From the NCBI RefSeq assembly GCF_030519655.1, contig NZ_JAUMIT010000001.1, positions 868,001 through 932,000 of the forward strand: a stretch of DNA of 64,000 nucleotides, in the 5' to 3' direction. The notes beneath the pieces are model-generated. The model did not search any database. It was not told the DNA's origin and saw only the letters and a list, made by a program, of their open reading frames with translations. Positions 1 to 64,000 of the stretch are shown here, in pieces. Position numbers and translations under genes: made by a program. The DNA is from Wenyingzhuangia gilva (GTDB taxonomy: Bacteria; Bacteroidota; Bacteroidia; Flavobacteriales; Flavobacteriaceae). Position 1 is the stretch's first letter. Each line of letters begins with the position of its first letter.

Positions 1-2
1 AC

Positions 3-476
3 AAAGAATTAAAATTATCAACTTCTTTAGATAAAAAATTTAAAAGTGATTTGATGGTAAAAATTTATTATCAATCTGGTTTAAGATATTTAAAATTGGC
101 AAATCTTGTAGAGATTAGCTCAAATGATACTATCAAGGAGAAATTTTTAGAAATAGATGCTATTAACAACGTTAAAGCAAATTTAAGCTTAGAAACTGAA
201 GATTTTATAGCCAACCTTAGCTTGGGTAGTAATTTTGTCTTAAATGGTATTACAGAAAGTCAAAAAATTAACGCATCAAGCAAAAGTTTTTATGACGCTT
301 TTAATTTTAAAAGTAAAAAAGCTTATGTGGAAGCCAAAACTTCTCAAGTAGGAGTAAACGTAACTAATTTTTTAGATGCGAATGCCAAATATAAAGCTGA
401 GATTGTTTATACTGGAAATCCTTATTCTATAAATGAAAAAACTTTCTTAGGAAAAGTTATAAGTAAAAAGGAATAG
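3..476 (+). CDS. C-terminal part of DUF2807-like (head GIN domain) protein, truncated by window edge
   Basis: The reading frame is open from base 3, so the real start lies left of the window and the TTG/ATG at 51-56 is internal. The visible 157 residues alternate short hydrophobic and polar stretches, as in a right-handed beta-solenoid. They end with IVYTGNP, which resembles the end of DUF2807 'putative auto-transporter adhesin, head GIN' proteins common in Bacteroidota. Proteins of this family are usually exported, but the signal peptide would be outside the window. Function is unknown in general. It could be another beta-solenoid family, since only the last part is visible. Confidence 0.55.
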   Translation, partial: KELKLSTSLDKKFKSDLMVKIYYQSGLRYLKLANLVEISSNDTIKEKFLEIDAINNVKANLSLETEDFIANLSLGSNFVLNGITESQKINASSKSFYDAFNFKSKKAYVEAKTSQVGVNVTNFLDANAKYKAEIVYTGNPYSINEKTFLGKVISKKE

Positions 477-504
477 GATAAATATGTATGATTATAATTT
501 GTTG

Positions 505-512
505 TATATTTG
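505..512 (+). promoter_or_regulatory. TAnnTTTG -7 box before tatA
   Basis: TATATTTG sits 24 bases upstream of the tatA ATG and matches the Bacteroidota housekeeping -7 consensus TAnnTTTG. No clear -33 TTG box is visible at the usual distance, so this is a half-match. Confidence 0.5.
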
Positions 513-536
513 CTAACGATTTAAAATTTAATTAAA

Positions 537-725
537 ATGAATGTTTTAAATATATCCCTAGGAATTATGGGAATGAATGAATGGGTTATCATAGCGGTAA
601 TCGTTTTGTTATTGTTTGGAGGTAGAAAAATTCCTGAGTTGATGAAAGGTCTTGGAGGTGGAATTAAAGAATTTAAAAAAGCTACCAAAGAAGAAGATAA
701 TAAAAAGGAAGAAGAGACGAAGTAA
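537..725 (+). CDS. tatA: Sec-independent protein translocase subunit TatA/TatE
   Basis: This 62-residue protein is a TatA/E-type component of the twin-arginine translocase, which moves folded proteins across the inner membrane. It has one N-terminal hydrophobic helix (about residues 15-28, [14 protein letters not shown]), the family hinge FGGRKIPEL, an amphipathic helix ([12 protein letters not shown]) and a highly charged Lys/Glu tail. The length is normal for a short TatA. TatC is not in the window, as is common in Flavobacteriia, where tatA is often alone. It is a single-gene unit: a -7 box lies upstream and a strong hairpin terminator immediately downstream. Confidence 0.93.
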
Positions 726-749
726 TAATAATTACTTTTTAAAAAATAT

Positions 750-775
750 ACCTATTCGAAAGAGTAGGTTTTTTT
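750..775 (+). terminator. Rho-independent terminator after tatA
   Basis: An 8-bp stem (acctattc / gagtaggt, one G-T pair) closes a GAAA tetraloop and runs into seven T residues. It ends the tatA transcript just before the next gene. Confidence 0.85.
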
Positions 776-785
776 ATTTATATAC

Positions 786-1358
786 ATGAGTACAATAGAC
801 ATTTTAAAAAAATCATTCCAAGATTTAAAAGGATTTTGGAGCATTGCTTTACTTGCTTCTTTACCTTTAAGTTTATTACCTGGGTTTATGGTTTTAGATA
901 AAACTATTGGTTTGCTTTTAATTTTGGTTTTATCAGGTCCTTTTAGAGTGGGTTTGTCTAAAATAACTTTGAATATTGTTAACAAGCAACCTATTAAAAT
1001 GAGTTATATTTTTGATGGGTTTACATATTTTAAACATGCTTTAGGAGTCTTTTTGCTCTCTATGATATTTATAGGTTTAGGCTTGATCTGTTTTATTATT
1101 CCTGGTATTGTAATATTTATTTGGTTGTCTCAAGCATTTTTTATTTTGGTTGAAAATCCTTCTTCAGAACCTATAGAGGTCTTTAAGATTAGTAAAGAAA
1201 TGATGAAAGGAAACGAGATTAAATATTTAACAATTTTCATGATTTTTATTGTTATATCAGTAATTTTAATACTGTTTAAATTAATATTTATTAGTTTGTT
1301 AATTGTACCAATACAATATATCGTTTTCGCTAATTTTTATAATAGTTTAAAAAAATAG
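786..1358 (+). CDS. DUF975-like integral membrane protein
   Basis: This 190-residue protein has about five hydrophobic segments: residues 17-35, 40-55, 86-108, 110-125 and 150-182. It carries features of the DUF975 membrane family: a central IIPGIV motif, then a segment beginning FILVENP and the phrase KEMMKGNE. It probably resides in the inner membrane and has no known function. The ATG lies eleven bases after the tatA terminator, so the promoter must overlap that hairpin or transcription must read through. No catalytic residues stand out. The assignment rests on remembered family patterns and would need a profile search. Confidence 0.6.
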   Translation: MSTIDILKKSFQDLKGFWSIALLASLPLSLLPGFMVLDKTIGLLLILVLSGPFRVGLSKITLNIVNKQPIKMSYIFDGFTYFKHALGVFLLSMIFIGLGLICFIIPGIVIFIWLSQAFFILVENPSSEPIEVFKISKEMMKGNEIKYLTIFMIFIVISVILILFKLIFISLLIVPIQYIVFANFYNSLKK

Positions 1359-1388
1359 TTCAGATGTTTTTCATAGTTTTAAGACAAC

Positions 1389-2891
1389 ATGAAAAACAAA
1401 TTTCTTTTTATACTCGTATTACTTTACAGAGTAACATTTAGCCAAAGTTCGATAGGTTTTATAGACAACTATTCTGGTGTTGAGAGTGTTGTTTATAACC
1501 CTGCAAATATCTTAGATACCCGATATAAGTATGATATTAATATTATTTCTTTAAGTGGTAGTATCGGTAATCAATATTTATCCGTAAATCCTTTTCAAAT
1601 TATTAAGGATTTAAATTTTGGTTTAAATGATATTAAGCCCACATATAGTGCCTTTAAATACAATAGAGAATTAACTTCCAGTTTTGGTATTAAACATATA
1701 GATAATTATACAATATCTAGTGAATCTTCTTCAAATAGAAATGCTTATGGTAATTTCACTGCTTTAGGACCTTCTTTTTTATGGACGATTAATAAATACA
1801 ATGCTGTAGCTTTTACAACTGCTATAAAATCATATGGACATGCTTTTAAGTTAAATACTTTACTATATAATAATGTTACCAATAAAGCTTTTGAAAACAC
1901 TTCTTTTAACTCTGAGGATGATTTACAAAATTTTAAAGACAATTTAGAAATTACTCCAAGAAATTATTCACAAGCATTTTTATGGGCAGAAACTGGTTTT
2001 TCTTATGCAGGTATTGTTAAACATACTGCTAATGATTTTTTAAAATTAGGTGTTAGTTTTAAGTTTTTAAGAGGTATTAGAACAGGAGCAATTTATTCTA
2101 ATGATTTAAACTTAGATTTTCAATTTAATGAAAATAAACCTAAAGAAAGTAGATTAGATTTTAAAGGTAATGTTACCAATCTTTATGCTTTAAAAGGTGC
2201 TAATTTTGGAATGGGGCTAGATGTTGGTTTTGTTTATGAAAAAAGAAACAAAACATTTCCTATAAATTTAAGAGATAAATCAGGAAATATTTATTTTAGT
2301 AAAGCTCCTTATTCTTATAAAATTGGAGTATCAATCACTGATGTTGGTTTTTTAAATTATAATAATGTTTTTACCAATAAAGACAATCCTAATCTAATTA
2401 ATGTTGATTTGACATCTCCAAGCTACAATTTTAATATTGAAAATTATTTAACAATAACGACTTTAGAATCTGAAAAACAAACATATTTGTTACCTACAAC
2501 GGGTAGATTTAATTTTGATTATAACATTAATGATAAATGGTACATAAACACAAATTTTGATGTTTATATGTTAAGTTCTACTAACGTTAAACAAATAAAA
2601 TATATCTCTAATTTTGTTGTTAGTCCTCGTTACGAAACCATTCATTTTTCTGCTTTTTTACCTGTGAGCATTAATAAATTTGGAATTTTTAAAGCAGGAA
2701 TTGGTATCAGAACTGGTTATTTTTTTGCGGGAAGTTCCTCCATTATCACAAATCTTAGTAACTATTCAAAAGAAGGTGATTTTTTTATAGGTTTTAAAAT
2801 ACCTATCTATAATAAAAGAGTAATTAAAGAATATAAGAACTCTTTAAACCATAAACTTATCTCCCCTCCAAAACTAAAGAGTAGGAGATAA
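1389..2891 (+). CDS. DUF5723-like outer-membrane beta-barrel protein
   Basis: This 500-residue protein begins with a signal peptide (about residues 1-18, ending TFSQ). The N-terminal motif GFIDNYSGVESVVYNPANI resembles DUF5723 proteins, a Bacteroidota family of predicted outer-membrane barrels. The rest is rich in alternating aromatic and polar residues, Asn and Tyr, with many short strands, as expected for a barrel of the FadL/PorV type. Its role is unknown; transport or a structural role in the outer membrane is a guess. It ends 16 bases before the convergent stop of the SPFH gene, with no room for a separate terminator. Confidence 0.65.
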   Translation: MKNKFLFILVLLYRVTFSQSSIGFIDNYSGVESVVYNPANILDTRYKYDINIISLSGSIGNQYLSVNPFQIIKDLNFGLNDIKPTYSAFKYNRELTSSFGIKHIDNYTISSESSSNRNAYGNFTALGPSFLWTINKYNAVAFTTAIKSYGHAFKLNTLLYNNVTNKAFENTSFNSEDDLQNFKDNLEITPRNYSQAFLWAETGFSYAGIVKHTANDFLKLGVSFKFLRGIRTGAIYSNDLNLDFQFNENKPKESRLDFKGNVTNLYALKGANFGMGLDVGFVYEKRNKTFPINLRDKSGNIYFSKAPYSYKIGVSITDVGFLNYNNVFTNKDNPNLINVDLTSPSYNFNIENYLTITTLESEKQTYLLPTTGRFNFDYNINDKWYINTNFDVYMLSSTNVKQIKYISNFVVSPRYETIHFSAFLPVSINKFGIFKAGIGIRTGYFFAGSSSIITNLSNYSKEGDFFIGFKIPIYNKRVIKEYKNSLNHKLISPPKLKSRR

Positions 2892-2907
2892 GTGATAGAT
2901 GAAATAC

Positions 2908-3813
2908 TTATTTATTTTTATTAGAACTTTCTTGAATTTTATTAGCAGCAACCAAACTTGTTACCATATCATTTAACATGCTACTAGCAGCATTAGGATT
3001 GTTTGGTAATAATATTAAATTACTGTTACTTTCTGATCCTATCGATTGTAATGTATCATAATGTTGGGTAATTACAATTAATGCAGAAGCTTCTTGACTG
3101 TTAATTCCAGCTTTATTTAAAACATCTACAGATTCTTCTAAACCACGAGCAATTTCTCTACGTTGATCTGCAATTCCTTTTCCTTGTAGACGTTTGCTTT
3201 CAGCTTCACCTCGTGCTCTTTCTACTATAGAAATTCTTTGAGCATCACCTTCAAATTGAGCGGCAATTTTTTCTCGTTCAGCAGCATTAATTCGGTTCAT
3301 TGCTGCTTTTACTTGTGCATCAGGATCTATATCTGTTACCAAAGCTTTCACAATGTCATATCCATAACTTAACATGGCTTCTTTAAGCTCTCTTTGTATA
3401 GCTAGTGCAATATCATCTTTTTTCTCAAAAACATCGTCTAATTTCATTTTTGGTACTTCTGCACGAACTACATCAAAAATATAAGCAGTGATTTGATCAT
3501 GTGGATTCTGTAATTTGTAAAAAGCATCTTCTACTTTTTCTCTTAAAATTTGAAATTGTACTGATATTTTCATTTGAACAAAAACATCATCTTTTGTTTT
3601 TGTTTCAACTAATACATCTAGTTGCTGAATTTTTAAACTCACTCTTCCTGCAATTTTATCTATCAAAGGAATTTTAAAATTTAATCCGGCTTGTCTTGTT
3701 CCAACAAATTTTCCAAATCTTTCAACAATGGCTGTGGTTTGTTGTTGAACGGTAAATATTCCTAAAAATAATATTATTATAATTGGAATTAAAATAGGTA
3801 ATGATTCTAACAT
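2908..3813 (-). CDS. SPFH/Band 7 (stomatin-like) membrane protein
   Basis: This 301-residue protein has an N-terminal membrane anchor (residues 5-23). An SPFH/Band 7 domain follows (about residues 25-200), recognisable from VERFGKFVGTRQAGLNFKIP and DVFVQMKISVQFQI. A charged coiled-coil region comes next (EREKIAAQFEGDAQRISIVERA). The family assembles large ring-shaped oligomers in membranes and is linked to protease control or membrane organisation; this member resembles the paraslipin/SLP-2 group. No NfeD partner gene is next to it, which is the usual companion. It lies downstream of gltX in the same direction but behind a strong terminator, so it probably has its own promoter. Confidence 0.88.
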   Translation of the reverse strand: MLESLPILIPIIIILFLGIFTVQQQTTAIVERFGKFVGTRQAGLNFKIPLIDKIAGRVSLKIQQLDVLVETKTKDDVFVQMKISVQFQILREKVEDAFYKLQNPHDQITAYIFDVVRAEVPKMKLDDVFEKKDDIALAIQRELKEAMLSYGYDIVKALVTDIDPDAQVKAAMNRINAAEREKIAAQFEGDAQRISIVERARGEAESKRLQGKGIADQRREIARGLEESVDVLNKAGINSQEASALIVITQHYDTLQSIGSESNSNLILLPNNPNAASSMLNDMVTSLVAANKIQESSNKNK

Positions 3814-3843
3814 TGTGTTTTTCTTTTAAAGGTACAGTTTTAA

Positions 3844-3880
3844 ATATAAAAAAAGCCCTGAGTTTTAACTCAGGGCTTTT
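3844..3880 (-). terminator. Terminator of gltX
   Basis: A near-perfect hairpin (aaaagccctgagtt paired with aactcagggctttt) is followed on the minus strand by a run of seven T residues. It lies directly after the gltX stop and before the SPFH start. Confidence 0.9.
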
Positions 3881-3897
3881 AATTTTTTGAAGTATAA

Positions 3898-5412
3898 TTA
3901 ACCTAATTTTTTAATGGCATTTTCAATTCTTTGCAAAGTATTTTCTTTACCAATCATTTCAATTATATCAAATAGGTGAGGACCTTTCATTTCTCCAACA
4001 ATGCATAATCTTAAAGGAGGCATAACTTTTCCAAACCCTAATTCCTTTTCAGTTAAATATGCTTTTACTTTATTTTCGATTTCAAGACTCTTAAAATCTT
4101 CTATGTTTTTAATGATTTCTTTTACCTCTAACACAATGTCTTTAGTGTCTGGCTTCCATTGTTTTTTAATAGCTTTTTCATCATAACTGTTCGGATTTAC
4201 GAAATAGTAATCTGCTAAATCCCATAAATCTTTTGTAAAAACGGCTCTTTCTTTTACTTGATTAATCACTTCAACAACATAATTTTTATCAAAATCATTA
4301 ATTTTTTCTTTATTTAATTCAATAAAAGCCTCAGCAATTTCTTCATTGTTTTTTTGTTGCATGTATTGCTGATTGAACCAGTTTGTTTTTTCAGGACTAA
4401 ATTTTGCTCCAGATTTCGAAACTCTTTCAATGCTAAATACTTTTGCTAATTCCTCTAAAGAAAATATTTCTTGTTCTGTTCCAGGATTCCATCCTAATAA
4501 AGATAACATGTTGATGAACGCATCGTTAAAATATCCGTCTTCTCTATATCCTCTTGATACTTCTCCAGTCTCTTCATTTGTATAACTTAATGGAAACACA
4601 GGAAATCCTAATTTATCTCCATCACGTTTGCTAAGCTTACCTTTACCAACCGGTTTTAAAATTAGTGGTAAATGAGCAAATTTAGGGGCTATCCAGCCAA
4701 ATGCTTCATATAATAAAGTGTGTAATGGAAGAGAAGGTAACCATTCTTCACCTCGAATTACATGACTTATTTTCATTAAATGGTCATCAACAATATTTGC
4801 CAAATGATAGGTAGGCATCCCATCAGATTTAAATAAAATTTTATCATCTAAAGTATTTGTGTCAACTACTATTTCTCCGCGAATCATGTCATCCATAATC
4901 AATTTTTGATCTTTTGGAGTTTTGAATCTAATCACGTATTTCTCTCCCGAAACTAATTTTTGATTTACTTCTTCTTTAGATAAATGAATGGAATTGTTTA
5001 ATGTTTCACGTGAAACGTTGTTATAAACAAATACAGATTTTTCTGCTTCTGCTTTAGATCGTAAAGCATCTAATTCTTCAGCAGTATCAAAAGCGTAATA
5101 TGCTTGATTACTAGCTATTAAAGCATCAGCATATTTTTTATAAATTTCTTTTCTTTCAGATTGCCTGTAAGGTCCAAATTTTTCGTTTTTTCCAGGTCCT
5201 TCTTCATAAGGAATCCCGCACCATTCTAAAGCCTCAACAATATATTTTTCTGCATTTGCAACATATCTTGTTTGGTCTGTATCTTCAATTCTTAATACAA
5301 ATGTTCCGTTATGTTTTTTAGCAAATAAGTAATTAAATAATGCTGTTCTTACTCCTCCAATATGTAAAGGCCCTGTTGGACTAGGTGCAAAGCGTACACG
5401 TACATTTTCCAT
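3898..5412 (-). CDS. gltX: Glutamyl-tRNA synthetase
   Basis: This 504-residue class I aminoacyl-tRNA synthetase charges tRNA-Glu. The HIGH-type signature is APSPTGPLHIGG (residues 9-20) and the KMSKS-type loop is KLSKRDG (about residue 258). The helical anticodon-binding part fills the last 150 residues. The length is normal for bacterial GluRS. The ATG is supported by a TATATTTG box about 40 bases upstream on the minus strand. A parS-like 16-mer lies inside the coding sequence at 5002-5017. Neighbouring genes ybeY and mnmG are divergent; the pair shares a 142-bp intergenic promoter region. Confidence 0.97.
   Translation of the reverse strand: MENVRVRFAPSPTGPLHIGGVRTALFNYLFAKKHNGTFVLRIEDTDQTRYVANAEKYIVEALEWCGIPYEEGPGKNEKFGPYRQSERKEIYKKYADALIASNQAYYAFDTAEELDALRSKAEAEKSVFVYNNVSRETLNNSIHLSKEEVNQKLVSGEKYVIRFKTPKDQKLIMDDMIRGEIVVDTNTLDDKILFKSDGMPTYHLANIVDDHLMKISHVIRGEEWLPSLPLHTLLYEAFGWIAPKFAHLPLILKPVGKGKLSKRDGDKLGFPVFPLSYTNEETGEVSRGYREDGYFNDAFINMLSLLGWNPGTEQEIFSLEELAKVFSIERVSKSGAKFSPEKTNWFNQQYMQQKNNEEIAEAFIELNKEKINDFDKNYVVEVINQVKERAVFTKDLWDLADYYFVNPNSYDEKAIKKQWKPDTKDIVLEVKEIIKNIEDFKSLEIENKVKAYLTEKELGFGKVMPPLRLCIVGEMKGPHLFDIIEMIGKENTLQRIENAIKKLG
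5002..5017 (+). other. parS-like site inside gltX
   Basis: TGTTTCACGTGAAACG matches 15 of 16 bases of the ParB-binding parS consensus TGTTNCACGTGNAACA; only the last base differs. It lies within gltX codons, so amino acid sequence must tolerate it. Two more copies follow within 3 kb. Confidence 0.75.
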
Positions 5413-5452
5413 GATGGTGATTTTTTGTATTAGTGGTTGATTTATTCGTTTG

Positions 5453-5460
5453 CAAATATA
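5453..5460 (-). promoter_or_regulatory. TAnnTTTG -7 box of gltX
   Basis: The minus strand reads TATATTTG, about 40 bases before the gltX ATG, matching the Bacteroidota -7 consensus. Confidence 0.65.
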
Positions 5461-5528
5461 CTTTATCTGTTAAATTATTAATTATATATACTTTATTTTA
5501 TTGTGTTTCAACGTATCATCCTTTTTAC

Positions 5529-5536
5529 TACCTTTG
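5529..5536 (+). promoter_or_regulatory. TAnnTTTG -7 box of ybeY
   Basis: TACCTTTG lies 18 bases upstream of the ybeY ATG. A possible -33 element (GTTTC, 5505-5509) sits 19 bases further upstream, the spacing expected for Bacteroidota promoters. Confidence 0.65.
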
Positions 5537-5554
5537 CAAAACTAAATTTAGTAT

Positions 5555-5968
5555 ATGATTGCTTTTAATTATGAAACTGATTTTGAATTGGTTAATGAAG
5601 AAAAATATAGTAATTGGATTTCTAATTCTATTGTAAACGAAGGATTTGAAGAAGGAGAAATTAATTATATTTTTTGTGATGATGAATACCTTCATAAGTT
5701 GAATGTAGAATTTCTTGATCATGATACTTTAACGGATGTTATTAGTTTTGATTATTGTATGGGAAAACTCATTTCTGGTGATGTATTTATTTCTGTAGAA
5801 AGGGTTCAAGATAATGCTAAAGATTTAGGAATTTCATTTGAAGAAGAATTGCCAAGAGTTATGATTCATGGTGTTTTACATTATTGTGGATTTAAAGATA
5901 AATCTGAAGATGATGCAAACCAAATGAGAGCTAAAGAGGAACAGTATCTTTCTATTTTAGTAAAATAA
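5555..5968 (+). CDS. ybeY: Endoribonuclease YbeY (rRNA maturation)
   Basis: This 137-residue protein belongs to the UPF0054/YbeY single-strand endoribonuclease family, involved in 16S rRNA 3' end maturation and ribosome quality control. The zinc motif is HGVLHYCGFKDK. The first two histidines are present, but the third ligand position of the usual H-x3-H-x5-H holds Asp. As far as I recall this Asp variant is common in Bacteroidota and could still bind zinc. The protein is slightly shorter than E. coli YbeY. It is co-oriented with mnmG 79 bases downstream; the spacer holds a perfect parS site. Confidence 0.93.
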   Translation: MIAFNYETDFELVNEEKYSNWISNSIVNEGFEEGEINYIFCDDEYLHKLNVEFLDHDTLTDVISFDYCMGKLISGDVFISVERVQDNAKDLGISFEEELPRVMIHGVLHYCGFKDKSEDDANQMRAKEEQYLSILVK

Positions 5969-5974
5969 TTTTAT

Positions 5975-5990
5975 TGTTCCACGTGGAACA
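5975..5990 (+). other. parS site between ybeY and mnmG
   Basis: TGTTCCACGTGGAACA is a perfect 16-bp palindrome and matches the parS consensus TGTTNCACGTGNAACA at every defined base. It lies in the 79-bp gap between ybeY and mnmG. Confidence 0.85.
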
Positions 5991-6047
5991 AAAACAAGAT
6001 TTGTATTTAAGATTCACTTAAAACATTTCTTTAAACTTAAATTTTAT

Positions 6048-7925
6048 ATGAGTTTATTTACGGAAACTTACGATGTAATTGTTGTTGGAGCCGGACATGC
6101 TGGTTCAGAAGCTGCTGCTGCTGCTGCTAATATGGGTTCTAAAACTTTGTTGGTAACTATGAGTTTGCAAAACATTGCACAAATGAGTTGTAATCCTGCA
6201 ATGGGGGGAATTGCTAAAGGACAAATTGTAAGAGAAATTGATGCATTGGGCGGATACAGTGGAATTGTAACAGATAAAACTGCTATTCAATTTAAAATGT
6301 TAAATAAATCTAAAGGACCTGCTATGTGGAGTCCAAGAGCTCAATCTGATAGAATGCGTTTCTCTGAAGAGTGGCGTAACATGTTAGAGCAAACAGATAA
6401 TTTAGATTTTTATCAAGATATGATCAAAGGTTTGATTATTGAAGATGGAGAAATTAAAGGAGTTAAAACTGGATTAGGTTTCGAAATAAAAGCAAAATCG
6501 GTAATTATTACTGCGGGTACTTTTTTAAATGGATTGATTCATATTGGTGAAAAATCATTTGGTGGAGGAAGATCTGGTGAAAGTGCATCTACAGGAATTA
6601 CAGAAGATTTAATAAAAGTTGGTTTTGTAGCTGGAAGAATGAAAACAGGAACACCTCCAAGAGTGGATGCTCGTTCTTTAGATTTTTCTAAAATGATTGA
6701 ACAACCTGGAGATGAAAACCCTGAAAAGTTTTCTTATTTACCAACTACAAAACCACTAACTGAACAACGTTCTTGTTATATGAGTTATACTTCTCAAGAA
6801 GTACATGATTTATTGCGTACTGGTTTTGATCGTTCTCCAATGTTTAATGGTAGAATTCAATCTACTGGTCCTAGATATTGTCCTTCTATAGAAGATAAAA
6901 TTGACCGTTTTGCAACGAAAGACAGGCATCAAATTTTTGTTGAACCAGAAGGATGGAATACGGTAGAAATATATGTAAATGGTTTTTCAACTTCTTTACC
7001 TGAAGATGTTCAGGACAAAGCTTTACGTAAGGTTGATGGTTTTGAAAATGTAAAATTTTTGCGTTATGGTTATGCTATAGAGTATGATTATTTTCCTCCA
7101 ACACAATTAACACATTCTTTAGAAACTAAATTGGTTAAAGGATTGTTTTTTGCTGGTCAAATAAATGGAACTACCGGATATGAAGAAGCAGCTTCTCAAG
7201 GATTGATGGCAGGAATAAACGCTGCATTAAAAGTGCAACAAAGACCTCCCTTTATTCTAAAAAGAGATGAAGCTTATATAGGTGTTTTAATTGATGATTT
7301 AATTACAAAAGGAACAGAAGAACCATACAGGATGTTTACTTCTAGAGCAGAATATAGAACTTTATTACGTCAAGATAATGCAGATATTCGTTTAACGCCA
7401 ATTTCAAATGCTATTGGTTTGGCTTCTGATGAACGTTTAGAAAGAGTAAAAGAAAAGGTTAAAAATTCTGATTTATTAGTTCAGTTTTTACATGAATCAA
7501 GTATTAAACCAGAAGAGATAAATCCAATTTTAGAAGCTAAAGGATCTGCTACAATTAATCAATCTGTAAAGATGTTTAAAGTAGCTTCACGTCCACAAAT
7601 TGATTTTAAAGATGTGATTACTTTTCCAGGTGTTGCAAAATTTGTTGCTGAACATAATATTGATGCTGAAGCTATAGAACAAGCAGAGGTAAAGGTTAAA
7701 TATGCAGGTTACATTGAAAAGGAAAAGAATAATGCTGATAAGCTTCAGCGTCTAGAAAATATTAGTATTCCTAAAACTTTCGATTATTATAAAGTAAAAT
7801 CTTTGTCTATAGAAGCAAAACAGAAGTTAACAAAAATTCAACCTGTAACCATTTCACAAGCAAGTAGAATTAGTGGAGTTTCTCCATCAGATGTTTCCGT
7901 TTTATTGGTTTATATGGGGAGATAA
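6048..7925 (+). CDS. mnmG: tRNA uridine-5-carboxymethylaminomethyl modification enzyme MnmG
   Basis: This 625-residue FAD enzyme (GidA) acts with MnmE to install the carboxymethylaminomethyl group on the wobble uridine of certain tRNAs. The FAD-binding Rossmann motif is VVGAGHAG (residues 12-19). Family signatures CNPAMGGIAKG (around residue 48) and GRMKTGTPPRVD (around residue 200) are present, and the helical C-terminal domain that contacts MnmE is complete. Length is normal. MnmE is not in the window. The gene sits between two parS-like sites; mnmG is often close to the chromosome origin in bacteria, which fits. Confidence 0.97.
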   Translation: MSLFTETYDVIVVGAGHAGSEAAAAAANMGSKTLLVTMSLQNIAQMSCNPAMGGIAKGQIVREIDALGGYSGIVTDKTAIQFKMLNKSKGPAMWSPRAQSDRMRFSEEWRNMLEQTDNLDFYQDMIKGLIIEDGEIKGVKTGLGFEIKAKSVIITAGTFLNGLIHIGEKSFGGGRSGESASTGITEDLIKVGFVAGRMKTGTPPRVDARSLDFSKMIEQPGDENPEKFSYLPTTKPLTEQRSCYMSYTSQEVHDLLRTGFDRSPMFNGRIQSTGPRYCPSIEDKIDRFATKDRHQIFVEPEGWNTVEIYVNGFSTSLPEDVQDKALRKVDGFENVKFLRYGYAIEYDYFPPTQLTHSLETKLVKGLFFAGQINGTTGYEEAASQGLMAGINAALKVQQRPPFILKRDEAYIGVLIDDLITKGTEEPYRMFTSRAEYRTLLRQDNADIRLTPISNAIGLASDERLERVKEKVKNSDLLVQFLHESSIKPEEINPILEAKGSATINQSVKMFKVASRPQIDFKDVITFPGVAKFVAEHNIDAEAIEQAEVKVKYAGYIEKEKNNADKLQRLENISIPKTFDYYKVKSLSIEAKQKLTKIQPVTISQASRISGVSPSDVSVLLVYMGR

Positions 7926-7931
7926 AACAAA

Positions 7932-7947
7932 AGTTCCACGTGGAACA
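7932..7947 (+). other. parS-like site after mnmG
   Basis: AGTTCCACGTGGAACA matches 15 of 16 bases of the parS consensus (the first base differs). It lies between the mnmG stop and its terminator, mirroring the site before the gene. Confidence 0.78.
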
Positions 7948-7956
7948 AAACAAAAT

Positions 7957-7993
7957 AAAAACCGATATTTTAATACTAAAATATCGGTTTTTC
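7957..7993 (+). terminator. Terminator of mnmG
   Basis: A 12-bp perfect stem (accgatatttta / taaaatatcggt) with an ATAC loop is followed by TTTTT. The poly-A upstream extends the pairing. Confidence 0.88.
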
Positions 7994-8026
7994 GTTTATG
8001 TTAAGCTTGCTTTTTAAATAAAAACA

Positions 8027-8650
8027 ATGAAAAAAATATTTACAATTATATTGGTTATTTTAGGTATATCTATACTGTTGCCTAATTATATTATTAGTGT
8101 AAAAACAGAAAACAAGGTATATAATAATGTAAATGAAATACCTAAAAATAAAGTAGGGCTAGTTTTGGGAACTTCTAAATGGAATAGAGAAGGGGGTGTA
8201 AATTTATTTTTTAAATACAGAATTGATGCAGTTGTAGAATTGTATAATAACGGTAAAATTGAGTTTATTTTGGTTAGTGGAGATAATTCTACTATTGCAT
8301 ATAATGAACCTGAGTTTTTTAAAAAGGAATTAATAAAAAGAGGAATTCCTAAAGAAAAAATATTTTTAGATTATGCAGGATTTAGAACGCTAGATTCTGT
8401 AATTAGAGCATATAAAGTTTTTAATCAACAATCCTACACAGTTATTTCACAGGAATTCCATAATAAAAGAGCTATCTACATTGCTTCTTTAAATAATATA
8501 AATGCTATAGGATTTAATGCTAAAGATGTAACTAATGAATATGGTTTTAAAGTATATTTGCGAGAGTATTTAGCAAGAACCAAAGTTTTTATAGATATAT
8601 TATTTAATGTAAAATCTAAATTTTTAGGTCCTAAAATTGAAATAAAATAA
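8027..8650 (+). CDS. SanA/YdcF (DUF218) family envelope protein
   Basis: This 207-residue protein has one N-terminal hydrophobic anchor (residues 4-26) and then a DUF218/ElyC-SanA-YdcF domain outside the membrane. Typical SanA phrases are VLGTSKWNR, FKYRIDAVVELY, LVSGDN, LDYAGFRTLDSV and ISQEFHNKRA. In E. coli, SanA affects vancomycin sensitivity at high temperature and envelope integrity; the biochemical activity is not established. The stop codon directly abuts the start of the next gene, so the two are surely co-transcribed. Confidence 0.9.
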   Translation: MKKIFTIILVILGISILLPNYIISVKTENKVYNNVNEIPKNKVGLVLGTSKWNREGGVNLFFKYRIDAVVELYNNGKIEFILVSGDNSTIAYNEPEFFKKELIKRGIPKEKIFLDYAGFRTLDSVIRAYKVFNQQSYTVISQEFHNKRAIYIASLNNINAIGFNAKDVTNEYGFKVYLREYLARTKVFIDILFNVKSKFLGPKIEIK

Positions 8651-9655
8651 ATGGCATTAGAAACTTATTTAAAAACCAAAGATTATTCAGTTTCAAAAGA
8701 AAGTTTTGAATTACTGTTGGATGATAGAATTGATTTATTGATTACAAATCCAAGACCTAAAAAAGAAAATTTAGGAAAGTATTATGAAACTGAAAATTAT
8801 ATTTCTCATACAGATCGTAAAAAATCTGTAACAGAAATAGTGTATAGTTTGGTGAAAAAATATACGTTAAAGAAAAAAATAGAATTATTAAATTCTTTTC
8901 CTGTGGAAGAAAAAACTGTTCTAGATATTGGTTGTGGAACAGGAGATTTTTTAAATGTTTGTCAACAAGCAGGATGGAAAGTTACAGGAATAGAACCAAG
9001 TGAAAAAGCTAGAGAAAAAGGTTTAAAAAAATTAGAAAAAGGAACTTATATATATTCTAATATTCATGCTTTTTTTGACGATGATTTTGCTGGAGAAGAA
9101 AAGGATATAGATTATAAACAAAGTTATAAGCAAACCAAATTATATCATCATTCAGAACATGAAACTAAAAATATAGAAAATGAAGTTTTAAAATTTGAAG
9201 ATGATTATACACCAGAAAATAAACCTTATCAATTTGATGTGATTACCATGTGGCATGTTTTAGAACATGTATATGATTTGGATATGTATATTTACAGATT
9301 AAAACAATTATTAAAACCAGATGGTGTTTTAGTAATAGCTGTTCCTAATTATAAAAGTTACGATGCTGAGTTTTATAAAGAGCATTGGGCTGCTTTTGAC
9401 GTGCCAAGACATTTATGGCATTTTTCACAAACAGCAATTCATAGATTGTTTGCCACAGAATTAATGAAAGTAGTAAAAACCATTCCAATGAAATTTGATG
9501 CGTTTTATGTTTCATTATTAAGTGAACAATACAAAACAGGAAAAAAGAATTTTATCAAAGCAATTAAGAGTGGAATAAAGTCTAACAAAGAAGCAAAACG
9601 CACTGGAGAGTATTCTTCCTTGATTTATGTGCTTAAAAACATGAAAAACGAATAA
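8651..9655 (+). CDS. SAM-dependent class I methyltransferase
   Basis: This 334-residue protein has a SAM-binding motif VLDIGCGTGDFL at about residues 94-105 and the post-motif FDVITMWHVLEHVYD (around residues 196-210), followed by LKPDGVLVIAVPN. It fits Methyltransf_23-type enzymes, which often modify quinones, lipids or sugars; the substrate cannot be read from sequence. An acidic, low-complexity insertion (about residues 140-190) separates motif I from the acidic loop and is longer than usual. It starts at the base following the SanA-like stop, so the pair may share an envelope-related job. Confidence 0.88.
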   Translation: MALETYLKTKDYSVSKESFELLLDDRIDLLITNPRPKKENLGKYYETENYISHTDRKKSVTEIVYSLVKKYTLKKKIELLNSFPVEEKTVLDIGCGTGDFLNVCQQAGWKVTGIEPSEKAREKGLKKLEKGTYIYSNIHAFFDDDFAGEEKDIDYKQSYKQTKLYHHSEHETKNIENEVLKFEDDYTPENKPYQFDVITMWHVLEHVYDLDMYIYRLKQLLKPDGVLVIAVPNYKSYDAEFYKEHWAAFDVPRHLWHFSQTAIHRLFATELMKVVKTIPMKFDAFYVSLLSEQYKTGKKNFIKAIKSGIKSNKEAKRTGEYSSLIYVLKNMKNE

Positions 9656-9713
9656 TAACACTGTTTAAAGCATTTGTTTATTGATTTGAATACGTATTGT
9701 TGTTTAAAAACAA

Positions 9714-9748
9714 AACCCTCTTAAAATTGATTTATGAGGGTTGTTTTT
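9714..9748 (+). terminator. Probable terminator after the methyltransferase gene
   Basis: A 7-bp stem (aaccctc / gagggtt) with a 15-base loop is followed by GTTTTT. It is weaker than the other terminators here because of the long loop. Confidence 0.55.
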
Positions 9749-9808
9749 ATATTAAATATTCTATAGTAATTTAAATAGTTATAAATATTTCTTATTGATA
9801 GGAAAAAT

Positions 9809-10174
9809 CTATTGAACTTGTAAATACCATCCTAAAATAGTTAGTATTAAATAAATTCCCAGATTGGCAGCTCCTTGAAAATCTCCAGCTATTCTTTGAC
9901 CAAAAAGTAAAATCAAAATATTTATGACACAGGTTTGATAAATGATAACCGGTGAAAATAAATAAAAATCAAAAAGAGTAGAAAAGATTCCAATGATTAA
10001 AACAAGAGATGTAATAGAGTTTAGCATAACTAACAACCACCAAAATAGATTTGCTAATTTTTCTTGTTTTAAATGATGTGCTAAAAAAACAGTATATCCT
10101 TTTTTGTCTTTTAATTTTTCAAATAAAGAATATCCAAATGAAATAAATAGGAAAGATAAAATAGAAAGTATCAT
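9809..10174 (-). CDS. Small integral membrane protein, possibly DoxX-like
   Basis: This 121-residue protein has four hydrophobic segments (residues 1-16, 42-62, 70-90 and 100-118). The C-terminal part GQRIAGDFQGAANLGIYLIL resembles the end of DoxX/DoxD-like proteins, but the match is from memory and weak. It is not in an obvious operon: a terminator separates it from the repeat lipoprotein gene upstream on the same strand. Its function is not recognised. Confidence 0.55.
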   Translation of the reverse strand: MILSILSFLFISFGYSLFEKLKDKKGYTVFLAHHLKQEKLANLFWWLLVMLNSITSLVLIIGIFSTLFDFYLFSPVIIYQTCVINILILLFGQRIAGDFQGAANLGIYLILTILGWYLQVQ

Positions 10175-10202
10175 CTGTAATAATTTTTACAAAGGTGATT
10201 AA

Positions 10203-10243
10203 AAACAAAAATCCCTGCAAACTATATTTCACAGGGATTTTTT
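10203..10243 (-). terminator. Terminator after the repeat lipoprotein gene
   Basis: An inverted repeat (aaaaatccctg at 10207-10217 with cagggatttttt at 10232-10243) surrounds a 14-base loop. On the minus strand it ends in five T residues and it also has T residues on the plus side. Confidence 0.72.
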
Positions 10244-10260
10244 CTTTAATAGGTTACTTG

Positions 10261-11091
10261 TTATCTTCTTTTTTCTGGTTTATTTGCTTCTTTGTATTCC
10301 TTAAAATCTTCCTCACTTTTAATTTCAGTTATGTTTCCTTCATTATCTTCCATCGAAATAGGAAATTGAAAATTTGGTTTTACACCTTCTTCTAAAGTTT
10401 CTCTGTATGTTTTAAAAGTTTCTTCATTTTCGATAAGCGTAGTTGTATCATCTGCATTGATTACAGTAACTGGGAATACTAATTTAAATGGAGGTCTTCT
10501 TTCTTCCATATGTTCAGCTCTGATACTATTCATATAAGCTTTAAAAGCTTCTTCATTTTCAATTTCAGTTATATTACCATCTTTATCTTCCACCGAAATA
10601 GGGAATTGAAAATTTGGTTTTATACCCTCTTCTAAAGATTGTTGATATGCCTTAAATGTTTCTTGATCTTCAATTACTGTAGTTGTATCATCTAGATTGA
10701 TTACTGTAATAGGAAATACTAATCTAAATGGCGGTCGATTTTTTTTAGGTCTTTTTAAAATTTCTCTTAAATCGTTAATTCCTTCAATGGTGTAAATTTC
10801 ACCATCAATAGTAATGTCAAAAGGAAATTCAATTTTTGGTCTTGTGTTTCTACTAATTATTTTTCCTAATTGTTCATCAGAATTTACTTCTTCAGTAGTT
10901 TCGTCATCATTAACCGCTGTTACAGGATAATTAACAATAACAGTTTTTAAAGCCGTTGATAATTCTTCTTTAGATAATTCACTAGCGTTTGTTAGATTGA
11001 TATCCTCACCCATATCTAGGGCATTTTGTGAGCAGCTAATTGATAAAAATGCTGCTAAAATAATTACGAATGTTGTTTGTAGGTATTTCAT
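10261..11091 (-). CDS. Exported lipoprotein with six internal repeats
   Basis: This 276-residue protein has a lipoprotein signal peptide with the lipobox LSISC (Cys20). No family is recognised. An 80-residue unit occurs twice (residues 121-200 and 201-276): PFRLVFPITV versus PFKLVFPVTV, and FQFPISVEDKDGNITEIEN versus FQFPISMEDNEGNITEIKS. Each unit splits into two related halves of about 37-43 residues. Two degenerate copies near residues 55 and 89 make six [F/Y]P strand-hairpin repeats. The gene is divergent from an ECF sigma operon, and a GGTAGGGTA motif also found before fecR lies upstream. It is therefore a likely target of that sigma factor. Role is unknown; an envelope-surface sensor or ligand binder is a guess. 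Confidence 0.8.
   Translation of the reverse strand: MKYLQTTFVIILAAFLSISCSQNALDMGEDINLTNASELSKEELSTALKTVIVNYPVTAVNDDETTEEVNSDEQLGKIISRNTRPKIEFPFDITIDGEIYTIEGINDLREILKRPKKNRPPFRLVFPITVINLDDTTTVIEDQETFKAYQQSLEEGIKPNFQFPISVEDKDGNITEIENEEAFKAYMNSIRAEHMEERRPPFKLVFPVTVINADDTTTLIENEETFKTYRETLEEGVKPNFQFPISMEDNEGNITEIKSEEDFKEYKEANKPEKRR
10264..10731 (-). repeat. Two tandem coding repeats of 240 bp in the lipoprotein gene
   Basis: The codons of residues 121-200 (10492-10731) and 201-276 (10264-10491) encode near-identical 80-residue units, in exact register and without gaps. The last copy is four residues short. Confidence 0.85.
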
Positions 11092-11142
11092 GATATTTAT
11101 AAATTTTAAGGTTTATATAACTTAAACAGCTATTTTTACAAA

Positions 11143-11151
11143 TACCCTACC
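11143..11151 (-). promoter_or_regulatory. GGTAGGGTA motif before the repeat lipoprotein
   Basis: The minus strand reads GGAGGTAGGGTA, 52 bases before the lipoprotein ATG. The same nine bases lie upstream of fecR on the plus strand. In both places GTT(A/T) follows about 16 bases later, the spacing of a sigma-factor promoter. It is a candidate -35 element for the ECF sigma encoded next door. Confidence 0.5.
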
Positions 11152-11175
11152 TCCAATAATAAAATATTTTAATAA

Positions 11176-11691
11176 ATGTCTAAAAAAGTATCAGTTTGCG
11201 AGGCTAAAATTTACGAGTCTATCTATAAAAAGTACAGTAAATCCTTGTATAACTTTATGTATTTTAAGTGTGGAGATCCTGATAGGGCAAATGATTTGGT
11301 TCAGGAATCTTTCATAAAACTTTGGAATAATTGTGCTAAAGTAATTTACGAAAAAGCCAAATCTTATTTATATACCATTGCCAATCATCAATTTTTAAAT
11401 GAAGTGGCTCATTTTAAAGTAAAACTAAAATATGAGCAACATCATAATAAAGATGATAGTAATATAGAAAGTCCAGATTTTTTGCTAGAGGAAAAAGAAT
11501 TTATGGATAAATTACAAAAGGCATTGGATGAATTAACTCCAGCAGAAAGAGAAGTATTTTTATTAAACAGAATAGAAAATAAAAAATACAGAGAAATTGC
11601 AGAAATGTTAGACATATCAGTAAAAGCAGTTGAAAAAAGAATGCATAAAGCATTGTTAAAACTTAGAAAAAATATTGGCAATAATATTTAA
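11176..11691 (+). CDS. ECF-type RNA polymerase sigma factor (FecI-like)
   Basis: This 171-residue protein has sigma-70 region 2 (about residues 10-75, with YNFMYFKCGDPDRANDLVQE and SFIKLWNN) and region 4 (about residues 112-165, with LTPAEREVFLLNRIENKKYR and EIAEMLDISVKAVEKRM). It lacks regions 1 and 3, as ECF sigmas do. It sits directly upstream of a FecR anti-sigma gene and an STN-type TonB receptor, the standard layout for cell-surface signalling. The receptor senses a ligand, FecR relays it across the periplasm and the sigma factor is released. Its regulon probably includes the divergent lipoprotein and fecR-TonB. Confidence 0.95.
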   Translation: MSKKVSVCEAKIYESIYKKYSKSLYNFMYFKCGDPDRANDLVQESFIKLWNNCAKVIYEKAKSYLYTIANHQFLNEVAHFKVKLKYEQHHNKDDSNIESPDFLLEEKEFMDKLQKALDELTPAEREVFLLNRIENKKYREIAEMLDISVKAVEKRMHKALLKLRKNIGNNI

Positions 11692-11713
11692 TGGTTTAAA
11701 AATCAAAATATAA

Positions 11714-11722
11714 GGTAGGGTA
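11714..11722 (+). promoter_or_regulatory. GGTAGGGTA motif before fecR
   Basis: AAGGTAGGGTA lies 45 bases before the chosen fecR ATG, in the gap after the sigma gene. It repeats the element upstream of the divergent lipoprotein. It would let the sigma factor boost fecR and the receptor separately from its own gene. Confidence 0.5.
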
Positions 11723-11758
11723 AAAGCTAACTTTTTGGTTATATATATAAAGACAAAA

Positions 11759-12667
11759 ATGAAAGATAACGATAAAATAGACGATACATTTTTAGCTAGA
11801 TGGTTAAATAATGAGTTGACAGAAAAGGAATTGTCTGATTTTAAAAATTCAGAAGATTATGTAGCTTATAAAAAAATTGCACAGAAAAGTACTTTGTTTA
11901 GAGTTCCTGCATTTGATGAAACAAGAACTTTTGAGGCCATACAGCATAAAATTTATCATCAAAACAAAAAGGTTAAAAAATTAGTTCCAAACTGGGTTTA
12001 CGTTATGGCTGCTGCTGCGGTGTTAGTTTTTGGTTTCTTTTTATTTAAAGAAGATCAAACAACAATTACTTGTGGTGTAGGAGAGCAATTAGCGTATGTG
12101 TTACCCGATGGTTCTCAGGTTGAATTAAACGGAAATTCATCTATAATTTATGTAGAAAAAAAGTGGAAGGAAGGTAAAAGAGAATTAGATATAACAGGGG
12201 AAGGATATTTTAAAGTAAAAAAAGGATCTACATTTTCTGTAACTACCAAAGAAGGAAAAATTTCTGTTTTAGGAACTCAATTTAACATACAAAGCATAGA
12301 TGAGTTTTTAGCAGTTGAGTGTTACGAGGGAAAAGTAAAGGTTGAAAATAAAGTAGAAAAGACCATATTAACTCCAGGAAAAGGTGTGAAAATTAATCAA
12401 GCAGTTAAACAAAATTATATAGTCACCGATTCTGTCCCAAATTGGAAAGTAAATAAGTATAATTACAATGCCATTCCTTTAAAAGTGGTGTTTAAGGATT
12501 TACAAAATGTATATCAACTTAAATTTATAAATAATGGAGTAGATTTATCTAAACTTTATACAGGTAAATTGCTTAAAAACGATATCAATAAAGCGTTGCA
12601 GATTATTTGTAAACCGATGAATATTACTTTTGAAGTGAAAGAGAAAACAGTTATTATTTCACAATAA
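11759..12667 (+). CDS. FecR-family anti-sigma/sigma-regulator
   Basis: This 302-residue inner-membrane protein has a cytoplasmic N-terminal part that would bind the sigma factor. One membrane helix follows (around residues 75-95, WVYVMAAAAVLVFGFFLF), then a periplasmic FecR domain (from GVGEQLAYVLPDGSQVELNG to LAVECYEGKVKVEN). A C-terminal DUF4974-type STN-like domain contacts the receptor. The ATG at 11759 is chosen over a TTG at 11735 because the family starts near such a sequence and the extra residues add nothing. The stop is one base before the TonB receptor start, so the two are translationally linked. Confidence 0.93.
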   Translation: MKDNDKIDDTFLARWLNNELTEKELSDFKNSEDYVAYKKIAQKSTLFRVPAFDETRTFEAIQHKIYHQNKKVKKLVPNWVYVMAAAAVLVFGFFLFKEDQTTITCGVGEQLAYVLPDGSQVELNGNSSIIYVEKKWKEGKRELDITGEGYFKVKKGSTFSVTTKEGKISVLGTQFNIQSIDEFLAVECYEGKVKVENKVEKTILTPGKGVKINQAVKQNYIVTDSVPNWKVNKYNYNAIPLKVVFKDLQNVYQLKFINNGVDLSKLYTGKLLKNDINKALQIICKPMNITFEVKEKTVIISQ

Positions 12668-12668
12668 T

Positions 12669-15242
12669 ATGAAGAAATTACTGATTTTATTTTTCTTGTG
12701 TTCTTCTGTTGTTTTTTCACAAAAAAACAAGAGTCTAAAACAGGTTTTAAATCAGTTAACAAATACCTATAATATTACTTTTTCTTATGATGAAAATCAG
12801 ATTCAGAATTTTAATAAAATTTTGTTTCATTCAGAGAATGATTTAAATACTATTTTAATCAATTTATCATTACAAACCCAATTGGTATTTGAGAAGATTG
12901 ATGATGAAAATTATATTATCAGAAATAAAACCAAAGAAACTAAAAATATTTGTGGGATTGTTTACAGTGATAAAACCAAAGAAAAATTACCGTTTGCAAA
13001 CATTTATTTTGATGACAAAACAGTACTTACAAATCAACAAGGAAAGTTTGAAATAAAAGATGTTTTAAACGATGATTTTATTACTTTAAAATTAATAGGT
13101 TATGAACCAAAAAGCATTCCTGTAAATAGCTTTAATACCGATTGTAAAAAGATTTTTTTAAACGAAAAAATTCATCAATTAACTGAAGTAATTATTACAG
13201 ATTACTTAACCACAGGATTTTCTAAAAACGAAGATGGAAGTGTGGTTTTAAATCCTAAAAAGAGTGGAATTTTGCCTGGCGTTGTAGAACCAGATGTTTT
13301 ACAGTCTTTACAACTAATTCCTGGAGTGCAAAGTCCAGATGAAACAGCTTCTGGATTACATATTAGAGGAAGCACTCCCGATCAAAATTTAGTGGTTTTT
13401 GATGGAATGAAAATGTATCATTTTTCTCATTATTTTGGATTGATATCTGCTTTTAATCCATATATCACTAACAATATTAAATTATATAGATCTGGAACAC
13501 ACGCAAAATACGGAAATAATATAGGGGGGGTTTTAGATATTAGTACAGATAACAAGGCTCCTAATAAATTATCATCCGGATTTGGAACCACACTTACTCA
13601 TGCCGATTTTTTTATAAAAGTTCCTATGTTTTGTAAAAAAGTTGGATTGGTTTTTTCTGCCCGTAGGTCTATTACAGATGTTGTAAATACAGTTACCAAT
13701 CAACAATATGCAAAAGTAGCTTTTCAAAATAGTAAAATTGCAGAAGGCTTAAGTCAAGAAAATTTAAGAATTACCAATGCGAATAATGATTTTTTTTATG
13801 AAGATTATTATTCAAAAATTATGGTTCAACCCAACTTAAATAACAAGTTTTCTTTTAGTTATTTATACAATCATAACAATTTAAGTTTTAACGGAGAAAA
13901 TACAAGAGCTCAAGAAGAATTTAAAGATGATATAGAAATCATCAATAATGGATTTCATGTAAATTGGGAGTTAGGAACTTTAAAAAAAGGAATTCATAAT
14001 TTGGCTTTTAGTAAAACAGCTTTTGAAAAAAATTACGAGGGTTTTAGAATAAGAACTACTGGAAATGCTAATCAACAAAACATTTTTTTTGATAAAGAAA
14101 ATACAGTAAATGAAGTTACGGGAGCATATTCATTTAAAAAACAAACTCAAAAAAATAATATTTGGGAGTTTGGGTATCAATTCAGTAAACCAGATTTAAT
14201 CTATCATTTCAAAAGAGATACTCAATTTCAAGAAGATTTTATTGATGATAATATTAATGGAAATGCTAATAATTATGCGATTTTTTCAGAATATCAATTT
14301 CATCAAAATAATAAATGGAAGTTAAATTTAGGTGTAAGATGGCAACGTTTTAATGGCGTAGATAAAGATTTTTTAGAACCTAGATTTCATCTTAATTATA
14401 AAACAAATAATTATTTAAATGTTAAGTTTTCTGCAGAGTTAAAACATCAATCTCTTTCCCAGGTACAAGATTTTAGAAACGATGGATTAGGAGGTTTGTT
14501 TAATAACTTTTGGGCTTTGGCAAATAATAGCGATTTTCCTGTGCTAGAAAGTGTGCAAACAAGCTTGGGAGCCGATTATCAAAAAAACAGGTGGACCATT
14601 GATTTAGAATTGTACCATAAAAAAATAGATGGAATTCTGTTTTTGTTTGATCAAAGAATAAGAGCACAAAAATATTTTAGTGGAAATAATAATGTCAAAG
14701 GAGCTGATTTTTTAATTAAAAAAGAATGGAATCAATACAATACTTGGATTAGTTATTCATTGTCAAAAAGTATTTATCACTTTGGTAATTTAAATAACGG
14801 AGCTCCATTTAACGGATCTTTTGATGTACCACATAATTTTATTTGGTCTCATCATTACAATATTAAAAAAGTAGAATTATCGCTAGGTTGGAGGTTCCGT
14901 TCTGGAATTCCTTACACCGTTAAAACGGCAGAATTAAACAATAATAATAGGTTAAGAATTGTTTTTGATGATTTAAATACCAATAGACTTCCAAATTATA
15001 CCAGACTAGATTTTGCTTGTAGATACAAGTTCTTTGTTAGGAAAAACAAGAATGTTAAGGGAAATATTGGAATTGCTTTTCAGAATATTTTAGATAAAAG
15101 AAATATTTTGAGTAGAGATTATGAAATACAGCGAATAGTAACTGGACAAGGATCTAATAGATCAGAAAAAGAAGTGTTGGTAGAAATAGATAGAATAGCA
15201 CTGGGTTTTGTGCCAAATATATCTTTTAGAGTAAATTTTTAA
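12669..15242 (+). CDS. TonB-dependent receptor with STN signalling domain
   Basis: This 857-residue outer-membrane receptor has a signal peptide (residues 1-17, ending VVFSQ). An STN/secretin-type domain follows (about 20-90), then a carboxypeptidase-like regulatory domain (about 95-175), the plug (about 205-300, with LQLIPGVQSPDETASGLHIR) and a 22-strand type barrel. The STN domain marks it as a transducer that activates the sigma/FecR pair upstream. No SusD partner is present, so it is not a standard polysaccharide-uptake pair. The ligand is unknown. It forms one operon with the sigma and FecR genes. Confidence 0.93.
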   Translation: MKKLLILFFLCSSVVFSQKNKSLKQVLNQLTNTYNITFSYDENQIQNFNKILFHSENDLNTILINLSLQTQLVFEKIDDENYIIRNKTKETKNICGIVYSDKTKEKLPFANIYFDDKTVLTNQQGKFEIKDVLNDDFITLKLIGYEPKSIPVNSFNTDCKKIFLNEKIHQLTEVIITDYLTTGFSKNEDGSVVLNPKKSGILPGVVEPDVLQSLQLIPGVQSPDETASGLHIRGSTPDQNLVVFDGMKMYHFSHYFGLISAFNPYITNNIKLYRSGTHAKYGNNIGGVLDISTDNKAPNKLSSGFGTTLTHADFFIKVPMFCKKVGLVFSARRSITDVVNTVTNQQYAKVAFQNSKIAEGLSQENLRITNANNDFFYEDYYSKIMVQPNLNNKFSFSYLYNHNNLSFNGENTRAQEEFKDDIEIINNGFHVNWELGTLKKGIHNLAFSKTAFEKNYEGFRIRTTGNANQQNIFFDKENTVNEVTGAYSFKKQTQKNNIWEFGYQFSKPDLIYHFKRDTQFQEDFIDDNINGNANNYAIFSEYQFHQNNKWKLNLGVRWQRFNGVDKDFLEPRFHLNYKTNNYLNVKFSAELKHQSLSQVQDFRNDGLGGLFNNFWALANNSDFPVLESVQTSLGADYQKNRWTIDLELYHKKIDGILFLFDQRIRAQKYFSGNNNVKGADFLIKKEWNQYNTWISYSLSKSIYHFGNLNNGAPFNGSFDVPHNFIWSHHYNIKKVELSLGWRFRSGIPYTVKTAELNNNNRLRIVFDDLNTNRLPNYTRLDFACRYKFFVRKNKNVKGNIGIAFQNILDKRNILSRDYEIQRIVTGQGSNRSEKEVLVEIDRIALGFVPNISFRVNF

Positions 15243-15245
15243 AAA

Positions 15246-15314
15246 AGCCCCAATCTAAAACTTTTTAAAGAATAACCTATTAAAGAAAACTATCAAAGTC
15301 AACCAATTGGGGCT
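15246..15314. terminator. Long-loop inverted repeat between convergent genes
   Basis: Agccccaat (15246-15254) pairs perfectly with attggggct (15306-15314) across a 51-base loop. It lies after the TonB receptor stop and faces the end of a small minus-strand gene. It may act as a bidirectional terminator, but the loop is too long for a standard one and the T tracts are poor. Confidence 0.35.
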
Positions 15315-15339
15315 AAAAATTTCTCTCTTTCAAATATTA

Positions 15340-15564
15340 TTAATAACTTTTGTTATGTGTTTTTTGAGTATAAAAATCTGTTTTACAATGTCTACAGGTA
15401 TACAAATCAAAAAATAACAAGAATTTTAAAACGCTTTTCTTTGGAAACTTAATATTCTTTTCTGATTCGCAGATAGGACATTTTTTTTGTAAAACATGTA
15501 TGTACCTTAAACCTACTACAAAATAAAGTTTTCTAATTCTCAAAATTAGATCAATAGTACTCAC
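15340..15564 (-). CDS. Putative small zinc-ribbon protein
   Basis: This 74-residue open frame carries two Cys pairs, CPIC and CRHC, about 27 residues apart. That is the pattern of a zinc ribbon. No other family feature is seen. The only available start is GTG at 15564, and no convincing promoter box is visible. It is divergent from the kinase gene that follows and ends facing the TonB receptor. It could be a real small regulatory or structural zinc protein or a chance frame; the clean cysteine spacing favours the first. Confidence 0.45.
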   Translation of the reverse strand: MSTIDLILRIRKLYFVVGLRYIHVLQKKCPICESEKNIKFPKKSVLKFLLFFDLYTCRHCKTDFYTQKTHNKSY

Positions 15565-15652
15565 AAAAGGTTCAAATATGATCTATAAATGTTGTTTTTA
15601 TAAATCATTGGTTTTAATTATTCTTATTTTTGATTATTACATACCTTATAAG

Positions 15653-17719
15653 ATGAATTTTAATAAGCTCCCATTTAACATTCCTTTGCCCAATTACAGT
15701 GGTTTGTCTAGAACAGAAAAAAAAAGAACTACCTTGATGCTAACTTTTAGTTTTGTTTGGATTGTTCAATCTTTAATTTCTGTTTTTGTAGTTTTTTTTG
15801 AAGAGGATTATTTTTTAAAACTTGCAGGTCACTTATTTAATATAATAGTTATTTCTATTGTTTTTTTTCTGCTCTATACTAAAAAAACAAACAGTGCTTT
15901 GGTTCTGTTTATTGGGTTAATTTTAGTAACCATTATTCTGTTTACAAACTTTATTTCGCCAGGATCTTATGCCGAATATTTCTATTTATTTATGGCTCCT
16001 TTAGTATTGGTGTTGTCCGATAACAAAGTCATTATTTATTCAAGTTTCATCTCTTCATATCTTGCATTTATATTACCAAATTACTTTTTACATATTTATC
16101 CAGACTATCAATATCAAGAAAGTTATTATGCTTTCATTCTGTTTTCTGTCAATTTTATCATGATATATTATTTTAAATCTATCAATGTTAGAAATGAAAA
16201 ATTATTAGAAATTAAAACCAATGAATTACAAGAATTAAATCAATTTCAATCGCAATTTTTTATCAATATTTCTCACGAAATAAAAACACCTTTAACACTT
16301 ATTAAAGGCCAAATAGATAAGTTGGATGTTTTAAAAAATGATAGCAAAACCAAACACAAAATAAATAAGCAAATTAGCAACATTAAAAAAATTGTAGATG
16401 ATGTAATTGACTTTTCTAAAATGAATGATGAGACTTTTAATTTTAACAAAAGAGTGGTAGATCTTAAAAAATTAGGATGGAAAATTTATACTTCTTTTGA
16501 TTCTTTATTTATTCAAAAAAATATCACATTTACTTTTGAATATTCTGATGAAGATTTTTATGTCTTAGTAGATGCTTTGTATTTAGAAAGAGCTATTAAT
16601 AATTTAATTTTAAATGCTTATAAATACACTGAAAAAAAAGGAAGTGTCGTTTTAAAATTAGTCAAACAAAATGATAATGTTTCTATTCTTGTATCAGATA
16701 CAGGAATAGGAATTGAACCGCAAAACATAAAAAAAATATTTAATAGATTTTACCAGGTAAATAACGATTTTAATAAAACAGGAGGTAGTGGAGTAGGACT
16801 AGCTTTTGCTAAGGAAATTGTAGAAAAATTAGAAGGTAAAATAATGGTTAAAAGCAAACCAAATATTGGATCTATTTTTTATATAATTTTTCCGTTTGTC
16901 AACGATTATATTCCTCAAGAAAAAACAGAAATTTTCGATCAGAATAAAAATGAAAATATTGATGTTAGCAGTTTATTATCTAATAAAAATATTTCAGTTT
17001 TAATTGTAGATGATTCTTTTGAAATGAGAGCATATTTAAAAGAATTACTTCAGCACTATCATTGTTTTGAAGCCGAAAATGGTTTAGAGGCAATAGAACT
17101 CTTAAAAACTCAAAAAATAGATTTTGTGATTACAGATTACATGATGCCTAAAATGAATGGTTTTGAGTTTGTTACTTATATAAAAGAGAATCAAATTTTA
17201 GTGCCTGTTTTAATGCTTACTGCTAGAAGTGATTACCATAGTAAAATTGAGGTTTTAAGATTAGGAATAGATGATTATTTAAACAAACCTTTTGATAAGA
17301 ATGAGTTATTAATCAGAATCCAAAACATTTTAAAAAATCACGTTAGTAGAAAAAACTTTCTTAAAGATGAAAATATTCCAAACGAAGAAATTAAAGAAAA
17401 CACAGAATGGGTTGTAGAGCTAAAAAATTACATCCTTAAAAATTGTGAAAATCCTAAATTAAATCAAGTTGATATTGCGGAACATTTTAATATTTCTAAA
17501 AGCACTTTTTATAGAAAAGTAAAAATGGAAACAGGTTTAACTCCTAATGAATTTATTAATGAAGTAAAGTTATTAGAAGCTAGAAAAATAGTTGAAAATA
17601 ATGATGATCTATCTTTAAAAGAGCTGTCCTTAAAAGTAGGCTTTTTACACACAACATATTTTGCCAATCAGTATAAAAAAAGATTTGGAGTGCACCCTAT
17701 TAAACAAGAACAAGTTTAA
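15653..17719 (+). CDS. Hybrid histidine kinase-response regulator with AraC output domain
   Basis: This roughly 688-residue membrane protein combines sensor and transcription factor. Six membrane helices span about residues 30-180. They are followed by a HisKA domain (NISHEIKTPLTLIKGQ), an HATPase (N box NNLILNAYKYTEKKG, G boxes DTGIGIEP and GGSGVGLAFAKE), a receiver domain (ITDYMMPKMNGFEF) and a C-terminal AraC-type helix-turn-helix pair. It has no large periplasmic domain, unlike SusR-type hybrids, so the signal is probably membrane-related or a small molecule. I chose ATG 15653; an in-frame ATG at 15578 would leave 13 bases to the divergent start. Its stop overlaps the convergent holB stop. 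Confidence 0.92.
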   Translation: MNFNKLPFNIPLPNYSGLSRTEKKRTTLMLTFSFVWIVQSLISVFVVFFEEDYFLKLAGHLFNIIVISIVFFLLYTKKTNSALVLFIGLILVTIILFTNFISPGSYAEYFYLFMAPLVLVLSDNKVIIYSSFISSYLAFILPNYFLHIYPDYQYQESYYAFILFSVNFIMIYYFKSINVRNEKLLEIKTNELQELNQFQSQFFINISHEIKTPLTLIKGQIDKLDVLKNDSKTKHKINKQISNIKKIVDDVIDFSKMNDETFNFNKRVVDLKKLGWKIYTSFDSLFIQKNITFTFEYSDEDFYVLVDALYLERAINNLILNAYKYTEKKGSVVLKLVKQNDNVSILVSDTGIGIEPQNIKKIFNRFYQVNNDFNKTGGSGVGLAFAKEIVEKLEGKIMVKSKPNIGSIFYIIFPFVNDYIPQEKTEIFDQNKNENIDVSSLLSNKNISVLIVDDSFEMRAYLKELLQHYHCFEAENGLEAIELLKTQKIDFVITDYMMPKMNGFEFVTYIKENQILVPVLMLTARSDYHSKIEVLRLGIDDYLNKPFDKNELLIRIQNILKNHVSRKNFLKDENIPNEEIKENTEWVVELKNYILKNCENPKLNQVDIAEHFNISKSTFYRKVKMETGLTPNEFINEVKLLEARKIVENNDDLSLKELSLKVGFLHTTYFANQYKKRFGVHPIKQEQV

Positions 17720-18858
17720 GAATTAATTTCTTGTTCTTTGGCGTGTAACAATCGGGTTAATTTAATAGAAGTATCTAATAAAATTAGTTTGGCGTTTCCA
17801 TTTCTTTCAATGTGGTAAATAGCATCATTTAATTCTTTGTTAATTGCCTCTATATTTGCACTGTGAATAAAAGGAGCAAATTTTTCAATATTAAATCCTT
17901 TGGTTTGTGGTTCGTAAAACACCAAATCTTTGGCACCATAATTCCATAAAAGAGCTTGTCTAAAAAATTGTAAACAAAAATTTAAAAACTGCTTTTGTTT
18001 TTCACGACCCATAGCTCCAATGGTATCAGACCAAGCGATTAAATCTTGAATAACACTAGCGTTTCCTTTGGCTTTAAAAGCGGCACGAACCCAAGTAATA
18101 AAAAGTTGTTCAAACTCTAAATCATTTCCTTCACTTTTTAAAAGTTCTAATGCTTTTTGATAATTTCCTTCTGCTCTATGAGCTATTTTTTGTGCTTCGG
18201 CAGGAAAAGAATTTTCACGTTCAATTAAAGCTTCAGCAATATTCTCTTCACTTAATAAAGGAAAATCTAAAATTTGGCAACGAGATAAAATTGTGTTAAT
18301 TAATTGTTCTGGATGTTCAACCACCAATAAAAAAATGGTTTTTGCAGGTGGTTCTTCAATCAACTTCAATAATTTATTGGCAGCGGCATTGTTCATTTTT
18401 TCTGCCATCCAAATAATCATAATCTTATAACCTCCTTCATAAGATTTTAGCTTCAAGGCACTTACAATTTCTTCTGCTTCATCAACTCCAATTTGTCCTT
18501 GTTTGTTTTCAATTCCTAGTTGTTGATACCATTGATACAAACTTCCATAAGGATGTTCTTTAACAAAAGTCCTCCATTCATTTAAAAACAATTTACTTAC
18601 GGGGTGTTTTTTAACATTTTCGTTTACTGCCGTAGGAAAAGCAAAATGTAAATCAGGATGTTGTAGTTTAGAAACCCTAATATCACAAGCTTCATCATTC
18701 TTACAAAGTATGTATTGTGCATAGGCTATGGCAGCAGCTAAAGTTCCTACACCATTAACTCCAACAAATAACTGTGCATGTGCAATTCTACCAGTATCGG
18801 CAGTTCTTTTTAAATGATTAATAATGTGTTGTTGCCCAATAAGATGGTTAAATAACAT
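17716..18858 (-). CDS. holB: DNA polymerase III delta' subunit (clamp loader)
   Basis: This 380-residue AAA+ protein is the delta' subunit of the clamp loader that places the beta clamp at the replication fork. The N-terminal motif IGQQHIINHLKRTADTGRIA is typical. The P-loop is degenerate (GVNGVGTLAAA), as is normal for delta', which need not hydrolyse ATP. A sensor region has LLVVEHPEQLINTILSRCQI. The ATG is supported by a TAAATTTG box about 30 bases upstream. The stop overlaps the convergent kinase stop by four bases in a TTAA palindrome. Confidence 0.93.
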   Translation of the reverse strand: MLFNHLIGQQHIINHLKRTADTGRIAHAQLFVGVNGVGTLAAAIAYAQYILCKNDEACDIRVSKLQHPDLHFAFPTAVNENVKKHPVSKLFLNEWRTFVKEHPYGSLYQWYQQLGIENKQGQIGVDEAEEIVSALKLKSYEGGYKIMIIWMAEKMNNAAANKLLKLIEEPPAKTIFLLVVEHPEQLINTILSRCQILDFPLLSEENIAEALIERENSFPAEAQKIAHRAEGNYQKALELLKSEGNDLEFEQLFITWVRAAFKAKGNASVIQDLIAWSDTIGAMGREKQKQFLNFCLQFFRQALLWNYGAKDLVFYEPQTKGFNIEKFAPFIHSANIEAINKELNDAIYHIERNGNAKLILLDTSIKLTRLLHAKEQEINS

Positions 18859-18884
18859 AGAATTTAGATGAATTAAAAGAATTT

Positions 18885-18892
18885 CAAATTTA
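18885..18892 (-). promoter_or_regulatory. TAnnTTTG -7 box of holB
   Basis: The minus strand reads TAAATTTG 27 bases before the holB ATG, which matches the -7 consensus. Confidence 0.55.
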
Positions 18893-18984
18893 CAATTTTA
18901 ATAATCAGTGCTTATAAATTTATAATAATTAAAACGTTTTAGTTAATTTCATGCTTAACTAAATATTAAATAAGTATCAACTAC

Positions 18985-18992
18985 TATATTTG
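18985..18992 (+). promoter_or_regulatory. TAnnTTTG -7 box of pgk
   Basis: TATATTTG lies 25 bases before the pgk ATG and matches the consensus. The shared 159-bp region with holB therefore holds two divergent promoters. Confidence 0.7.
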
Positions 18993-19017
18993 TAGCACAT
19001 CAACTTAGATTTGACAT

Positions 19018-20205
19018 ATGAAAACAATCAATGATTTTAATTTTAAGGATAAAAAAGCCTTAATAAGAGTAGATTTTAATGTTCCTTTAGACGCTGAGTT
19101 TAATGTAACAGATACAACAAGATTAAAAGCGGCTAAGCCAACAATCATCAAAATTTTAGAAGATGGTGGTTCTGCTGTATTAATGTCTCACTTAGGTCGT
19201 CCAAAAGGGGTAGAAGACCAATTTTCTTTAAGACATATAGTAAAAACTGCTTCAGAAATTATTGGAGTTGAAGTTAAATTTATTGCTGCTACTGTAGGAG
19301 CAGAAGCTGAAGCTGCCGTGGCTGCCTTACAACCAGGAGAAGTTTTATTATTAGAAAACTTACGTTTCTTTGCTGAAGAAACTAAAGGAGATTTAGCTTT
19401 CTCTGAGCAATTATCTAAATTAGGAGATGTATATGTAAACGATGCATTTGGTACAGCTCACCGTGCTCACGCTTCTACTACAATTGTTGCTCAATTTTTT
19501 AAAGATAAATTAGCTGGTTTGGTTATTGAAGCTGAATTGGTAAATGCTGATAAAGTATTAAAAGGTGGAGTAAAACCTGTTACTGCTATTATGGGTGGAG
19601 CTAAAGTTTCTGATAAGATTTTAATTATTGAAAAATTATTAGATGTTGCTGATAATATTATTATTGGTGGAGGAATGTCTTATACTTTTGCAAAAGCAGA
19701 AGGAGGAAGCATTGGTAATTCTTTATGTCAAAATGATTTATTAGACTACGTTTTAGAATTAGAAGAAAAAGCAAAAGCAAAAGGGGTAAAGTTAATTTTC
19801 CCTATTGATAACTTATTAGGAGATGCTTTTTCTAATGATGCAAATACACAAGTGGTATTAAGAGGACAAATTCCTGATGGATGGGAAGGTTTTGATATTG
19901 GACCACAAACAATTGAATTATTCTCTAACATTATAAAAGGGTCTAAAACTGTTATTTGGAATGGACCAATGGGTGTTTCTGAAATTCCTTTATATGCAAC
20001 AGGTACTATTGAAGTAGCTAAAGCAGTAAAAGAAGCTACAGAAGGTGGAGCATTCTCTTTAATTGGAGGTGGAGATTCTGCCGCAGCCATTAACAATTTA
20101 GGATTTGGTGATGATGTATCTTATGTGTCTACAGGTGGTGGAGCATTATTAGAATACATGGAAGGAAAAGTATTACCAGGTATTGCTGCTTTACAAGAAG
20201 CTTAA
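19018..20205 (+). CDS. pgk: Phosphoglycerate kinase
   Basis: This 395-residue glycolytic enzyme transfers the phosphate of 1,3-bisphosphoglycerate to ADP. Family signatures are RVDFNVPLD (residues 17-25), the LGRPKG substrate loop (about residues 60-65), the hinge region with GGAKVSDK and the nucleotide-binding [14 protein letters not shown] segment; GGGDSAAA appears near the end. Length is normal. It is transcribed alone from its own -7 box and closed by a strong terminator. The codon choice (frequent TTA and GGA) is regular, as expected for a highly expressed gene here. Confidence 0.98.
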
Positions 20206-20229
20206 AAGTAAACACTTGTTTATAAAACC

Positions 20230-20262
20230 AAAGCGTCTCAAATTTTTGAGACGCTTTTTTTT
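20230..20262 (+). terminator. Terminator of pgk
   Basis: A 13-bp stem (aaagcgtctcaaa / tttgagacgcttt) with a tiny TT loop is followed by eight T residues. It is one of the strongest terminators in the window. Confidence 0.92.
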
Positions 20263-20295
20263 ATGTAATTTTAGTAACCTAAATAAAAAATCAAT

Positions 20296-21336
20296 ATGAA
20301 GTATACTAACATCCCCAAAACAGATATCAAAGTTTCTAAAATATGCTTAGGAACCATGACTTTTGGAGAACAAAACACCGAGGCAGAAGCGCACGAACAA
20401 TTAAATTATGCGGTTTCCAAAGGAATTAATTTTATTGATACGGCAGAGATGTATGCTGTTCCGGGAAGAAAAGAAACCCAAGGAAGTACCGAAAGATTTA
20501 TTGGTTCTTGGTTAAAAGATCAAAAAAGAGAAGATTTGGTAGTAGCCACTAAAGTAACAGGTCCAAATCCTGGATTGTCATATATAAGAGAACCTCAACC
20601 CTTTTCTAAAGAAATGATTCACGGTGCTATTGAACAAAACCTTAAGCGTTTACAAACGGATTATGTAGATATTTATCAATTGCATTGGCCTGATAGAAAT
20701 ACCAATTTTTTCGGAAAACTAAATTATAAACATGATGCTGAAAATCAATGGGTTGATAATATCAATATTGCTATTTCTGCTTTAGATGATTTGGTAAAAC
20801 AAGGAAAAATTCGTCATTACGGATTGTCAAATGAAACGCCTTGGGGAGTGATGAGACATTTGCAAGAATCAGATCAACATAATTTAACCAGATGTAAAAC
20901 CATTCAGAATCCATATTCTTTGTTAAATAGAACTTATGAAATTGGTTTGGCTGAGGTTGGAATGAGAGAAGAAGTAGGTTTATTAGCCTATTCTCCTTTA
21001 GCATTTGGAGTTTTATCAGGAAAATATTTAGAAGGAGGAAACGCAACAGAAAATGATCGAGTAAATAAATTCCCTCAGTTTTCTAGATACAATAGTGAGC
21101 AGTCAGCTTTTTTAACTCAAAAATATGCGGACTTAGCAAAAGAATTAGGATTGAGTTTAACGCATTTGGCTTTGGCATTTGTAAATCATCAACCTTGGGT
21201 AACGGCCAATATTATTGGGGCGACTAACATGGAGCAGTTAAAAGAAAACATCAGTTCTATTAATGTTGAATTATCAGAAGAGGTATTGACTAAAATTGAT
21301 GAAATTCAGAAACTACAACCAAATCCAGCTCCATAG
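20296..21336 (+). CDS. NADP-dependent aldo/keto reductase (Tas-like)
   Basis: This 346-residue TIM-barrel oxidoreductase resembles E. coli Tas in length and order. Catalytic tetrad residues are visible: Asp and Tyr in FIDTAEMY (residues 47-54), Lys in VVATKV and His in YQLHWP. The conserved NADP-binding end has IIGATNMEQLKENI. It would reduce aldehydes or ketones with NADPH, but the natural substrate is unknown. Its ATG has no clear promoter box. It faces trpS across a shared bidirectional terminator. Confidence 0.93.
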   Translation: MKYTNIPKTDIKVSKICLGTMTFGEQNTEAEAHEQLNYAVSKGINFIDTAEMYAVPGRKETQGSTERFIGSWLKDQKREDLVVATKVTGPNPGLSYIREPQPFSKEMIHGAIEQNLKRLQTDYVDIYQLHWPDRNTNFFGKLNYKHDAENQWVDNINIAISALDDLVKQGKIRHYGLSNETPWGVMRHLQESDQHNLTRCKTIQNPYSLLNRTYEIGLAEVGMREEVGLLAYSPLAFGVLSGKYLEGGNATENDRVNKFPQFSRYNSEQSAFLTQKYADLAKELGLSLTHLALAFVNHQPWVTANIIGATNMEQLKENISSINVELSEEVLTKIDEIQKLQPNPAP

Positions 21337-21355
21337 TTAGGAGAATATGAAACAT

Positions 21356-21387
21356 AAAAAAAGCACTTCATTTGAAGTGCTTTTTTT
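21356..21387. terminator. Bidirectional terminator between aldo/keto reductase and trpS
   Basis: A symmetrical hairpin (aaagcacttca / tgaagtgcttt) has A tracts before and T tracts after, so it works on both strands. It serves the convergent pair. Confidence 0.88.
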
Positions 21388-21389
21388 AT

Positions 21390-22358
21390 TTAGTAACCAA
21401 TTTTGGTTCTAACTCTTTTTAAAACTTCATCGGCAATAGCTCCAGCTTTTTGAGCCCCAATAGCTAATGCTTTGTCAATTTCTTCTAAATTTTCCATGTA
21501 ATAATTGTACTTAGCACGTTGTTCAGCAAATTTATCAACTAGTAATTCGTAAAAAGCTTGCTTAGCATGTCCGTATCCGTAATTACCCCCTTCGTAATTT
21601 GCTCTCATTTCTGCAATTTGCTCGTCTGAAGCTAATATTTTGTACAAGGCAAATAAATTACACGTATCAGGGTTTTTAGGCTCTTCTAAAGGCGTGCTAT
21701 CGGTTTCTATTTTCATGACTTGCTTTCGCAATTGTTTATCATTTAAAAAAATATCAATATAATTTCCTTGAGATTTACTCATTTTACCTCCATTGGTTCC
21801 AGGAACATACATGCTGCTTTCTTGAATTTTAGCATCAGGCAACACAAAAGTTTCTCCCATTTGGTGGTTGAATCTACTGGCAACATCTCTGGTAATTTCT
21901 AAATGTTGTAATTGATCTTTTCCTACTGGAACAATTTCTGCATCATATAACAAAATATCAGCAGCCATTAACATTGGGTAATCAAACAAACCAGCATTTA
22001 CGTCTTCTAATCTATCTGCTTTGTCTTTAAAAGAATGTGCCAAAGTTAATCTCTGGTATGGAAAATAACAATTTAAATACCAAGTTAATTCTGTGGTTTG
22101 TGGTACATCACTCTGTCTGTAAAACACTGTTTTATTAATATCTACACCAAAAGCTAGCCAAGCAGCAGCAGTGCTGTAGGTATTTTGTTTAAGCGTTTCG
22201 CTATTTTTAATTTGTGTTAAAGAATGCAAATTTGCGATAAACAAAAAAGATTCATTTTCAGGATTATTTGCCATTTCAATAGCAGGGATAATTGCTCCTA
22301 ATAAGTTCCCTAAATGAGGAGTCCCTGTACTCTGTACACCTGTTAAAATTCTTGCCAT
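21390..22358 (-). CDS. trpS: Tryptophanyl-tRNA synthetase
   Basis: This 322-residue class I synthetase charges tRNA-Trp. The HIGH-type signature is TGTPHLGN (residues 11-18) and the KMSKS motif is KMSKSQGN (about residue 194). The start is placed at ATG 22358 (MARILTGVQ...). The in-frame upstream ATG at 22400 would include a TACTTTTG -7 box (22384-22391) inside the gene and adds residues that do not fit the family. Length then matches bacterial TrpRS. It shares a terminator with the convergent reductase gene. Confidence 0.97.
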   Translation of the reverse strand: MARILTGVQSTGTPHLGNLLGAIIPAIEMANNPENESFLFIANLHSLTQIKNSETLKQNTYSTAAAWLAFGVDINKTVFYRQSDVPQTTELTWYLNCYFPYQRLTLAHSFKDKADRLEDVNAGLFDYPMLMAADILLYDAEIVPVGKDQLQHLEITRDVASRFNHQMGETFVLPDAKIQESSMYVPGTNGGKMSKSQGNYIDIFLNDKQLRKQVMKIETDSTPLEEPKNPDTCNLFALYKILASDEQIAEMRANYEGGNYGYGHAKQAFYELLVDKFAEQRAKYNYYMENLEEIDKALAIGAQKAGAIADEVLKRVRTKIGY

Positions 22359-22383
22359 TTCCTCTAAAAAATAATGTTTTGCA

Positions 22384-22391
22384 CAAAAGTA
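22384..22391 (-). promoter_or_regulatory. TAnnTTTG -7 box of trpS
   Basis: The minus strand reads TACTTTTG 25 bases before the chosen ATG. Its position inside the longer frame decides the start codon. Confidence 0.65.
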
Positions 22392-22500
22392 CACTTTCAT
22401 AAAAACATTTACAGGAAAGCACGTAATTTATTTATAAATGATGTGATTTAACAATTGTTAATAAGAACTGTTTTTTGTAAATTATAAAGAAATAGGAATC

Positions 22501-23145
22501 ATGGATTTTAAGGTAACATATTATGATGCACTTGAAGAAAAATGGAATGTATGGTCTCATGCACTTGGATTTTTTTTAAGTGTTTTGGTGTTTCCTTTTT
22601 TAATGTACAAAGCTATTGTTTCAGGTAGTGTAGCTGCTATTTTAAGTTATGCTATTTACGGAATTAGTATGATGGTTTTGTATGCTTCATCAACTTTATA
22701 CCATAGTGCTATCAATCAAAAGGTAAGATATTACCTTAATATTTTAGATCATTCTGCGGTATATGTGCTAATTGCAGGATCTTATGCTCCTATTTGTTTG
22801 GTAGTTTTAGAAGGAAAAGTAGGCTGGTTGGTATTTATTATTTCTTGGCTAGTGGCTATTTTAGGAATTGTATATAAGATATATTTTATAGGTAGATACA
22901 AAGTGATTTCTGTCTTATCGTATGTTTTTATGGGATGGATTATTTTATTCTTTTTAAAATCATTGATCCAAAATTTACCTATTTGGGGTCAACGATGGTT
23001 GTTGTGGGGTGGAATTTTTTATTCTATTGGAGCTTATTTTTATGCAGCCAACAAAATAAAATACAACCATGCTATTTTTCACATCCTAGTATTGTTAGGT
23101 AGTTTGTGTCACTTTATTGTAATTTATTATCACACCATAAAATAA
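22501..23145 (+). CDS. Hemolysin III/YqfA-family membrane protein
   Basis: This 214-residue protein has seven hydrophobic segments and the PAQR/hemolysin III pattern. It begins EEKWNVWSHALGFFLS with an N-terminal His, then has YASSTLYHSAIN and ILDHSAVYVLIAGSYAP. Conserved His residues late in the protein (NHAIFHILVLLGSLCHFIVI) fit the metal-binding seven-transmembrane fold. Haemolytic action is doubtful; bacterial members relate to membrane homeostasis. It stands alone, ending ten bases from the convergent acyltransferase stop. Confidence 0.92.
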   Translation: MDFKVTYYDALEEKWNVWSHALGFFLSVLVFPFLMYKAIVSGSVAAILSYAIYGISMMVLYASSTLYHSAINQKVRYYLNILDHSAVYVLIAGSYAPICLVVLEGKVGWLVFIISWLVAILGIVYKIYFIGRYKVISVLSYVFMGWIILFFLKSLIQNLPIWGQRWLLWGGIFYSIGAYFYAANKIKYNHAIFHILVLLGSLCHFIVIYYHTIK

Positions 23146-23155
23146 TTACCAGTTT

Positions 23156-24193
23156 TTATTGAGTACTCATTAACTTTTTTTGCCTTAATTTCCGATTTTT
23201 AGATAAAAACGGAAGCTCTATAAAATACCAAGAAAAAACGGAAAGTATTATTATCAATATTAGTGTAGCTAAGCTGATTAGGTAAGAATTGTATTTGTTA
23301 TAGAGATCATAATGAATAAATAACTGAATTATAGGAAAGTGATATATATATATTCCATAAGTAAAATCTCCGTATTTCCCAAAGTTATTAAAAAACTTAA
23401 AATCATATGCTAAATAAAAAATGATTATACCCAAAGTAATAGGTTTTAATATTTGGGTATTAAACATATATTTTTCTAAAAAAAATAGAATCAAACAAGG
23501 CAATATAAAGAGGTTTTTTTCTCGATAGAAAAAATTGTAATTATGATGTAAAATAATTCCGGTTAAAAAAAATGCTAAAGCTCCAGGAAATTGTTTAGCT
23601 ATATTATACATATCGATGTAACAGAAATAATTATAATAAGAAATAGAAACAATATAGCAAGCAGCAGATAGTAAATAAAAATTAATTTTAACGTTACGTA
23701 TAAGCCAAAAGAAAATAGGCAATGTAAAATAAAACATTTCCTCTATTTTAATTGTCCATAAAGAACCATTTATAGCACAATGTAAATGGTTAGTAAAAAC
23801 TCCTGGTAAACAAGGCTCTAAATAATTTTGAAAAATTAAATTAGCACCTAAGTATTTCCAAAACTGGAGAGTTGTAAAATATTCAAAAATAGAAATACTA
23901 GAAATGAAACTGAATAAAATAGCGCATGTAAAGATTATAAAAATATAGGCAGGTAAAATACGTTTTAAACGTTTTTTTGTATAGTTATAAAACCCACTAC
24001 TGGTTGTAAAGCTTTTAGAAATAAGAAAACCACTAATAATAAAAAAACCATTAATTGCTAAGTGAGTATCAAAAAACACATCAAACTTTTTTAATTCTTT
24101 TAATTCGCTTAGTGTTATTAGGTGAGAAAATGCAACTGTAAACGCAAATATAAATCTTAAAAAATCAAAGTTATTGATGTTAATTTTATTCAT
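23156..24193 (-). CDS. Acyltransferase 3 (OafA/YrhL) family membrane protein
   Basis: This 345-residue polytopic protein has about ten hydrophobic helices. The N-terminal motif NFDFLRFIFAFTVAFSHLI carries the expected His. It then shows NGFFIISGFLISKSF, KRLKRILPAYIF, SLWTIKIEEMFYFTLP and a late YGIYIYHFPI. The family O-acetylates or otherwise acylates envelope sugars using a cytoplasmic acyl donor. The substrate is unknown. It lies near the CYTH and phosphoethanolamine-transferase-like genes, suggesting an envelope-related patch, but the directions differ. Confidence 0.92.
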   Translation of the reverse strand: MNKININNFDFLRFIFAFTVAFSHLITLSELKELKKFDVFFDTHLAINGFFIISGFLISKSFTTSSGFYNYTKKRLKRILPAYIFIIFTCAILFSFISSISIFEYFTTLQFWKYLGANLIFQNYLEPCLPGVFTNHLHCAINGSLWTIKIEEMFYFTLPIFFWLIRNVKINFYLLSAACYIVSISYYNYFCYIDMYNIAKQFPGALAFFLTGIILHHNYNFFYREKNLFILPCLILFFLEKYMFNTQILKPITLGIIIFYLAYDFKFFNNFGKYGDFTYGIYIYHFPIIQLFIHYDLYNKYNSYLISLATLILIIILSVFSWYFIELPFLSKNRKLRQKKLMSTQ

Positions 24194-24258
24194 AAAATAA
24201 TGATTATTAATTTAGTTTTTCAAACATGATTTTACATGTTTTTTTATAAATAACTAAA

Positions 24259-24732
24259 CTACCAATTTTTATAAGGATTTTTACTTAGTTGAGAATTATA
24301 ATACTTTACTTCTCCCGTAACTTCTTGTCCCAACCAATCAGGTTTTTCAAAAGATTCGTTTTCTGATGATAATTCAACTTCGGCTATAATCAATCCTTGG
24401 TTGTCACCATCAAAAACATCTACCTCAAAAGTATGTTGATTTGCTTTGACTAAATATCTCGTTTTACGAATCGCTCCAGGTTCACAAATGGTTAATAATT
24501 GATTGGCTTCGTCTATTGAAATTTCTTTTTCCCACTCAAAACGTGTCGTTCCGCTTTGGTTAGAAGCTCCTTTAATGGTTAAAAATCCTTGATTATTTTT
24601 AACTCTAACTCTTACCGCTCTGTCTTTGTTAGAATTTAAGTAACCTTGCTCAATTCTATTGTTATCAAAACTAGATTTTATAAAGTCTAAGTTTTTGACT
24701 AAAAATTTGCGTTCGATTTCAATAGAATTCAT
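24259..24732 (-). CDS. CYTH-domain protein (triphosphate tunnel metalloenzyme family)
   Basis: This 157-residue protein has the signature EIERKFLV at residues 5-12 (the ExExK motif), followed by basic residues that line the tunnel (RVRVKNN, KGASN, TRFEWEKEI). It closes with VEVDVF- and AEVELSSE-type strands. Family members hydrolyse inorganic triphosphate or bind nucleotides; small bacterial members with this length are usually tripolyphosphatases. This fits a phosphate-related gene, but the exact substrate is not known. The C-terminal end WLGQEVTGEVKYYNSQLSKN is typical. Confidence 0.93.
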   Translation of the reverse strand: MNSIEIERKFLVKNLDFIKSSFDNNRIEQGYLNSNKDRAVRVRVKNNQGFLTIKGASNQSGTTRFEWEKEISIDEANQLLTICEPGAIRKTRYLVKANQHTFEVDVFDGDNQGLIIAEVELSSENESFEKPDWLGQEVTGEVKYYNSQLSKNPYKNW

Positions 24733-24942
24733 AAAAAATATTTAGGTTTATGTTATGAACAAAATTAGCGAAAAAAACAATTACTATTTTAGCCACACAA
24801 ATAAGAGCAATGACTTTTATAAAACTTTTTTATGAGTCTCTATTTTTAATTTTTCTGAGACCGAAAAGGTGATCTTAACTTTTTTTTAAATTATACTTAT
24901 CATTCCAATAATATATAGTTAATAAATACTTTCCTCTTTTAA

Positions 24943-26457
24943 ATGGTTCTCAAAAAAATAAACAATAAAATATGGTTTCAGTTATGTGTTAATATATGTA
25001 TAGGTGTTTTTATAAGCTTATCATCATATGTACATGTGCCATTACCATCTATTAAAGAATATTTTATTTATGCTGTACATTTTATTTTGTTACAAATAAC
25101 ACTTTATGGGTTTACATATTTTCTAACCCTAAATAAATGGTTGTTCAAAATAGGTTTTAATCTTCTGTTTATCATTTTTTCTTTGATGTCTTTTTGGGTT
25201 TATACTATGGATATAACCATATCTGTTGATTTAATTCAATTGTCTTTTGAATCTAAACCAGACATTTTTTTAGATTTAATATCTGTTCCATTTATTATAT
25301 TTCTGATATTTCTTTTATTGGTGACGTTTAGCATAAATATTTTTTATTCGAAACTAAATTTGACTTTTAAGAAAAGATATAAAGGTTTGGCATTAGCAGG
25401 ATTATCAATTCTTTTATTTTTTATTATGGAACAAAAAAAACATGGGGTCTTTAAAAGGAGAATGCCTTATATAGCTATATGTGAAGGAACCAAGTATTTT
25501 AATAAAGAACCGCTACAGTATGCTAGCATTCAACAAAATTTAAAGACAAATAATAAGGTAAATATTGTTTTTGTTTTGGGAGAATCTGTAAGAGCAAAAA
25601 ACATGCAGTTAAATGGTTATCAAAGAGAAACAAATCCTTTACTTTCTAAAAGAACAGACGTCTCTTCCATAAAAAACTTATACACTCCAAATACATATAC
25701 TGCCAAAAGTGTTCCGCAAATTTTAACAAGTCAAAGCATAAATGATTCCTTTAATAAGGATATATATTCAATATACGCTGTTTTAAATAAAGCCAATTAT
25801 AATACCATTTGGATGGGTAATCAAACACCAGAAATAAGTTATAGAGATTTAATCCAACAGAATAAGGAAATTAAACTTATTGATGTTGAACATTCTGTAC
25901 TTAGTTATAATAAAAAACTTGATGGAGAGTTGTTAAATATATTTAAAAATAGATACAAAAAAGATCAAACAAATTTTTATACCATTCATATGATTGGTAG
26001 TCATTGGTGGTATGAAAGTAGATATCCAAAAGAGTTTCAAAAATTTAAACCTATTATAAAAACAAAGTATTTGCCATCAAATACCAAAGTAGAAATGATC
26101 AACTCTTATGATAATACAATTGTGTATTTAGATTATTTTTTAAATAATATAATTTCTTTTCTAGAAAAAAAAGATGACAATACCATTTTAATTTATTTAT
26201 CAGATCATGGAGAAATTTTAGGAGAGGATGGCAAATGGTTACATGCACAAGATCATGAGGCTAGTAAAAACCCAGCTTGTTTAATATGGTATTCAAAAAC
26301 TTTTAAAGAAAAATATAAAGATAAAATCAATAATTTAAAAATGAATATAAAGGGTGAAGTAACTACAGACTTTTTATACCATAGTGTTTTGGATATTATA
26401 GATGTTCAATCTTTTAAATACAACACAAATAAAAGTATATTTGGTGTAAATCCGTAG
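24943..26457 (+). CDS. Phosphoethanolamine transferase-like protein (EptA/sulfatase fold)
   Basis: This 504-residue protein has five membrane helices in the first 165 residues, then an alkaline-phosphatase-fold domain. Conserved elements are VFVLGESVRAKNMQLNGY (metal-binding Glu), TYTAKSVPQ with the putative nucleophile Thr, the SDHGE metal site and LHAQDH with a His ligand. These fit EptA-type enzymes that add phosphoethanolamine to lipid A or other envelope lipids; modification can alter resistance to cationic peptides. The substrate here is not proven. It is followed by porZ with 39 bases between, with its own start. Confidence 0.9.
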   Translation: MVLKKINNKIWFQLCVNICIGVFISLSSYVHVPLPSIKEYFIYAVHFILLQITLYGFTYFLTLNKWLFKIGFNLLFIIFSLMSFWVYTMDITISVDLIQLSFESKPDIFLDLISVPFIIFLIFLLLVTFSINIFYSKLNLTFKKRYKGLALAGLSILLFFIMEQKKHGVFKRRMPYIAICEGTKYFNKEPLQYASIQQNLKTNNKVNIVFVLGESVRAKNMQLNGYQRETNPLLSKRTDVSSIKNLYTPNTYTAKSVPQILTSQSINDSFNKDIYSIYAVLNKANYNTIWMGNQTPEISYRDLIQQNKEIKLIDVEHSVLSYNKKLDGELLNIFKNRYKKDQTNFYTIHMIGSHWWYESRYPKEFQKFKPIIKTKYLPSNTKVEMINSYDNTIVYLDYFLNNIISFLEKKDDNTILIYLSDHGEILGEDGKWLHAQDHEASKNPACLIWYSKTFKEKYKDKINNLKMNIKGEVTTDFLYHSVLDIIDVQSFKYNTNKSIFGVNP

Positions 26458-26496
26458 TTTTTTAATTACTGCTATATACTACCATATAAAGAAATC

Positions 26497-28845
26497 ATGA
26501 AATATATTTATCTATTCTTATTCTTGTCTTTTCAATTAGTCATGAGTCAAAAAGATTATTCTAATCAATGGCAAGATTTATATTCATATAACAATGTAAA
26601 AGATTTTACAATAGTAGGAAATAAATTGTATGCAATATCAAATAATGCGATGTTTATCTATGATATTGAAACGAATGAAACTCAAAAATTTTCATCAGTA
26701 AATGGTTTGTCAGGAACCACTACTTCAAGTGTTTCATTTGATGAACTTTCTGAAAGCATCATTATAGGTTATGAAAATGGGTTAATTGAAATAGTTTCTC
26801 AAGATAGTAGGGTAACCCCAGTAACAGGAATAAGAGATAATCTTATTTTGGTTGATAAAATAGTTCATGGAGTGTACAGCAATCAAAATCAATCTTATGT
26901 TTATGGTGATTTTGGAATTGTTGAGTTAAATGTTGATGCTTTTGAATTTGGAGATACGTATAAACTTAGTAATTCCAGTAGTTCTAATATTGTTAACCAA
27001 ATTGTAATTGAGAATAATGAGCTTTATGCGGCAACAAATAATGGATTATATAAAATTGATTTATCTTTAAATCCAGTAGATTTTAACAATTGGACTTTAA
27101 TTACCTCAGGGAACATTACTAATTTATTAAATTTAAACAGTAAGGTGTTTTTTACAAAAGGTAATAGTATTTTTGAAATAACCAATCCCTCAACTACTAT
27201 TATTACCGAATCTAAGAATATTTTAGATTTAAGTGTTAATGAAACTACAAACGAGTTGGTTGTTACCATGTCCAACATGGTAACTTTATATGAAATATTA
27301 ACTTTTGCAAAAACCGACCAAGTTGATTTTTCTTCGGCATCAGATTATAGTTTTACCTCTACAAGAGCAATTGTAAACAATAATCAAGTATATGTAAACA
27401 CAACTAATTTTGGGGTTTTAAAAACACTTTTATCTGATAAAGTAAACTATGCAGAATTACACCCAGATGGACCTTCGGCAAATGATATTTTTAGTATTAC
27501 TGTAAGCGATAACCAAAAATGGGTAGTTTATGGAGGCCATAATCCATCATATAATGGATTGAATAGATTTAGGGGTGTAGATTATTTTATTGATGGAAAA
27601 TGGAATTATTTAAGGAATAATCAAATTGGTAGCAAAAAAGATTATGTCAAAGCAATCGTAGATCCTTTTGATGATTCTAAAGTTTTAATAGCTAGTATTA
27701 TTGATGGGGTTACAGAATTAAATGATTTTAATTTTGTAAAAAGATGGGAAAGAGCAAATACCAACGATGTATTACCAGGTCATTTAACTACTGGACAAGC
27801 TTTAGTTGGAAATATGATTGTTGATAAAAATAATCTTATATGGACAGCAAACTCAAGGGCTAAGGATAATCAGTTTTTTTCGAGTTATAATGGAGAAAAA
27901 AATGGAGTAGATAGATGGGAGTCAAAAATCACCTTTGCAGAAATTCCAGGTAGTGAAGGTTATGTTAGAGGTTTTAATAAAATGTATGTAGATCAAAATA
28001 ATAATGTGTTTGCTGCCTCAGCAAGAACAGGATTGCTTGTTTTTAATGCCAATCCAATCGAAGATGAAAGCAAAAGAAAAACAACGGTATTAAATGACTT
28101 ACCTAACAATGGTGAATTAAATTCAAACTATGTATTCTCTGTTGTTGCCGATGAAAATGAAAGAATATGGATTGGTACGGGGTTAGGATTAGTTGTTTTT
28201 GATGATTATAAAAACTTATATAATGATGTTAAGAGACCGGCTTATACTTTAATTATTGAAGAAGATGGTGCCGCTAGAGAATTTTTAGCAAATACTCAAG
28301 TAAATGATATTATTATAGATTTATCAGGAAACAAATGGTTTGCAACTCAAGGAGCTGGAGTTATTCAAACGTCTTCTGATGGACAAAAAACATACAATAT
28401 TTTTAACTCTTCAAACTCTCCTTTACCAGATGATACAGTAATTGATTTGGAGTTAGATGAAACTACGGGACAAATTTATATGGTAACTGAAAAAGGTACA
28501 CTTGCTTATGATAGTAAAAATGAGCCTTTTGGAACTAAGATTACTTCTGTTGTTGCCTATCCTAATCCGGCTATTAGAAATCAGACAGGGCATGAAAAAA
28601 TTACCATTGTAGCTAAAGACGGTAGTGGAATACCTGATGGAACCAATGTAAAAATAATGGATGTATCAGGTAGGTTGGTTTACGAGACGAATGTTAATCA
28701 ATCAAGTCAATCTTTTGGAGGTAAAGTAGTTTGGGATAAAACAAATTTAAGAGGGAATCCTGTTGTTTCTGGAGTCTATATTGTTTTATTGTCTAGCCCA
28801 GATGGATCTGAAACCACAACTGCTAAAATAGCCATTGTAAATTAA
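26497..28845 (+). CDS. porZ: PorZ-like type IX secretion protein with C-terminal sorting domain
   Basis: This 782-residue exported protein starts with a signal peptide (residues 1-16, ending LVMSQ). It then has repeated beta-propeller blades (for example NNELYAATNNGLYKIDL and ENERIWIGTGLGLVVFDD). The end is a type IX CTD with the VVAYPNPAIRNQ motif and VKIMDVSGRLVYETN. PorZ is a T9SS attachment-complex component that helps deliver anionic lipopolysaccharide to cargo in Porphyromonas gingivalis, and it is often next to recO in Flavobacteriia. It overlaps recO by one base (TAATG), so the two are co-translated. Confidence 0.85.
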   Translation: MKYIYLFLFLSFQLVMSQKDYSNQWQDLYSYNNVKDFTIVGNKLYAISNNAMFIYDIETNETQKFSSVNGLSGTTTSSVSFDELSESIIIGYENGLIEIVSQDSRVTPVTGIRDNLILVDKIVHGVYSNQNQSYVYGDFGIVELNVDAFEFGDTYKLSNSSSSNIVNQIVIENNELYAATNNGLYKIDLSLNPVDFNNWTLITSGNITNLLNLNSKVFFTKGNSIFEITNPSTTIITESKNILDLSVNETTNELVVTMSNMVTLYEILTFAKTDQVDFSSASDYSFTSTRAIVNNNQVYVNTTNFGVLKTLLSDKVNYAELHPDGPSANDIFSITVSDNQKWVVYGGHNPSYNGLNRFRGVDYFIDGKWNYLRNNQIGSKKDYVKAIVDPFDDSKVLIASIIDGVTELNDFNFVKRWERANTNDVLPGHLTTGQALVGNMIVDKNNLIWTANSRAKDNQFFSSYNGEKNGVDRWESKITFAEIPGSEGYVRGFNKMYVDQNNNVFAASARTGLLVFNANPIEDESKRKTTVLNDLPNNGELNSNYVFSVVADENERIWIGTGLGLVVFDDYKNLYNDVKRPAYTLIIEEDGAAREFLANTQVNDIIIDLSGNKWFATQGAGVIQTSSDGQKTYNIFNSSNSPLPDDTVIDLELDETTGQIYMVTEKGTLAYDSKNEPFGTKITSVVAYPNPAIRNQTGHEKITIVAKDGSGIPDGTNVKIMDVSGRLVYETNVNQSSQSFGGKVVWDKTNLRGNPVVSGVYIVLLSSPDGSETTTAKIAIVN

Positions 28846-29570
28846 TGCAAGTTAATACCAAAGCAATTGTCATTAGCGCTGTTAAATATGGCGACAGCAG
28901 TCTTATTGTAAAATGTTATACCCAACAGGATGGACTAAAATCTTATTTGTTACAGGGGATTTTAAAAAGAAAAAAAGGAAAAGTAAATAAGTCCTTGTTT
29001 TTCCCTTTATCCGTTCTTCAAATCAATGCTTCTCACAACAACAAAGGAAGTTTAAATAGTATTTCAGAAGCTAGCGTATTACATCCTTTTTTAACCCTTC
29101 ATGTAGATTTAATTAAACAATCTATTGTCTTTTTTTTATCAGAATTTTTAAGTGCTGTTTTAGGGGAAGAAGAAGGAGAAAACGAGGTTTTATTCGATTT
29201 TTTGGAGAACACTATTGTTTGGTTAGATCATCATGATCATGTAGCAAATTTCCATTTAGTATTTTTAATTCAACTAACAAAATGTTTGGGTTTTTATCCA
29301 GATACTGCTCATCAAGAAAAAGGATATTTTTTTGATTTAAGTGGAGGTAAATATGTAACCAGAAATGGAGCTAATGTAATACAAGGAGAAGTGCTAACGC
29401 TATTTAACAATGCATTAAGTTTAAAATTTGATGATTTAGAAACAAAAATGTTTAGTAAAAATCAGAGAGGGATAATTTTAGATGTTTTACTAAAGTATTA
29501 TCAACTACATTTATCTTCTTTCAGAAGACCAAAATCATTAGATATTCTGTCTAAAATTTTAGAAGAATAG
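28845..29570 (+). CDS. recO: DNA repair protein RecO
   Basis: This 241-residue protein is RecO, which loads RecA onto SSB-coated DNA with RecR in the RecFOR pathway. It has an N-terminal OB fold (residues 1-80, with KAIVISAVKYGDSSLIVKCY) and a helical C-terminal domain. The family zinc-ribbon cysteines are largely absent, as in many Bacteroidota. Its ATG overlaps the porZ stop (TAATG). There is no clear terminator before rnpA. Confidence 0.93.
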   Translation: MQVNTKAIVISAVKYGDSSLIVKCYTQQDGLKSYLLQGILKRKKGKVNKSLFFPLSVLQINASHNNKGSLNSISEASVLHPFLTLHVDLIKQSIVFFLSEFLSAVLGEEEGENEVLFDFLENTIVWLDHHDHVANFHLVFLIQLTKCLGFYPDTAHQEKGYFFDLSGGKYVTRNGANVIQGEVLTLFNNALSLKFDDLETKMFSKNQRGIILDVLLKYYQLHLSSFRRPKSLDILSKILEE

Positions 29571-29610
29571 ATATTCATTTTAAAAGTAAGTTTTTAAACA
29601 CTTGTTTGCT

Positions 29611-29618
29611 TATTTTTG
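29611..29618 (+). promoter_or_regulatory. TAnnTTTG -7 box directly before rnpA
   Basis: TATTTTTG ends six bases before the rnpA ATG at 29625. The transcript would start at or next to the ATG, so the mRNA may be leaderless. It also rules out the in-frame TTG at 29616 as the start. Confidence 0.55.
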
Positions 29619-29624
29619 CACCCT

Positions 29625-30008
29625 ATGAAATTCACTTTAGGTAAAAATCAAAAATTAAAAAGTAGAAAGGCAATTGCTCAATTGTTTATAGAGGGGATGT
29701 CTGCGAAAAGTTTTCCTATCAAAATGATTTATTTACCAGTTGATAAAGAAGAAAATCTAGAGACCAAAGTTGCTTTTTCTGTTCCTAAAAGAAATTTTAA
29801 ACCTGCCGTTGATAGAAATAGAATCAAAAGGCTGTTACGAGAAGCTTATAGATTGCATCAATATGAATTTTTTGAAGGGAATCATAAAACTTACAATATC
29901 ATGTTTATTTACATGAGTAATAAAATGCCTGATTATGTTGAGGTTGAATCTACGTTAAAAAAAGTCTTCTTAAAGTTTAAATCTTCACTTCCTACTTCAG
30001 AATCTTAA
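29625..30008 (+). CDS. rnpA: Ribonuclease P protein component
   Basis: This 127-residue basic protein helps RNase P RNA cut the 5' leader from pre-tRNAs. The RNR signature region FSVPKRNFKPAVDRNRIKRL is clear in the middle, followed by a helix with LLREAYRL. The start is the ATG at 29625, not the TTG nine bases earlier. The usual neighbour rpmH is absent. A promoter box overlaps the start. The next gene begins 25 bases later. Confidence 0.95.
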   Translation: MKFTLGKNQKLKSRKAIAQLFIEGMSAKSFPIKMIYLPVDKEENLETKVAFSVPKRNFKPAVDRNRIKRLLREAYRLHQYEFFEGNHKTYNIMFIYMSNKMPDYVEVESTLKKVFLKFKSSLPTSES

Positions 30009-30032
30009 TCAGAATTCTTATCTTCCATACTT

Positions 30033-31685
30033 ATGGAACATCAAGAAAGAGTATTGGCTCAAAAGTCTAAAAGAGCAATAGAAACAATGTACATTACCAT
30101 GTTGCATTTGTTTAACAGAGGACATTACAAACCTATGGGAGTGTCTGGACAATCATTAAGAAAAGCTTTATTAGAACTGCAACCAGAAATTTACGGATCT
30201 ATATCTGATTCTAAAAAGTTTGAATTGCAAGGTTTGTTATATGTTTTAGATCGTTTACCAGAAGGAATTGAAAGCTGTAGATTTATTAATTTAACGGCTA
30301 CCGAAGGTTTAGACGAAGGTCATTTTGCTAAAATAGTCCCTCCAAAAAGAAGACGAAATTGTTACAGAATTGATGGAGAACAAATGAATATTGAAATCAC
30401 ACGTGGGAGATCTGATATTTATGATGTTTTAACTCATTTAACATTTATGTATTTAGAATCACATAAGTTGTTGAATAGAATGTTTGTGGGGTATAAAAAT
30501 GAAATTTCTCACGAATGGGAAAAACTACAAGAATTAGTGCTTTCTAATGATGAAATTATTCAAGAAGATAGAGAAGTCCTTTTTGTTTATTTATCTAATC
30601 TTTTAGGAAGAAGTTTTGATGAGGTTAAAAGTGTCTACAAACAGTTATCAACCAAAAAAAATCCTGATAGATTTTTCCATATCATTTACGGTTTAGGAAC
30701 GCTAGCAGCAAAAGAAAAAATAGACAATCAATTCCGGTTGATTCGTTTTAGTGATAGTCTCATCGATCAAGTAGGGAAGCATGTTTATGGAAATATTTGG
30801 GCAAGAAATATAAAAACAGTTTTGTTTAACAAAGGAATGTTAAACAGGCCTATTCATATTATTAGTTCTAATATGCATTCTGTTTTAAATGTTTTGTATG
30901 CTAAAAAAGCACTTCAGTTTAAAAGTGAAGATGTTTTTACTTTATATAAAGAACTAAGCGAAATAAAAAGCAAAGAAAAGAGAGAAAAAGTATTACAATA
31001 TGCATTAAAAAATGGATTAACAGAGGTTGATGACACTTCTGGAGCCAATATAGATGTTCAAATTATAGATACTTCATTCATTAATCAAGAACCAAAAGAC
31101 AAAGAACCTGTAATTATAGTGATGGATTATGCTTTTGGAGAACAAGCTTATGAAACCATGGATGAATTGCTAAAACCCTATAATCATGGACTAGAAGATG
31201 CCATTAAGCTAGATGTAGAATCCGTTTCCATTATGGGAAAAGCTGGAATTTTATTTGGAGATAAAGGAGATGTGATGATTCCAACAGCCCATATTTTAGA
31301 AGGAACAGCCGATAACTATTTTTTTATCAATGAATTGGATGAAAATCAATTCAAAAAATTAAATTTGAACACTTTTACGGGGAACATGGTTACGGTGTTG
31401 GGGACATCGTTACAAAACAAGTCTATTCTTAACTATTTTAAAAGTACTAGTTGGAATACAGTTGGGTTAGAAATGGAAGGGGCTCATTATCAAAAAGCCA
31501 TTCAAATCGCCTCCCAAGTAAGAAATCATATTTCTAAAAAAGTAAAAGTAAGGTATGCTTACTATGCATCAGACAATCCTTTACATTCAGGAAGTACATT
31601 AGCTTCAGGAGGACTAGGAATGAAAGGTGTTAAACCAACATATGCCATTACCGAAGCTATTTTGGGACAAATTTTTAATAACTAA
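30033..31685 (+). CDS. DUF6909-like protein with nucleoside-phosphorylase-like C-terminal half
   Basis: This 550-residue cytoplasmic protein is a Bacteroidota-type protein of the DUF6909 group, as far as I recognise. The first 300 residues are helical and charged. The second half shows features of the PNP/AMP-nucleosidase fold: SVSIMGKAGILFGDKGDVMI, the substrate-type motif GLEMEGAHYQ and a late loop YYASDNPLHSGS. No catalytic activity is established. It could bind a nucleotide without cleaving it. It is followed nine bases later by a sugar transferase gene and then purD, all on the same strand. Confidence 0.65.
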   Translation: MEHQERVLAQKSKRAIETMYITMLHLFNRGHYKPMGVSGQSLRKALLELQPEIYGSISDSKKFELQGLLYVLDRLPEGIESCRFINLTATEGLDEGHFAKIVPPKRRRNCYRIDGEQMNIEITRGRSDIYDVLTHLTFMYLESHKLLNRMFVGYKNEISHEWEKLQELVLSNDEIIQEDREVLFVYLSNLLGRSFDEVKSVYKQLSTKKNPDRFFHIIYGLGTLAAKEKIDNQFRLIRFSDSLIDQVGKHVYGNIWARNIKTVLFNKGMLNRPIHIISSNMHSVLNVLYAKKALQFKSEDVFTLYKELSEIKSKEKREKVLQYALKNGLTEVDDTSGANIDVQIIDTSFINQEPKDKEPVIIVMDYAFGEQAYETMDELLKPYNHGLEDAIKLDVESVSIMGKAGILFGDKGDVMIPTAHILEGTADNYFFINELDENQFKKLNLNTFTGNMVTVLGTSLQNKSILNYFKSTSWNTVGLEMEGAHYQKAIQIASQVRNHISKKVKVRYAYYASDNPLHSGSTLASGGLGMKGVKPTYAITEAILGQIFNN

Positions 31686-31693
31686 CTCATTTC

Positions 31694-32269
31694 ATGTTTA
31701 AACGAATATTCGATATTCTATTTTCTTTTATAGTGGTAATAACAGTTTTAATTTGGTTAATTCCTGTATTTGCCATATTAATTTTTATCACCACAGGTGA
31801 AAAACCTTTCTTTTTTCAAAAAAGGGTTGGGCAGCACGGAAGAGAGTTTAATATTTTTAAATTGAGAACCATGAAAGGATTCCCTCCTGTAAACGATCCT
31901 TTGTTATCAGAAGAAGAAACGGTTAGAATTACTAAAATGGGAAAAATACTTCGTAAATATAGAATTGATGAATTTCCACAGTTCATTAATGTATTAATAG
32001 GGGATATGAGTATTGTGGGACCCAGACCTGAAAGACAGCAATTTTTAGATAATATTATTCGTGAAATCCCTAATTATGCAGAGTTACAGTGTTTAAAACC
32101 AGGAATTACATCTTTGGGGCAAATTCGTTTTGGTTATGCCGATACATTTGCACAAATGAAAATTAGAGCTAGGTACGATTTAGTTTATTTAGATAACCTA
32201 TCTTTGTGGACTGATATTAAAATCATCTTATATACCATTGTAGTGGTTATTAAAGGAAAAGGTAAATAA
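31694..32269 (+). CDS. Initiating sugar transferase (WcaJ/WbaP type, short form)
   Basis: This 191-residue protein has one N-terminal membrane helix (about residues 8-30), then the catalytic domain of bacterial sugar transferases that add the first sugar-phosphate to undecaprenyl phosphate. Motifs are GEKPFFFQKRVGQHGREFNI, FKLRTM, DEFPQFINVLIGDMSIVGP and RPERQQF. It lacks the long N-terminal region of WbaP, like PglC or the core form. It sits between the DUF6909 gene and purD, with three bases to purD. Possible product: O-antigen or glycoprotein glycan. Confidence 0.93.
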   Translation: MFKRIFDILFSFIVVITVLIWLIPVFAILIFITTGEKPFFFQKRVGQHGREFNIFKLRTMKGFPPVNDPLLSEEETVRITKMGKILRKYRIDEFPQFINVLIGDMSIVGPRPERQQFLDNIIREIPNYAELQCLKPGITSLGQIRFGYADTFAQMKIRARYDLVYLDNLSLWTDIKIILYTIVVVIKGKGK

Positions 32270-32272
32270 ATT

Positions 32273-33547
32273 ATGAATATTCTTATTTTAGGTTCTGGAG
32301 GTAGAGAACATGCATTTGCAAAAAAATTAGTAGAAAGTAAAAAATTGTCTAAGTTGTTTATAGCCCCAGGAAATGCTGGTACTGCTAAAATATCAAACAA
32401 TATTGCAATAGATCCAACAGATTTTCCTGCGGTAAAAAAAGTGGTTTTAGAAAACAACATCAACATGGTGGTTGTTGGACCAGAAGCTCCTTTGGTTGCG
32501 GGTGTTCATGATTATTTCTTGGCCGATGATGAATTAAAAAACATTCCGGTAATTGGACCTAAAAAGGATGGTGCTGAGTTAGAAGGTTCTAAAGAATTTT
32601 CAAAAAAATTCATGTTTAAACATGGAGTTCCTACAGCTAAATACGAAGCGTTTACAAAAGATACAGTTGCAGAGGGGCAAGCATTTTTAGAAACGTTAAA
32701 ACCACCATTTGTATTAAAAGCAGATGGATTGGCTGCGGGTAAAGGAGTGTTAATTATTGATAATTTACAAGAAGCTAAGGATGAATTGGCGGATATGCTA
32801 ACCAACGAAAAATTTGGTGCAGCTTCTTCTAAAGTCGTGATTGAAGAATATTTAGATGGAATTGAATTGTCTGTTTTTGTTTTAACAGATGGAAAAGGAT
32901 ACAAAGTATTGCCATCTGCCAAAGATTATAAAAGAATTGGAGAAGGAGATACTGGTTTAAACACTGGTGGTATGGGAGCAATTTCTCCAGTACCATTTGC
33001 CGATGAAGCCTTTATTAAAAAAGTAGAAGATAGAGTAGTGAAACCAACCGTTGAAGGTTTACAAAAAGATGGTATTGATTACCGTGGATTTATCTTTATA
33101 GGATTGATGAATATTGGAGGTGATCCTTACGTTATAGAGTATAATGTACGTATGGGAGATCCTGAAACAGAAGCAGTTTTACCACGTATTACTTCTGATT
33201 TATTAGATTTATTTGAAGGTGTGGCTACACAGACTTTAGCATCAAAATCTTATGAAGTAGATCCTAGAACAGCGACTACTGTTGTAGTTGTTGCAGGTGG
33301 ATATCCTGAAGCTTATGGAAAAGGAGACATTATCACAGGAACAGAAAACGAAGAAGAATCTATTGTTTATCATGCAGGGACTACTGTAAAAGACGGAAAC
33401 ATTGTTACAAACGGAGGTCGTGTATTGGCTGTTACTTCATTTGGAGAGGATATTCCTTCTGCTTTGGCAAAATCGTATAGAACGATTGATAAAATTTCTT
33501 TTGATAAAATGAATTATAGAAAAGACATTGGATTTGATTTGGTATAA
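32273..33547 (+). CDS. purD: Phosphoribosylamine-glycine ligase
   Basis: This 424-residue ATP-grasp enzyme (GARS) performs the second step of purine synthesis, joining glycine to phosphoribosylamine. The N-terminal pocket begins MNILILGSGGREHAFAKKL, followed by FIAPGNAGTA and the ATP-grasp region with KADGLAAGKGVLI. NVRMGDPETEAV occurs near the metal-binding site. Length is normal. Other pur genes are not adjacent, so it is isolated. It follows the sugar transferase by three bases and ends before a strong palindromic terminator. Confidence 0.97.
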   Translation: MNILILGSGGREHAFAKKLVESKKLSKLFIAPGNAGTAKISNNIAIDPTDFPAVKKVVLENNINMVVVGPEAPLVAGVHDYFLADDELKNIPVIGPKKDGAELEGSKEFSKKFMFKHGVPTAKYEAFTKDTVAEGQAFLETLKPPFVLKADGLAAGKGVLIIDNLQEAKDELADMLTNEKFGAASSKVVIEEYLDGIELSVFVLTDGKGYKVLPSAKDYKRIGEGDTGLNTGGMGAISPVPFADEAFIKKVEDRVVKPTVEGLQKDGIDYRGFIFIGLMNIGGDPYVIEYNVRMGDPETEAVLPRITSDLLDLFEGVATQTLASKSYEVDPRTATTVVVVAGGYPEAYGKGDIITGTENEEESIVYHAGTTVKDGNIVTNGGRVLAVTSFGEDIPSALAKSYRTIDKISFDKMNYRKDIGFDLV

Positions 33548-33567
33548 TTTCTAATCATAAACATATT

Positions 33568-33606
33568 AAAAATCGCTTTGTTTACTAGTAAACAAAGCGA
33601 TTTTTG
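33568..33606 (+). terminator. Terminator of purD
   Basis: A perfect palindrome (aatcgctttgtttact / agtaaacaaagcgatt) with A and T tails forms a stem of about 16 bp, followed by TTTTT. Confidence 0.9.
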
Positions 33607-33643
33607 ATTATTAAAGGTACTCTCCCGAGAGTTCTGGACACTA

Positions 33644-33684
33644 GAACACCTTTACTATTTAGGTCATCGAGCGGAGTCGAGATG
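33644..33684 (+). repeat. Copy 1 of an interspersed element (REP/MITE-like)
   Basis: The segment has GAACACC, then AGGTCATCGAGCGGAG, then a TCGAGATG tail. The 16-mer AGGTCATCGAGCGGAG recurs exactly, in inverted orientation, at 41645-41660. It lies in the noncoding space between purD and the glycosyltransferase gene. Confidence 0.75.
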
Positions 33685-33738
33685 CAATATTTTTAACTAT
33701 CACATTTAATTAGCATAGTACTTTTATTACTTTTAAGT

Positions 33739-34803
33739 ATGTCAAAAAAAATAGTTTCTAAAAAAATAATAGTTGCTCCATTAAACTGGGGTTGGGGTCA
33801 TGTTTCGCGTTGTATTCCAATAATAAAAGAAATTATCGTTTTGGGCTATATTCCTATTATTGCAAGTGATGGTGATGCTTTGTTATTTTTAAGAAAAGAA
33901 TTTCCAGATCTAGAAACTTTAGAATTAACAACTTACGGAATTCAATACCATCAATATTTTGTTGGTTCTATGTTTTTAAATATTCCAAAAATTGTCAATG
34001 GAATTATGAAGGAACAAGCCGTTATCAAAAAATATATCAATGATCATAAAAAGGAAATTGTTGGAATCATTTCCGATAATAGGTTAGGAGTCTATCATTC
34101 AGAAATACCATCTGTTTATATTACTCATCAACTAAATATTAAAGCAGGAATTTTATCAAAAAGCATTGATAAAATTCATCATTATTTTATCAAAAAACAC
34201 AAAGAATGTTGGGTTCCTGATGAAGAAAATAATTTGTATTCAGGAGATTTATCTAAAAACATCTCAAATTTAAATATTCAATACATTGGGGTTTTGTCTA
34301 GATTCAAAAAACAAGAAATTCCAATCAAATACAATTTATTAGTGTTGTTATCTGGAATAGAAGGACAAAGAAATGCTTTGGAAGATTTAATGTGTAAGGA
34401 ATTAAGATATTTTAAAGGTAAAGTATTGTTGGTAAGAGGAACTTTAAAAGTCTCTACAAAAGTTTTTTCATCCAATGTTGAGGTAATAGATTATTTATTA
34501 TCCGATGACTTAGAAAAAGTGATAAATGAATCTGAATTAGTAATCTCAAGATCTGGTTACAGTACCATTATGGATTTAATTACTTTAGAAAAGTCAGCTT
34601 TTTATATTCCTACACCGGGGCAAACAGAACAAGAGTATTTGGCGAAATATTTAAATAGTCAAAGTAAGGCTCGTTTTAGCACTCAAAAAGAGTTTAATAT
34701 TGATATGTTAAACAAAAAAAATGTTGAGGTATCTTTTAAAAAGACGTCTCAACATTGTATTTCTAAGTATTTAATAAAAGCATTTAAGCTTTCTCCAGTG
34801 TAA
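33739..34803 (+). CDS. MurG-like (GT28-type) glycosyltransferase
   Basis: This 354-residue protein has a GT-B fold. The N-terminal motif KIIVAPLNWGWGHVSRCIPI fits a glycosyltransferase 28-like family common in Bacteroidota, close to but not MurG. The C-terminal domain contains LVISRSGYSTIMDLI and IPTPGQTEQEYLAKYL, a typical UDP-sugar binding site. It should transfer a sugar from an NDP donor; the acceptor is unknown. Its last 20 bases overlap the convergent kinase gene. Confidence 0.85.
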   Translation: MSKKIVSKKIIVAPLNWGWGHVSRCIPIIKEIIVLGYIPIIASDGDALLFLRKEFPDLETLELTTYGIQYHQYFVGSMFLNIPKIVNGIMKEQAVIKKYINDHKKEIVGIISDNRLGVYHSEIPSVYITHQLNIKAGILSKSIDKIHHYFIKKHKECWVPDEENNLYSGDLSKNISNLNIQYIGVLSRFKKQEIPIKYNLLVLLSGIEGQRNALEDLMCKELRYFKGKVLLVRGTLKVSTKVFSSNVEVIDYLLSDDLEKVINESELVISRSGYSTIMDLITLEKSAFYIPTPGQTEQEYLAKYLNSQSKARFSTQKEFNIDMLNKKNVEVSFKKTSQHCISKYLIKAFKLSPV

Positions 34804-35824
34804 AGTAAAAAGTAGAGCCTACACCAATACTACTACTTACATCAATGGTTTGCTCATGAGCTTCTATAATGTGTTTTACAATAGACAATCCTAAACCAGA
34901 ACCTCCTTGATCTCTGGATCTACTTTTATCTACTCTGTAAAAACGTTCAAACAATCTTGGTACATCCGCTTCAGCAATTCCTTCACCGTTATCAGTCACC
35001 TTAATTACTACTTTTTCTTCGTCTTCATAATCTACCGATACAATGGTGGTTCCACCAACTTTTCCGTATTTAATGGAGTTCATTACAAGGTTGATTAAAA
35101 CTTGCTCAATTTTACTTTGATCGGCTAGTACAAACTCCGGAATGTCATAAAACTTATCTAACGTAAGTTTTATACTTCTTTTTTTTGCTTGCATTTCTAG
35201 CAAATCAAAAACTTTTTGAATGACTTTTATAATGTTAAAAGTATCTATTTTAAGTTTTAAATCATTGGTTTCTAGTTTGGTAATTAAATCTAAGTCTCCA
35301 ACAATTTCGCTCAGTCTTTCAATAGCAAGATTGGCTCTTTTTAAATATTTTTCTCTAATTTCTTTGTTTTCAGCAGCTCCTTCAATTAAAGTTAATAAGT
35401 AACCTTGTACTGTAAACAAAGGTGTTTTTAACTCGTGAGCAACATTTCCTAAAAAATCACGTCTGTAATTTTCACGGTAATTTAGCTTTGTGATTTCCCT
35501 TTTCTTTTTATAGGAATACTTCAGAATGTCTCTGGCTAAAAAGTCAAACTCATCAGCATTTACATTAATTCTAGAAATTCTTCTCTTTTTTAAAGTATTT
35601 ACTTGATTGTAAATTTTATCAATTCTATAATTAATGTAATTATTAATTCCGCTATTTAAAATAATAGTTAGAAGCACAAATAATACTCCAGACAAAATTA
35701 AAAGTGCATTTACATTTATCTCTTCTAATGTGTTGAACATAAAAAAGACTATGGCAGCATTGATACAAGCAACAAGTATAAAAGAGAGGAGAATTGAAAA
35801 AAGTAAGAAGTTTTTAATTTTCAT
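34784..35824 (-). CDS. PhoR-like sensor histidine kinase
   Basis: This 346-residue protein has two N-terminal helices (about residues 5-30 and 41-60) with only a short loop between. A HAMP-like linker, a HisKA motif (NVAHELKTPLFTVQGYL) and an HATPase follow (NLVMNSIKYGK, VTDNGEGIAEADVPRLFERF, GGSGLGLSIVKHI). No PAS or large periplasmic sensor is present, as in PhoR. The start overlaps the end of the regulator gene by 11 bases. Together with it, and next to a TonB receptor with PhoP-like direct repeats, it is a likely phosphate-limitation sensor. Confidence 0.9.
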   Translation of the reverse strand: MKIKNFLLFSILLSFILVACINAAIVFFMFNTLEEINVNALLILSGVLFVLLTIILNSGINNYINYRIDKIYNQVNTLKKRRISRINVNADEFDFLARDILKYSYKKKREITKLNYRENYRRDFLGNVAHELKTPLFTVQGYLLTLIEGAAENKEIREKYLKRANLAIERLSEIVGDLDLITKLETNDLKLKIDTFNIIKVIQKVFDLLEMQAKKRSIKLTLDKFYDIPEFVLADQSKIEQVLINLVMNSIKYGKVGGTTIVSVDYEDEEKVVIKVTDNGEGIAEADVPRLFERFYRVDKSRSRDQGGSGLGLSIVKHIIEAHEQTIDVSSSIGVGSTFYFTLEKA

Positions 35825-36503
35825 GTAAAATGAACTTATATCCTACTCCTTTAACGGTTTTAAAGTAATCATCCCCTATTTTTTCACGAAGTTTTCTAAT
35901 GTGTACATCAATAGTTCTATCTCCAACAACTACATCACTACCCCAAACTTTTTTCATGATAGATTCTCGGTTAAATACCTTACCTGGTTTTGAAGTTAAT
36001 AAAGAAAAAAGTTCGAATTCTTTTCTGGGTAACACAATTTTATCACCATCTTTAATAATTAAGTATTCATCACGATCTATAGTAATTCCACCTAATTCGG
36101 TATTGTTGTTACCTCCTTCTTCTTTAATTCTTCTTAATAAAGATTTAATCTTACTGATTAACAATTTTGGCTTAATTGGCTTTGTAATGTAGTCGTCAGC
36201 ACCGGCATCAAACCCTGCAACTTGACTATAATCTTCGCCTCTAGCAGTAAAAAAAGAGATAATTACATCACCCATATCTGGAAGTTCTCTAATTTTTTCA
36301 CAAGCTTCAACACCATCCATTTCAGGCATCATTACATCTAATAGAATTAAATGAGGTTGTACTTTTTTTGCCTGACTTACAGCCTCTAAGCCGTTCTCTG
36401 CAGTATAAATATCATACCCTTCTTTTTTAAGATTGTAACCAACAATTTCTAAGATATCTGGTTCATCGTCTACTAAAAGTATTTTAATCTGATTTGTTTC
36501 CAT
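35814..36503 (-). CDS. OmpR/PhoB-type response regulator
   Basis: This 229-residue protein has a receiver domain (residues 1-120, ILLVDDEPD, phosphoacceptor Asp in LLDVMMPEMDG, Lys in YITKPIKPK) and a winged-helix output domain (LLTSKPGKVFNRE, DRTIDVHIRKLREKIGD). The ATG at 36503 (METNQIKIL) is preferred over an upstream in-frame ATG at 36566. The latter would include a -7 box and PhoP-like sequence inside the gene. It overlaps its kinase by 11 bases. The best match by context is PhoB/PhoP, the phosphate-response regulator. Confidence 0.93.
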   Translation of the reverse strand: METNQIKILLVDDEPDILEIVGYNLKKEGYDIYTAENGLEAVSQAKKVQPHLILLDVMMPEMDGVEACEKIRELPDMGDVIISFFTARGEDYSQVAGFDAGADDYITKPIKPKLLISKIKSLLRRIKEEGGNNNTELGGITIDRDEYLIIKDGDKIVLPRKEFELFSLLTSKPGKVFNRESIMKKVWGSDVVVGDRTIDVHIRKLREKIGDDYFKTVKGVGYKFILHEN

Positions 36504-36524
36504 TATATGTGTTATTAATCGTAG

Positions 36525-36532
36525 CAAAATTA
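36525..36532 (-). promoter_or_regulatory. TAnnTTTG -7 box of the response regulator
   Basis: The minus strand reads TAATTTTG 22 bases before the regulator ATG. A TTAACA pair (36560-36576) lies about 27-44 bases further upstream, where an activator overlapping the -33 region would bind. Confidence 0.5.
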
Positions 36533-36559
36533 ATCTTTTACAAGATACAAAAGAGTTTG

Positions 36560-36576
36560 TTAACAATCATTTAACA
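36560..36576 (+). promoter_or_regulatory. PhoP/PhoB-like operator pair A
   Basis: TTAACA occurs at 36560-36565 and again at 36571-36576, an exact 11-base period. B. subtilis PhoP binds TT(A/C/T)A(C/T)A repeats with about 5-base spacers and E. coli PhoB uses 11-bp-period direct repeats. The pair is close to the regulator promoter, so it may be for autoregulation. Confidence 0.65.
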
Positions 36577-36609
36577 GTAAGCTGAACTTAACGTAATCAT
36601 GGGTGCTTG

Positions 36610-36626
36610 TTAACAATATTTTAACA
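36610..36626 (+). promoter_or_regulatory. PhoP/PhoB-like operator pair B
   Basis: TTAACA occurs at 36610-36615 and 36621-36626, with the same 11-base period and the same flank (TTGTTAACAAT) as pair A, exactly 50 bases further on. It lies about 80 bases before the TonB receptor ATG and could activate it. Confidence 0.68.
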
Positions 36627-36704
36627 TAAAGGTAATGATATGTTGCCCTCTTTAAGGTATTATTTATAGACTTTTGCACCGCTTTAACAAATATAGCATT
36701 GATA

Positions 36705-39437
36705 ATGAGAAATTTATTAGTTACATTTTTTACTTTGATGAGTGTAGTTACGTTTGCACAGTCAAAAGGAACCATTTCAGGAAAAATACAAGATAAGGAC
36801 ATGGGCTTAGAACCTTTGCCGTTTGTAAGTATTTATGATAGTAAAGATAATACGGTAGGAACTACCTCTGATTTTGATGGAAATTACATTATAAAATTAA
36901 GTCCAGGAGTACACACGCTTGTTTTTGAGTTTGTAGGATACGAAACTGTTAAAAAACAAGTAACAGTAAAAGCTAATGCAACGCAAAATATTACAATTGT
37001 AATGTCTTCTGTAGCTGATGCTTTAGATGCTGTAGTATTAACCGCTGTTATAAATAAAGAAAGTGAAGAGGCATTGGTTGAAGTGCAAAAAGAAGCTGTA
37101 GAAATTGTTACTGCAATTGGAGCGGAAGAACTTTCTAACAAAGGAGTAAGTGATGCCGAGGGTGCTGTTGTAAAAACAGCTGGTGTTACAAAACAACAAG
37201 GAGTTAAAAATGTTTTTGTACGTGGGTTAGGAGATAGATATAATTCAACGACATATAACGGATTGCCTTTGCCTTCTGATGATCCTGAATATAAAAATAT
37301 ATCTTTAGATTATTTTTCAACGGATGTAATTCAGAATGTAGGGATAAATAAAGCCTTTACATCAAATATTTTTGGAGATGTTGGTGGAGCAAATATTGAT
37401 ATATCTTCTAAGATTTTATCGGGAAATAAAGATTTATCTGTTGGTTTTTCTGTTGGAGGGAATAGCCAAACAATAACAAAATCTGATTTCTTAACAATAG
37501 ATGGTACAAACACTATAGGTATTCAAGAAAATAGCTTTAAAATTACTGATTTAGGAGTTTATAATTTTAAAAATAATATTGATCCAAACAGTCAAAACTT
37601 TCAATTAAATAAATCAATTTCTGTTGCAGGAGGAAAAAAATATAAATTAGATAATGGAGATAAATTTAGTTTTTTTGCCGTAGCATCTCTGTCATCTGAT
37701 TATAGGTATCAAGAAGGAGTTATTAGAAATTCAACAACTGATGGGAGAGTTAATCAAGATCAAGAAGTAGATAAGTATAATAGAAATGCTTCTCAATTAT
37801 TAATGGCTAGTTTAAAATATGATTTTAACTCTTCAAACAATTTAAAATATAATACTTTATTAATTCATGCTAATAGTCAGGCGGTTTCTGATGCTTATGG
37901 TAAAAATGCTCCTGAAGATCCTGCTGATTTAGAATTTTTAAGAAGACAACAAGTAAACGACAATATGTTGTTGGTAAATCAATTGTTGGGAGATTTTTAC
38001 ATTTCTGATAAAAGTGATTTAAAATTAGGACTAGCATATAATTATGTTTCAGGAAATGAACCGGATAGACGTTCTAATAGATACTTAATAAGAGGAGGTC
38101 AAACAAGTCCTAACCCTAGTAGCGCAGGATATCATAGTAGGTTTTATACCAATTTAAAAGAAAATGATATTGCTTTCACTTCTAATATTGATTTTAAGTT
38201 TTTAGATAAAGAAAAAGATGGTCTAAAAAGCAAATTAGATTTAGGGTTTGATGCAAGATACACTGTAAGAAATTTTGAAGCTGTTGATTTTCAGCACAAT
38301 GTACAAGGTTTGTATTCAGTAGATATAAATAATGCTGATGATTTTTTTAATCAACAAAATCTAGATAACGGAAGTTTTGGGTTTCAAACAGGAAGAGGTA
38401 GATTAGATCCTTTTAAACCTTTTACCTATGATGGGAAGCGATTTGTGTTTGGACAGTTTGCAAAATATTTAATTAAAATATCAGAAAACTTTACAATTAA
38501 TCCCGGATTAAGAGGAGAGTTGGTTGATTTATCTGTAGAGTATAATACAAATATTGCAAATAGTGATAATACAGGTGTTCCCACAATAAGTAAATACTAC
38601 GTATTACCTTCTTTAATTACAAAGTTTAGCGCTACTGAAGATTTAATATTTAGGGCGGTAGCAAGTAAAACATATACATTACCTCAGTTTAAAGAAATAG
38701 CACCGTTTAAGTATCAAGATATCAGCTTTGCAAGTCAAGGTAATCCAGATTTATTACCATCCGATAATTATAATGTGGATTTAAAAGGAGAGTATTATTT
38801 TGGAGATGCTGAATTTGTTTCTTTAACAGGGTTTTATAAAATGATTAAAAATCCAATCTCTCGAGTTGATTTAATTGGTGCGGCAGGTACTTTAAGTTAT
38901 ACAAATTTAGGTGATGAAGCTATTTTGTTTGGTGCTGAATTTGAATTTAAAAAGAAATTATATTCATTTTTAGGTAAAGATGATTTTGAAAATAAGTTAA
39001 GTTTTGGTTTAAATGCTTCTTACTTATATTCTGAGGTAAATTTAGATACAAATTCAAATTCAAATTTTACAAATAGTACTACCGAATTAGAAGGTGCTAC
39101 ACCAGTATTAGTAAATACAGATTTAACTTTAAATAGTAGTTTATTTGGAGGAGAGATAACTTCTGCCGTTGTGTTTAATTATTTCAGTGATAGAGTTTAT
39201 TCTATAGGAACACAGGGATATAATAATATTGTAGAAAAATCTATTACAGGTTTAGATTTTGTTTCTTCATACAAATTAGGTAATTATTCTGTAAAATTAA
39301 AAGTAAAGAATATTTTAAACCCACCTGTACAGTTAGTTAGATTAGGTAGAGATGGCGCTATAAATCCTAATGATGTTGTTGTTTCTGATTTTAAAAGAGG
39401 TTTAGATGCTAGTATATCTATTGGATACTCATTTTAA
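36705..39437 (+). CDS. TonB-dependent receptor, probable phosphate-response outer-membrane transporter
   Basis: This roughly 910-residue outer-membrane receptor has a signal peptide (ending VVTFAQ). A carboxypeptidase-like domain follows (about residues 20-105, DFDGNYIIKLSPGVHTLVFE), then a plug (VKTAGVTKQQGVKNVFVRGL) and a long barrel. The plug has the LGDRYNSTTYNGLPLPS sequence typical of one flavobacterial receptor type. ATG 36705 is preferred over TTG 36699. Two TTAACA pairs upstream and a PhoBR-like system next to it suggest it imports a phosphorus compound or siderophore-like ligand under phosphate control. The ligand is not known. Confidence 0.9.
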   Translation: MRNLLVTFFTLMSVVTFAQSKGTISGKIQDKDMGLEPLPFVSIYDSKDNTVGTTSDFDGNYIIKLSPGVHTLVFEFVGYETVKKQVTVKANATQNITIVMSSVADALDAVVLTAVINKESEEALVEVQKEAVEIVTAIGAEELSNKGVSDAEGAVVKTAGVTKQQGVKNVFVRGLGDRYNSTTYNGLPLPSDDPEYKNISLDYFSTDVIQNVGINKAFTSNIFGDVGGANIDISSKILSGNKDLSVGFSVGGNSQTITKSDFLTIDGTNTIGIQENSFKITDLGVYNFKNNIDPNSQNFQLNKSISVAGGKKYKLDNGDKFSFFAVASLSSDYRYQEGVIRNSTTDGRVNQDQEVDKYNRNASQLLMASLKYDFNSSNNLKYNTLLIHANSQAVSDAYGKNAPEDPADLEFLRRQQVNDNMLLVNQLLGDFYISDKSDLKLGLAYNYVSGNEPDRRSNRYLIRGGQTSPNPSSAGYHSRFYTNLKENDIAFTSNIDFKFLDKEKDGLKSKLDLGFDARYTVRNFEAVDFQHNVQGLYSVDINNADDFFNQQNLDNGSFGFQTGRGRLDPFKPFTYDGKRFVFGQFAKYLIKISENFTINPGLRGELVDLSVEYNTNIANSDNTGVPTISKYYVLPSLITKFSATEDLIFRAVASKTYTLPQFKEIAPFKYQDISFASQGNPDLLPSDNYNVDLKGEYYFGDAEFVSLTGFYKMIKNPISRVDLIGAAGTLSYTNLGDEAILFGAEFEFKKKLYSFLGKDDFENKLSFGLNASYLYSEVNLDTNSNSNFTNSTTELEGATPVLVNTDLTLNSSLFGGEITSAVVFNYFSDRVYSIGTQGYNNIVEKSITGLDFVSSYKLGNYSVKLKVKNILNPPVQLVRLGRDGAINPNDVVVSDFKRGLDASISIGYSF

Positions 39438-39457
39438 TTGAAAAAATTAATAAGAAG

Positions 39458-39493
39458 ACATAGAAGCCACTGTATTTACAGTGGCTTCTATGT
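39458..39493 (+). terminator. Strong hairpin after the TonB receptor gene
   Basis: A 17-bp perfect stem (acatagaagccactgta / tacagtggcttctatgt) has a tiny loop. No T tract follows, so it may stabilise or attenuate rather than end the transcript. The TTAACA repeats of the next gene start right after it. Confidence 0.6.
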
Positions 39494-39510
39494 TTAACAA
39501 TAAGTTTACA
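39494..39510 (+). promoter_or_regulatory. PhoP/PhoB-like operator pair C
   Basis: TTAACAATAAG (39494) is followed at 11 bases by TTTACAATAAG (39505). The unit is almost duplicated. It lies directly after the hairpin and before a second, longer array. Confidence 0.55.
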
Positions 39511-39525
39511 ATAAGCAATAAATAG

Positions 39526-39563
39526 TTAACAAGAACTTAATAGGTTCTTAACCTAGTTTAACG
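39526..39563 (+). promoter_or_regulatory. PhoP/PhoB-like tandem operator array D
   Basis: TTAACA (39526), TTAATA (39537), TTAACC (39548) and TTAACG (39558) follow at periods of 11, 11 and 10 bases. The array ends about 12 bases before a TACTTTG -7 box (39576-39582). This is the position of Pho boxes in E. coli promoters, where the box replaces the -35 element. Confidence 0.65.
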
Positions 39564-39626
39564 CTATTCTGTCTTTACTTTGTGGCAATAAAATTTGAAA
39601 CAAAAACAAAACAAAAATTTATTAAG

Positions 39627-40787
39627 ATGAAAAAATTAATTTTATCAATGTTAGCTATTGCAGCTATCACTTTTACAAGTTGTACTTCTGATGATGATGA
39701 CAATAATGGAGGTTCAAACAAAAATGGGCAATTAGCAGGAGCTATTACTTCTAATTTAACTTTAGATGCAAGTGTTGAATATACTTTAACTGGGGCTGTA
39801 TTTGTTAAAGATGGGGTAACTTTAACAATACCAGCAGGGACGACTATTAAAGCTTTAGCAGGTGGTACAGACGTTTATTTATTAGTTGAAAAAGGAGGTA
39901 AGATTGTTGCTGATGGAGATGCTTCAAACCCAATTATTTTTACTTCTAATGCAACTAGTCCAGCAGCTGGAGACTGGGGAGGTTTAATCATTAACGGTAA
40001 AGCTCCTATTTCTAGACCTTCAGGTCAGTCTAGTAACTCTGCAACAGAGGTTAACTCTGGATTATTTTATGGAGGTGATGTAGAAAATGATAATTCAGGA
40101 ATCTTAGATTATGTAATTTTAGAGTACACTGGTGCAAGAATCGATGGAGATGCTGAGCATAATGGTTTAACTTTAAATGGAGTTGGAAGTGGAACTACTT
40201 TATCAAATATTGCTATTTTATATGGTGATGATGATGCTATTGAGTTTTTTGGGGGTTCTGTAAATGCATCGAACATTTTAGCTGTAAACGCTAAAGATGA
40301 TATGTTTGACTTTACTCAAGGATATACAGGAACTTGTACAAACTTATATGGAATTAGAGAAGCTGGTTTTACTGCTGTAACTTCTGATCCACGTGGTATT
40401 GAAGCTGATGGAAACTTAGATGGAAACTCTCCTTCAGATATTGCACAATCTGACTTTACTGTAAACGGATTAACTATTGAGCATAGTGGAGAAGTAGAAA
40501 TGTCTGATGCTATTAAAGTAAGAAGAGGTGCTACTGCTACAATTACAAATGCAATTGTTAAATCTGGAAATGCACAAGCGGTATTTGGAGACATTGTAGA
40601 TTTACAAGACTCTAAGAGTGATGCAACAGACGATACTATTATAACTGTAGTTATTGACCCAGCTAATGGAGTAGATGTTACTGATGTAAAAAATACTGTT
40701 TCTGCAGGAGCTACTATTACTGCAACTTCTGGAACTACTGGAGGAGCTGATTTTTCTGTATTCTCTTGGACAGGTTACACTAAGTAA
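39627..40787 (+). CDS. Exported surface-type lipoprotein with beta-solenoid repeats
   Basis: This 386-residue protein has a lipoprotein signal with FTSC and then an acidic SDDDDNN stretch. That is a lipoprotein export signal for cell-surface display in Bacteroidota. The rest contains many short Gly/Asn-rich strands (GAVFVKDGVTLTIPAGTTIKA, DAIEFFGGSVNASNILAVNA), as in a beta-helix. ATG 39627 is preferred over GTG 39582, which falls inside the -7 box. It directly follows the TonB receptor and carries a PhoP-like array, so both may act as a receptor-lipoprotein pair. It could bind phosphate, phosphoester or other ligand. Function is unproven. Confidence 0.75.
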   Translation: MKKLILSMLAIAAITFTSCTSDDDDNNGGSNKNGQLAGAITSNLTLDASVEYTLTGAVFVKDGVTLTIPAGTTIKALAGGTDVYLLVEKGGKIVADGDASNPIIFTSNATSPAAGDWGGLIINGKAPISRPSGQSSNSATEVNSGLFYGGDVENDNSGILDYVILEYTGARIDGDAEHNGLTLNGVGSGTTLSNIAILYGDDDAIEFFGGSVNASNILAVNAKDDMFDFTQGYTGTCTNLYGIREAGFTAVTSDPRGIEADGNLDGNSPSDIAQSDFTVNGLTIEHSGEVEMSDAIKVRRGATATITNAIVKSGNAQAVFGDIVDLQDSKSDATDDTIITVVIDPANGVDVTDVKNTVSAGATITATSGTTGGADFSVFSWTGYTK

Positions 40788-40810
40788 CCCTTACAGATAA
40801 AAAATATTTA

Positions 40811-40840
40811 AAACCCATCTCGAAAGAGATGGGTTTTTTT
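40811..40840 (+). terminator. Terminator after the surface lipoprotein
   Basis: An 11-bp stem (aaacccatctc / gagatgggttt) with a GAAA tetraloop is followed by seven T residues. Confidence 0.9.
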
Positions 40841-40876
40841 ATTCCCGTTACTTTTTTAACTTTAGGAATAAAAGCT

Positions 40877-41587
40877 ATGAATTTTAAAACCCAAAAAGAA
40901 AACATTCTCTTTTTAGATATTGAAACCGTTCCCTTGTATAAAGAATTTTCTGAGGTTCCGGATATTGAAAAAGAATTGTTTGCCAATAAAACTGCTTATA
41001 AAAGAGGTGAAGAAATAAGTGCAGAAGCGTTTTATAATAATGCTGGAATTTGGGCAGAGTTTGGTAAAATTGTCTGTATTTCTGTAGGGTATTTTGTCAA
41101 TCAAGAATTAAGAATTACTTCTTTTGCTTCTAAAGATGAAAAAGAAATTTTAAGGGGCTTTAAAAATCTTTTAGAAACGCATTTTAACAAGCCACAACAC
41201 GTTTTGTGTGGTCATAACGCTAAAGAGTTCGATTTTCCGTTTATTGCCCGTAGAATGATTGTACACGGGTTAGATTTACCAATTAAATTAAATTTATTCG
41301 GAAAAAAACCATGGGAAATTCCACATTTAGATACTTTGGAGTTGTGGAAGTTTGGTGATTATAAACATTACACGTCCTTAAAATTACTCACCCATTTATT
41401 GGGCGTTCCTAGTCCAAAAGGAGATATAGATGGTAGTCAAGTAGGAACTGTTTTTTATCAAGAAGATGACTTACCTAGAATTGTTCGTTATTGTGAACAA
41501 GATGTGTTGGCTTTGGCTAGGGTGTATTTGCGTTTTAACAATGAAGAAATTGTGAAAGATGAAAATGTGGTTTTTGTGGCTAAATAA
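40877..41587 (+). CDS. Predicted PolB-like 3'-5' exonuclease
   Basis: This 236-residue protein has an RNase H-like exonuclease fold of the DEDD type. FLDIETVP carries the first Asp-Glu pair near residue 13. CGHNAKEFDFPFIARRM follows in the middle, and YCEQDVLALARVY near the end carries the last Asp. It fits the predicted 3'-5' exonucleases related to PolB. The start is ATG 40877: the frame reaches back to 40829, but that would run through the terminator loop. The nucleic acid substrate is unknown. It stands alone. Confidence 0.88.
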   Translation: MNFKTQKENILFLDIETVPLYKEFSEVPDIEKELFANKTAYKRGEEISAEAFYNNAGIWAEFGKIVCISVGYFVNQELRITSFASKDEKEILRGFKNLLETHFNKPQHVLCGHNAKEFDFPFIARRMIVHGLDLPIKLNLFGKKPWEIPHLDTLELWKFGDYKHYTSLKLLTHLLGVPSPKGDIDGSQVGTVFYQEDDLPRIVRYCEQDVLALARVYLRFNNEEIVKDENVVFVAK

Positions 41588-41639
41588 TTTATAGGAAAGC
41601 TTTTCTCGGAATAAGTTCTCTAATTTAAAAGTATCTCAT

Positions 41640-41698
41640 CTAGTCTCCGCTCGATGACCTGTTTTGAGATCAAGGGTGTTCGAGCGAAGACGAGAACT
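41640..41698 (-). repeat. Copy 2 of the interspersed element, inverted
   Basis: On the minus strand it reads AGGTCATCGAGCGGAG exactly as in copy 1. It also carries CTCGAACACC against CTAGAACACC at similar spacing. Its two ends form an imperfect inverted repeat (agtctccgctcga and tcgagcgaagacg), so it can fold into a hairpin, unlike copy 1. Confidence 0.75.
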
Positions 41699-41702
41699 TG
41701 TA

Positions 41703-41747
41703 AAACATAAAAAGTCTAAACTGGTATAGTTTAGACTTTTTATGTTT
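41703..41747. terminator. Large perfect hairpin, probable terminator
   Basis: Aaacataaaaagtctaaact (41703-41722) pairs perfectly with 41728-41747 around a GGTAT loop. The stem is 20 bp and holds an A/T-rich end. It lies 116 bases after the exonuclease stop and could end either strand's transcript. Confidence 0.7.
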
Positions 41748-41961
41748 ATTGGTTTCAGATTAGGGTTTAAAACCCTGCAATTTGATTGCAGTACTTTAGT
41801 GATATAAAAATGTTATATCCTTAGGTTTTTTATAAATGAGCTTCAGTCAATTTTAAATTTTATAATTCTGATATATAAGGGGGATTTTAATCCCTAGTGA
41901 AACAAACCTCTGTACTTCTAGTGCAGAGTGATTTAGTTGATGATGTAAAAAATGGTATTGT

Positions 41962-43026
41962 TTACGATTCTGTATTTTTTTCTAACAAAGCATTCCATCC
42001 TTGAGCAGTTAACGGCACAGATTGATTGGCTCCACGGGTAATTAAGTTCATTCCGCTAGCTTCATCAGTCATGTGACCAATCACTGTTAAATGTGGATTT
42101 CCTTTAATTTTATCAAAATCACTTTGAGCAATGGTAAATAACAATTCATAATCTTCACCACCACTTAAAGCAACGGTTGTACTGTTTAAATCAAACTCTT
42201 CACAAGTAGAAATTACTTGAGGATCTAAAGGAAGTTTGTCTTCATAAATATTACATCCTACTTTAGATTGTTGACAAAGGTGAATGGTTTCCGAGGACAA
42301 TCCATCAGAAATATCAATCATTGATGTCGGAATCACCTCTAAATCATTTAAAATTCTAACAATATCTTTTCTAGCTTCTGGCTTTAATTGGCGTTCAATT
42401 AAATATGTGTAAGCATCTAAATCTGGTTGATTGTTAGGGTCTACTTCAAAAACTTGCTTTTCACGTTCTAACACCTGAAAACCTAAATAAGCCGCTCCTA
42501 AATCTCCAGTAACTACTAACAAATCATTTTCTTTGGCAGTATTACGGTATGTAATTTTTTCATCCTCAGCATGTCCAATAGCAGTTACGCTAATTAACAA
42601 TCCCTTGGTTGATGAGGTAGTATCTCCTCCAATTAAATCTACATTATATTTTTCACAAGCCAATTGAATTCCGCTATACAATTCTTCTACAGTTTCTAAA
42701 GGAAATCTGTTAGACAAAGCAATAGATATGGTAATTTGACTCGCCTCGGCATTCATGGCATATACATCAGATAAATTTACCATCACTGCTTTGTATCCTA
42801 GATGCTTTAATGGCATGTACGATAAATTAAAGTGAACTCCTTCTACTAACAAGTCAGTAGTCACTAGGGTTTTTAAGCCTTTGGCATCTAAAACAGCACA
42901 GTCATCACCCACACCTTTAATGGTTGAGTCTTGTTGAATGGTAAAATATTGTGTTAAGTGAGAAATTAAACCAAATTCTCCTAGACTTGCAATGTCTGTT
43001 TTTTGAGGCGTTTTATCTTCTAACAT
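41962..43026 (-). CDS. thiL: Thiamine-monophosphate kinase
   Basis: This 354-residue AIR-synthase-fold kinase converts thiamine monophosphate to thiamine diphosphate with ATP. Motifs are the N-terminal GEFGLISHLTQYF, the metal-binding GVGDDCAVLD, TTDLLVEGVHFNL and VNLSDVYAMNAEA, plus GGDTTSSTKGLLI for substrate. ISDGLSSETIHLC comes later. Length is normal. Other thi genes are not near, which is normal for thiL. It has its own TATCTTTG box about 68 bases upstream. Confidence 0.96.
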   Translation of the reverse strand: MLEDKTPQKTDIASLGEFGLISHLTQYFTIQQDSTIKGVGDDCAVLDAKGLKTLVTTDLLVEGVHFNLSYMPLKHLGYKAVMVNLSDVYAMNAEASQITISIALSNRFPLETVEELYSGIQLACEKYNVDLIGGDTTSSTKGLLISVTAIGHAEDEKITYRNTAKENDLLVVTGDLGAAYLGFQVLEREKQVFEVDPNNQPDLDAYTYLIERQLKPEARKDIVRILNDLEVIPTSMIDISDGLSSETIHLCQQSKVGCNIYEDKLPLDPQVISTCEEFDLNSTTVALSGGEDYELLFTIAQSDFDKIKGNPHLTVIGHMTDEASGMNLITRGANQSVPLTAQGWNALLEKNTES

Positions 43027-43093
43027 ATGCTTTTAATTGAAAGGTTTGTGTATTTAAACTACTAATAGTATATAAGAAATTACTAATAATTTG

Positions 43094-43101
43094 CAAAGAT
43101 A
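43094..43101 (-). promoter_or_regulatory. TAnnTTTG -7 box of thiL
   Basis: The minus strand reads TATCTTTG, matching the consensus, 67 bases before the thiL ATG. Confidence 0.6.
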
Positions 43102-43177
43102 CATTTTACATTGAGGAAGTCTATTGTATAATAAATATTATTCATATCCCTTATGATAAAAATCAGTTTAAAAATGG

Positions 43178-43185
43178 TAAATTTG
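43178..43185 (+). promoter_or_regulatory. TAnnTTTG -7 box of the suf genes
   Basis: TAAATTTG lies 29 bases before the iscA-family ATG, fitting the consensus. Confidence 0.6.
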
Positions 43186-43214
43186 CAAACGTTTAGATTT
43201 AATCTATTTAAGTT

Positions 43215-43544
43215 ATGATAAAAGTATCAGATATAGCTAAGAAAAAAGTAGTAGAATTAATGGCCGATGATGGTTATGATGCTGCTAATGATTTTGTTAG
43301 AGTAGGAGTTAAGAGTGGAGGATGTTCAGGATTATCGTACGATTTAAAGTTTGATAAAGAACAACAAGAAGGTGATAAAGTTTTTGAAGACAATGGCGTT
43401 AAAATTATTGTAGATAAAAAAAGTTTCCTTTATTTAGTTGGAACTACTTTAGAATATTCTGGCGGATTGAACGGAACTGGATTTGTTTTTAACAATCCAA
43501 ACGCCAACAGAACTTGTGGTTGTGGAGAGAGTTTTAGTTTGTAA
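43215..43544 (+). CDS. sufA: HesB/IscA-family iron-sulfur assembly protein (SufA-like)
   Basis: This 109-residue A-type carrier has the three conserved cysteines: one in GGCSGLSYDL (around residue 38) and a CGC pair near the end (CGCGESFSL). It receives or carries Fe-S clusters for the SUF machinery. It begins the suf group and is followed by a decayed gene and then sufB. IscA and SufA are not separable by sequence alone here; the context gives sufA. The start is the ATG at 43215. Confidence 0.9.
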   Translation: MIKVSDIAKKKVVELMADDGYDAANDFVRVGVKSGGCSGLSYDLKFDKEQQEGDKVFEDNGVKIIVDKKSFLYLVGTTLEYSGGLNGTGFVFNNPNANRTCGCGESFSL

Positions 43545-43563
43545 AGTTAAAAGTTCTTAAAGT

Positions 43564-43931
43564 ATGGCAAAGTTTAATTCTTTTGAAGAGATAATTTCTT
43601 GGCAAAAAGCAAGATAATTAAATATTGAAATATATAAGACAACAAACAATAATCTGATTTCAAAAGATTACGAATTAAGAAATCAGATAAGAAGAGCAAG
43701 TATATCAATTTCTTCAAACATAGCAGAAGGTTTGAAAGACAAACAACAAAAGAATTCATTAGGTTTTTATATATAGCCAAAGCCTCTGCTGGAGAAGTAA
43801 GGTCACAGTTGTATTTAGCTAATGATTTAGAATATATTAATAGAGAAGAATTTGAGATTTTAAAAACAAAGGTAAACGAAGTGTCAAAGTTGATTAGTGG
43901 ATTGTTAAAATATTTACATTCGACTTTATAA
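43564..43931 (+). pseudogene. Pseudogene of a four-helix-bundle (IVP/S23) protein
   Basis: The frame starts MAKFNSFEEIISWQKAR and is cut by an in-frame TAA at 43615-43617 where a GAA would fit. It continues as [11 protein letters not shown] and [15 protein letters not shown]. Near 43730, one T seems lost (GGTTTGAAAGAC where GGTTTTGAAAGA is expected). After that point the other frame continues with [20 protein letters not shown] to a TAA at 43931. These segments match the four-helix-bundle intervening-sequence protein family. So one stop and one frameshift separate an otherwise whole gene of about 122 residues. Confidence 0.85.
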
Positions 43932-43960
43932 ACTTTTTACTTTTAAACATTAAAACTAAA

Positions 43961-45406
43961 ATGAAATACACAGAAGACGACTTAAGGGAAGAATTAAAAA
44001 CTAAAGAGTATGAATATGGATTTTATACTTATTTAGATGCAGAAACTTTTCCTAAAGGACTGAATGAAGATGTAATTAGAGCAATTTCTTTAAAAAAGGA
44101 AGAGCCAGAATGGATGACGGAATGGCGTTTAGATGCTTTCCGCAAATGGGAAGCTATGGCGGAGCCTGAATGGGCAAATGTACGTTATGAAAAACCAGAT
44201 TTTCAAAACATCAGTTATTATTCAGCACCTAAAAAAGCAGATCCTAATAAAAGCTTAGACGATGTAGATCCTGAGTTGTTAGAAATGTATAAAAAATTAG
44301 GGATTTCTGTTGATGAGCAAAAGAAATTACAAAACATTGCAGTAGATATTGTAGTAGATTCAGTTTCAGTTGCAACTACTTTTAAAAAGACCCTAAATGA
44401 AAAAGGAATTATATTTTGTCCAATATCTGAAGCTATTAAAGAGCATCCAGAATTGGTGAAAAAATACATGGGATCGGTAGTTCCTAAAACAGATAATTTT
44501 TATGCGGCACTAAATTCAGCAGTTTTTACTGATGGATCTTTTTGTTACATTCCAAAAGGAGTAACATGTCCAATGGAATTATCTACCTATTTCCGTATCA
44601 ATGAAGGTGGAACAGGACAGTTTGAGCGTACTTTGGTAGTTGCCGATGAAGGTTCTTTTGTAAGTTATTTAGAGGGATGTACAGCACCTAGTAGAGATGA
44701 AAATCAGTTGCATGCAGCAGTTGTTGAATTGGTTGCCTTAGATGATGCTGAAATTAAATATTCTACTGTGCAAAACTGGTTCCCAGGTGATGCAAAAGGT
44801 AAAGGTGGAGTTTACAACTTTGTAACCAAAAGAGCGGTTTGTGAAAAGAATGCAAAAGTATCTTGGACACAGGTAGAAACAGGTTCTGCAGTTACTTGGA
44901 AATATCCATCTTGTATTTTAAAAGGAGATAATTCTACAGGGGAATTTTATTCTATAGCCGTAACTAATAATTATCAGCAAGCAGATACGGGTACAAAAAT
45001 GATTCATTTAGGAAATAATACTAGAAGTACTATTATTTCTAAAGGGATTTCTGCCGGTCATTCTCACAACAGTTACCGTGGATTGGTAAAAGTAAATTCT
45101 AAAGCGGAAAATGCTCGAAACTTTTCACAATGTGATTCTTTATTAATGGGTGATTTATGTGGTGCACATACGTTCCCATACATAGAAGTTAAAAACAAAT
45201 CAGCACAAATAGAACACGAGGCTACAACAAGTAAAATTGGAGAAGACCAATTGTTTTACTGTAACCAACGTGGTATAGATACTGAAAAAGCCATTGCATT
45301 AATTGTAAACGGATTTAGTAAAGATGTGTTGAACAAATTACCAATGGAGTTTGCTGTAGAAGCACAAAAACTATTAGAAATTAGTTTAGAAGGATCTGTA
45401 GGGTAA
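43961..45406 (+). CDS. sufB: Fe-S cluster assembly protein SufB
   Basis: This 481-residue protein is the core scaffold of the SufBCD complex, which builds clusters on SufB. It has the conserved beta-helix with [12 protein letters not shown] and the [20 protein letters not shown] block. The N-terminal region [20 protein letters not shown] is typical. Length matches bacterial SufB. It lies 29 bases after the decayed four-helix-bundle gene and 79 bases before sufC. The ATP step is supplied by SufC. Confidence 0.97.
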
Positions 45407-45485
45407 GCACTAAGAGTTAAGAATTAACAATTACGAATTAAACGGCTTAACAGCCAATAGCTAACAGCTAAAAGCATAATATAAG
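45407..45485. repeat. Micro-repeat-filled spacer between sufB and sufC
   Basis: The 79-base gap is built of short units: TTAAGAATTAACAATTACGA and AACAGCCAATAGCTAACAGC. Similar T/A and AGC-rich units are common in Bacteroidota spacers. No gene or terminator is seen, so the operon is probably kept. Confidence 0.5.
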
Positions 45486-46223
45486 ATGTTAAAAATAGAA
45501 AATTTACACGCAAAAGTAGAAGGTAACAATATCTTAAAAGGATTAAATATTGAAGTAAAAGCAGGAGAGGTTCACGCTATTATGGGACCAAACGGTGCTG
45601 GTAAAAGTACTTTTGCATCTGTAGTAACTGGGAATGAAAATTACGAAGTAACAGAAGGAACAATCTCTTTAGAAGGAGAAGATTTATCTGATTTAAGTCC
45701 AGATGAAAGAGCTCACAAAGGAGTGTTTTTATCATTCCAATATCCTATTGAAATTCCAGGAGTAACAGTAACAAACTTTATAAAAACTGCTATCAACGCT
45801 AAACGTAAAGCGCAAGGTTTAGAAGACATGCCTGCTGCTGAAATGTTAAAAAAAATTAGAGAAAAAGCTGCGTTATTAGAAATTGATAAAACTTTCTTAT
45901 CACGTTCTTTAAACGAAGGTTTTTCTGGAGGGGAAAAGAAACGTAATGAAATTTTTCAAATGGCAATGTTAGAGCCTAAGTTGGCTATTTTGGATGAAAC
46001 AGATTCAGGATTAGACATTGATGCATTAAGAATTGTTGCTAACGGAGTAAACAAATTAAAATCTAAGGACAATGCTGTAGTAGTAATTACGCATTACCAG
46101 CGTTTGTTAGATTATATTATTCCAGATTTTGTACATGTTTTAGCAGATGGTAAAATAGTAAAATCAGGAGGTAAAGAATTGGCTTTAGAATTAGAAGCGA
46201 AAGGTTACGATTGGTTGAAGTAA
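45486..46223 (+). CDS. sufC: Fe-S cluster assembly ATPase SufC
   Basis: This 245-residue ABC-type ATPase drives the SufBCD scaffold. Walker A is GPNGAGKST (residues 34-42). The ABC signature is FSGGEKKRNEI and Walker B LAILDETDSGLDIDAL. It has no membrane domain, as expected for SufC. Length is normal. It follows sufB by a repeat-rich spacer and precedes sufD by 84 bases. Confidence 0.98.
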   Translation: MLKIENLHAKVEGNNILKGLNIEVKAGEVHAIMGPNGAGKSTFASVVTGNENYEVTEGTISLEGEDLSDLSPDERAHKGVFLSFQYPIEIPGVTVTNFIKTAINAKRKAQGLEDMPAAEMLKKIREKAALLEIDKTFLSRSLNEGFSGGEKKRNEIFQMAMLEPKLAILDETDSGLDIDALRIVANGVNKLKSKDNAVVVITHYQRLLDYIIPDFVHVLADGKIVKSGGKELALELEAKGYDWLK

Positions 46224-46307
46224 ATTGAGTTTTAAAGTTTAATAAGTTATGTATTCAGCATAACTACTTTCCAACTTTTAACTTTCCAACTTTATAAACT
46301 AAACAAA
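46224..46307. repeat. Repeat-rich spacer between sufC and sufD
   Basis: It contains CTTTCCAACTTTTAACTTTC and CCAACTTTATAAAC units in tandem, plus a TTTAAAGTTTAATAAG segment. It is like the sufB-sufC spacer in kind. No terminator hairpin is seen. Confidence 0.45.
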
Positions 46308-47612
46308 ATGAGTTTACAAAATAAATTAACAGAAGCATTTAAAGTTAATACTAAAAATGTAACTGTAGAAAATTATAAAAAAGAAGCTTTTGAAGCGTTT
46401 TCTCAAAAGGGGTTTCCAACAACCAAAGATGAGGAGTGGAAATACACTAGCTTAAGAAGTATCTTAAAAAACGAATACGGAATTGAGTCTGCAAAGGCAA
46501 CCTCTGTTACAGCAGAAACCATTGCTCCTTATTTGGTGGATGGAGTAGATTCATACAAATTGATTTTTGTTGATGGTGTTTTTAATACTTCATTGTCTGA
46601 TACTGTTGAGGAGATTTCTGTAAAATTATTATCAGAAGCGATTGAAGATGCTTCTTACGAAGATATTTTTAAAAACAAATACAATAGCTTAGCTAAAGGA
46701 CAAACCAGTTTAACTGATTTAAATACTGCTTTTACAAACGAAGGGGTTATTATTGAAGTTGCTAAAAGCAAAGTCGTTTCAAAGCCTGTAGAGTTGGTTT
46801 ATTTGGCTTCTGGAGAAACATCCGCAATGTTGTTACAGCCAAGAAATTTAATTATTGTTGGAGAAAACGCACAAGTTAAATTCATAGAGCGTCATCAATC
46901 TATTACAGATGTAGCAACTTTTAACAATGTAGTTACCGAAGTTTTTGTAGGTCAAAACGCAATTTTTGATTTGTATAAAATTCAGAATGATAAAAACAAT
47001 GCTTCTTTGGTAGATGCTACTTTTGTAGCTCAAGAAAGAGACACAGTTGCTTCTGTATATACTTTTTCTTTTGGAGGAAATATTACTAGAAATAACTTGT
47101 CATTTTATCAAAATGGACCAGGTTGTGATTCTATTTTAAATGGAGTAACCATTTTAGAAGGAGATCAATTGGTAGACAATCATACTTTGGTGGCTCATAA
47201 ATCACCAGATTGTCAATCAAACGAAACTTATAAAGGAATTTACGGAGGAAAATCAACTGGAGTTTTTAACGGTAAAGTAATTGTAGATCAGGCAGCACAG
47301 AGAATTAATGCTTATCAACAAAATGATTCTGTCTTGATTTCAGATACGGCAACCATTAATTCTAAACCTCAGTTAGAAATTTTTGCAGATGATGTAAAAT
47401 GTTCTCACGGATGTACCATTGGTCAGTTAGATAAATCTGCGTTGTTTTACATGCAACAAAGAGGAATTCCTAAAGTTGAAGCAGAAGCATTATTAATGTT
47501 TGCTTTCTGTTCAGATGCTATTAAAGAGGTTAAAATACCAGGTTTAAAACGTAAAATCAACCAGTTAATGGCTGATAAATTAGGTGTAAATATTCGTTTT
47601 GATGAAATCTAG
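46308..47612 (+). CDS. sufD: Fe-S cluster assembly protein SufD
   Basis: This 434-residue protein pairs with SufB in the SufBCD scaffold and helps bring iron and electrons to it. It has the same beta-helix pattern and the C-terminal block IFADDVKCSHGCTIGQLDKS plus YMQQRGIPKVEAEALL. The start is supported by the family pattern (helical N-terminal region with FPTTKDEEWKYTSLRS). It is the last suf gene here; sufS and sufE do not follow, so those partners are elsewhere. A terminator follows. Confidence 0.97.
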   Translation: MSLQNKLTEAFKVNTKNVTVENYKKEAFEAFSQKGFPTTKDEEWKYTSLRSILKNEYGIESAKATSVTAETIAPYLVDGVDSYKLIFVDGVFNTSLSDTVEEISVKLLSEAIEDASYEDIFKNKYNSLAKGQTSLTDLNTAFTNEGVIIEVAKSKVVSKPVELVYLASGETSAMLLQPRNLIIVGENAQVKFIERHQSITDVATFNNVVTEVFVGQNAIFDLYKIQNDKNNASLVDATFVAQERDTVASVYTFSFGGNITRNNLSFYQNGPGCDSILNGVTILEGDQLVDNHTLVAHKSPDCQSNETYKGIYGGKSTGVFNGKVIVDQAAQRINAYQQNDSVLISDTATINSKPQLEIFADDVKCSHGCTIGQLDKSALFYMQQRGIPKVEAEALLMFAFCSDAIKEVKIPGLKRKINQLMADKLGVNIRFDEI

Positions 47613-47642
47613 AAAATAGACTTTACTAAAAAATAATAATTT

Positions 47643-47680
47643 AATAATCTCTACATGTCTTTGTAGGGATTATTTTTTTT
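47643..47680 (+). terminator. Terminator after sufD
   Basis: A 13-bp stem (aataatctctaca / tgtagggattatt, one G-T pair) is followed by eight T residues. Confidence 0.88.
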
Positions 47681-47718
47681 GCGAAATACTTATCTTTCAG
47701 GTTTTTAAATAAAAATTA

Positions 47719-48936
47719 ATGGAAAGGTTTATTGGTGTTCTTGGGGTGTTGGTTTTGTTAGTTGTTGCTTATTTACTAAGTAACAATCGCAAAAAAATAG
47801 ATTATGCAATTATTTTAAAAGGATTTGGGTTACAAATTGCTTTTGCTTTTATCATTTTAAAAACTCCCGTAGGTCTGCCTTTTTTTAAGTTTTTTGATTT
47901 GGCTATCAACAAACTTTTGTCTTATGCCGATAAAGGGGGAGACTTTTTATTTGCTTCTTTTTTAACAGGTCAAGTAGAATCTCCAATCATAAATTTTGCA
48001 GTTAGGGTGCTGCCAACCATTATTTTCTTTTCTGCATTAATGGCTTTGTTGTATCATTTAGGAGTGATGCAATTTATTATTAAAGGTATTTCTAAGTTTG
48101 TTCAAAAAGTTTTAGGTACTAGTGGAGGAGAAACGCTTAGTGTGGTTGGGAGTATTTTTGTGGGACAAACAGAGGCTCCATTGTTGGTAAAGCCCTTTGT
48201 AAAATCTATGACCAAGTCTGAGTTGATGACGATTATGGTGGGTGGATTTGCTACTGTTGCGGGTGGGGTCATGGCTATTTATGTAAAAATGTTGAGTCAT
48301 ATTCCTGGCATCGCAGGTCATTTAATGGCGGCTTCTATAATGAGTGCTCCTGCTGCTATTATGATTGCTAAAATTATTTGCCCAGAAACAGAAAAATCTT
48401 TAACCAAAGGAAAAGTGATTTTAGAAGATGAGGAAACCGATAAAAATTTAGTAGAAGCTGTTGCTGATGGAGCCATTGATGGATTAAAGTTAGCGGGAAA
48501 TATTGCTGCTATGTTAATTGCCATTGTAGGAATGGTTGCTTTAATTGATGGTTTGTTGGGTTTGGTAGATCTTTCTTTGTCACAAATATTGGGTTATGCT
48601 TTTCATCCGTTGGCATATTTAATGGGGGTGCCTTGGGAGGAAGCAGGGGCTTTTGGAACTTTGTTAGGTGAAAAAATAGCATTAACGGAGTTAATCGCTT
48701 ACAAAGATTTAAGTGTGTTGGTAGATAATAATGAAATCAGTACTAGAACCGCTCAAATAGCGAGTTATGCTTTATGTGGTTTTGCCAATTTTGCCTCCAT
48801 AGGAATTCAAATAGGAGGGATTGCGGGGATTGCTCCAAATCAAAAAAATAAAGTGGCAAAACTAGCGTTTAAAGCCATGATTGGTGGAGCTTTGGCTAGT
48901 TGGATTACTGCGTGTATTGCCGGTATTATCTTGTAA
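47719..48936 (+). CDS. nupC: Concentrative nucleoside transporter (NupC/CNT family)
   Basis: This 405-residue inner-membrane protein has about ten hydrophobic helices. Signature segments are GQTEAPLLVKPFVKSM and the helix-pair motif MTIMVGGFATVAGGVMAIYV, plus FANFASIGIQIGGIAGIAP near the end. These fit CNT symporters that import nucleosides with sodium or protons. It lies right before an S1/P1 nuclease and downstream of suf, with a terminator between. In this setting it would take up nucleosides freed from extracellular nucleic acid. Confidence 0.94.
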   Translation: MERFIGVLGVLVLLVVAYLLSNNRKKIDYAIILKGFGLQIAFAFIILKTPVGLPFFKFFDLAINKLLSYADKGGDFLFASFLTGQVESPIINFAVRVLPTIIFFSALMALLYHLGVMQFIIKGISKFVQKVLGTSGGETLSVVGSIFVGQTEAPLLVKPFVKSMTKSELMTIMVGGFATVAGGVMAIYVKMLSHIPGIAGHLMAASIMSAPAAIMIAKIICPETEKSLTKGKVILEDEETDKNLVEAVADGAIDGLKLAGNIAAMLIAIVGMVALIDGLLGLVDLSLSQILGYAFHPLAYLMGVPWEEAGAFGTLLGEKIALTELIAYKDLSVLVDNNEISTRTAQIASYALCGFANFASIGIQIGGIAGIAPNQKNKVAKLAFKAMIGGALASWITACIAGIIL

Positions 48937-48959
48937 TCGTTACTAATTTTCTAAACAAC

Positions 48960-48976
48960 TTAATGTTTTGTTAACT
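48960..48976 (+). promoter_or_regulatory. Weak PhoP-like pair before the S1/P1 nuclease
   Basis: TTAATG (48960-48965) and TTAACT (48971-48976) are 11 bases apart. They fit a degenerate TT(A/C/T)A(C/T)A pair but could occur by chance in such AT-rich DNA. Confidence 0.3.
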
Positions 48977-49085
48977 TTCAGGTGTTTTAATTTATCAACT
49001 TGATATCTATAAGTTAATATAAAATTCTCTAGTGTAGAGGGTCTATTTTATAATATTGTTCTTCAACTTTTTAAATATTATAAAA

Positions 49086-49892
49086 ATGATAAAGTACATC
49101 TTAATTTTATTCATTTCGGTATCAGTCTATGCTAAAAACGATTGGGGAAAAACAGGTCATAGAACCATAGGTGAAATAGCAAGTAAGCATATTTCTAAAA
49201 AAGTATCTAAAGAGATCAAAAAATTATTGAAAGGAGAATCTTTGGCTTATGTTTCTATTTATGCTGATGAAATTCGAAGCAATCCAAAATATGACTCTTT
49301 TGCTCCATGGCATTATGTAAATTTTGAAGGAGATAAAAAATATAGAGATGAAGATATTAATCCAGAAGGAGATATTATACAAGGAATAAAAACTTGTATT
49401 TTGGCTATTAGAGATAAAAAAACAAGTGAAAAAGATAAGTCTTTTTATTTAAGAATGTTGGTGCATTTTGTAGGAGATTTACACATGCCTTTACATGCTG
49501 GTAATAAACATGATAAAGGGGGAAATGATGTGAAAGTAAAATGGTTTGGAGACAAATCTAATCTTCATAGAGTTTGGGATTCTGATATGATTGATCACTA
49601 CCAAATGAGTTATACAGAATTGGCAAAGAATATTGATATTATATCAAAAGATAAAATAGCTGAATTCAATCAAGGTACACTTGTTGATTGGGCTCATGAA
49701 TCTAGAGCACTCGCCGTAAAGGTGTATAAAGATGCAGAAAAAGAAGAATATTTAGGATATAAATACATGTATCACAACTTTCCTATAGTTAAAAATCAAT
49801 TAGAAAAAGGAGGTGTTCGCTTGGCTTTAGTTCTAAACGAAGTTTTTAAGGAAGATTCTACTTGGGTAGCCTCTTTTTTAGAGAATAAATAA
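49086..49892 (+). CDS. S1/P1-type zinc nuclease
   Basis: This 268-residue exported protein has a signal peptide (residues 1-16, ending VYAK). It then has the S1/P1 pattern with WGKTGHRTIGEIA at the mature start, a metal-binding HYVNFE, LVHFVGDLHMPLHAG and HRVWDSDMID. The family cuts single-stranded DNA and RNA and removes 3' phosphates, using three zinc ions. ATG 49086 is chosen over the TTG at 49056. It faces a set of minus-strand genes including endonuclease I. Together they would digest nucleic acid outside the cytoplasm. Confidence 0.93.
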   Translation: MIKYILILFISVSVYAKNDWGKTGHRTIGEIASKHISKKVSKEIKKLLKGESLAYVSIYADEIRSNPKYDSFAPWHYVNFEGDKKYRDEDINPEGDIIQGIKTCILAIRDKKTSEKDKSFYLRMLVHFVGDLHMPLHAGNKHDKGGNDVKVKWFGDKSNLHRVWDSDMIDHYQMSYTELAKNIDIISKDKIAEFNQGTLVDWAHESRALAVKVYKDAEKEEYLGYKYMYHNFPIVKNQLEKGGVRLALVLNEVFKEDSTWVASFLENK

Positions 49893-49908
49893 CATAATTA
49901 GCTTAAAG

Positions 49909-49950
49909 AAAAAAGAGCCAATTCTAATATAGAAATTGGCTCTTTTTTTT
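49909..49950. terminator. Bidirectional terminator between the S1/P1 nuclease and its convergent neighbour
   Basis: An A-rich stem (aaaagagccaattct / aattggctctttt with a short bulge) ends in a run of T residues on both strands. Confidence 0.82.
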
Positions 49951-49973
49951 GTGAGTTTAATACTCCTTTTGAA

Positions 49974-50708
49974 CTACTTTACGAATACTTTGTTAATTGA
50001 GGTTAAGTTATTCTCAGTTACGGTTATCACATAAATTCCGCTATTTAAATTTTCATTCGCTACTTGTTGTCCCATTACATTGTAGACTCCAGTAATGGTT
50101 CCTTTATTGGTAACAATTTCTCCGTTTTCAGCAGCCAATACTAAGTTAGGAATGGTGTTTTCTTTGACAGATAAAGTTGCTCCATGATCAAATACTGAAA
50201 GATCATCCCAGTAAGTAATAGCACCACTATAAGTTCTAACTTCAAAATAAAAACTATCTGCTTCAGCAGGAGCTTGAAGCGTAGTTTCATATTTAGTCCA
50301 TGTTTCTACATTTAGTAAGTAACCACTATTGTTACCTATAGAAGCGGCAGGTCCTCTTAATTCATCAGCGTTATCATTTAAATTTGTGCTTCCATTTTTC
50401 CAATAGCTCCATATTCTAGCATCTGTTCCGTCTCCTTCTTGAGCTGTTTTGTACCATAAAGAAATAGTGTAATAGTTTCCTGGGGTAACGTTAACTGTTT
50501 GTCCTAAGTTTTTAGTTCCTCCAGTGTGTTTTGCAGAAAAAGAACCGCTGTGTTTTTCTGTAGCTTCTTGTTCTATGTTTTCAACTTTTGTAAAATTTGT
50601 AGGAGACGTTGCATTATCCCAGTTTTCAAAACCTCCGTTTAAAAGTAACTCTTGTGAAAATGACAAAGCACTTACTAATAGACCAATAATTAATGTAATT
50701 TTTTTCAT
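49974..50708 (-). CDS. Type IX-secreted protein with carbohydrate-binding-like domain
   Basis: This 244-residue protein has a signal peptide (ending SALSFSQ). A beta-sandwich domain follows at about residues 20-180, with ELLLNGGFENWDNATSP and AKHTGGTKNL, which is like CBM4/9-type or other galactose-binding-like folds. The end is a T9SS sorting domain of about 70 residues (GVYNVMGQQVANENLNSGIY and INKVFVK). It would be exported to the cell surface. The ligand is not known. It is the last gene on the minus strand of the nuclease group. Confidence 0.8.
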   Translation of the reverse strand: MKKITLIIGLLVSALSFSQELLLNGGFENWDNATSPTNFTKVENIEQEATEKHSGSFSAKHTGGTKNLGQTVNVTPGNYYTISLWYKTAQEGDGTDARIWSYWKNGSTNLNDNADELRGPAASIGNNSGYLLNVETWTKYETTLQAPAEADSFYFEVRTYSGAITYWDDLSVFDHGATLSVKENTIPNLVLAAENGEIVTNKGTITGVYNVMGQQVANENLNSGIYVITVTENNLTSINKVFVK

Positions 50709-50750
50709 GATTGTTTTTTAATTTAAATGATTACAAAGTTTATTTGTTGA

Positions 50751-51860
50751 TTATTTCCATTTGTTTTCTGCAGGAGTTCCTCCCCAGATTAGTGTCACTA
50801 AATAAGGGTTGTCTATAAAAGGATTTCTGTTTCCTTGAGCACCCGCAATAATGTTGTTTCTTTGTATTTCAAAAGCTGAGATAGGATCTTCTTCGTTCCA
50901 TTCTAAAAAAGTATCTAAATCTCCTACTTTGGTAATGCTTTCATCATATCTTAAGTGGATGTAAAATATCATTCTGGCAACATCTCCTTTCCACTCATCT
51001 CCAGGATACCAGGCATTTCCTACAGATCCAGCATCTCCATTTCCATCTACAAACTTGTCGTTACTTCTACTGCTGTTTATTGCAGAATCACAGTATCTTA
51101 AATGATGTAAATCTCCTTTTACAATTTCATCTTTGTCATCTCCACCAACACCACCTTTGTATAGAGATTGAGGGTAAATATGTTCTGTGTTAAACTTACC
51201 GCTAGAAGCTCCTGTTGTTTGTCTAAAAGATTTATCTCTTTTTTCTCCTGTATACATTAAAACCACATTAGAAGAGTTGTTAAGATCTTGATCGGCTTTT
51301 AACAAAGGTTTGTGCCTACTTGAGTAATATATAATGTTGGTGTGTTTGTCTATGGTTACTTCTTGTAGCTCATTTTTTAACGTTTCTGGATTGGTAGAAA
51401 AACTTACATTACTGTAATAAGTTTTTAACTCACTAGGAATGTTGCTAAAAAGATCTGTAACACCTTCTTCTACTATAGTAATGATAATGGTAGCGGTACT
51501 ACATTTTTGTGGTGTAGTATTGGTACATACTTCGTATTCAAACGTATCGGTTCCTATAAAATCTGTAGAAGGAGTATAGGTGTAACTTCCGTCTGTGTTT
51601 TTAGTAATTGAAGCATCGTTGCTACTTGTAGCTGCTATAGTTACACTGACGTTTTCTACATTTTCATCGTTATTTAAAATATCAGAAAAGATGTAAGGGA
51701 TGTTTTTATCAGCAAAAAAATTGTCATCATTTGCAACAGGATCAATAATTTCCTGAGGTTCTGTTGGGGTTTCTGTATCTTTTATTATAAAAGTATTGTC
51801 ACTGCTAGAACAAGCAGTTAGTATAATTGCGCTTAGGTATATAAATAAGGTATTTTTCAT
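50751..51860 (-). CDS. Surface lipoprotein with Ig-like domain and endonuclease I domain
   Basis: This 369-residue protein has a lipoprotein signal with ILTAC (Cys17). A bacterial Ig/cadherin-like domain follows at about residues 40-130 (PVANDDNFFADKNIP, TYTPSTDFIGTDTFEYEV). The C-terminal endonuclease I domain has NTEHIYPQSL, GDLHHLRYCD and NPFIDNPYLVTLIWG. The family is an EndA-like DNase with a His-Me-type active site. It would cut extracellular DNA or RNA at the surface. It starts about 65 bases after the stop of the anchor-J lipoprotein gene on the same strand, with a terminator between. Confidence 0.9.
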   Translation of the reverse strand: MKNTLFIYLSAIILTACSSSDNTFIIKDTETPTEPQEIIDPVANDDNFFADKNIPYIFSDILNNDENVENVSVTIAATSSNDASITKNTDGSYTYTPSTDFIGTDTFEYEVCTNTTPQKCSTATIIITIVEEGVTDLFSNIPSELKTYYSNVSFSTNPETLKNELQEVTIDKHTNIIYYSSRHKPLLKADQDLNNSSNVVLMYTGEKRDKSFRQTTGASSGKFNTEHIYPQSLYKGGVGGDDKDEIVKGDLHHLRYCDSAINSSRSNDKFVDGNGDAGSVGNAWYPGDEWKGDVARMIFYIHLRYDESITKVGDLDTFLEWNEEDPISAFEIQRNNIIAGAQGNRNPFIDNPYLVTLIWGGTPAENKWK

Positions 51861-51871
51861 TTCTGTTTTAG

Positions 51872-51916
51872 ATTAAAAAACCTCTTTCATAAAGAATGAA
51901 AGAGGTTTTGTTTTTT
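51872..51916 (-). terminator. Terminator after the anchor-J lipoprotein gene
   Basis: A 14-bp stem (aaaacctctttcat / atgaaagaggtttt) with an AAAGA loop is flanked by T residues on both strands. Confidence 0.82.
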
Positions 51917-51924
51917 TAAGAAGA

Positions 51925-53607
51925 TTATTCTACTACGTATATATAATCTCCAGTTTCTTCGTCTAGAATTACTCTAAACTCTTCTATTGCGCTACTACCT
52001 ACATAAGTTAATGCAGATACAGCATATTGTGTTCCTACTTCAGTTTCTGGAAACTTATCTTTTAAGAATAAGTTTAAAGCTACCAATACTTGATGGTCAG
52101 ACCAATAGGCTTCTCCTCCAGGTCTTCTGTCAAAGTTTTTGTATTGACCTGCGCTGACTAATTGAGAAGCATAGTCTGCATCACTTTTTAAAGAAGATTC
52201 AGAAATCCATACAAAATCATCACTTGTTAAGCTGTATACAATTGGATTGTCTGATACCCATGTTCCTTTTTTATTGATAAATCTAATTTCAGTTTCAGTA
52301 CTAGTTTCTGGCATGATCCAAGCTCCGTTTTCAAAGCTGTACAAATCAAATCTAGTTTGTACACCATTGCTAAAGTATTTGTATACAATTAATTTTTGAG
52401 TTCCTTCTGTAGCATACTCGTATTTTTTTGCTAATAAAGTAGGTAGGTAATCATCAGGAGAAATAGAGCTACTAAAGTTATTGTGTTCTCCTGGAGTTCC
52501 ACTTTCGGTACCCATTGCACCGTAATCCTTTGTTGTTAATTGGTAAGCTATTTCTGGAAAATTGTAATTAGAACCATCATAAATATAATAAGTTGTAAGA
52601 GTTTCTGTTGCTCCAGTATACGTATCTCCTTCTCCTTTTGTAATCGCTACATTTCCTATTAACCACCTAGTAGCATCACTGGTAGTAGAGTTGTATTTAA
52701 AGGCTATATGGATGTTTTTGTTATCATAAGCAGAAAAATCTACAATATCTGATGGAGTTAAAGAATTATTTGAATGGTATGCTCTGTTGGTAATGGTTAA
52801 TTCTTGCCAAGTTGCTGTGTTGATATCCCCAGTATAGTTTTCAGAAACCAATATTTTTAACAAACTTAAATCCGTACCATATCTTAAGTTTTCGTCTATT
52901 TGAAATTTTAAATCGGTTTCTCCTGTCAAATCAATTTTTGGAGAAACTAGCCAATCTTCATTTTCTTTAGCTCCACTCGCATATCCATTCATTGAAATAT
53001 TTCCAAAATTAGTTTGGTCTACCCAAGCTTGATCTCCTGTTACATTAAAAGGAGTCCAACCGTTAAAAGTTTCGTTCGTAAAATCAAAAGAAATAACTTC
53101 GCCAGCAGCAGCTAAAGAAGGTTCTTCAGTAAAGTTTGAGTAAGTAACTTTGTAATAATCTCCACTTTCTGATCCTGTTACTTTACTTGCAATAATAGCA
53201 GGTAATAGTTCAGCAGCACTTTCGTTCGGATGAAAAGCACCACTATTAGCTGTAGGATAATCTTCGGTTGTTAAGGTGACTTCTTCAGCATCAAATAAGT
53301 TGCTGATAATAGTGTTGTTGTCGTTATAAATATCTACCATTAATGCCGCTTTTGCTCCTGGAGAGTTAGGCAACACTTTGTTTAAAACAGTTGGGATTAA
53401 GGTTTCTGCTTGCTCAAAAGAAGTAAATTTTCCAGAGTTTAGATCTAATGTTTTAAAATCGTCTTCTGTTAAGGTGTATTTAATGTCTGTTTTAATTGGA
53501 GTTCCTACTTCTCCAATTTCATCATAAACATCTTCAAGGGAATCTTGACAAGAGAACAATAATACATTTGTTAAAATTGCTAGGGTTATGTGTTTTATAT
53601 TTTTCAT
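51925..53607 (-). CDS. Choice-of-anchor-J-type lipoprotein
   Basis: This 560-residue protein has a lipoprotein signal with LLFSC (Cys20). A cleaved-adhesin/choice-of-anchor J domain follows, seen from FDFTNETFNGWTPFNVTGDQ and ENEDWLVSPKIDLTG in the middle. Long acidic regions on both sides are of no known family. It lies 29 bases after the TonB receptor gene and is likely in its operon. Such receptor-lipoprotein pairs, with endonuclease nearby, appear in several flavobacteria by my recollection. A binding role for the receptor's substrate is likely but not proven. Confidence 0.75.
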   Translation of the reverse strand: MKNIKHITLAILTNVLLFSCQDSLEDVYDEIGEVGTPIKTDIKYTLTEDDFKTLDLNSGKFTSFEQAETLIPTVLNKVLPNSPGAKAALMVDIYNDNNTIISNLFDAEEVTLTTEDYPTANSGAFHPNESAAELLPAIIASKVTGSESGDYYKVTYSNFTEEPSLAAAGEVISFDFTNETFNGWTPFNVTGDQAWVDQTNFGNISMNGYASGAKENEDWLVSPKIDLTGETDLKFQIDENLRYGTDLSLLKILVSENYTGDINTATWQELTITNRAYHSNNSLTPSDIVDFSAYDNKNIHIAFKYNSTTSDATRWLIGNVAITKGEGDTYTGATETLTTYYIYDGSNYNFPEIAYQLTTKDYGAMGTESGTPGEHNNFSSSISPDDYLPTLLAKKYEYATEGTQKLIVYKYFSNGVQTRFDLYSFENGAWIMPETSTETEIRFINKKGTWVSDNPIVYSLTSDDFVWISESSLKSDADYASQLVSAGQYKNFDRRPGGEAYWSDHQVLVALNLFLKDKFPETEVGTQYAVSALTYVGSSAIEEFRVILDEETGDYIYVVE

Positions 53608-53636
53608 GTCTTTAAGTTTTTTAATTGTGATGAACC

Positions 53637-56171
53637 TTAAAAGTTGATTACAGAACTTACACTAAATGTTCTACCTACTCCGTAGTATACTCTTGCGTTT
53701 GCTGCAGTACCATCAATGTCGTCTGCACGTGTAATGTATTCTGTATCAAATGCATTGTACATTCTTGCCATTAATTTAGCATCTAAAGAACCAATTTTAA
53801 ATTTGTGTTGTAAGGATAAGTCTACTAAGCTGTAAGAAGGTACTTTCCAAGGATCAACTCCTTCTGAGTTTCTGTTACTAGGATCAAAGTCTGCATAAAA
53901 TCTGTCGTAGTAGTTAAAGTCCGCAAAAAGACTTGTGTTTTTTGTGATTTTGTATTGTGCTCCTAATGCAAGAGAAGTTTGTGCAGATCTACCTACAGGT
54001 AAGTCGCTAATTAAAATGTTAATTTCATCAATTACATTGTTAGATTCGTCTGTTAAAATTGCAGTTACATCATCTTGCCAAGTCCAGTCTCCTAAAGATA
54101 AAGCTCCTTTTAGCGTTAAAGTCTCTAAAGGTCTGTATTCAAAGTCGAATTCAACTCCTTGGTGTAAGGCGTTTACTCCTAATATATTGGCAAAAACAAC
54201 TCCTCCGTCATTTGGTAAAGATCTACTTCTTGTTTCTGTTCTATCGTTCCAAGCAGTTCTATAGATGTTTACGTTTGCAGCAAATTTGTCAGTTCTTAAT
54301 CCATATCCTAATTCTAAACTAAAGATTTTTTGATTTTCTGCATTTGCATTTGTTTGATCATTATCATTTGTAGGCCATATAGTGTTAAAGAAAGGAGCTC
54401 TTTCAAAATATCCACCGTTAAAGAATACGTTATGGTATGCATCTATTCTATAGTTAATACCTCCTTTTGCACCGTAACCTACAAAATTAATATCGTCTGT
54501 TTTTTGATTTGGATCTCCGTCTAATTTTGCAAAGTGATCTTCTCTTGCATAAACCGTGTTAGAAATATTAGCTGCTACAAAAGCTGTAATTTGATCGTAG
54601 TCATATTCTACTTGTGCAAAACCACCATAGGTTGTGTTAAAAGCAGTACTGTAGAAATCATATTTTTCTCCAACAGTAACTACGTTGTTTGGGTTGTTTA
54701 CGTTACCATCTAAATCAATAATGTATTCCCCTCCTAATAAATCTACCATTTCTTTACCACTACTTACTTTTGTGTATCTAAAATCTGCTCCAGCAGTAAA
54801 GTCTAACTCATCGTTAATTTCTAAGTTATAGTTTGTTAAACCTCCAGCCCAAGTATGATCGTTTGTACGAGATTGGATGTAAATACTAGATTCTGCATTG
54901 GCTTTGTTTTGTGCCACAACTTTATCTAAGTCTACAGGAGAGTATTCATTACCAAAACGGTATTCTGCACTATCTAAATCTCCACTGTTTGGACCTTCTT
55001 CAAAGTTTACACCTCCATCACCTTTACTGTAATATACAGAGGTAGATAACTTACTCTTTTCGTCAATTTTCCAATAATGGTTAAGAGATGCAATTGGTTT
55101 GTGAAAAAAGTTAGAACTTAAACTGTATTCTTGACCGTTTCTATATCCCCAGTTTTTGTTGGTTTTTCTTTCTCTATCACTTTCTCTAAATTGTTGAATT
55201 GTTAGCATGTCAAATCTTTGTCCGTGACTTTGAGGAGCTCCAGTTACAAAGAAAGTTAACTTATGTTGATCATTTAGTTTTTTAGAGATACTAGTAAAGT
55301 AAGACATTGCTTCAAAAGAAGTTCCGTCTACATATCCCTCTCCAGTAATTCTGTCTGCATATGCAGTTACAGCAAAACCGTTATCCATTAAACCTGTAGA
55401 TAATTTTAAACCGTATTTTTGATATCCATCATTTCCTAGACCGTATTCAAATCTCCCTCCTTTTTCAGCTTCTGTAGATTGAGTGATAATGTTAATGGTT
55501 CCTCCAATAGATGGAACTGCAAGTTTAGAAGCTCCTAAACCTCTTTGGGTTTGTGTAGAAGCTGTAACGTTACCAATACCCGCCCAGTTAGACCAGAATA
55601 CTCTACCGTCTTTTGCTGCGTTTACAGGTACTCCGTTTATAACTACGGCAACATTTTCAGAATTAAAACCTCGCATGGTAATTTCACCATCACCAAAACC
55701 ACCTCCTGCACGAGTTGTGAATACTCCTGGAGTAGATTTTAAGATCTCTACAAATTCTTGATTACCTAGTTTTTGTTCTATTTCTTCTTTGCTAATTGTA
55801 GAGTAGGCTACTGGTGTTTTTCTATCTATAGCTCTTGAAGAAAAAAGAACTACTTCATTTAAGTCAACAGACGAGCTTTTTAAAACAACATTAAGTTTTT
55901 TTGTACCAATATTAAAAGAAACTTTTTTTGTTTGATAACCTATTGAAGATATTTCCAATTCCCCAGATGTGGTTGGTACTTGTAAATCAAATTCCCCATT
56001 AAAATTTGTAAATGTTCCTTTGTTTTCGGAATTCACTATTTTAATAGAAGCAGCGGGTATTGGTAGATCAAATTCATCCTTAACCAATCCTGTGATTGTT
56101 TTTGAATTTTGTGCCGATACGTTTATTGTAGTTGATACAACAAAGGCAACAAATAAAATTAATTTTTTCAT
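53637..56171 (-). CDS. TonB-dependent receptor of the nuclease locus
   Basis: This 844-residue outer-membrane receptor has a signal peptide (ending NVSAQ). A carboxypeptidase-like domain follows (about residues 25-105, EFDLQVPTTSGELEISSIGY), then a plug (VEILKSTPGVFTTRAGGGFG, GEITMRGFNSENVAVVINGV) and a barrel. No SusD-like gene follows; a choice-of-anchor-J lipoprotein does. A three-copy TTAACC/TTTACC/ATTACA repeat at 11-base period lies upstream. It could import nucleotides, oligonucleotides or phosphate-rich fragments. The substrate is inferred only from the nuclease neighbours. Confidence 0.88.
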   Translation of the reverse strand: MKKLILFVAFVVSTTINVSAQNSKTITGLVKDEFDLPIPAASIKIVNSENKGTFTNFNGEFDLQVPTTSGELEISSIGYQTKKVSFNIGTKKLNVVLKSSSVDLNEVVLFSSRAIDRKTPVAYSTISKEEIEQKLGNQEFVEILKSTPGVFTTRAGGGFGDGEITMRGFNSENVAVVINGVPVNAAKDGRVFWSNWAGIGNVTASTQTQRGLGASKLAVPSIGGTINIITQSTEAEKGGRFEYGLGNDGYQKYGLKLSTGLMDNGFAVTAYADRITGEGYVDGTSFEAMSYFTSISKKLNDQHKLTFFVTGAPQSHGQRFDMLTIQQFRESDRERKTNKNWGYRNGQEYSLSSNFFHKPIASLNHYWKIDEKSKLSTSVYYSKGDGGVNFEEGPNSGDLDSAEYRFGNEYSPVDLDKVVAQNKANAESSIYIQSRTNDHTWAGGLTNYNLEINDELDFTAGADFRYTKVSSGKEMVDLLGGEYIIDLDGNVNNPNNVVTVGEKYDFYSTAFNTTYGGFAQVEYDYDQITAFVAANISNTVYAREDHFAKLDGDPNQKTDDINFVGYGAKGGINYRIDAYHNVFFNGGYFERAPFFNTIWPTNDNDQTNANAENQKIFSLELGYGLRTDKFAANVNIYRTAWNDRTETRSRSLPNDGGVVFANILGVNALHQGVEFDFEYRPLETLTLKGALSLGDWTWQDDVTAILTDESNNVIDEINILISDLPVGRSAQTSLALGAQYKITKNTSLFADFNYYDRFYADFDPSNRNSEGVDPWKVPSYSLVDLSLQHKFKIGSLDAKLMARMYNAFDTEYITRADDIDGTAANARVYYGVGRTFSVSSVINF

Positions 56172-56312
56172 TTTTAAAATTTAAGATATAGTTGAGGTGT
56201 AAAACTATAAGCTTAAAAACAGAGAGATGAAAATTTCGTTTTATCTAAAGTATAAGGTTATGTAAAGTAAATATTGATACAGTGTTACCAAATAGTATAT
56301 TCCTTACTTATA

Positions 56313-56340
56313 TGTAATTAATTGGTAAACAAAAGGTTAA
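56313..56340 (-). promoter_or_regulatory. PhoP/PhoB-like triple repeat before the nuclease-locus TonB receptor
   Basis: The minus strand reads TTAACC (56335-56340), then TTTACC (56324-56329), then ATTACA (56313-56318). The spacing is 11 bases each time. These are degenerate versions of the TTAACA repeats near the PhoBR-like pair. Confidence 0.5.
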
Positions 56341-56430
56341 TTATAAACATAGGTTAATAATTATTAAGAATAGTAAAACTTTGTGTGTAATTGATTTCAT
56401 GGTCTGTTACGTCGTAAAGTTGAAGTAAAT

Positions 56431-56470
56431 AAAAAACCCGAATACAAAATAAATTGCATTCGGGTTTTTT
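56431..56470 (-). terminator. Terminator of rpmA
   Basis: Aaaaaacccgaat pairs with attcgggtttttt around a 14-base loop, with T residues on the minus strand. Confidence 0.85.
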
Positions 56471-56490
56471 ATAAGTTAATCTTGTTTTTA

Positions 56491-56751
56491 TTAAGCCTCT
56501 ATAGGAGTAATAGAAACATAAGATTTGTTGTTTCTTTTCTTTTGGAATTCTACAATTCCGTCAACTTTTGCATGTAAAGTATGATCTTTACCCATGTAAA
56601 CATTTTCACCTGGGTTGTGAGTAGTACCTCTTTGACGTACTATGATGTTACCAGCCAATGCAGCTTGTCCACCAAAAATCTTTACACCTAATCGTTTCGA
56701 TTCTGATTCTCTACCGTTCTTCGAACTTCCGACACCTTTCTTATGAGCCAT
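56491..56751 (-). CDS. rpmA: 50S ribosomal protein L27
   Basis: This 86-residue ribosomal protein bL27 has [20 protein letters not shown] at the N-terminus, which reaches the peptidyl-transferase centre. [20 protein letters not shown] follows. The length is normal and the start is certain. It is 57 bases downstream of rplU and forms the normal L21-L27 operon. Confidence 0.98.
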
Positions 56752-56808
56752 AATATTGTGTTTTTATAAGGTTATTTTTTTCTTTAATAATTTAGTTAGA
56801 CACTCAAA

Positions 56809-57120
56809 TTAAGCGTTGATCGCTTCAATTTGGATTTCAGTTAAATACTGACGGTGTCCGTTTTTCTTTTTGTAACCTTTTCTTCTTTTCTTTTTGAAGA
56901 CGATTACTTTATCACCTTTTAAGTGACCTAAAACTTTAGCTTTTACTGAAGCTCCTTCTATAGCTGGGGCGCCAATAGTAACATCACCATTGTTGTCTAC
57001 TAATAAAACGTTGTCAAAAGAAACTGAATCTCCTTCTTCGTTTTGTAAACGGTGAACGTATACTTTTTGATCTTGCGCTACTTTAAACTGCTGCCCTGCT
57101 ATCTCTACAATTGCGTACAT
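56809..57120 (-). CDS. rplU: 50S ribosomal protein L21
   Basis: This 103-residue ribosomal protein bL21 begins MYAIVEIAGQQFKVAQDQKV and has VFKKKRRKGYKKKNGHRQ near the end, the typical rRNA-binding tail. It precedes rpmA on the minus strand. A TATATTTG box lies about 40 bases upstream, consistent with strong expression. Confidence 0.98.
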   Translation of the reverse strand: MYAIVEIAGQQFKVAQDQKVYVHRLQNEEGDSVSFDNVLLVDNNGDVTIGAPAIEGASVKAKVLGHLKGDKVIVFKKKRRKGYKKKNGHRQYLTEIQIEAINA

Positions 57121-57157
57121 ACTTAATTATTTAAAATGCTTGTTAATAAAATGGACG

Positions 57158-57165
57158 CAAATATA
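57158..57165 (-). promoter_or_regulatory. TAnnTTTG -7 box of rplU-rpmA
   Basis: The minus strand reads TATATTTG 38 bases before the rplU ATG. Confidence 0.7.
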
Positions 57166-57265
57166 CATTTTATTTTTCAACAATATACAACTAAAAAATA
57201 TTTTTTTTAATCTTTATTATGCTGGTTTTTATATATTTACAGATAGCTATAAACCATTGTATTTG

Positions 57266-57937
57266 TTGAAAAGTATTTTTAAAATATTATTTTTAAGCTG
57301 TTGTTTCCCAGTGATGTTATCTGCACAAACCAGTGTAAAGGATATTGTTGATACTTATTTTAAGGCAATTGGTGGAATTGAACTGATCAATCAAGTGAAT
57401 ACTTTTTATTCAGTCTCGGAAACAGAAATTAATGGAGAAAAGCTTACCATTTATAACAAGCAGCAAAAACCCAACTTAAAATCTATAGTTATTAACAAAA
57501 ATGATAAGTTTTTATCTAAAAAAGTTTTTAATGGGGATACAGGTTATGAAATTATAGGGAAGGTTAAAAAGAATTATACCAAAGCCGAAATTTATAATAA
57601 AATAGATCAAGTGTCTATTTTTCCTGAATATTACTATTTAAAAAAAGCAGTTTTTTTAGGAAAGAAAGAGGTGATGGGTAGGATTTGTAATGTGCTAGGA
57701 GTTGGAGAAAAGAGAATTTTCTATGATGTGATTTCCGGATTAAAATTAAAAGGAAGCAATGTCAAATTGATAGATGGTCAAAAGATTTTACAAGAGACTT
57801 ATTATATAGACTATAAAGAAGTAAAAGGGATAAAATTTCCGGTTACTTATAGAAGTATTATTAAAGACAAAGAAATTATTTATAATGTAAGATCTATTTC
57901 TTTAAATAGAGACGTAACTATCTCTGATTTTGAATAG
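57266..57937 (+). CDS. Exported LolA-like protein (TTG start)
   Basis: This 223-residue protein resembles outer-membrane lipoprotein-sorting (LolA-like) domains of Bacteroidota: SVKDIVDTYFKAIGGIELIN near the mature start and a series of strands with charged loops. The start is probably TTG at 57266. That gives MKSIFKILFLSCC, with a signal peptide ending MLSAQ. The frame is open to 57140, but this would run into the rplU promoter and there is no ATG before the signal peptide. A true LolA role is not implied; such proteins usually have unknown envelope functions. Confidence 0.65.
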   Translation: MKSIFKILFLSCCFPVMLSAQTSVKDIVDTYFKAIGGIELINQVNTFYSVSETEINGEKLTIYNKQQKPNLKSIVINKNDKFLSKKVFNGDTGYEIIGKVKKNYTKAEIYNKIDQVSIFPEYYYLKKAVFLGKKEVMGRICNVLGVGEKRIFYDVISGLKLKGSNVKLIDGQKILQETYYIDYKEVKGIKFPVTYRSIIKDKEIIYNVRSISLNRDVTISDFE

Positions 57938-57958
57938 CTAAGGTTTATAAACTTTTGT

Positions 57959-57966
57959 ACCTTTGG
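57959..57966 (+). promoter_or_regulatory. TAnnTTTG -7 box of the HMA lipoprotein gene
   Basis: TACCTTTG lies 23 bases before the ATG at 57990. Confidence 0.6.
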
Positions 57967-57989
57967 GTTGCTTTATAAAGACATTTTAA

Positions 57990-58592
57990 ATGAAAATTAC
58001 CTCAAAATATTTATGTATTGCTTTCTTAGCATTCATAACATTATCAGCATGTAAACCATCTGATCAAAAAAACACAACTGAACAAACGGTTTTACCTGTA
58101 AAATTACAAACGGCTTCTTTAGATATTGAAGGAATGACTTGTGAAATAGGTTGTGCAAAAACTATTGAATCTAAAATTTCAAAAGTTGATGGTGTTACCG
58201 TATCAAAAGTTGATTTTACAGCAAAAAAAGGAACTTTTACTTATGATGCAAATAAAACATCAGAAGCTAATATTATCAATACCATTAATGGTTTGTTAGA
58301 TGGAAAAACTTATAAAGCAACGGTAGAAAAAACTTGTTGTACTAACAAGGAAACCAAAACTTGTACACAGGCTTGTGCAGATAAATGCGGACATAAAGTT
58401 GGAGAAGTTTGTGAGAGGTGTAGCGATAAAGAACAAGCTTGTTGTGCTGTAGAGAAATTAAAAGATTGCTCTAAAGAATGTGCAGAAAAATGCCATCACA
58501 AGGAAGGAGAATCTTGTAATCAATCTACTGGTAAAAATGAGGCTTGTAAAACGGGGTCTGAAAAATTGTGTTGTTCTGCAAAAAGTAAATAA
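57990..58592 (+). CDS. Lipoprotein with HMA domain and cysteine-rich (metallothionein-like) tail
   Basis: This 200-residue protein has a lipobox LSAC (Cys21) and then a heavy-metal-associated domain (residues 40-113) with GMTCEIGC (Cys51, Cys55). The two cysteines have three residues between them, not the usual two. A tail at residues 114-200 holds 16 cysteines in pairs and C-x3-C patterns, with several His, as in a metallothionein. It should bind copper or zinc at the outer face. It stands next to ctaA, whose product heme A serves copper-containing cytochrome oxidase, suggesting copper handling. Confidence 0.85.
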   Translation: MKITSKYLCIAFLAFITLSACKPSDQKNTTEQTVLPVKLQTASLDIEGMTCEIGCAKTIESKISKVDGVTVSKVDFTAKKGTFTYDANKTSEANIINTINGLLDGKTYKATVEKTCCTNKETKTCTQACADKCGHKVGEVCERCSDKEQACCAVEKLKDCSKECAEKCHHKEGESCNQSTGKNEACKTGSEKLCCSAKSK

Positions 58593-58668
58593 TTTATCCT
58601 AATAAGTTTTTGTTTGTAAGGAATGATTTTTGTGGTTAAATAAAGTCATAAAATTGAAAATCAAATAA

Positions 58669-59700
58669 ATGAAGTTGAGTTTATCCAAAACATTAAATAT
58701 AGCAATTATATCTGTCTATTTAATTTTTCTAGCAGGTTCTGTTGTTAGAATGACGGGGTCTGGAATGGGATGTCCGGATTGGCCTAAATGTTTTGGGCAC
58801 TATATACCTCCAACTTCTGAAGAACAATTAACTTGGAAACCCAATACGCCTTTTAAGAAAGGATATATCATTATTTATAATGATGCTCTTTTTGTGGCGA
58901 ATAGTAGTTTAAAAACAGGTTCAGAATTTAATCCAAAAAACTGGTCAGCGTATAAAAAACACGAATATGCACAATTTAATGTGTATCATACTTATACCGA
59001 ATATGTAAACAGATTGGCCTCGGTACTTGCTGGTTTTGTGTTTTTAATTCTTTTATGGAAAGTTACTTTTAATCCATTAAAAAGGAGGGGAGTTGCTCCA
59101 TTGGTATACGTTGCTTTTTTAGGAATGTTGTTTGAAGCTTGGCTGGGTAAAATTGTGGTTGATAGTTTTTTAACACCATATATTATAACCCTACATATGA
59201 TTGGTGGCTTGTTAATTATAGGTCTTTTGTTAAGGGCTAAGTTTTTGTTAAACGCAAAACCATCATTTAGTAATAAGTACAGCAAAACTTTCCATAGATT
59301 ATTGTTGATTTCTTTGTTAATGATGATTGGTCAAATTCTTTTAGGAACGCAGGTAAGACAGTATGTTGATGAACAGGTTAAGTTGTTTGGTTTTGAACAA
59401 AAAGAGTTCAGATTGCTAAATCCTAGTTTTAAATTCTACTTTCACAGGTCTTTTACCATTGCAATTGTCTTGATAAATGCCTTTTTATATTGGGTAAATC
59501 AAAAATATAATTTAGGATTTAAAGCGGTTAAATACGTGGTTTTTTTATTGGTATTTGAAGCGCTTTCGGGAATTTTAATGTATTATGTTCATTTCCCTTT
59601 TGGAACACAAGCAGTACATTTATTAACAGGAGCAATATTGTTTGGAGTATTACTTTATATGCTTTTTACTTCTTTTAGATTAAAAAGATTTTCTTCTTAA
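58669..59700 (+). CDS. ctaA: Heme A synthase (CtaA/COX15 family)
   Basis: This 343-residue membrane enzyme oxidises heme O to heme A for cytochrome oxidase. Motifs are RMTGSGMGCPDWPKCFGHYI with a Cys pair near residue 35, QFNVYHTYTEYVNRLASVLA with a His, TLHMIGGLLIIG, a second-half FHRSFTIAIV and VHLLTGAILFG with another His. Eight helices are visible. CtaB is not near. It overlaps the convergent gldD stop by four bases. Confidence 0.95.
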   Translation: MKLSLSKTLNIAIISVYLIFLAGSVVRMTGSGMGCPDWPKCFGHYIPPTSEEQLTWKPNTPFKKGYIIIYNDALFVANSSLKTGSEFNPKNWSAYKKHEYAQFNVYHTYTEYVNRLASVLAGFVFLILLWKVTFNPLKRRGVAPLVYVAFLGMLFEAWLGKIVVDSFLTPYIITLHMIGGLLIIGLLLRAKFLLNAKPSFSNKYSKTFHRLLLISLLMMIGQILLGTQVRQYVDEQVKLFGFEQKEFRLLNPSFKFYFHRSFTIAIVLINAFLYWVNQKYNLGFKAVKYVVFLLVFEALSGILMYYVHFPFGTQAVHLLTGAILFGVLLYMLFTSFRLKRFSS

Positions 59701-60251
59701 TTTTTCCATTCCAAAGTTTCAATTAACTTTTCTATATCTTTTTTGATGTAATCAATGGCAGGTAAAATAGAATCGTAATTAGGATGTGCATCAAAATATA
59801 GGGCTCCACTTATAAAATGTTTGGTAGAATCTGTAGCTTGGAATTGAATGCTTGAGGCAGCGTTTCCAGAAACTTCAAACAACTTAGCATATACTTTTTT
59901 ATTACGGTTTTCGTATGGGTGCATCTCAATATTATCTGCTTTTAAAGCGTGCTTATAGGTAAGTTTTTCAGCATCAGTAATTAGTTGAGCTAAATTGTTG
60001 TCAACTTTTTGATACGTCATATTGATGTCTGCTTTTAATTTAGGGTAATGCAAATCTGACCATAAATTATCATGAACATTTAAAATTGCTTGATCAGAAT
60101 ATTTAAAGGTATAAGGTAATTTACTATTGCTATTTTGATAATTTGCCTGATTATAATTTAGTTTTAAATAAGCATGGGGTTTTGGAGTCACATCGCTCTC
60201 ACAACTGATAAAAAGAAAGGAAAGGCTTAAAAAAGTTGAAAATAATTTCAT
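59697..60251 (-). CDS. gldD: Gliding motility lipoprotein GldD
   Basis: This 184-residue lipoprotein has a signal peptide with FISC (Cys17) and then the GldD-type region PHAYLKLNYNQANYQ and ALKADNIEMHPYENRNKKVY. GldD is required for gliding and T9SS-dependent secretion in flavobacteria, where it sits in the membrane complex. ATG 60251 is preferred; an alternative ATG at 60272 would overlap gldE by eight bases and spoil the signal peptide. It follows gldE on the same strand and ends on a shared TTAA with ctaA. Confidence 0.92.
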   Translation of the reverse strand: MKLFSTFLSLSFLFISCESDVTPKPHAYLKLNYNQANYQNSNSKLPYTFKYSDQAILNVHDNLWSDLHYPKLKADINMTYQKVDNNLAQLITDAEKLTYKHALKADNIEMHPYENRNKKVYAKLFEVSGNAASSIQFQATDSTKHFISGALYFDAHPNYDSILPAIDYIKKDIEKLIETLEWKN

Positions 60252-60264
60252 TAAAAAAGTGCTT

Positions 60265-61575
60265 TTAGGCAATGGCTACTTTTATTTGTTTGATACGTTT
60301 ACGGTCAATAGCTTCTACGGTAAATGTAAGATTTTGATAGGCTATTTTTTCAAATTTTCTAGGGAATCTACCTGAAAGTTCTAATAACAATCCAGCCAAA
60401 GTTTCTGATTCTCCTTTGTCTTTTTCAAACGAAACTTCATCAAGTTCTAAAACTTTACAAAAGTCTTTAAGATTTATTTTACCATCAAATACATAGTTGT
60501 TTTCATCAATTTTAGAATAAGACAAATCTACTTCATCAAACTCATCACTAATATCTCCAACAATTTCCTCAATTACATCTTCTAAGGTAACCAATCCACT
60601 TGTTCCACCATATTCATCTACCACAATAGCTAAGTGGTTTTTACGCTCTTGAAAATCAATTAGCAAGTCATCTAGCTTTTTATTTTCGGGCACAAAAAAG
60701 GGTTCTCTAATTAATGGAATCCAATTGAATGTTTTTTTGTGTAAATGTGGTAGTAAATCTTTTGTGTAAAGGACTCCGATAATTTCATCAATATTATTGT
60801 CGTATACGGGGTTTCTAGAAAATCCTTTATCAGCAATAATTTCTAAAACCTCTGCAAAAGTTGCTTTTTTAGAAATGGCACAAATATCCATTCTAGGATT
60901 CATGATTTGTACAGTTTCTGTGTTTCCAAAGTTTACAATTCCTTCAAGAATATTTTTTTGTTCAGCAGTTGTTTCTTCTTCAGAAGTAAGTTCTAATGCT
61001 TGTGATAAATCATCAACAGAAAAATTGCTTTTGGTGTTTCTTAATTGTTTTTCTATAATATTGGAAAGTCCCGTTAAAGGTCCTGTAATAAGGATAAAAA
61101 CTTTGTCTAAAAATAACAAAACGGGACTCATTAAGAGTGCAAATTCTTTGGCATTTCTATTGGCATATATTTTAGGCAGTACTTCTCCAAAAATTAAAAT
61201 GATAAAAGTAATTAAGACCACTTCTATCAAAAATCGGATGTTTACTTTAAAAATAATAAGGTTTAATTTAAAGGTTAAATCACTAAAAAAGACTTCGCCT
61301 AAACTGGCGAATAATAAAACAATTAAAATGTTGATGGCGTTGTTGGCAACCAAAACATTTGCTAAAAGTCTTTTAGGTTTAGAAATTAATTTGGTTAATT
61401 TTTTGGCATTTCCAGTATCTAAACTTTCTAATTGGTCTAGTTCTGATTTTGTAAGAGAGAAAAATGCAACTTCAGATCCTGAAATTAATGCAGAGCATAT
61501 TAATAAGCCTAAAGTAATAAGGCAATTTATAATGGTATCTAATGGTATTCCGGTATCGTATATGGGCTCAGGCAA
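60265..61575 (-). CDS. gldE: Gliding motility-associated protein GldE (CNNM/CBS/CorC type)
   Basis: This 436-residue membrane protein has a CNNM (DUF21) domain of four helices (residues 12-190, with SALISGSEVAFFSL). A CBS pair follows (around residues 210-330, IMNPRMDICAIS and DEYGGTSGLVTLEDVIEEIV), then a C-terminal CorC/HlyC domain. GldE is linked genetically to GldD in gliding. The only start in frame before the first helix is TTG at 61575; an in-frame TGA lies just upstream. It follows ssb by 14 bases. Confidence 0.93.
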   Translation of the reverse strand: MPEPIYDTGIPLDTIINCLITLGLLICSALISGSEVAFFSLTKSELDQLESLDTGNAKKLTKLISKPKRLLANVLVANNAINILIVLLFASLGEVFFSDLTFKLNLIIFKVNIRFLIEVVLITFIILIFGEVLPKIYANRNAKEFALLMSPVLLFLDKVFILITGPLTGLSNIIEKQLRNTKSNFSVDDLSQALELTSEEETTAEQKNILEGIVNFGNTETVQIMNPRMDICAISKKATFAEVLEIIADKGFSRNPVYDNNIDEIIGVLYTKDLLPHLHKKTFNWIPLIREPFFVPENKKLDDLLIDFQERKNHLAIVVDEYGGTSGLVTLEDVIEEIVGDISDEFDEVDLSYSKIDENNYVFDGKINLKDFCKVLELDEVSFEKDKGESETLAGLLLELSGRFPRKFEKIAYQNLTFTVEAIDRKRIKQIKVAIA

Positions 61576-61589
61576 TGTTTTATGGTTTT

Positions 61590-61997
61590 TTAAAATGGTA
61601 AATCATCAATAATATTTCCGGGATCATTTTTTTCTTGAGCGGAATTATCATGTTTGTTTTCGTTCTTTGAAGATAAAAAATTCATGTCAACAACGTGAAT
61701 TTCGGTGGTGTATTTTTTTACACCTTCTAGTTCCCATTCTCGTGTTTTAATTTTTCCTTCACAATAAACTTTATCTCCTTTGGTTAAAAATTTTTCACAA
61801 ATTTCGGCTAATTTATTTCTAACTACAATATTATGCCACTCTGTTGTGGTAGTTTTTTCACCAGTAGTTTTATTGGTGTAAGTTTCGTTGGTGGCAAGTG
61901 GAAATCTAGCAATACAACCTCCTCCGTCAAAATAGTGGGTTTTTACATTATCACCTAAGTGACCAATAAGCATTACTTTGTTTAAGGTACCAGCCAT
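61590..61997 (-). CDS. ssb: Single-stranded DNA-binding protein
   Basis: This 135-residue OB-fold protein binds single-stranded DNA. It begins MAGTLNKVMLIGHLGDNVKT. A conserved acidic end DDLPF recruits other repair proteins. It lies between mutY and gldE on the minus strand, the arrangement expected in Flavobacteriia. The acidic linker is short, making it smaller than E. coli SSB. Confidence 0.96.
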   Translation of the reverse strand: MAGTLNKVMLIGHLGDNVKTHYFDGGGCIARFPLATNETYTNKTTGEKTTTTEWHNIVVRNKLAEICEKFLTKGDKVYCEGKIKTREWELEGVKKYTTEIHVVDMNFLSSKNENKHDNSAQEKNDPGNIIDDLPF

Positions 61998-62030
61998 AAT
62001 TATAATCTTTCTATCAAAATTAATGAAAAT

Positions 62031-63071
62031 TTATTTGGTTTTGTACTCTTCTAAGAAATTGTGTATCAGTTTAGGAACCGCAAAATCATCAATGTTTTTC
62101 CATGCTGTTAATTCAAAATTTTCAATATGTTTTGTATTGATGATCCAAAAATGAGTGTGTAAATGCTGATGTGTTAATTTATGAATCCATGGTTCTGGGT
62201 TGTATAGAGCGATGTCCATATTTTTAAACTCATGGTTTTTAAAAAAATCGTGCTTTAGCAGGGTTTCTTCATCAACAGGTTTGTTGGTTTCTATTAATGG
62301 AAATTGATATAAATTTTTCCAAATTCCGTTTCCAGTTCTTTTTTCTATGACTGTTAAATCTCCATTGTCTATTACTATAAAATTAAAAAACTTGTTTTTA
62401 ACTTTCAGCTTTTTTTCTTTTACGGGTAATGAACTGATTAAATTTTTAGCTTTTGCTATGCATCCATCAGCCAAAACGCATGTTTCACAAGTTGGGTTTT
62501 GTGGTTTACAAACCATAGCACCAAAATCCATAATGGCTTGGTTGTATTCTTTTGGGTGGGCATTTTGAATTAGTTCTTGAGCTAGTTCTTTAAAATATTT
62601 AATTCCTTTTGGGGAGTTGATAGGCATATCTATATTAAAGTATCTAGATAATACTCTGTAAACATTCCCATCTACCACCGCTGTTTTTTCGTTAAAACAA
62701 ATAGAAGCAATGGCAGAAGCGGTGTAATCACCCACGCCTTTTAATTTTAATAACTCTTTATAAGTAGTTGGGAATTTTCCGTTGAGCTCATTACATATAT
62801 ATTGAGCAGAAAAATGTAAGTTTCTAGCTCTAGAGTAATATCCTAATCCTTGCCAGTCTTTTAATACTTCATCTTCACTCGCATTTGCCAAGTCTTGAAC
62901 TGTTGGATAATGCTCTGTAAAGACCTTGTAATAGTCCAAACCTTGCTGAATTCTGGTTTGTTGAAGGATAATTTCTGACAGCCAAATAAAATACGGATTA
63001 GAAGAATTTCGCCAAGGTAAATTTCTTTTATTATTTAAGTACCACATTTCCAGTATCTTATAAAATTCCAT
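62031..63071 (-). CDS. mutY: A/G-specific adenine glycosylase
   Basis: This 346-residue enzyme removes adenine opposite 8-oxoguanine. It has the helix-hairpin-helix motif LKGVGDYTASAIASICFN and the catalytic Asp region ending YNQAIMDFGAMVC. The four cysteines for the Fe-S cluster are in MVCKPQNPTCETCVLADGC, a C-x6-C-x2-C-x5-C pattern. A C-terminal NUDIX-like domain recognises 8-oxoG. Length is normal. It leads the mutY-ssb-gldE-gldD block and has its own -7 box. Confidence 0.96.
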   Translation of the reverse strand: MEFYKILEMWYLNNKRNLPWRNSSNPYFIWLSEIILQQTRIQQGLDYYKVFTEHYPTVQDLANASEDEVLKDWQGLGYYSRARNLHFSAQYICNELNGKFPTTYKELLKLKGVGDYTASAIASICFNEKTAVVDGNVYRVLSRYFNIDMPINSPKGIKYFKELAQELIQNAHPKEYNQAIMDFGAMVCKPQNPTCETCVLADGCIAKAKNLISSLPVKEKKLKVKNKFFNFIVIDNGDLTVIEKRTGNGIWKNLYQFPLIETNKPVDEETLLKHDFFKNHEFKNMDIALYNPEPWIHKLTHQHLHTHFWIINTKHIENFELTAWKNIDDFAVPKLIHNFLEEYKTK

Positions 63072-63090
63072 ATCTTTGTAGTTAGGATTG

Positions 63091-63098
63091 CAAACTTA
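63091..63098 (-). promoter_or_regulatory. TAnnTTTG -7 box of mutY
   Basis: The minus strand reads TAAGTTTG 20 bases before the mutY ATG, so the leader is short. Confidence 0.6.
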
Positions 63099-63154
63099 CA
63101 TAAAACTTCTATTAAAAATTGATGGTTAATCTTTTTAGAATTAATTAATTATCA

Positions 63155-63162
63155 TATATTTG
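63155..63162 (+). promoter_or_regulatory. TAnnTTTG -7 box of HU
   Basis: TATATTTG lies 41 bases before the HU ATG. Confidence 0.7.
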
Positions 63163-63203
63163 CGTCCTCAATTTTTTTCTAGAAACAATAAATTTAATAA
63201 GAA

Positions 63204-63494
63204 ATGACGAAAGCAGATTTAGTTACGACAATTGCAGATAAATCAGGAATTGAAAAAGCTGATGTTTTGGCAACTGTTGAAGCGTTTATGGATGAAGTAA
63301 AGAATGCTTTAGAAAACGGAGACAATGTTTACTTAAGAGGTTTCGGAAGTTTTGTAATCAAAACCAGAGCTGAAAAAACAGGAAGAAACATTTCTAAAAA
63401 CACAACAATTAAAATTCCAGCACATAATATCCCAGCATTTAAACCTGCGAAGACATTTACTGAAGGAGTTAAAGCAAAAGTAGAAGTAAAGTAG
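63204..63494 (+). CDS. HU-family DNA-binding protein
   Basis: This 96-residue nucleoid protein has the HU/IHF pattern: N-terminal helices (MTKADLVTTIADKSGIEKAD), the strand turn VYLRGFGSFVIKTRAEKTGR and an arm with IPAHNIPAFKPAKTF. It bends DNA as a dimer. It is followed 63 bases later by a very small basic gene and then an RNase E/G gene. IHF and HU cannot be separated here, so no symbol is given. Confidence 0.96.
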   Translation: MTKADLVTTIADKSGIEKADVLATVEAFMDEVKNALENGDNVYLRGFGSFVIKTRAEKTGRNISKNTTIKIPAHNIPAFKPAKTFTEGVKAKVEVK

Positions 63495-63557
63495 TAGCTT
63501 TACCAAAAAATAGATTATTAACAATCTCTAAATAAGGAGACTTTAAATTATAACATT

Positions 63558-63647
63558 ATGCCAAGCGGTAAAAAGAGAAAAAGAGCTAAGATCTCTACTC
63601 ACAAACGTAAGAAAAGATCAAGAGCTAACAGACATAAGAAAAAGTAA
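63558..63647 (+). CDS. 29-residue highly basic protein, possible ribosomal component
   Basis: The frame reads MPSGKKRKRAKISTHKRKKR and ends SRANRHKKK, so 19 of 29 residues are Lys, Arg or His. By memory, nearly the same sequence is found in many Bacteroidota next to the HU and RNase E/G genes. The Flavobacterium johnsoniae ribosome structure revealed a novel protein named bL38; I cannot confirm that this is the same gene. An AAGGAG sequence at 63534-63539 is 18 bases upstream, too far to act as a normal Shine-Dalgarno. The stop lies inside a strong hairpin. Confidence 0.7.
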   Translation: MPSGKKRKRAKISTHKRKKRSRANRHKKK

Positions 63648-63668
63648 GTTTTTAAACTTACTTTTTCT
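63637..63668 (+). terminator. Hairpin terminator overlapping the end of the small basic gene
   Basis: A 15-bp perfect stem (agaaaaagtaagttt / aaacttactttttct) with a TT loop starts inside the last codons and is followed by TGTTTTTT. The next gene begins about 120 bases later. Confidence 0.78.
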
Positions 63669-63788
63669 TGTTTTTTATGGTTTCGTAAAAACCATTACAC
63701 GTTCATTGACATTAAGACAAACGTCTTAATTATCAATACACTTATTTTTAATCGTGTTGCGCAAGTAGCATACTAATACAAAATCAGG

Positions 63789-64000
63789 ATGAAATTAGAA
63801 TTAATAATTCGTTCGAATTCTTCTGATATAGATTTTGCATTACTTAGAGATGGTAGATTAATTGAGTTAAATAATGAATCTAACGATAATAAAATATCGG
63901 TAGGTGATATTTTTTTAGCCAAGGCAGGAAAAGTTTTAAAAGGTTTAAACGCCTCTTTTGTTGATGTTGGTTATTCTAAAGATGGTTTTTTACACTATCA
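63789..64000 (+). CDS. rng: N-terminal part of ribonuclease E/G, truncated by window edge
   Basis: The open frame begins MKLELIIRSNSSDIDFALLR and continues with GRLIELNNES and VGDIFLAKAGKVLKGLNASF, which matches the RNase E/G N-terminal and S1-like region. It runs off the end of the window after about 70 residues. RNase G/E processes rRNA and mRNA. Its place after HU and the small basic gene is typical of Bacteroidota. The catalytic part cannot be seen. Confidence 0.88.
   Translation, partial: MKLELIIRSNSSDIDFALLRDGRLIELNNESNDNKISVGDIFLAKAGKVLKGLNASFVDVGYSKDGFLHY

Follow-up and report, generated by a model that had tools for sequence, protein, structure and literature searches.

Phased TTAACA-type repeats beside a phoB-like gene as predicted PHO-box-type operators in Wenyingzhuangia gilva and other Flavobacteriales

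The PHO box of Escherichia coli is placed close upstream of the -10 promoter element, much as the repeats described below lie before a putative -7 box, the Bacteroidota type of promoter element. The repeats of Bacillus subtilis PhoP read TT(A/C/T)A(C/T)A. DAP-seq of Riemerella anatipestifer PhoP gave a motif in which TTTAACA comprises the most conserved nucleotides, and the protein bound upstream of its own phoPR genes and of a TonB-dependent receptor gene (PMC9603813). The authors called the motif ArcA-like (after E. coli ArcA) and tied it to aerotolerance and pathogenicity; they found 583 bound peaks, with just 50 candidate targets altered in a phoP deletion, and the part of the account used here describes no 11-base array or -7 register (PMC9603813). 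In soil and on plant roots, the scavenging of phosphate by flavobacteria is important, and in Flavobacterium johnsoniae phosphate depletion induces a phoBR cluster with Table 1 FC values (taken as log2) of 8.02 for the TonB-dependent transporter (TBDT), 9.91 for the lipoprotein and 3.06 for phoB, the 0.76 of PhoR being not significant (PMC8115612). The main text of that protein catalogue names no operator and uses none of the terms "motif", "promoter", "upstream" or "Pho box" (PMC8115612).

The window analysed here is a 64,000-nucleotide stretch of W. gilva DNA, and all coordinates are positions within it. Its phoB-like locus has the following genes.

33739..34803, plus strand: glycosyltransferase (PF04101, 3.5e-13), probable counterpart of the phosphate-induced Fjoh_0541.
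34784..35824, minus strand: PhoR-like sensor kinase (HisKA and HATPase domains).
35814..36503, minus strand: PhoB-like response regulator (Response_reg and Trans_reg_C domains), the proposed array binder.
36708..39437, plus strand: TBDT (PF00593, PF07715, PF13715), probable counterpart of Fjoh_0545.
39627..40787, plus strand: lipoprotein, probable counterpart of Fjoh_0546 (FII).

The stretch from phoB to the TBDT gene was fetched for 5 of 10 Flavobacterium genomes, and all five loci share the gene order PhoR, PhoB (about 70% identical), TBDT and lipoprotein. The equivalently placed proteins are 34-38% identical for the TBDT and 43-45% for the lipoprotein, which itself matched no Pfam family. 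Three of these five stretches include the glycosyltransferase gene; the remaining two may stop before reaching it. The regulator fell below the NCBIfam cut-offs for both TIGR02154 (206.8 vs 296.2 bits) and Bacteroides PhoB (NF053854; 198 vs 270 bits), as did the kinase for TIGR02966 (236.7 vs 334.2 bits), and we therefore use the name PhoB-like. In the order, 31 of 40 genomes contained exactly one match to the PhoB-like protein (E<=1e-60) and the other nine had none.

The intergenic region between the PhoB-like and TBDT genes contains the following elements; -7 boxes are consensus matches throughout.

36525..36532, minus strand: putative -7 box of phoB, TAATTTTG, which fits TANNTTTG.
36560..36576, plus strand: pair A, exact TTAACA-N5-TTAACA (sequence match), the pair nearest phoB.
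36588..36593, plus strand: extra conserved half-site TTAACG, 22 bases before 36610.
36610..36637, plus strand: pair B, TTAACA-N5-TTAACA with a degenerate third half-site, GTAATG, at 36632; period 11, conserved.
36669..36676, plus strand: putative TBDT promoter -7 box, GACTTTTG, one mismatch to TANNTTTG.

A preliminary description of this DNA had noted two TTAACA pairs with the same flank, 50 bases apart, and the window sequence bears this out: the copies begin at 36560, 36571, 36610 and 36621 and both pairs share the flank TTGTTAACAAT. The half-site at 36588 was missing from that list, and reads TTAAC in all six species of the genus compared. The second copy of pair A lies 17 bases from it, which puts the two roughly half a helical turn out of phase; across the six species pair A reads TTAAC followed by TTAAC or, in two species, TTAAT. 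The pair B array is the best triple of the region (p=0.002, 500 shuffles), and the putative TBDT -7 box sits 37 bases from its third half-site at 36632, in the same 11-base register as the order-wide set described below. A TTAAGG near 36652 was ruled out as an in-register site, being two bases out of phase. At the putative phoB -7 box, all six species have CAAANNTA on the plus strand (by eye). The array footprint is found in six species of the genus, yet the other five TBDT proteins are just 43-51% identical to that of the window.

A second set of elements precedes the lipoprotein gene.

39458..39493: 16-bp hairpin between the TBDT and lipoprotein genes, likely a terminator.
39494..39510, plus strand: pair C, degenerate TTAACA-N5-TTTACA, one mismatch.
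39526..39553, plus strand: conserved core of array D, TTAACA-N5-TTAATA-N5-TTAACC, kept as degenerate repeats in six species.
39558..39563, plus strand: fourth copy of array D, TTAACG, 10 rather than 11 bases on; not conserved.
39575..39582, plus strand: putative lipoprotein promoter -7 box, TTACTTTG, one mismatch, 27 bases from 39548.

Hairpins of differing sequence occupy the equivalent position in the five relatives compared (by eye). Pair C and a four-copy array D had been proposed before the lipoprotein gene; the repeats are present, but they are degenerate and the fourth copy is not conserved. Only the first copy of array D is strict, the four reading TTAACA (39526), TTAATA (39537), TTAACC (39548) and TTAACG (39558), and the last is confined to the window species plus a TTAAT in one relative (L036). 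Pair C is kept in the six species except for TTAACG in L037 and TTCACA in L039 (by eye). Six genomes within the genus each carry a single exact triple TTAAC-N6-TTAAY-N6-TTAAC, a pattern derived from array D itself, and in every case it follows the TBDT gene.

Raw counts of the pattern gave a different picture. We agree that two strict pairs within 70 bases are hard to explain by chance (a rough, uncomputed estimate is about 1e-4). The expectation that strict pairs would cluster at phosphate genes genome-wide, however, failed: the 3.35-Mb genome has only three exact TTAACA-N5-TTAACA pairs, two of them in the phoB-TBDT region, and the backward control pattern has two, so that enrichment is not clear. 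The third pair (C30:60963) lies between two open reading frames that have no evident phosphate role by eye. The strict-pattern scan was accordingly dropped as proof of a regulon. If the arrays were merely chance TTAACA repeats, noise of AT-rich DNA, ordinary counts would be found, and such counts were obtained with relaxed patterns: 50 pairs in the window with two mismatches allowed vs 39.5 expected (50 or more in 9 of 100 shuffles), 97 triples with two mismatches in the W. gilva genome vs 123 for the backward control, and 46 triples with one mismatch in seven genomes of the genus vs 56. What distinguishes the repeats is where they lie and that they are conserved, rather than how many matches occur; the proposed operator has a degenerate sequence and emerges only when a matrix is combined with the 11-base period.

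Such a half-site matrix, reading TTAAC[A], was trained within the genus of the window, on a preselection of TTAA[CT] sites that had a partner at a distance of 11 or 22 bases. In a held-out test on 37 Flavobacterium promoters of probable phosphate genes and 115 controls, three half-sites at period 11 gave an AUC of 0.931; with two half-sites period 11 was hardly above period 9 (0.857 vs 0.846). The test used 19 of 30 fetched lipoprotein loci (10 FII and 9 FIII, the 11 unassigned loci being left out), and the Flavobacterium sample was 10 genomes from the best 80 of 509 loci listed, among which best 80 the F. johnsoniae type strain did not figure. Other candidate phosphate genes were less clear. 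Three weakly assigned PhoX promoters (one locus below the family cut-off and two just above it) reached only the 0.70 percentile with the matrix, and the W. gilva genome has no PF05787 match. Of 29 promoters of lipoprotein homologues across the family, only seven reached p<=0.05, a weak result, and the phytase-TBDT promoter of the genus scored at p<=0.05 in 3 of 5 cases, with the best matches all on the other strand.

The region upstream of phoB was scored at 30 loci across Flavobacteriales: that of W. gilva, 24 non-tandem loci (including L331, so counted though no neighbouring open reading frame was found within its stretch) and 5 tandem loci, which served as the negative control. An earlier start rule had dropped five of the 30 for want of a start codon, leaving 25 scored. 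Arrays exceeded shuffles (p<=0.05) in 21 of the 24 non-tandem regions vs none of the five tandem ones, and 19 of the 21 point away from phoB. The mean score of the 24 regions was 13.9 at period 11 vs 3.2-5.2 at nine other periods. These p-values overstate significance, because orthologous promoters are not independent. The array adjoins phoB in eight families while the gene it faces, usually one with a known or possible part in phosphate uptake, changes, being a TBDT, FII-like lipoprotein, PstS (in one genome, scoring above cut-off), porin-like or other gene. Two membrane proteins facing phoB (L344 and L353) had been taken by eye for phosphate transporters and were left unnamed, since neither matched Pfam; L344, the only one searched further, had no NCBIfam or PDB match either. 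The order-wide test included two promoters of 40-42% G+C. Together with the six-species conservation, the held-out and order-wide tests speak against chance, unless an artefact is common to both, and we regard AT-rich noise as very improbable.

The register with the -7-like box was examined at the 19 significant loci that point away from phoB, the two pointing towards it being excluded; four of the 19 promoters had no box at all. Such boxes lie about 15, 26, 37 or 48 bases from the array (about 15+11n) in 13 of 16 cases, and in-register boxes occur in 13 of 19 promoters compared with a shuffle mean of 1.3. This register was picked after a display of selected sequences, 13 of them loci and 8 promoters. 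The two phases next to it gave 12 and 13 promoters, and all the rest 0-2.

Period and half-site alone do not name PhoB, because 11-base TTAAC arrays also precede two SusC genes, the first of which stands right behind a gene encoding Reg_prop, Y_Y_Y and AraC-type HTH domains (L095). These SusC arrays lie upstream of two alkaline phosphatases and were set aside as independent support owing to the AraC-type-domain gene just upstream. The arrays could be real operators of another OmpR-type or AraC-type hybrid regulator that reads 11-base direct repeats, PhoB being an incidental neighbour, and the resemblance of the Riemerella motif to that of E. coli ArcA would suit this (PMC9603813). However, the array stays with phoB in eight families despite the changing facing gene and was not found at the five tandem loci, and the published Riemerella PhoP core matches its half-site (PMC9603813). 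The AraC-type gene at the SusC arrays is about 54 kb away, and none was seen by eye among the listed open reading frames of the window at 30000-46000. We think a different regulator quite unlikely.

A further possibility is that the arrays belong to PhoB and the system senses something besides phosphate in this organism. M. tuberculosis PhoPR does not respond to phosphate (per PMC9603813), deletion of Riemerella phoPR raised pstS eight-fold, unlike in other Gram-negatives (PMC5399024), and the W. gilva PhoB and PhoR fall below the phosphate-regulator cut-offs given above. Against this, phosphate depletion induces the counterparts in F. johnsoniae, where the three TBDTs are named as induced under Pi-depletion only (PMC8115612), one array faces a PstS gene, and Riemerella PhoPR is reported to be upregulated in phosphate starvation (PMC9603813). 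A signal other than phosphate is unlikely.

A Pho-type operator is the best-fitting reading, given the synteny with a published phosphate-induced cluster, the genus footprints, the held-out and order-wide tests and the published DAP-seq motif core, which together support the earlier proposal of a Pho regulon operator for Flavobacteriaceae. The original observation is partly confirmed: it is real, with the corrections given. It is highly likely that the repeats are PHO-box-type operators, bound head-to-tail by the adjacent PhoB-like regulator and controlled by phosphate; for W. gilva we infer binding, phosphorylation, direction of effect and phosphate control. In the proposed mechanism, PhoR would phosphorylate PhoB at low phosphate, and phosphorylated PhoB would fill the tandem half-sites, which follow an 11-base period with a consensus near TTAACA that loosens to NTAAY, and recruit RNA polymerase to the -7 box in the same helical register. 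This would switch on the TBDT and also the lipoprotein, the latter from its own promoter, and pair A may serve phoB itself.

For Flavobacteriales as a whole we lean slightly towards one modular PhoB unit: a phased TTAACA array that stays beside phoB, faces the other way and acts on a -7 box at quantised helical distances (about 15+11n bases). In the course of evolution, different phosphate genes would have been exchanged within this unit, among them those for TBDT, lipoprotein, PstS, porin and perhaps an uncharacterised membrane transporter. If so, the array could serve to recognise phosphate-uptake genes of as yet unknown type, and a published pathogen motif, the ArcA-like one of Riemerella PhoP, would have the simpler meaning of a PHO box. 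A rule of TTAACA-like half-sites every 11 bases, an in-register -7 box and a direction away from phoB would aid regulon prediction in uncultured genomes and suggest what unnamed genes next to phoB may do. The PHO box as a kind is already known and the Riemerella motif is published (PMC9603813); what appears new, within the literature searched, is its definition across the order together with the orientation and phasing.

As in known PHO boxes, the arrays are direct repeats of 11-base period, with a position upstream of phosphate genes and a fixed placement before the -10/-7 element. The phosphate genes in question are the counterparts of the induced F. johnsoniae TBDT and FII plus one PstS, results being weak or mixed for PhoX promoters, phytase promoters in the genus and lipoprotein promoters across the family. 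The B. subtilis PhoP repeats, by their consensus, share half-site and spacing with these arrays, but belong to an unrelated phylum and promoter type. The E. coli PHO box, two 11-nt direct repeat units with the core CTGTCAT (PMC4415409), is alike in head-to-tail arrangement, 11-base period and location next to phoB and phosphate genes; the arrays here differ in their half-site, near TTAACA without the CTGTCAT core, in having three or more units, and in their usual direction, which is towards the divergent gene and not towards phoB. The F. johnsoniae phoBR cluster (PUSIV) is alike in gene content and its counterparts are induced by phosphate depletion, but by Table 1 numbering it has an OprP gene (Fjoh_0542) between glycosyltransferase and PhoR, a place at which the window has none (PMC8115612). 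The core of the R. anatipestifer PhoP motif is the same as the window half-site (PMC9603813), and that protein is probably the orthologue of the PhoB-like regulator.

We considered the TTAACA repeats, with their 11-base period, as a PHO-box-type operator for the adjoining PhoB-like regulator. The repeats lie beside three genes:

35814-36503, minus strand, PhoB-like gene
36708-39437, TonB-dependent transporter (TBDT) gene
39627-40787, lipoprotein gene

The exact TTAACA-N5-TTAACA pairs reported at 36560 (pair A) and 36610 in the preliminary description are indeed present between the PhoB-like and TBDT genes. They are two of the three exact matches in the 3.35-Mb genome; the reversed pattern gave two matches, and a looser pair pattern showed no clear enrichment over the whole window. 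The repeats described 5' of the lipoprotein gene (a pair at 39494, and array D at 39526, 39537, 39548 and 39558) were also found, both in degenerate form. As a 16-bp hairpin divides the TBDT gene from the lipoprotein promoter, the lipoprotein gene probably has its own promoter.

In a footprint of six species of the genus (the five TBDT proteins from outside the window being 43-51% identical to the window TBDT), TTAAC copies stand 5' of the TBDT gene at offsets 0, 11, 28, 50 and 61, the second being TTAAT in two species; the offset-28 copy, at 36588, had been missing from the preliminary list. Upstream of the lipoprotein gene all six species keep the 39494 pair (first copy TTAACG at locus L037, second TTCACA at locus L039) and the triple 39526/39537/39548, and 39558, formerly counted as the fourth copy of array D, is not kept. 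The exact triple TTAAC-N6-TTAAY-N6-TTAAC, a pattern derived from the array D site itself, occurs once per genome in six genus genomes, always 5' of the lipoprotein gene, and zero times in a seventh, which is 85% complete and yielded no TBDT match. With one mismatch allowed, the seven genomes gave 46 matches versus 56 for the backward control. Genome-wide pattern counts were weak or mixed as support for the array.

At E<=1e-60, window PhoB had a single match in each of 31 of 40 genomes of the order and none in nine. Thirty phoB loci were fetched and, with the window's own set aside, there were 24 non-tandem phoB genes (including L331, a stretch showing no neighbouring ORF) and five in which phoB lies behind a tandem gene. 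An 11-base triple beat 500 shuffles at p<=0.05 in 21 of the 24 non-tandem loci, and in 18 of these also at p<=0.01; the 21 span eight families, some locus pairs being close relatives and a few genomes possibly Flavobacterium and so overlapping with the promoter test below; none of the five tandem loci gave such a triple at p<=0.05. Mean score over the 24 loci was 13.9 at period 11 versus 3.2-5.2 at nine other periods, and 11 was the best period in 19/24 non-tandem versus 1/5 tandem loci. Arrays were directed away from phoB in 19 of the 21 significant loci and towards it in two.

The gene facing phoB in the 24 non-tandem loci was a TBDT in 14 (by tblastn), an FII-type lipoprotein in three (34-42% identical), PstS in one (TIGR02136, 299 bits versus 206.6), porin-like in two (one narrowly passing the Pfam cut-off, the other missing it) and a membrane protein without family in two; one facing gene was not seen. 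At the remaining locus, L348, the facing ORF is lipoprotein-like, of no known type, with an FII-like gene behind it, and the array is not significant. The products of loci L344 and L353 (365 and 380 aa) are multi-pass membrane proteins containing an ANDSIQTIGTFIASN stretch, for which a Pfam search gave no family; an array lies between each and phoB, and both are candidate phosphate transporters.

The gene order PhoR, PhoB (~70% identical), TBDT, lipoprotein is common to five Flavobacterium loci, which came from five of the ten genomes used. The glycosyltransferase is present in three of these, and the other two stretches may stop short of the gene. In the window, the glycosyltransferase gene overlaps the convergent PhoR-like gene by 20 bases (34784-34803). 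Upon phosphate depletion the cluster of F. johnsoniae counterparts showed increases for the glycosyltransferase (5.42), phoB (3.06), TBDT (8.02) and lipoprotein (9.91) and no significant change for phoR (0.76), according to Table 1 of PMC8115612, the FC column of which we took as log2.

We built a matrix from 48 half-sites, all of the window's genus and chosen beforehand as TTAA[CT] having a partner at a distance of 11 or 22 bases. With it we scored 37 Flavobacterium promoters whose genes are probably orthologous to phosphate-induced ones. These comprised lipoprotein classes FII (10) and FIII (9), TBDT (5), phytase-TBDT (10) and PhoX (3), with FII, FIII and PhoX assigned from similarity and gene position rather than from a tree. 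Against 115 control promoters, taken from sixteen segments of 20 kb in a single Flavobacterium genome, triples of period 11 gave an AUC of 0.931, the other periods from 7 to 16 giving 0.55-0.83 (highest at 14); the p value of 1.7e-15 overstates the result because orthologues are not independent. Two half-sites gave nearly equal values at periods 11 and 9 (0.857 versus 0.846), and hence the period is sharp for triples only. Mean percentiles of triples among controls were 0.97 (FII), 0.97 (FIII), 0.98 (TBDT) and 0.91 (phytase), with PhoX weak at 0.70 (n=3).

In the matrix test lipoprotein homologues across the family were weak (7/29 significant), and genus phytase-TBDT promoters were mixed (3/5 significant, on the other strand). 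A TBDT gene followed by a phytase gene at G000:C28:111174-114998 in the window organism's genome (L043, L226), with a TTAAC copy kept 5' in the genus, is probably the counterpart of the phosphate-induced Fjoh_1368/1367. About 24-40 kb past the window end, G000:C1:955500-971600 (L095, L250, L262) contains a pair of SusC-type TBDT genes, with a SusD gene after the first; ahead of both stands a gene encoding Reg_prop, Y_Y_Y and AraC-type HTH domains. As a similar 11-base TTAAC array lies ~138-175 bases 5' of each SusC start, PhoB cannot be recognised from period and half-site alone. Further downstream are two alkaline phosphatase genes, and the locus is possibly a second phosphate locus or else carries an AraC-type operator. 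An array like these (TTTAC/TTAAC/TTAGC, 11-base period) lies at G000:C23:197696-197723 (L046), 5' of a 789-aa TBDT gene.

DAP-seq of Riemerella anatipestifer PhoP gave 583 peaks, 579 of them with a motif whose most conserved nucleotides, according to the motif-figure legend, are TTTAACA; its authors compared the motif to that of E. coli ArcA (PMC9603813). The same report describes EMSA binding of PhoP to the upstream DNA of both phoPR and a TonB-dependent receptor gene, and only 50 candidate targets altered upon phoP deletion (PMC9603813). Since genomes of the order having a close match to window PhoB have just one, Riemerella PhoP is probably its orthologue. Our literature search, which covered open-licence papers, found no PHO-box description for Bacteroidota.

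The 19 significant promoters with the array directed away from phoB were searched 8-60 bases 3' of the third half-site for boxes resembling TANNTTTG, which we take to be the -7 box consensus (one mismatch allowed, final TTG required). Sixteen boxes were found in 15 promoters and 13 of the boxes, in 13 of the 19 promoters, lie at 14-16, 25-27, 36-38 or 47-49 bases, a register picked after part of the data had been inspected. Shuffled tails gave a mean of 1.3 promoters in register and reached 13 in 0 of 2000 trials; other phases gave 0-2 promoters, except two neighbouring phases (12 and 13). The putative boxes of the window lie 37 (TBDT) and 27 (lipoprotein) bases from the third half-site. Pair A may serve phoB itself, since it is nearest that gene and 17 bases, roughly half a helical turn, separate it from the following copy; this role is a guess because, as we count it, the spacing between pair A and the phoB -7 box breaks the 15+11n rule.

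Under the PHO-box-type reading, low phosphate would lead to phosphorylation of PhoB and its head-to-tail binding on the array, and the bound protein would bring polymerase to the promoters of the TBDT and lipoprotein genes. The geometry found here is that of an activator array ending at the would-be -33 element, which is also the layout of PHO boxes.
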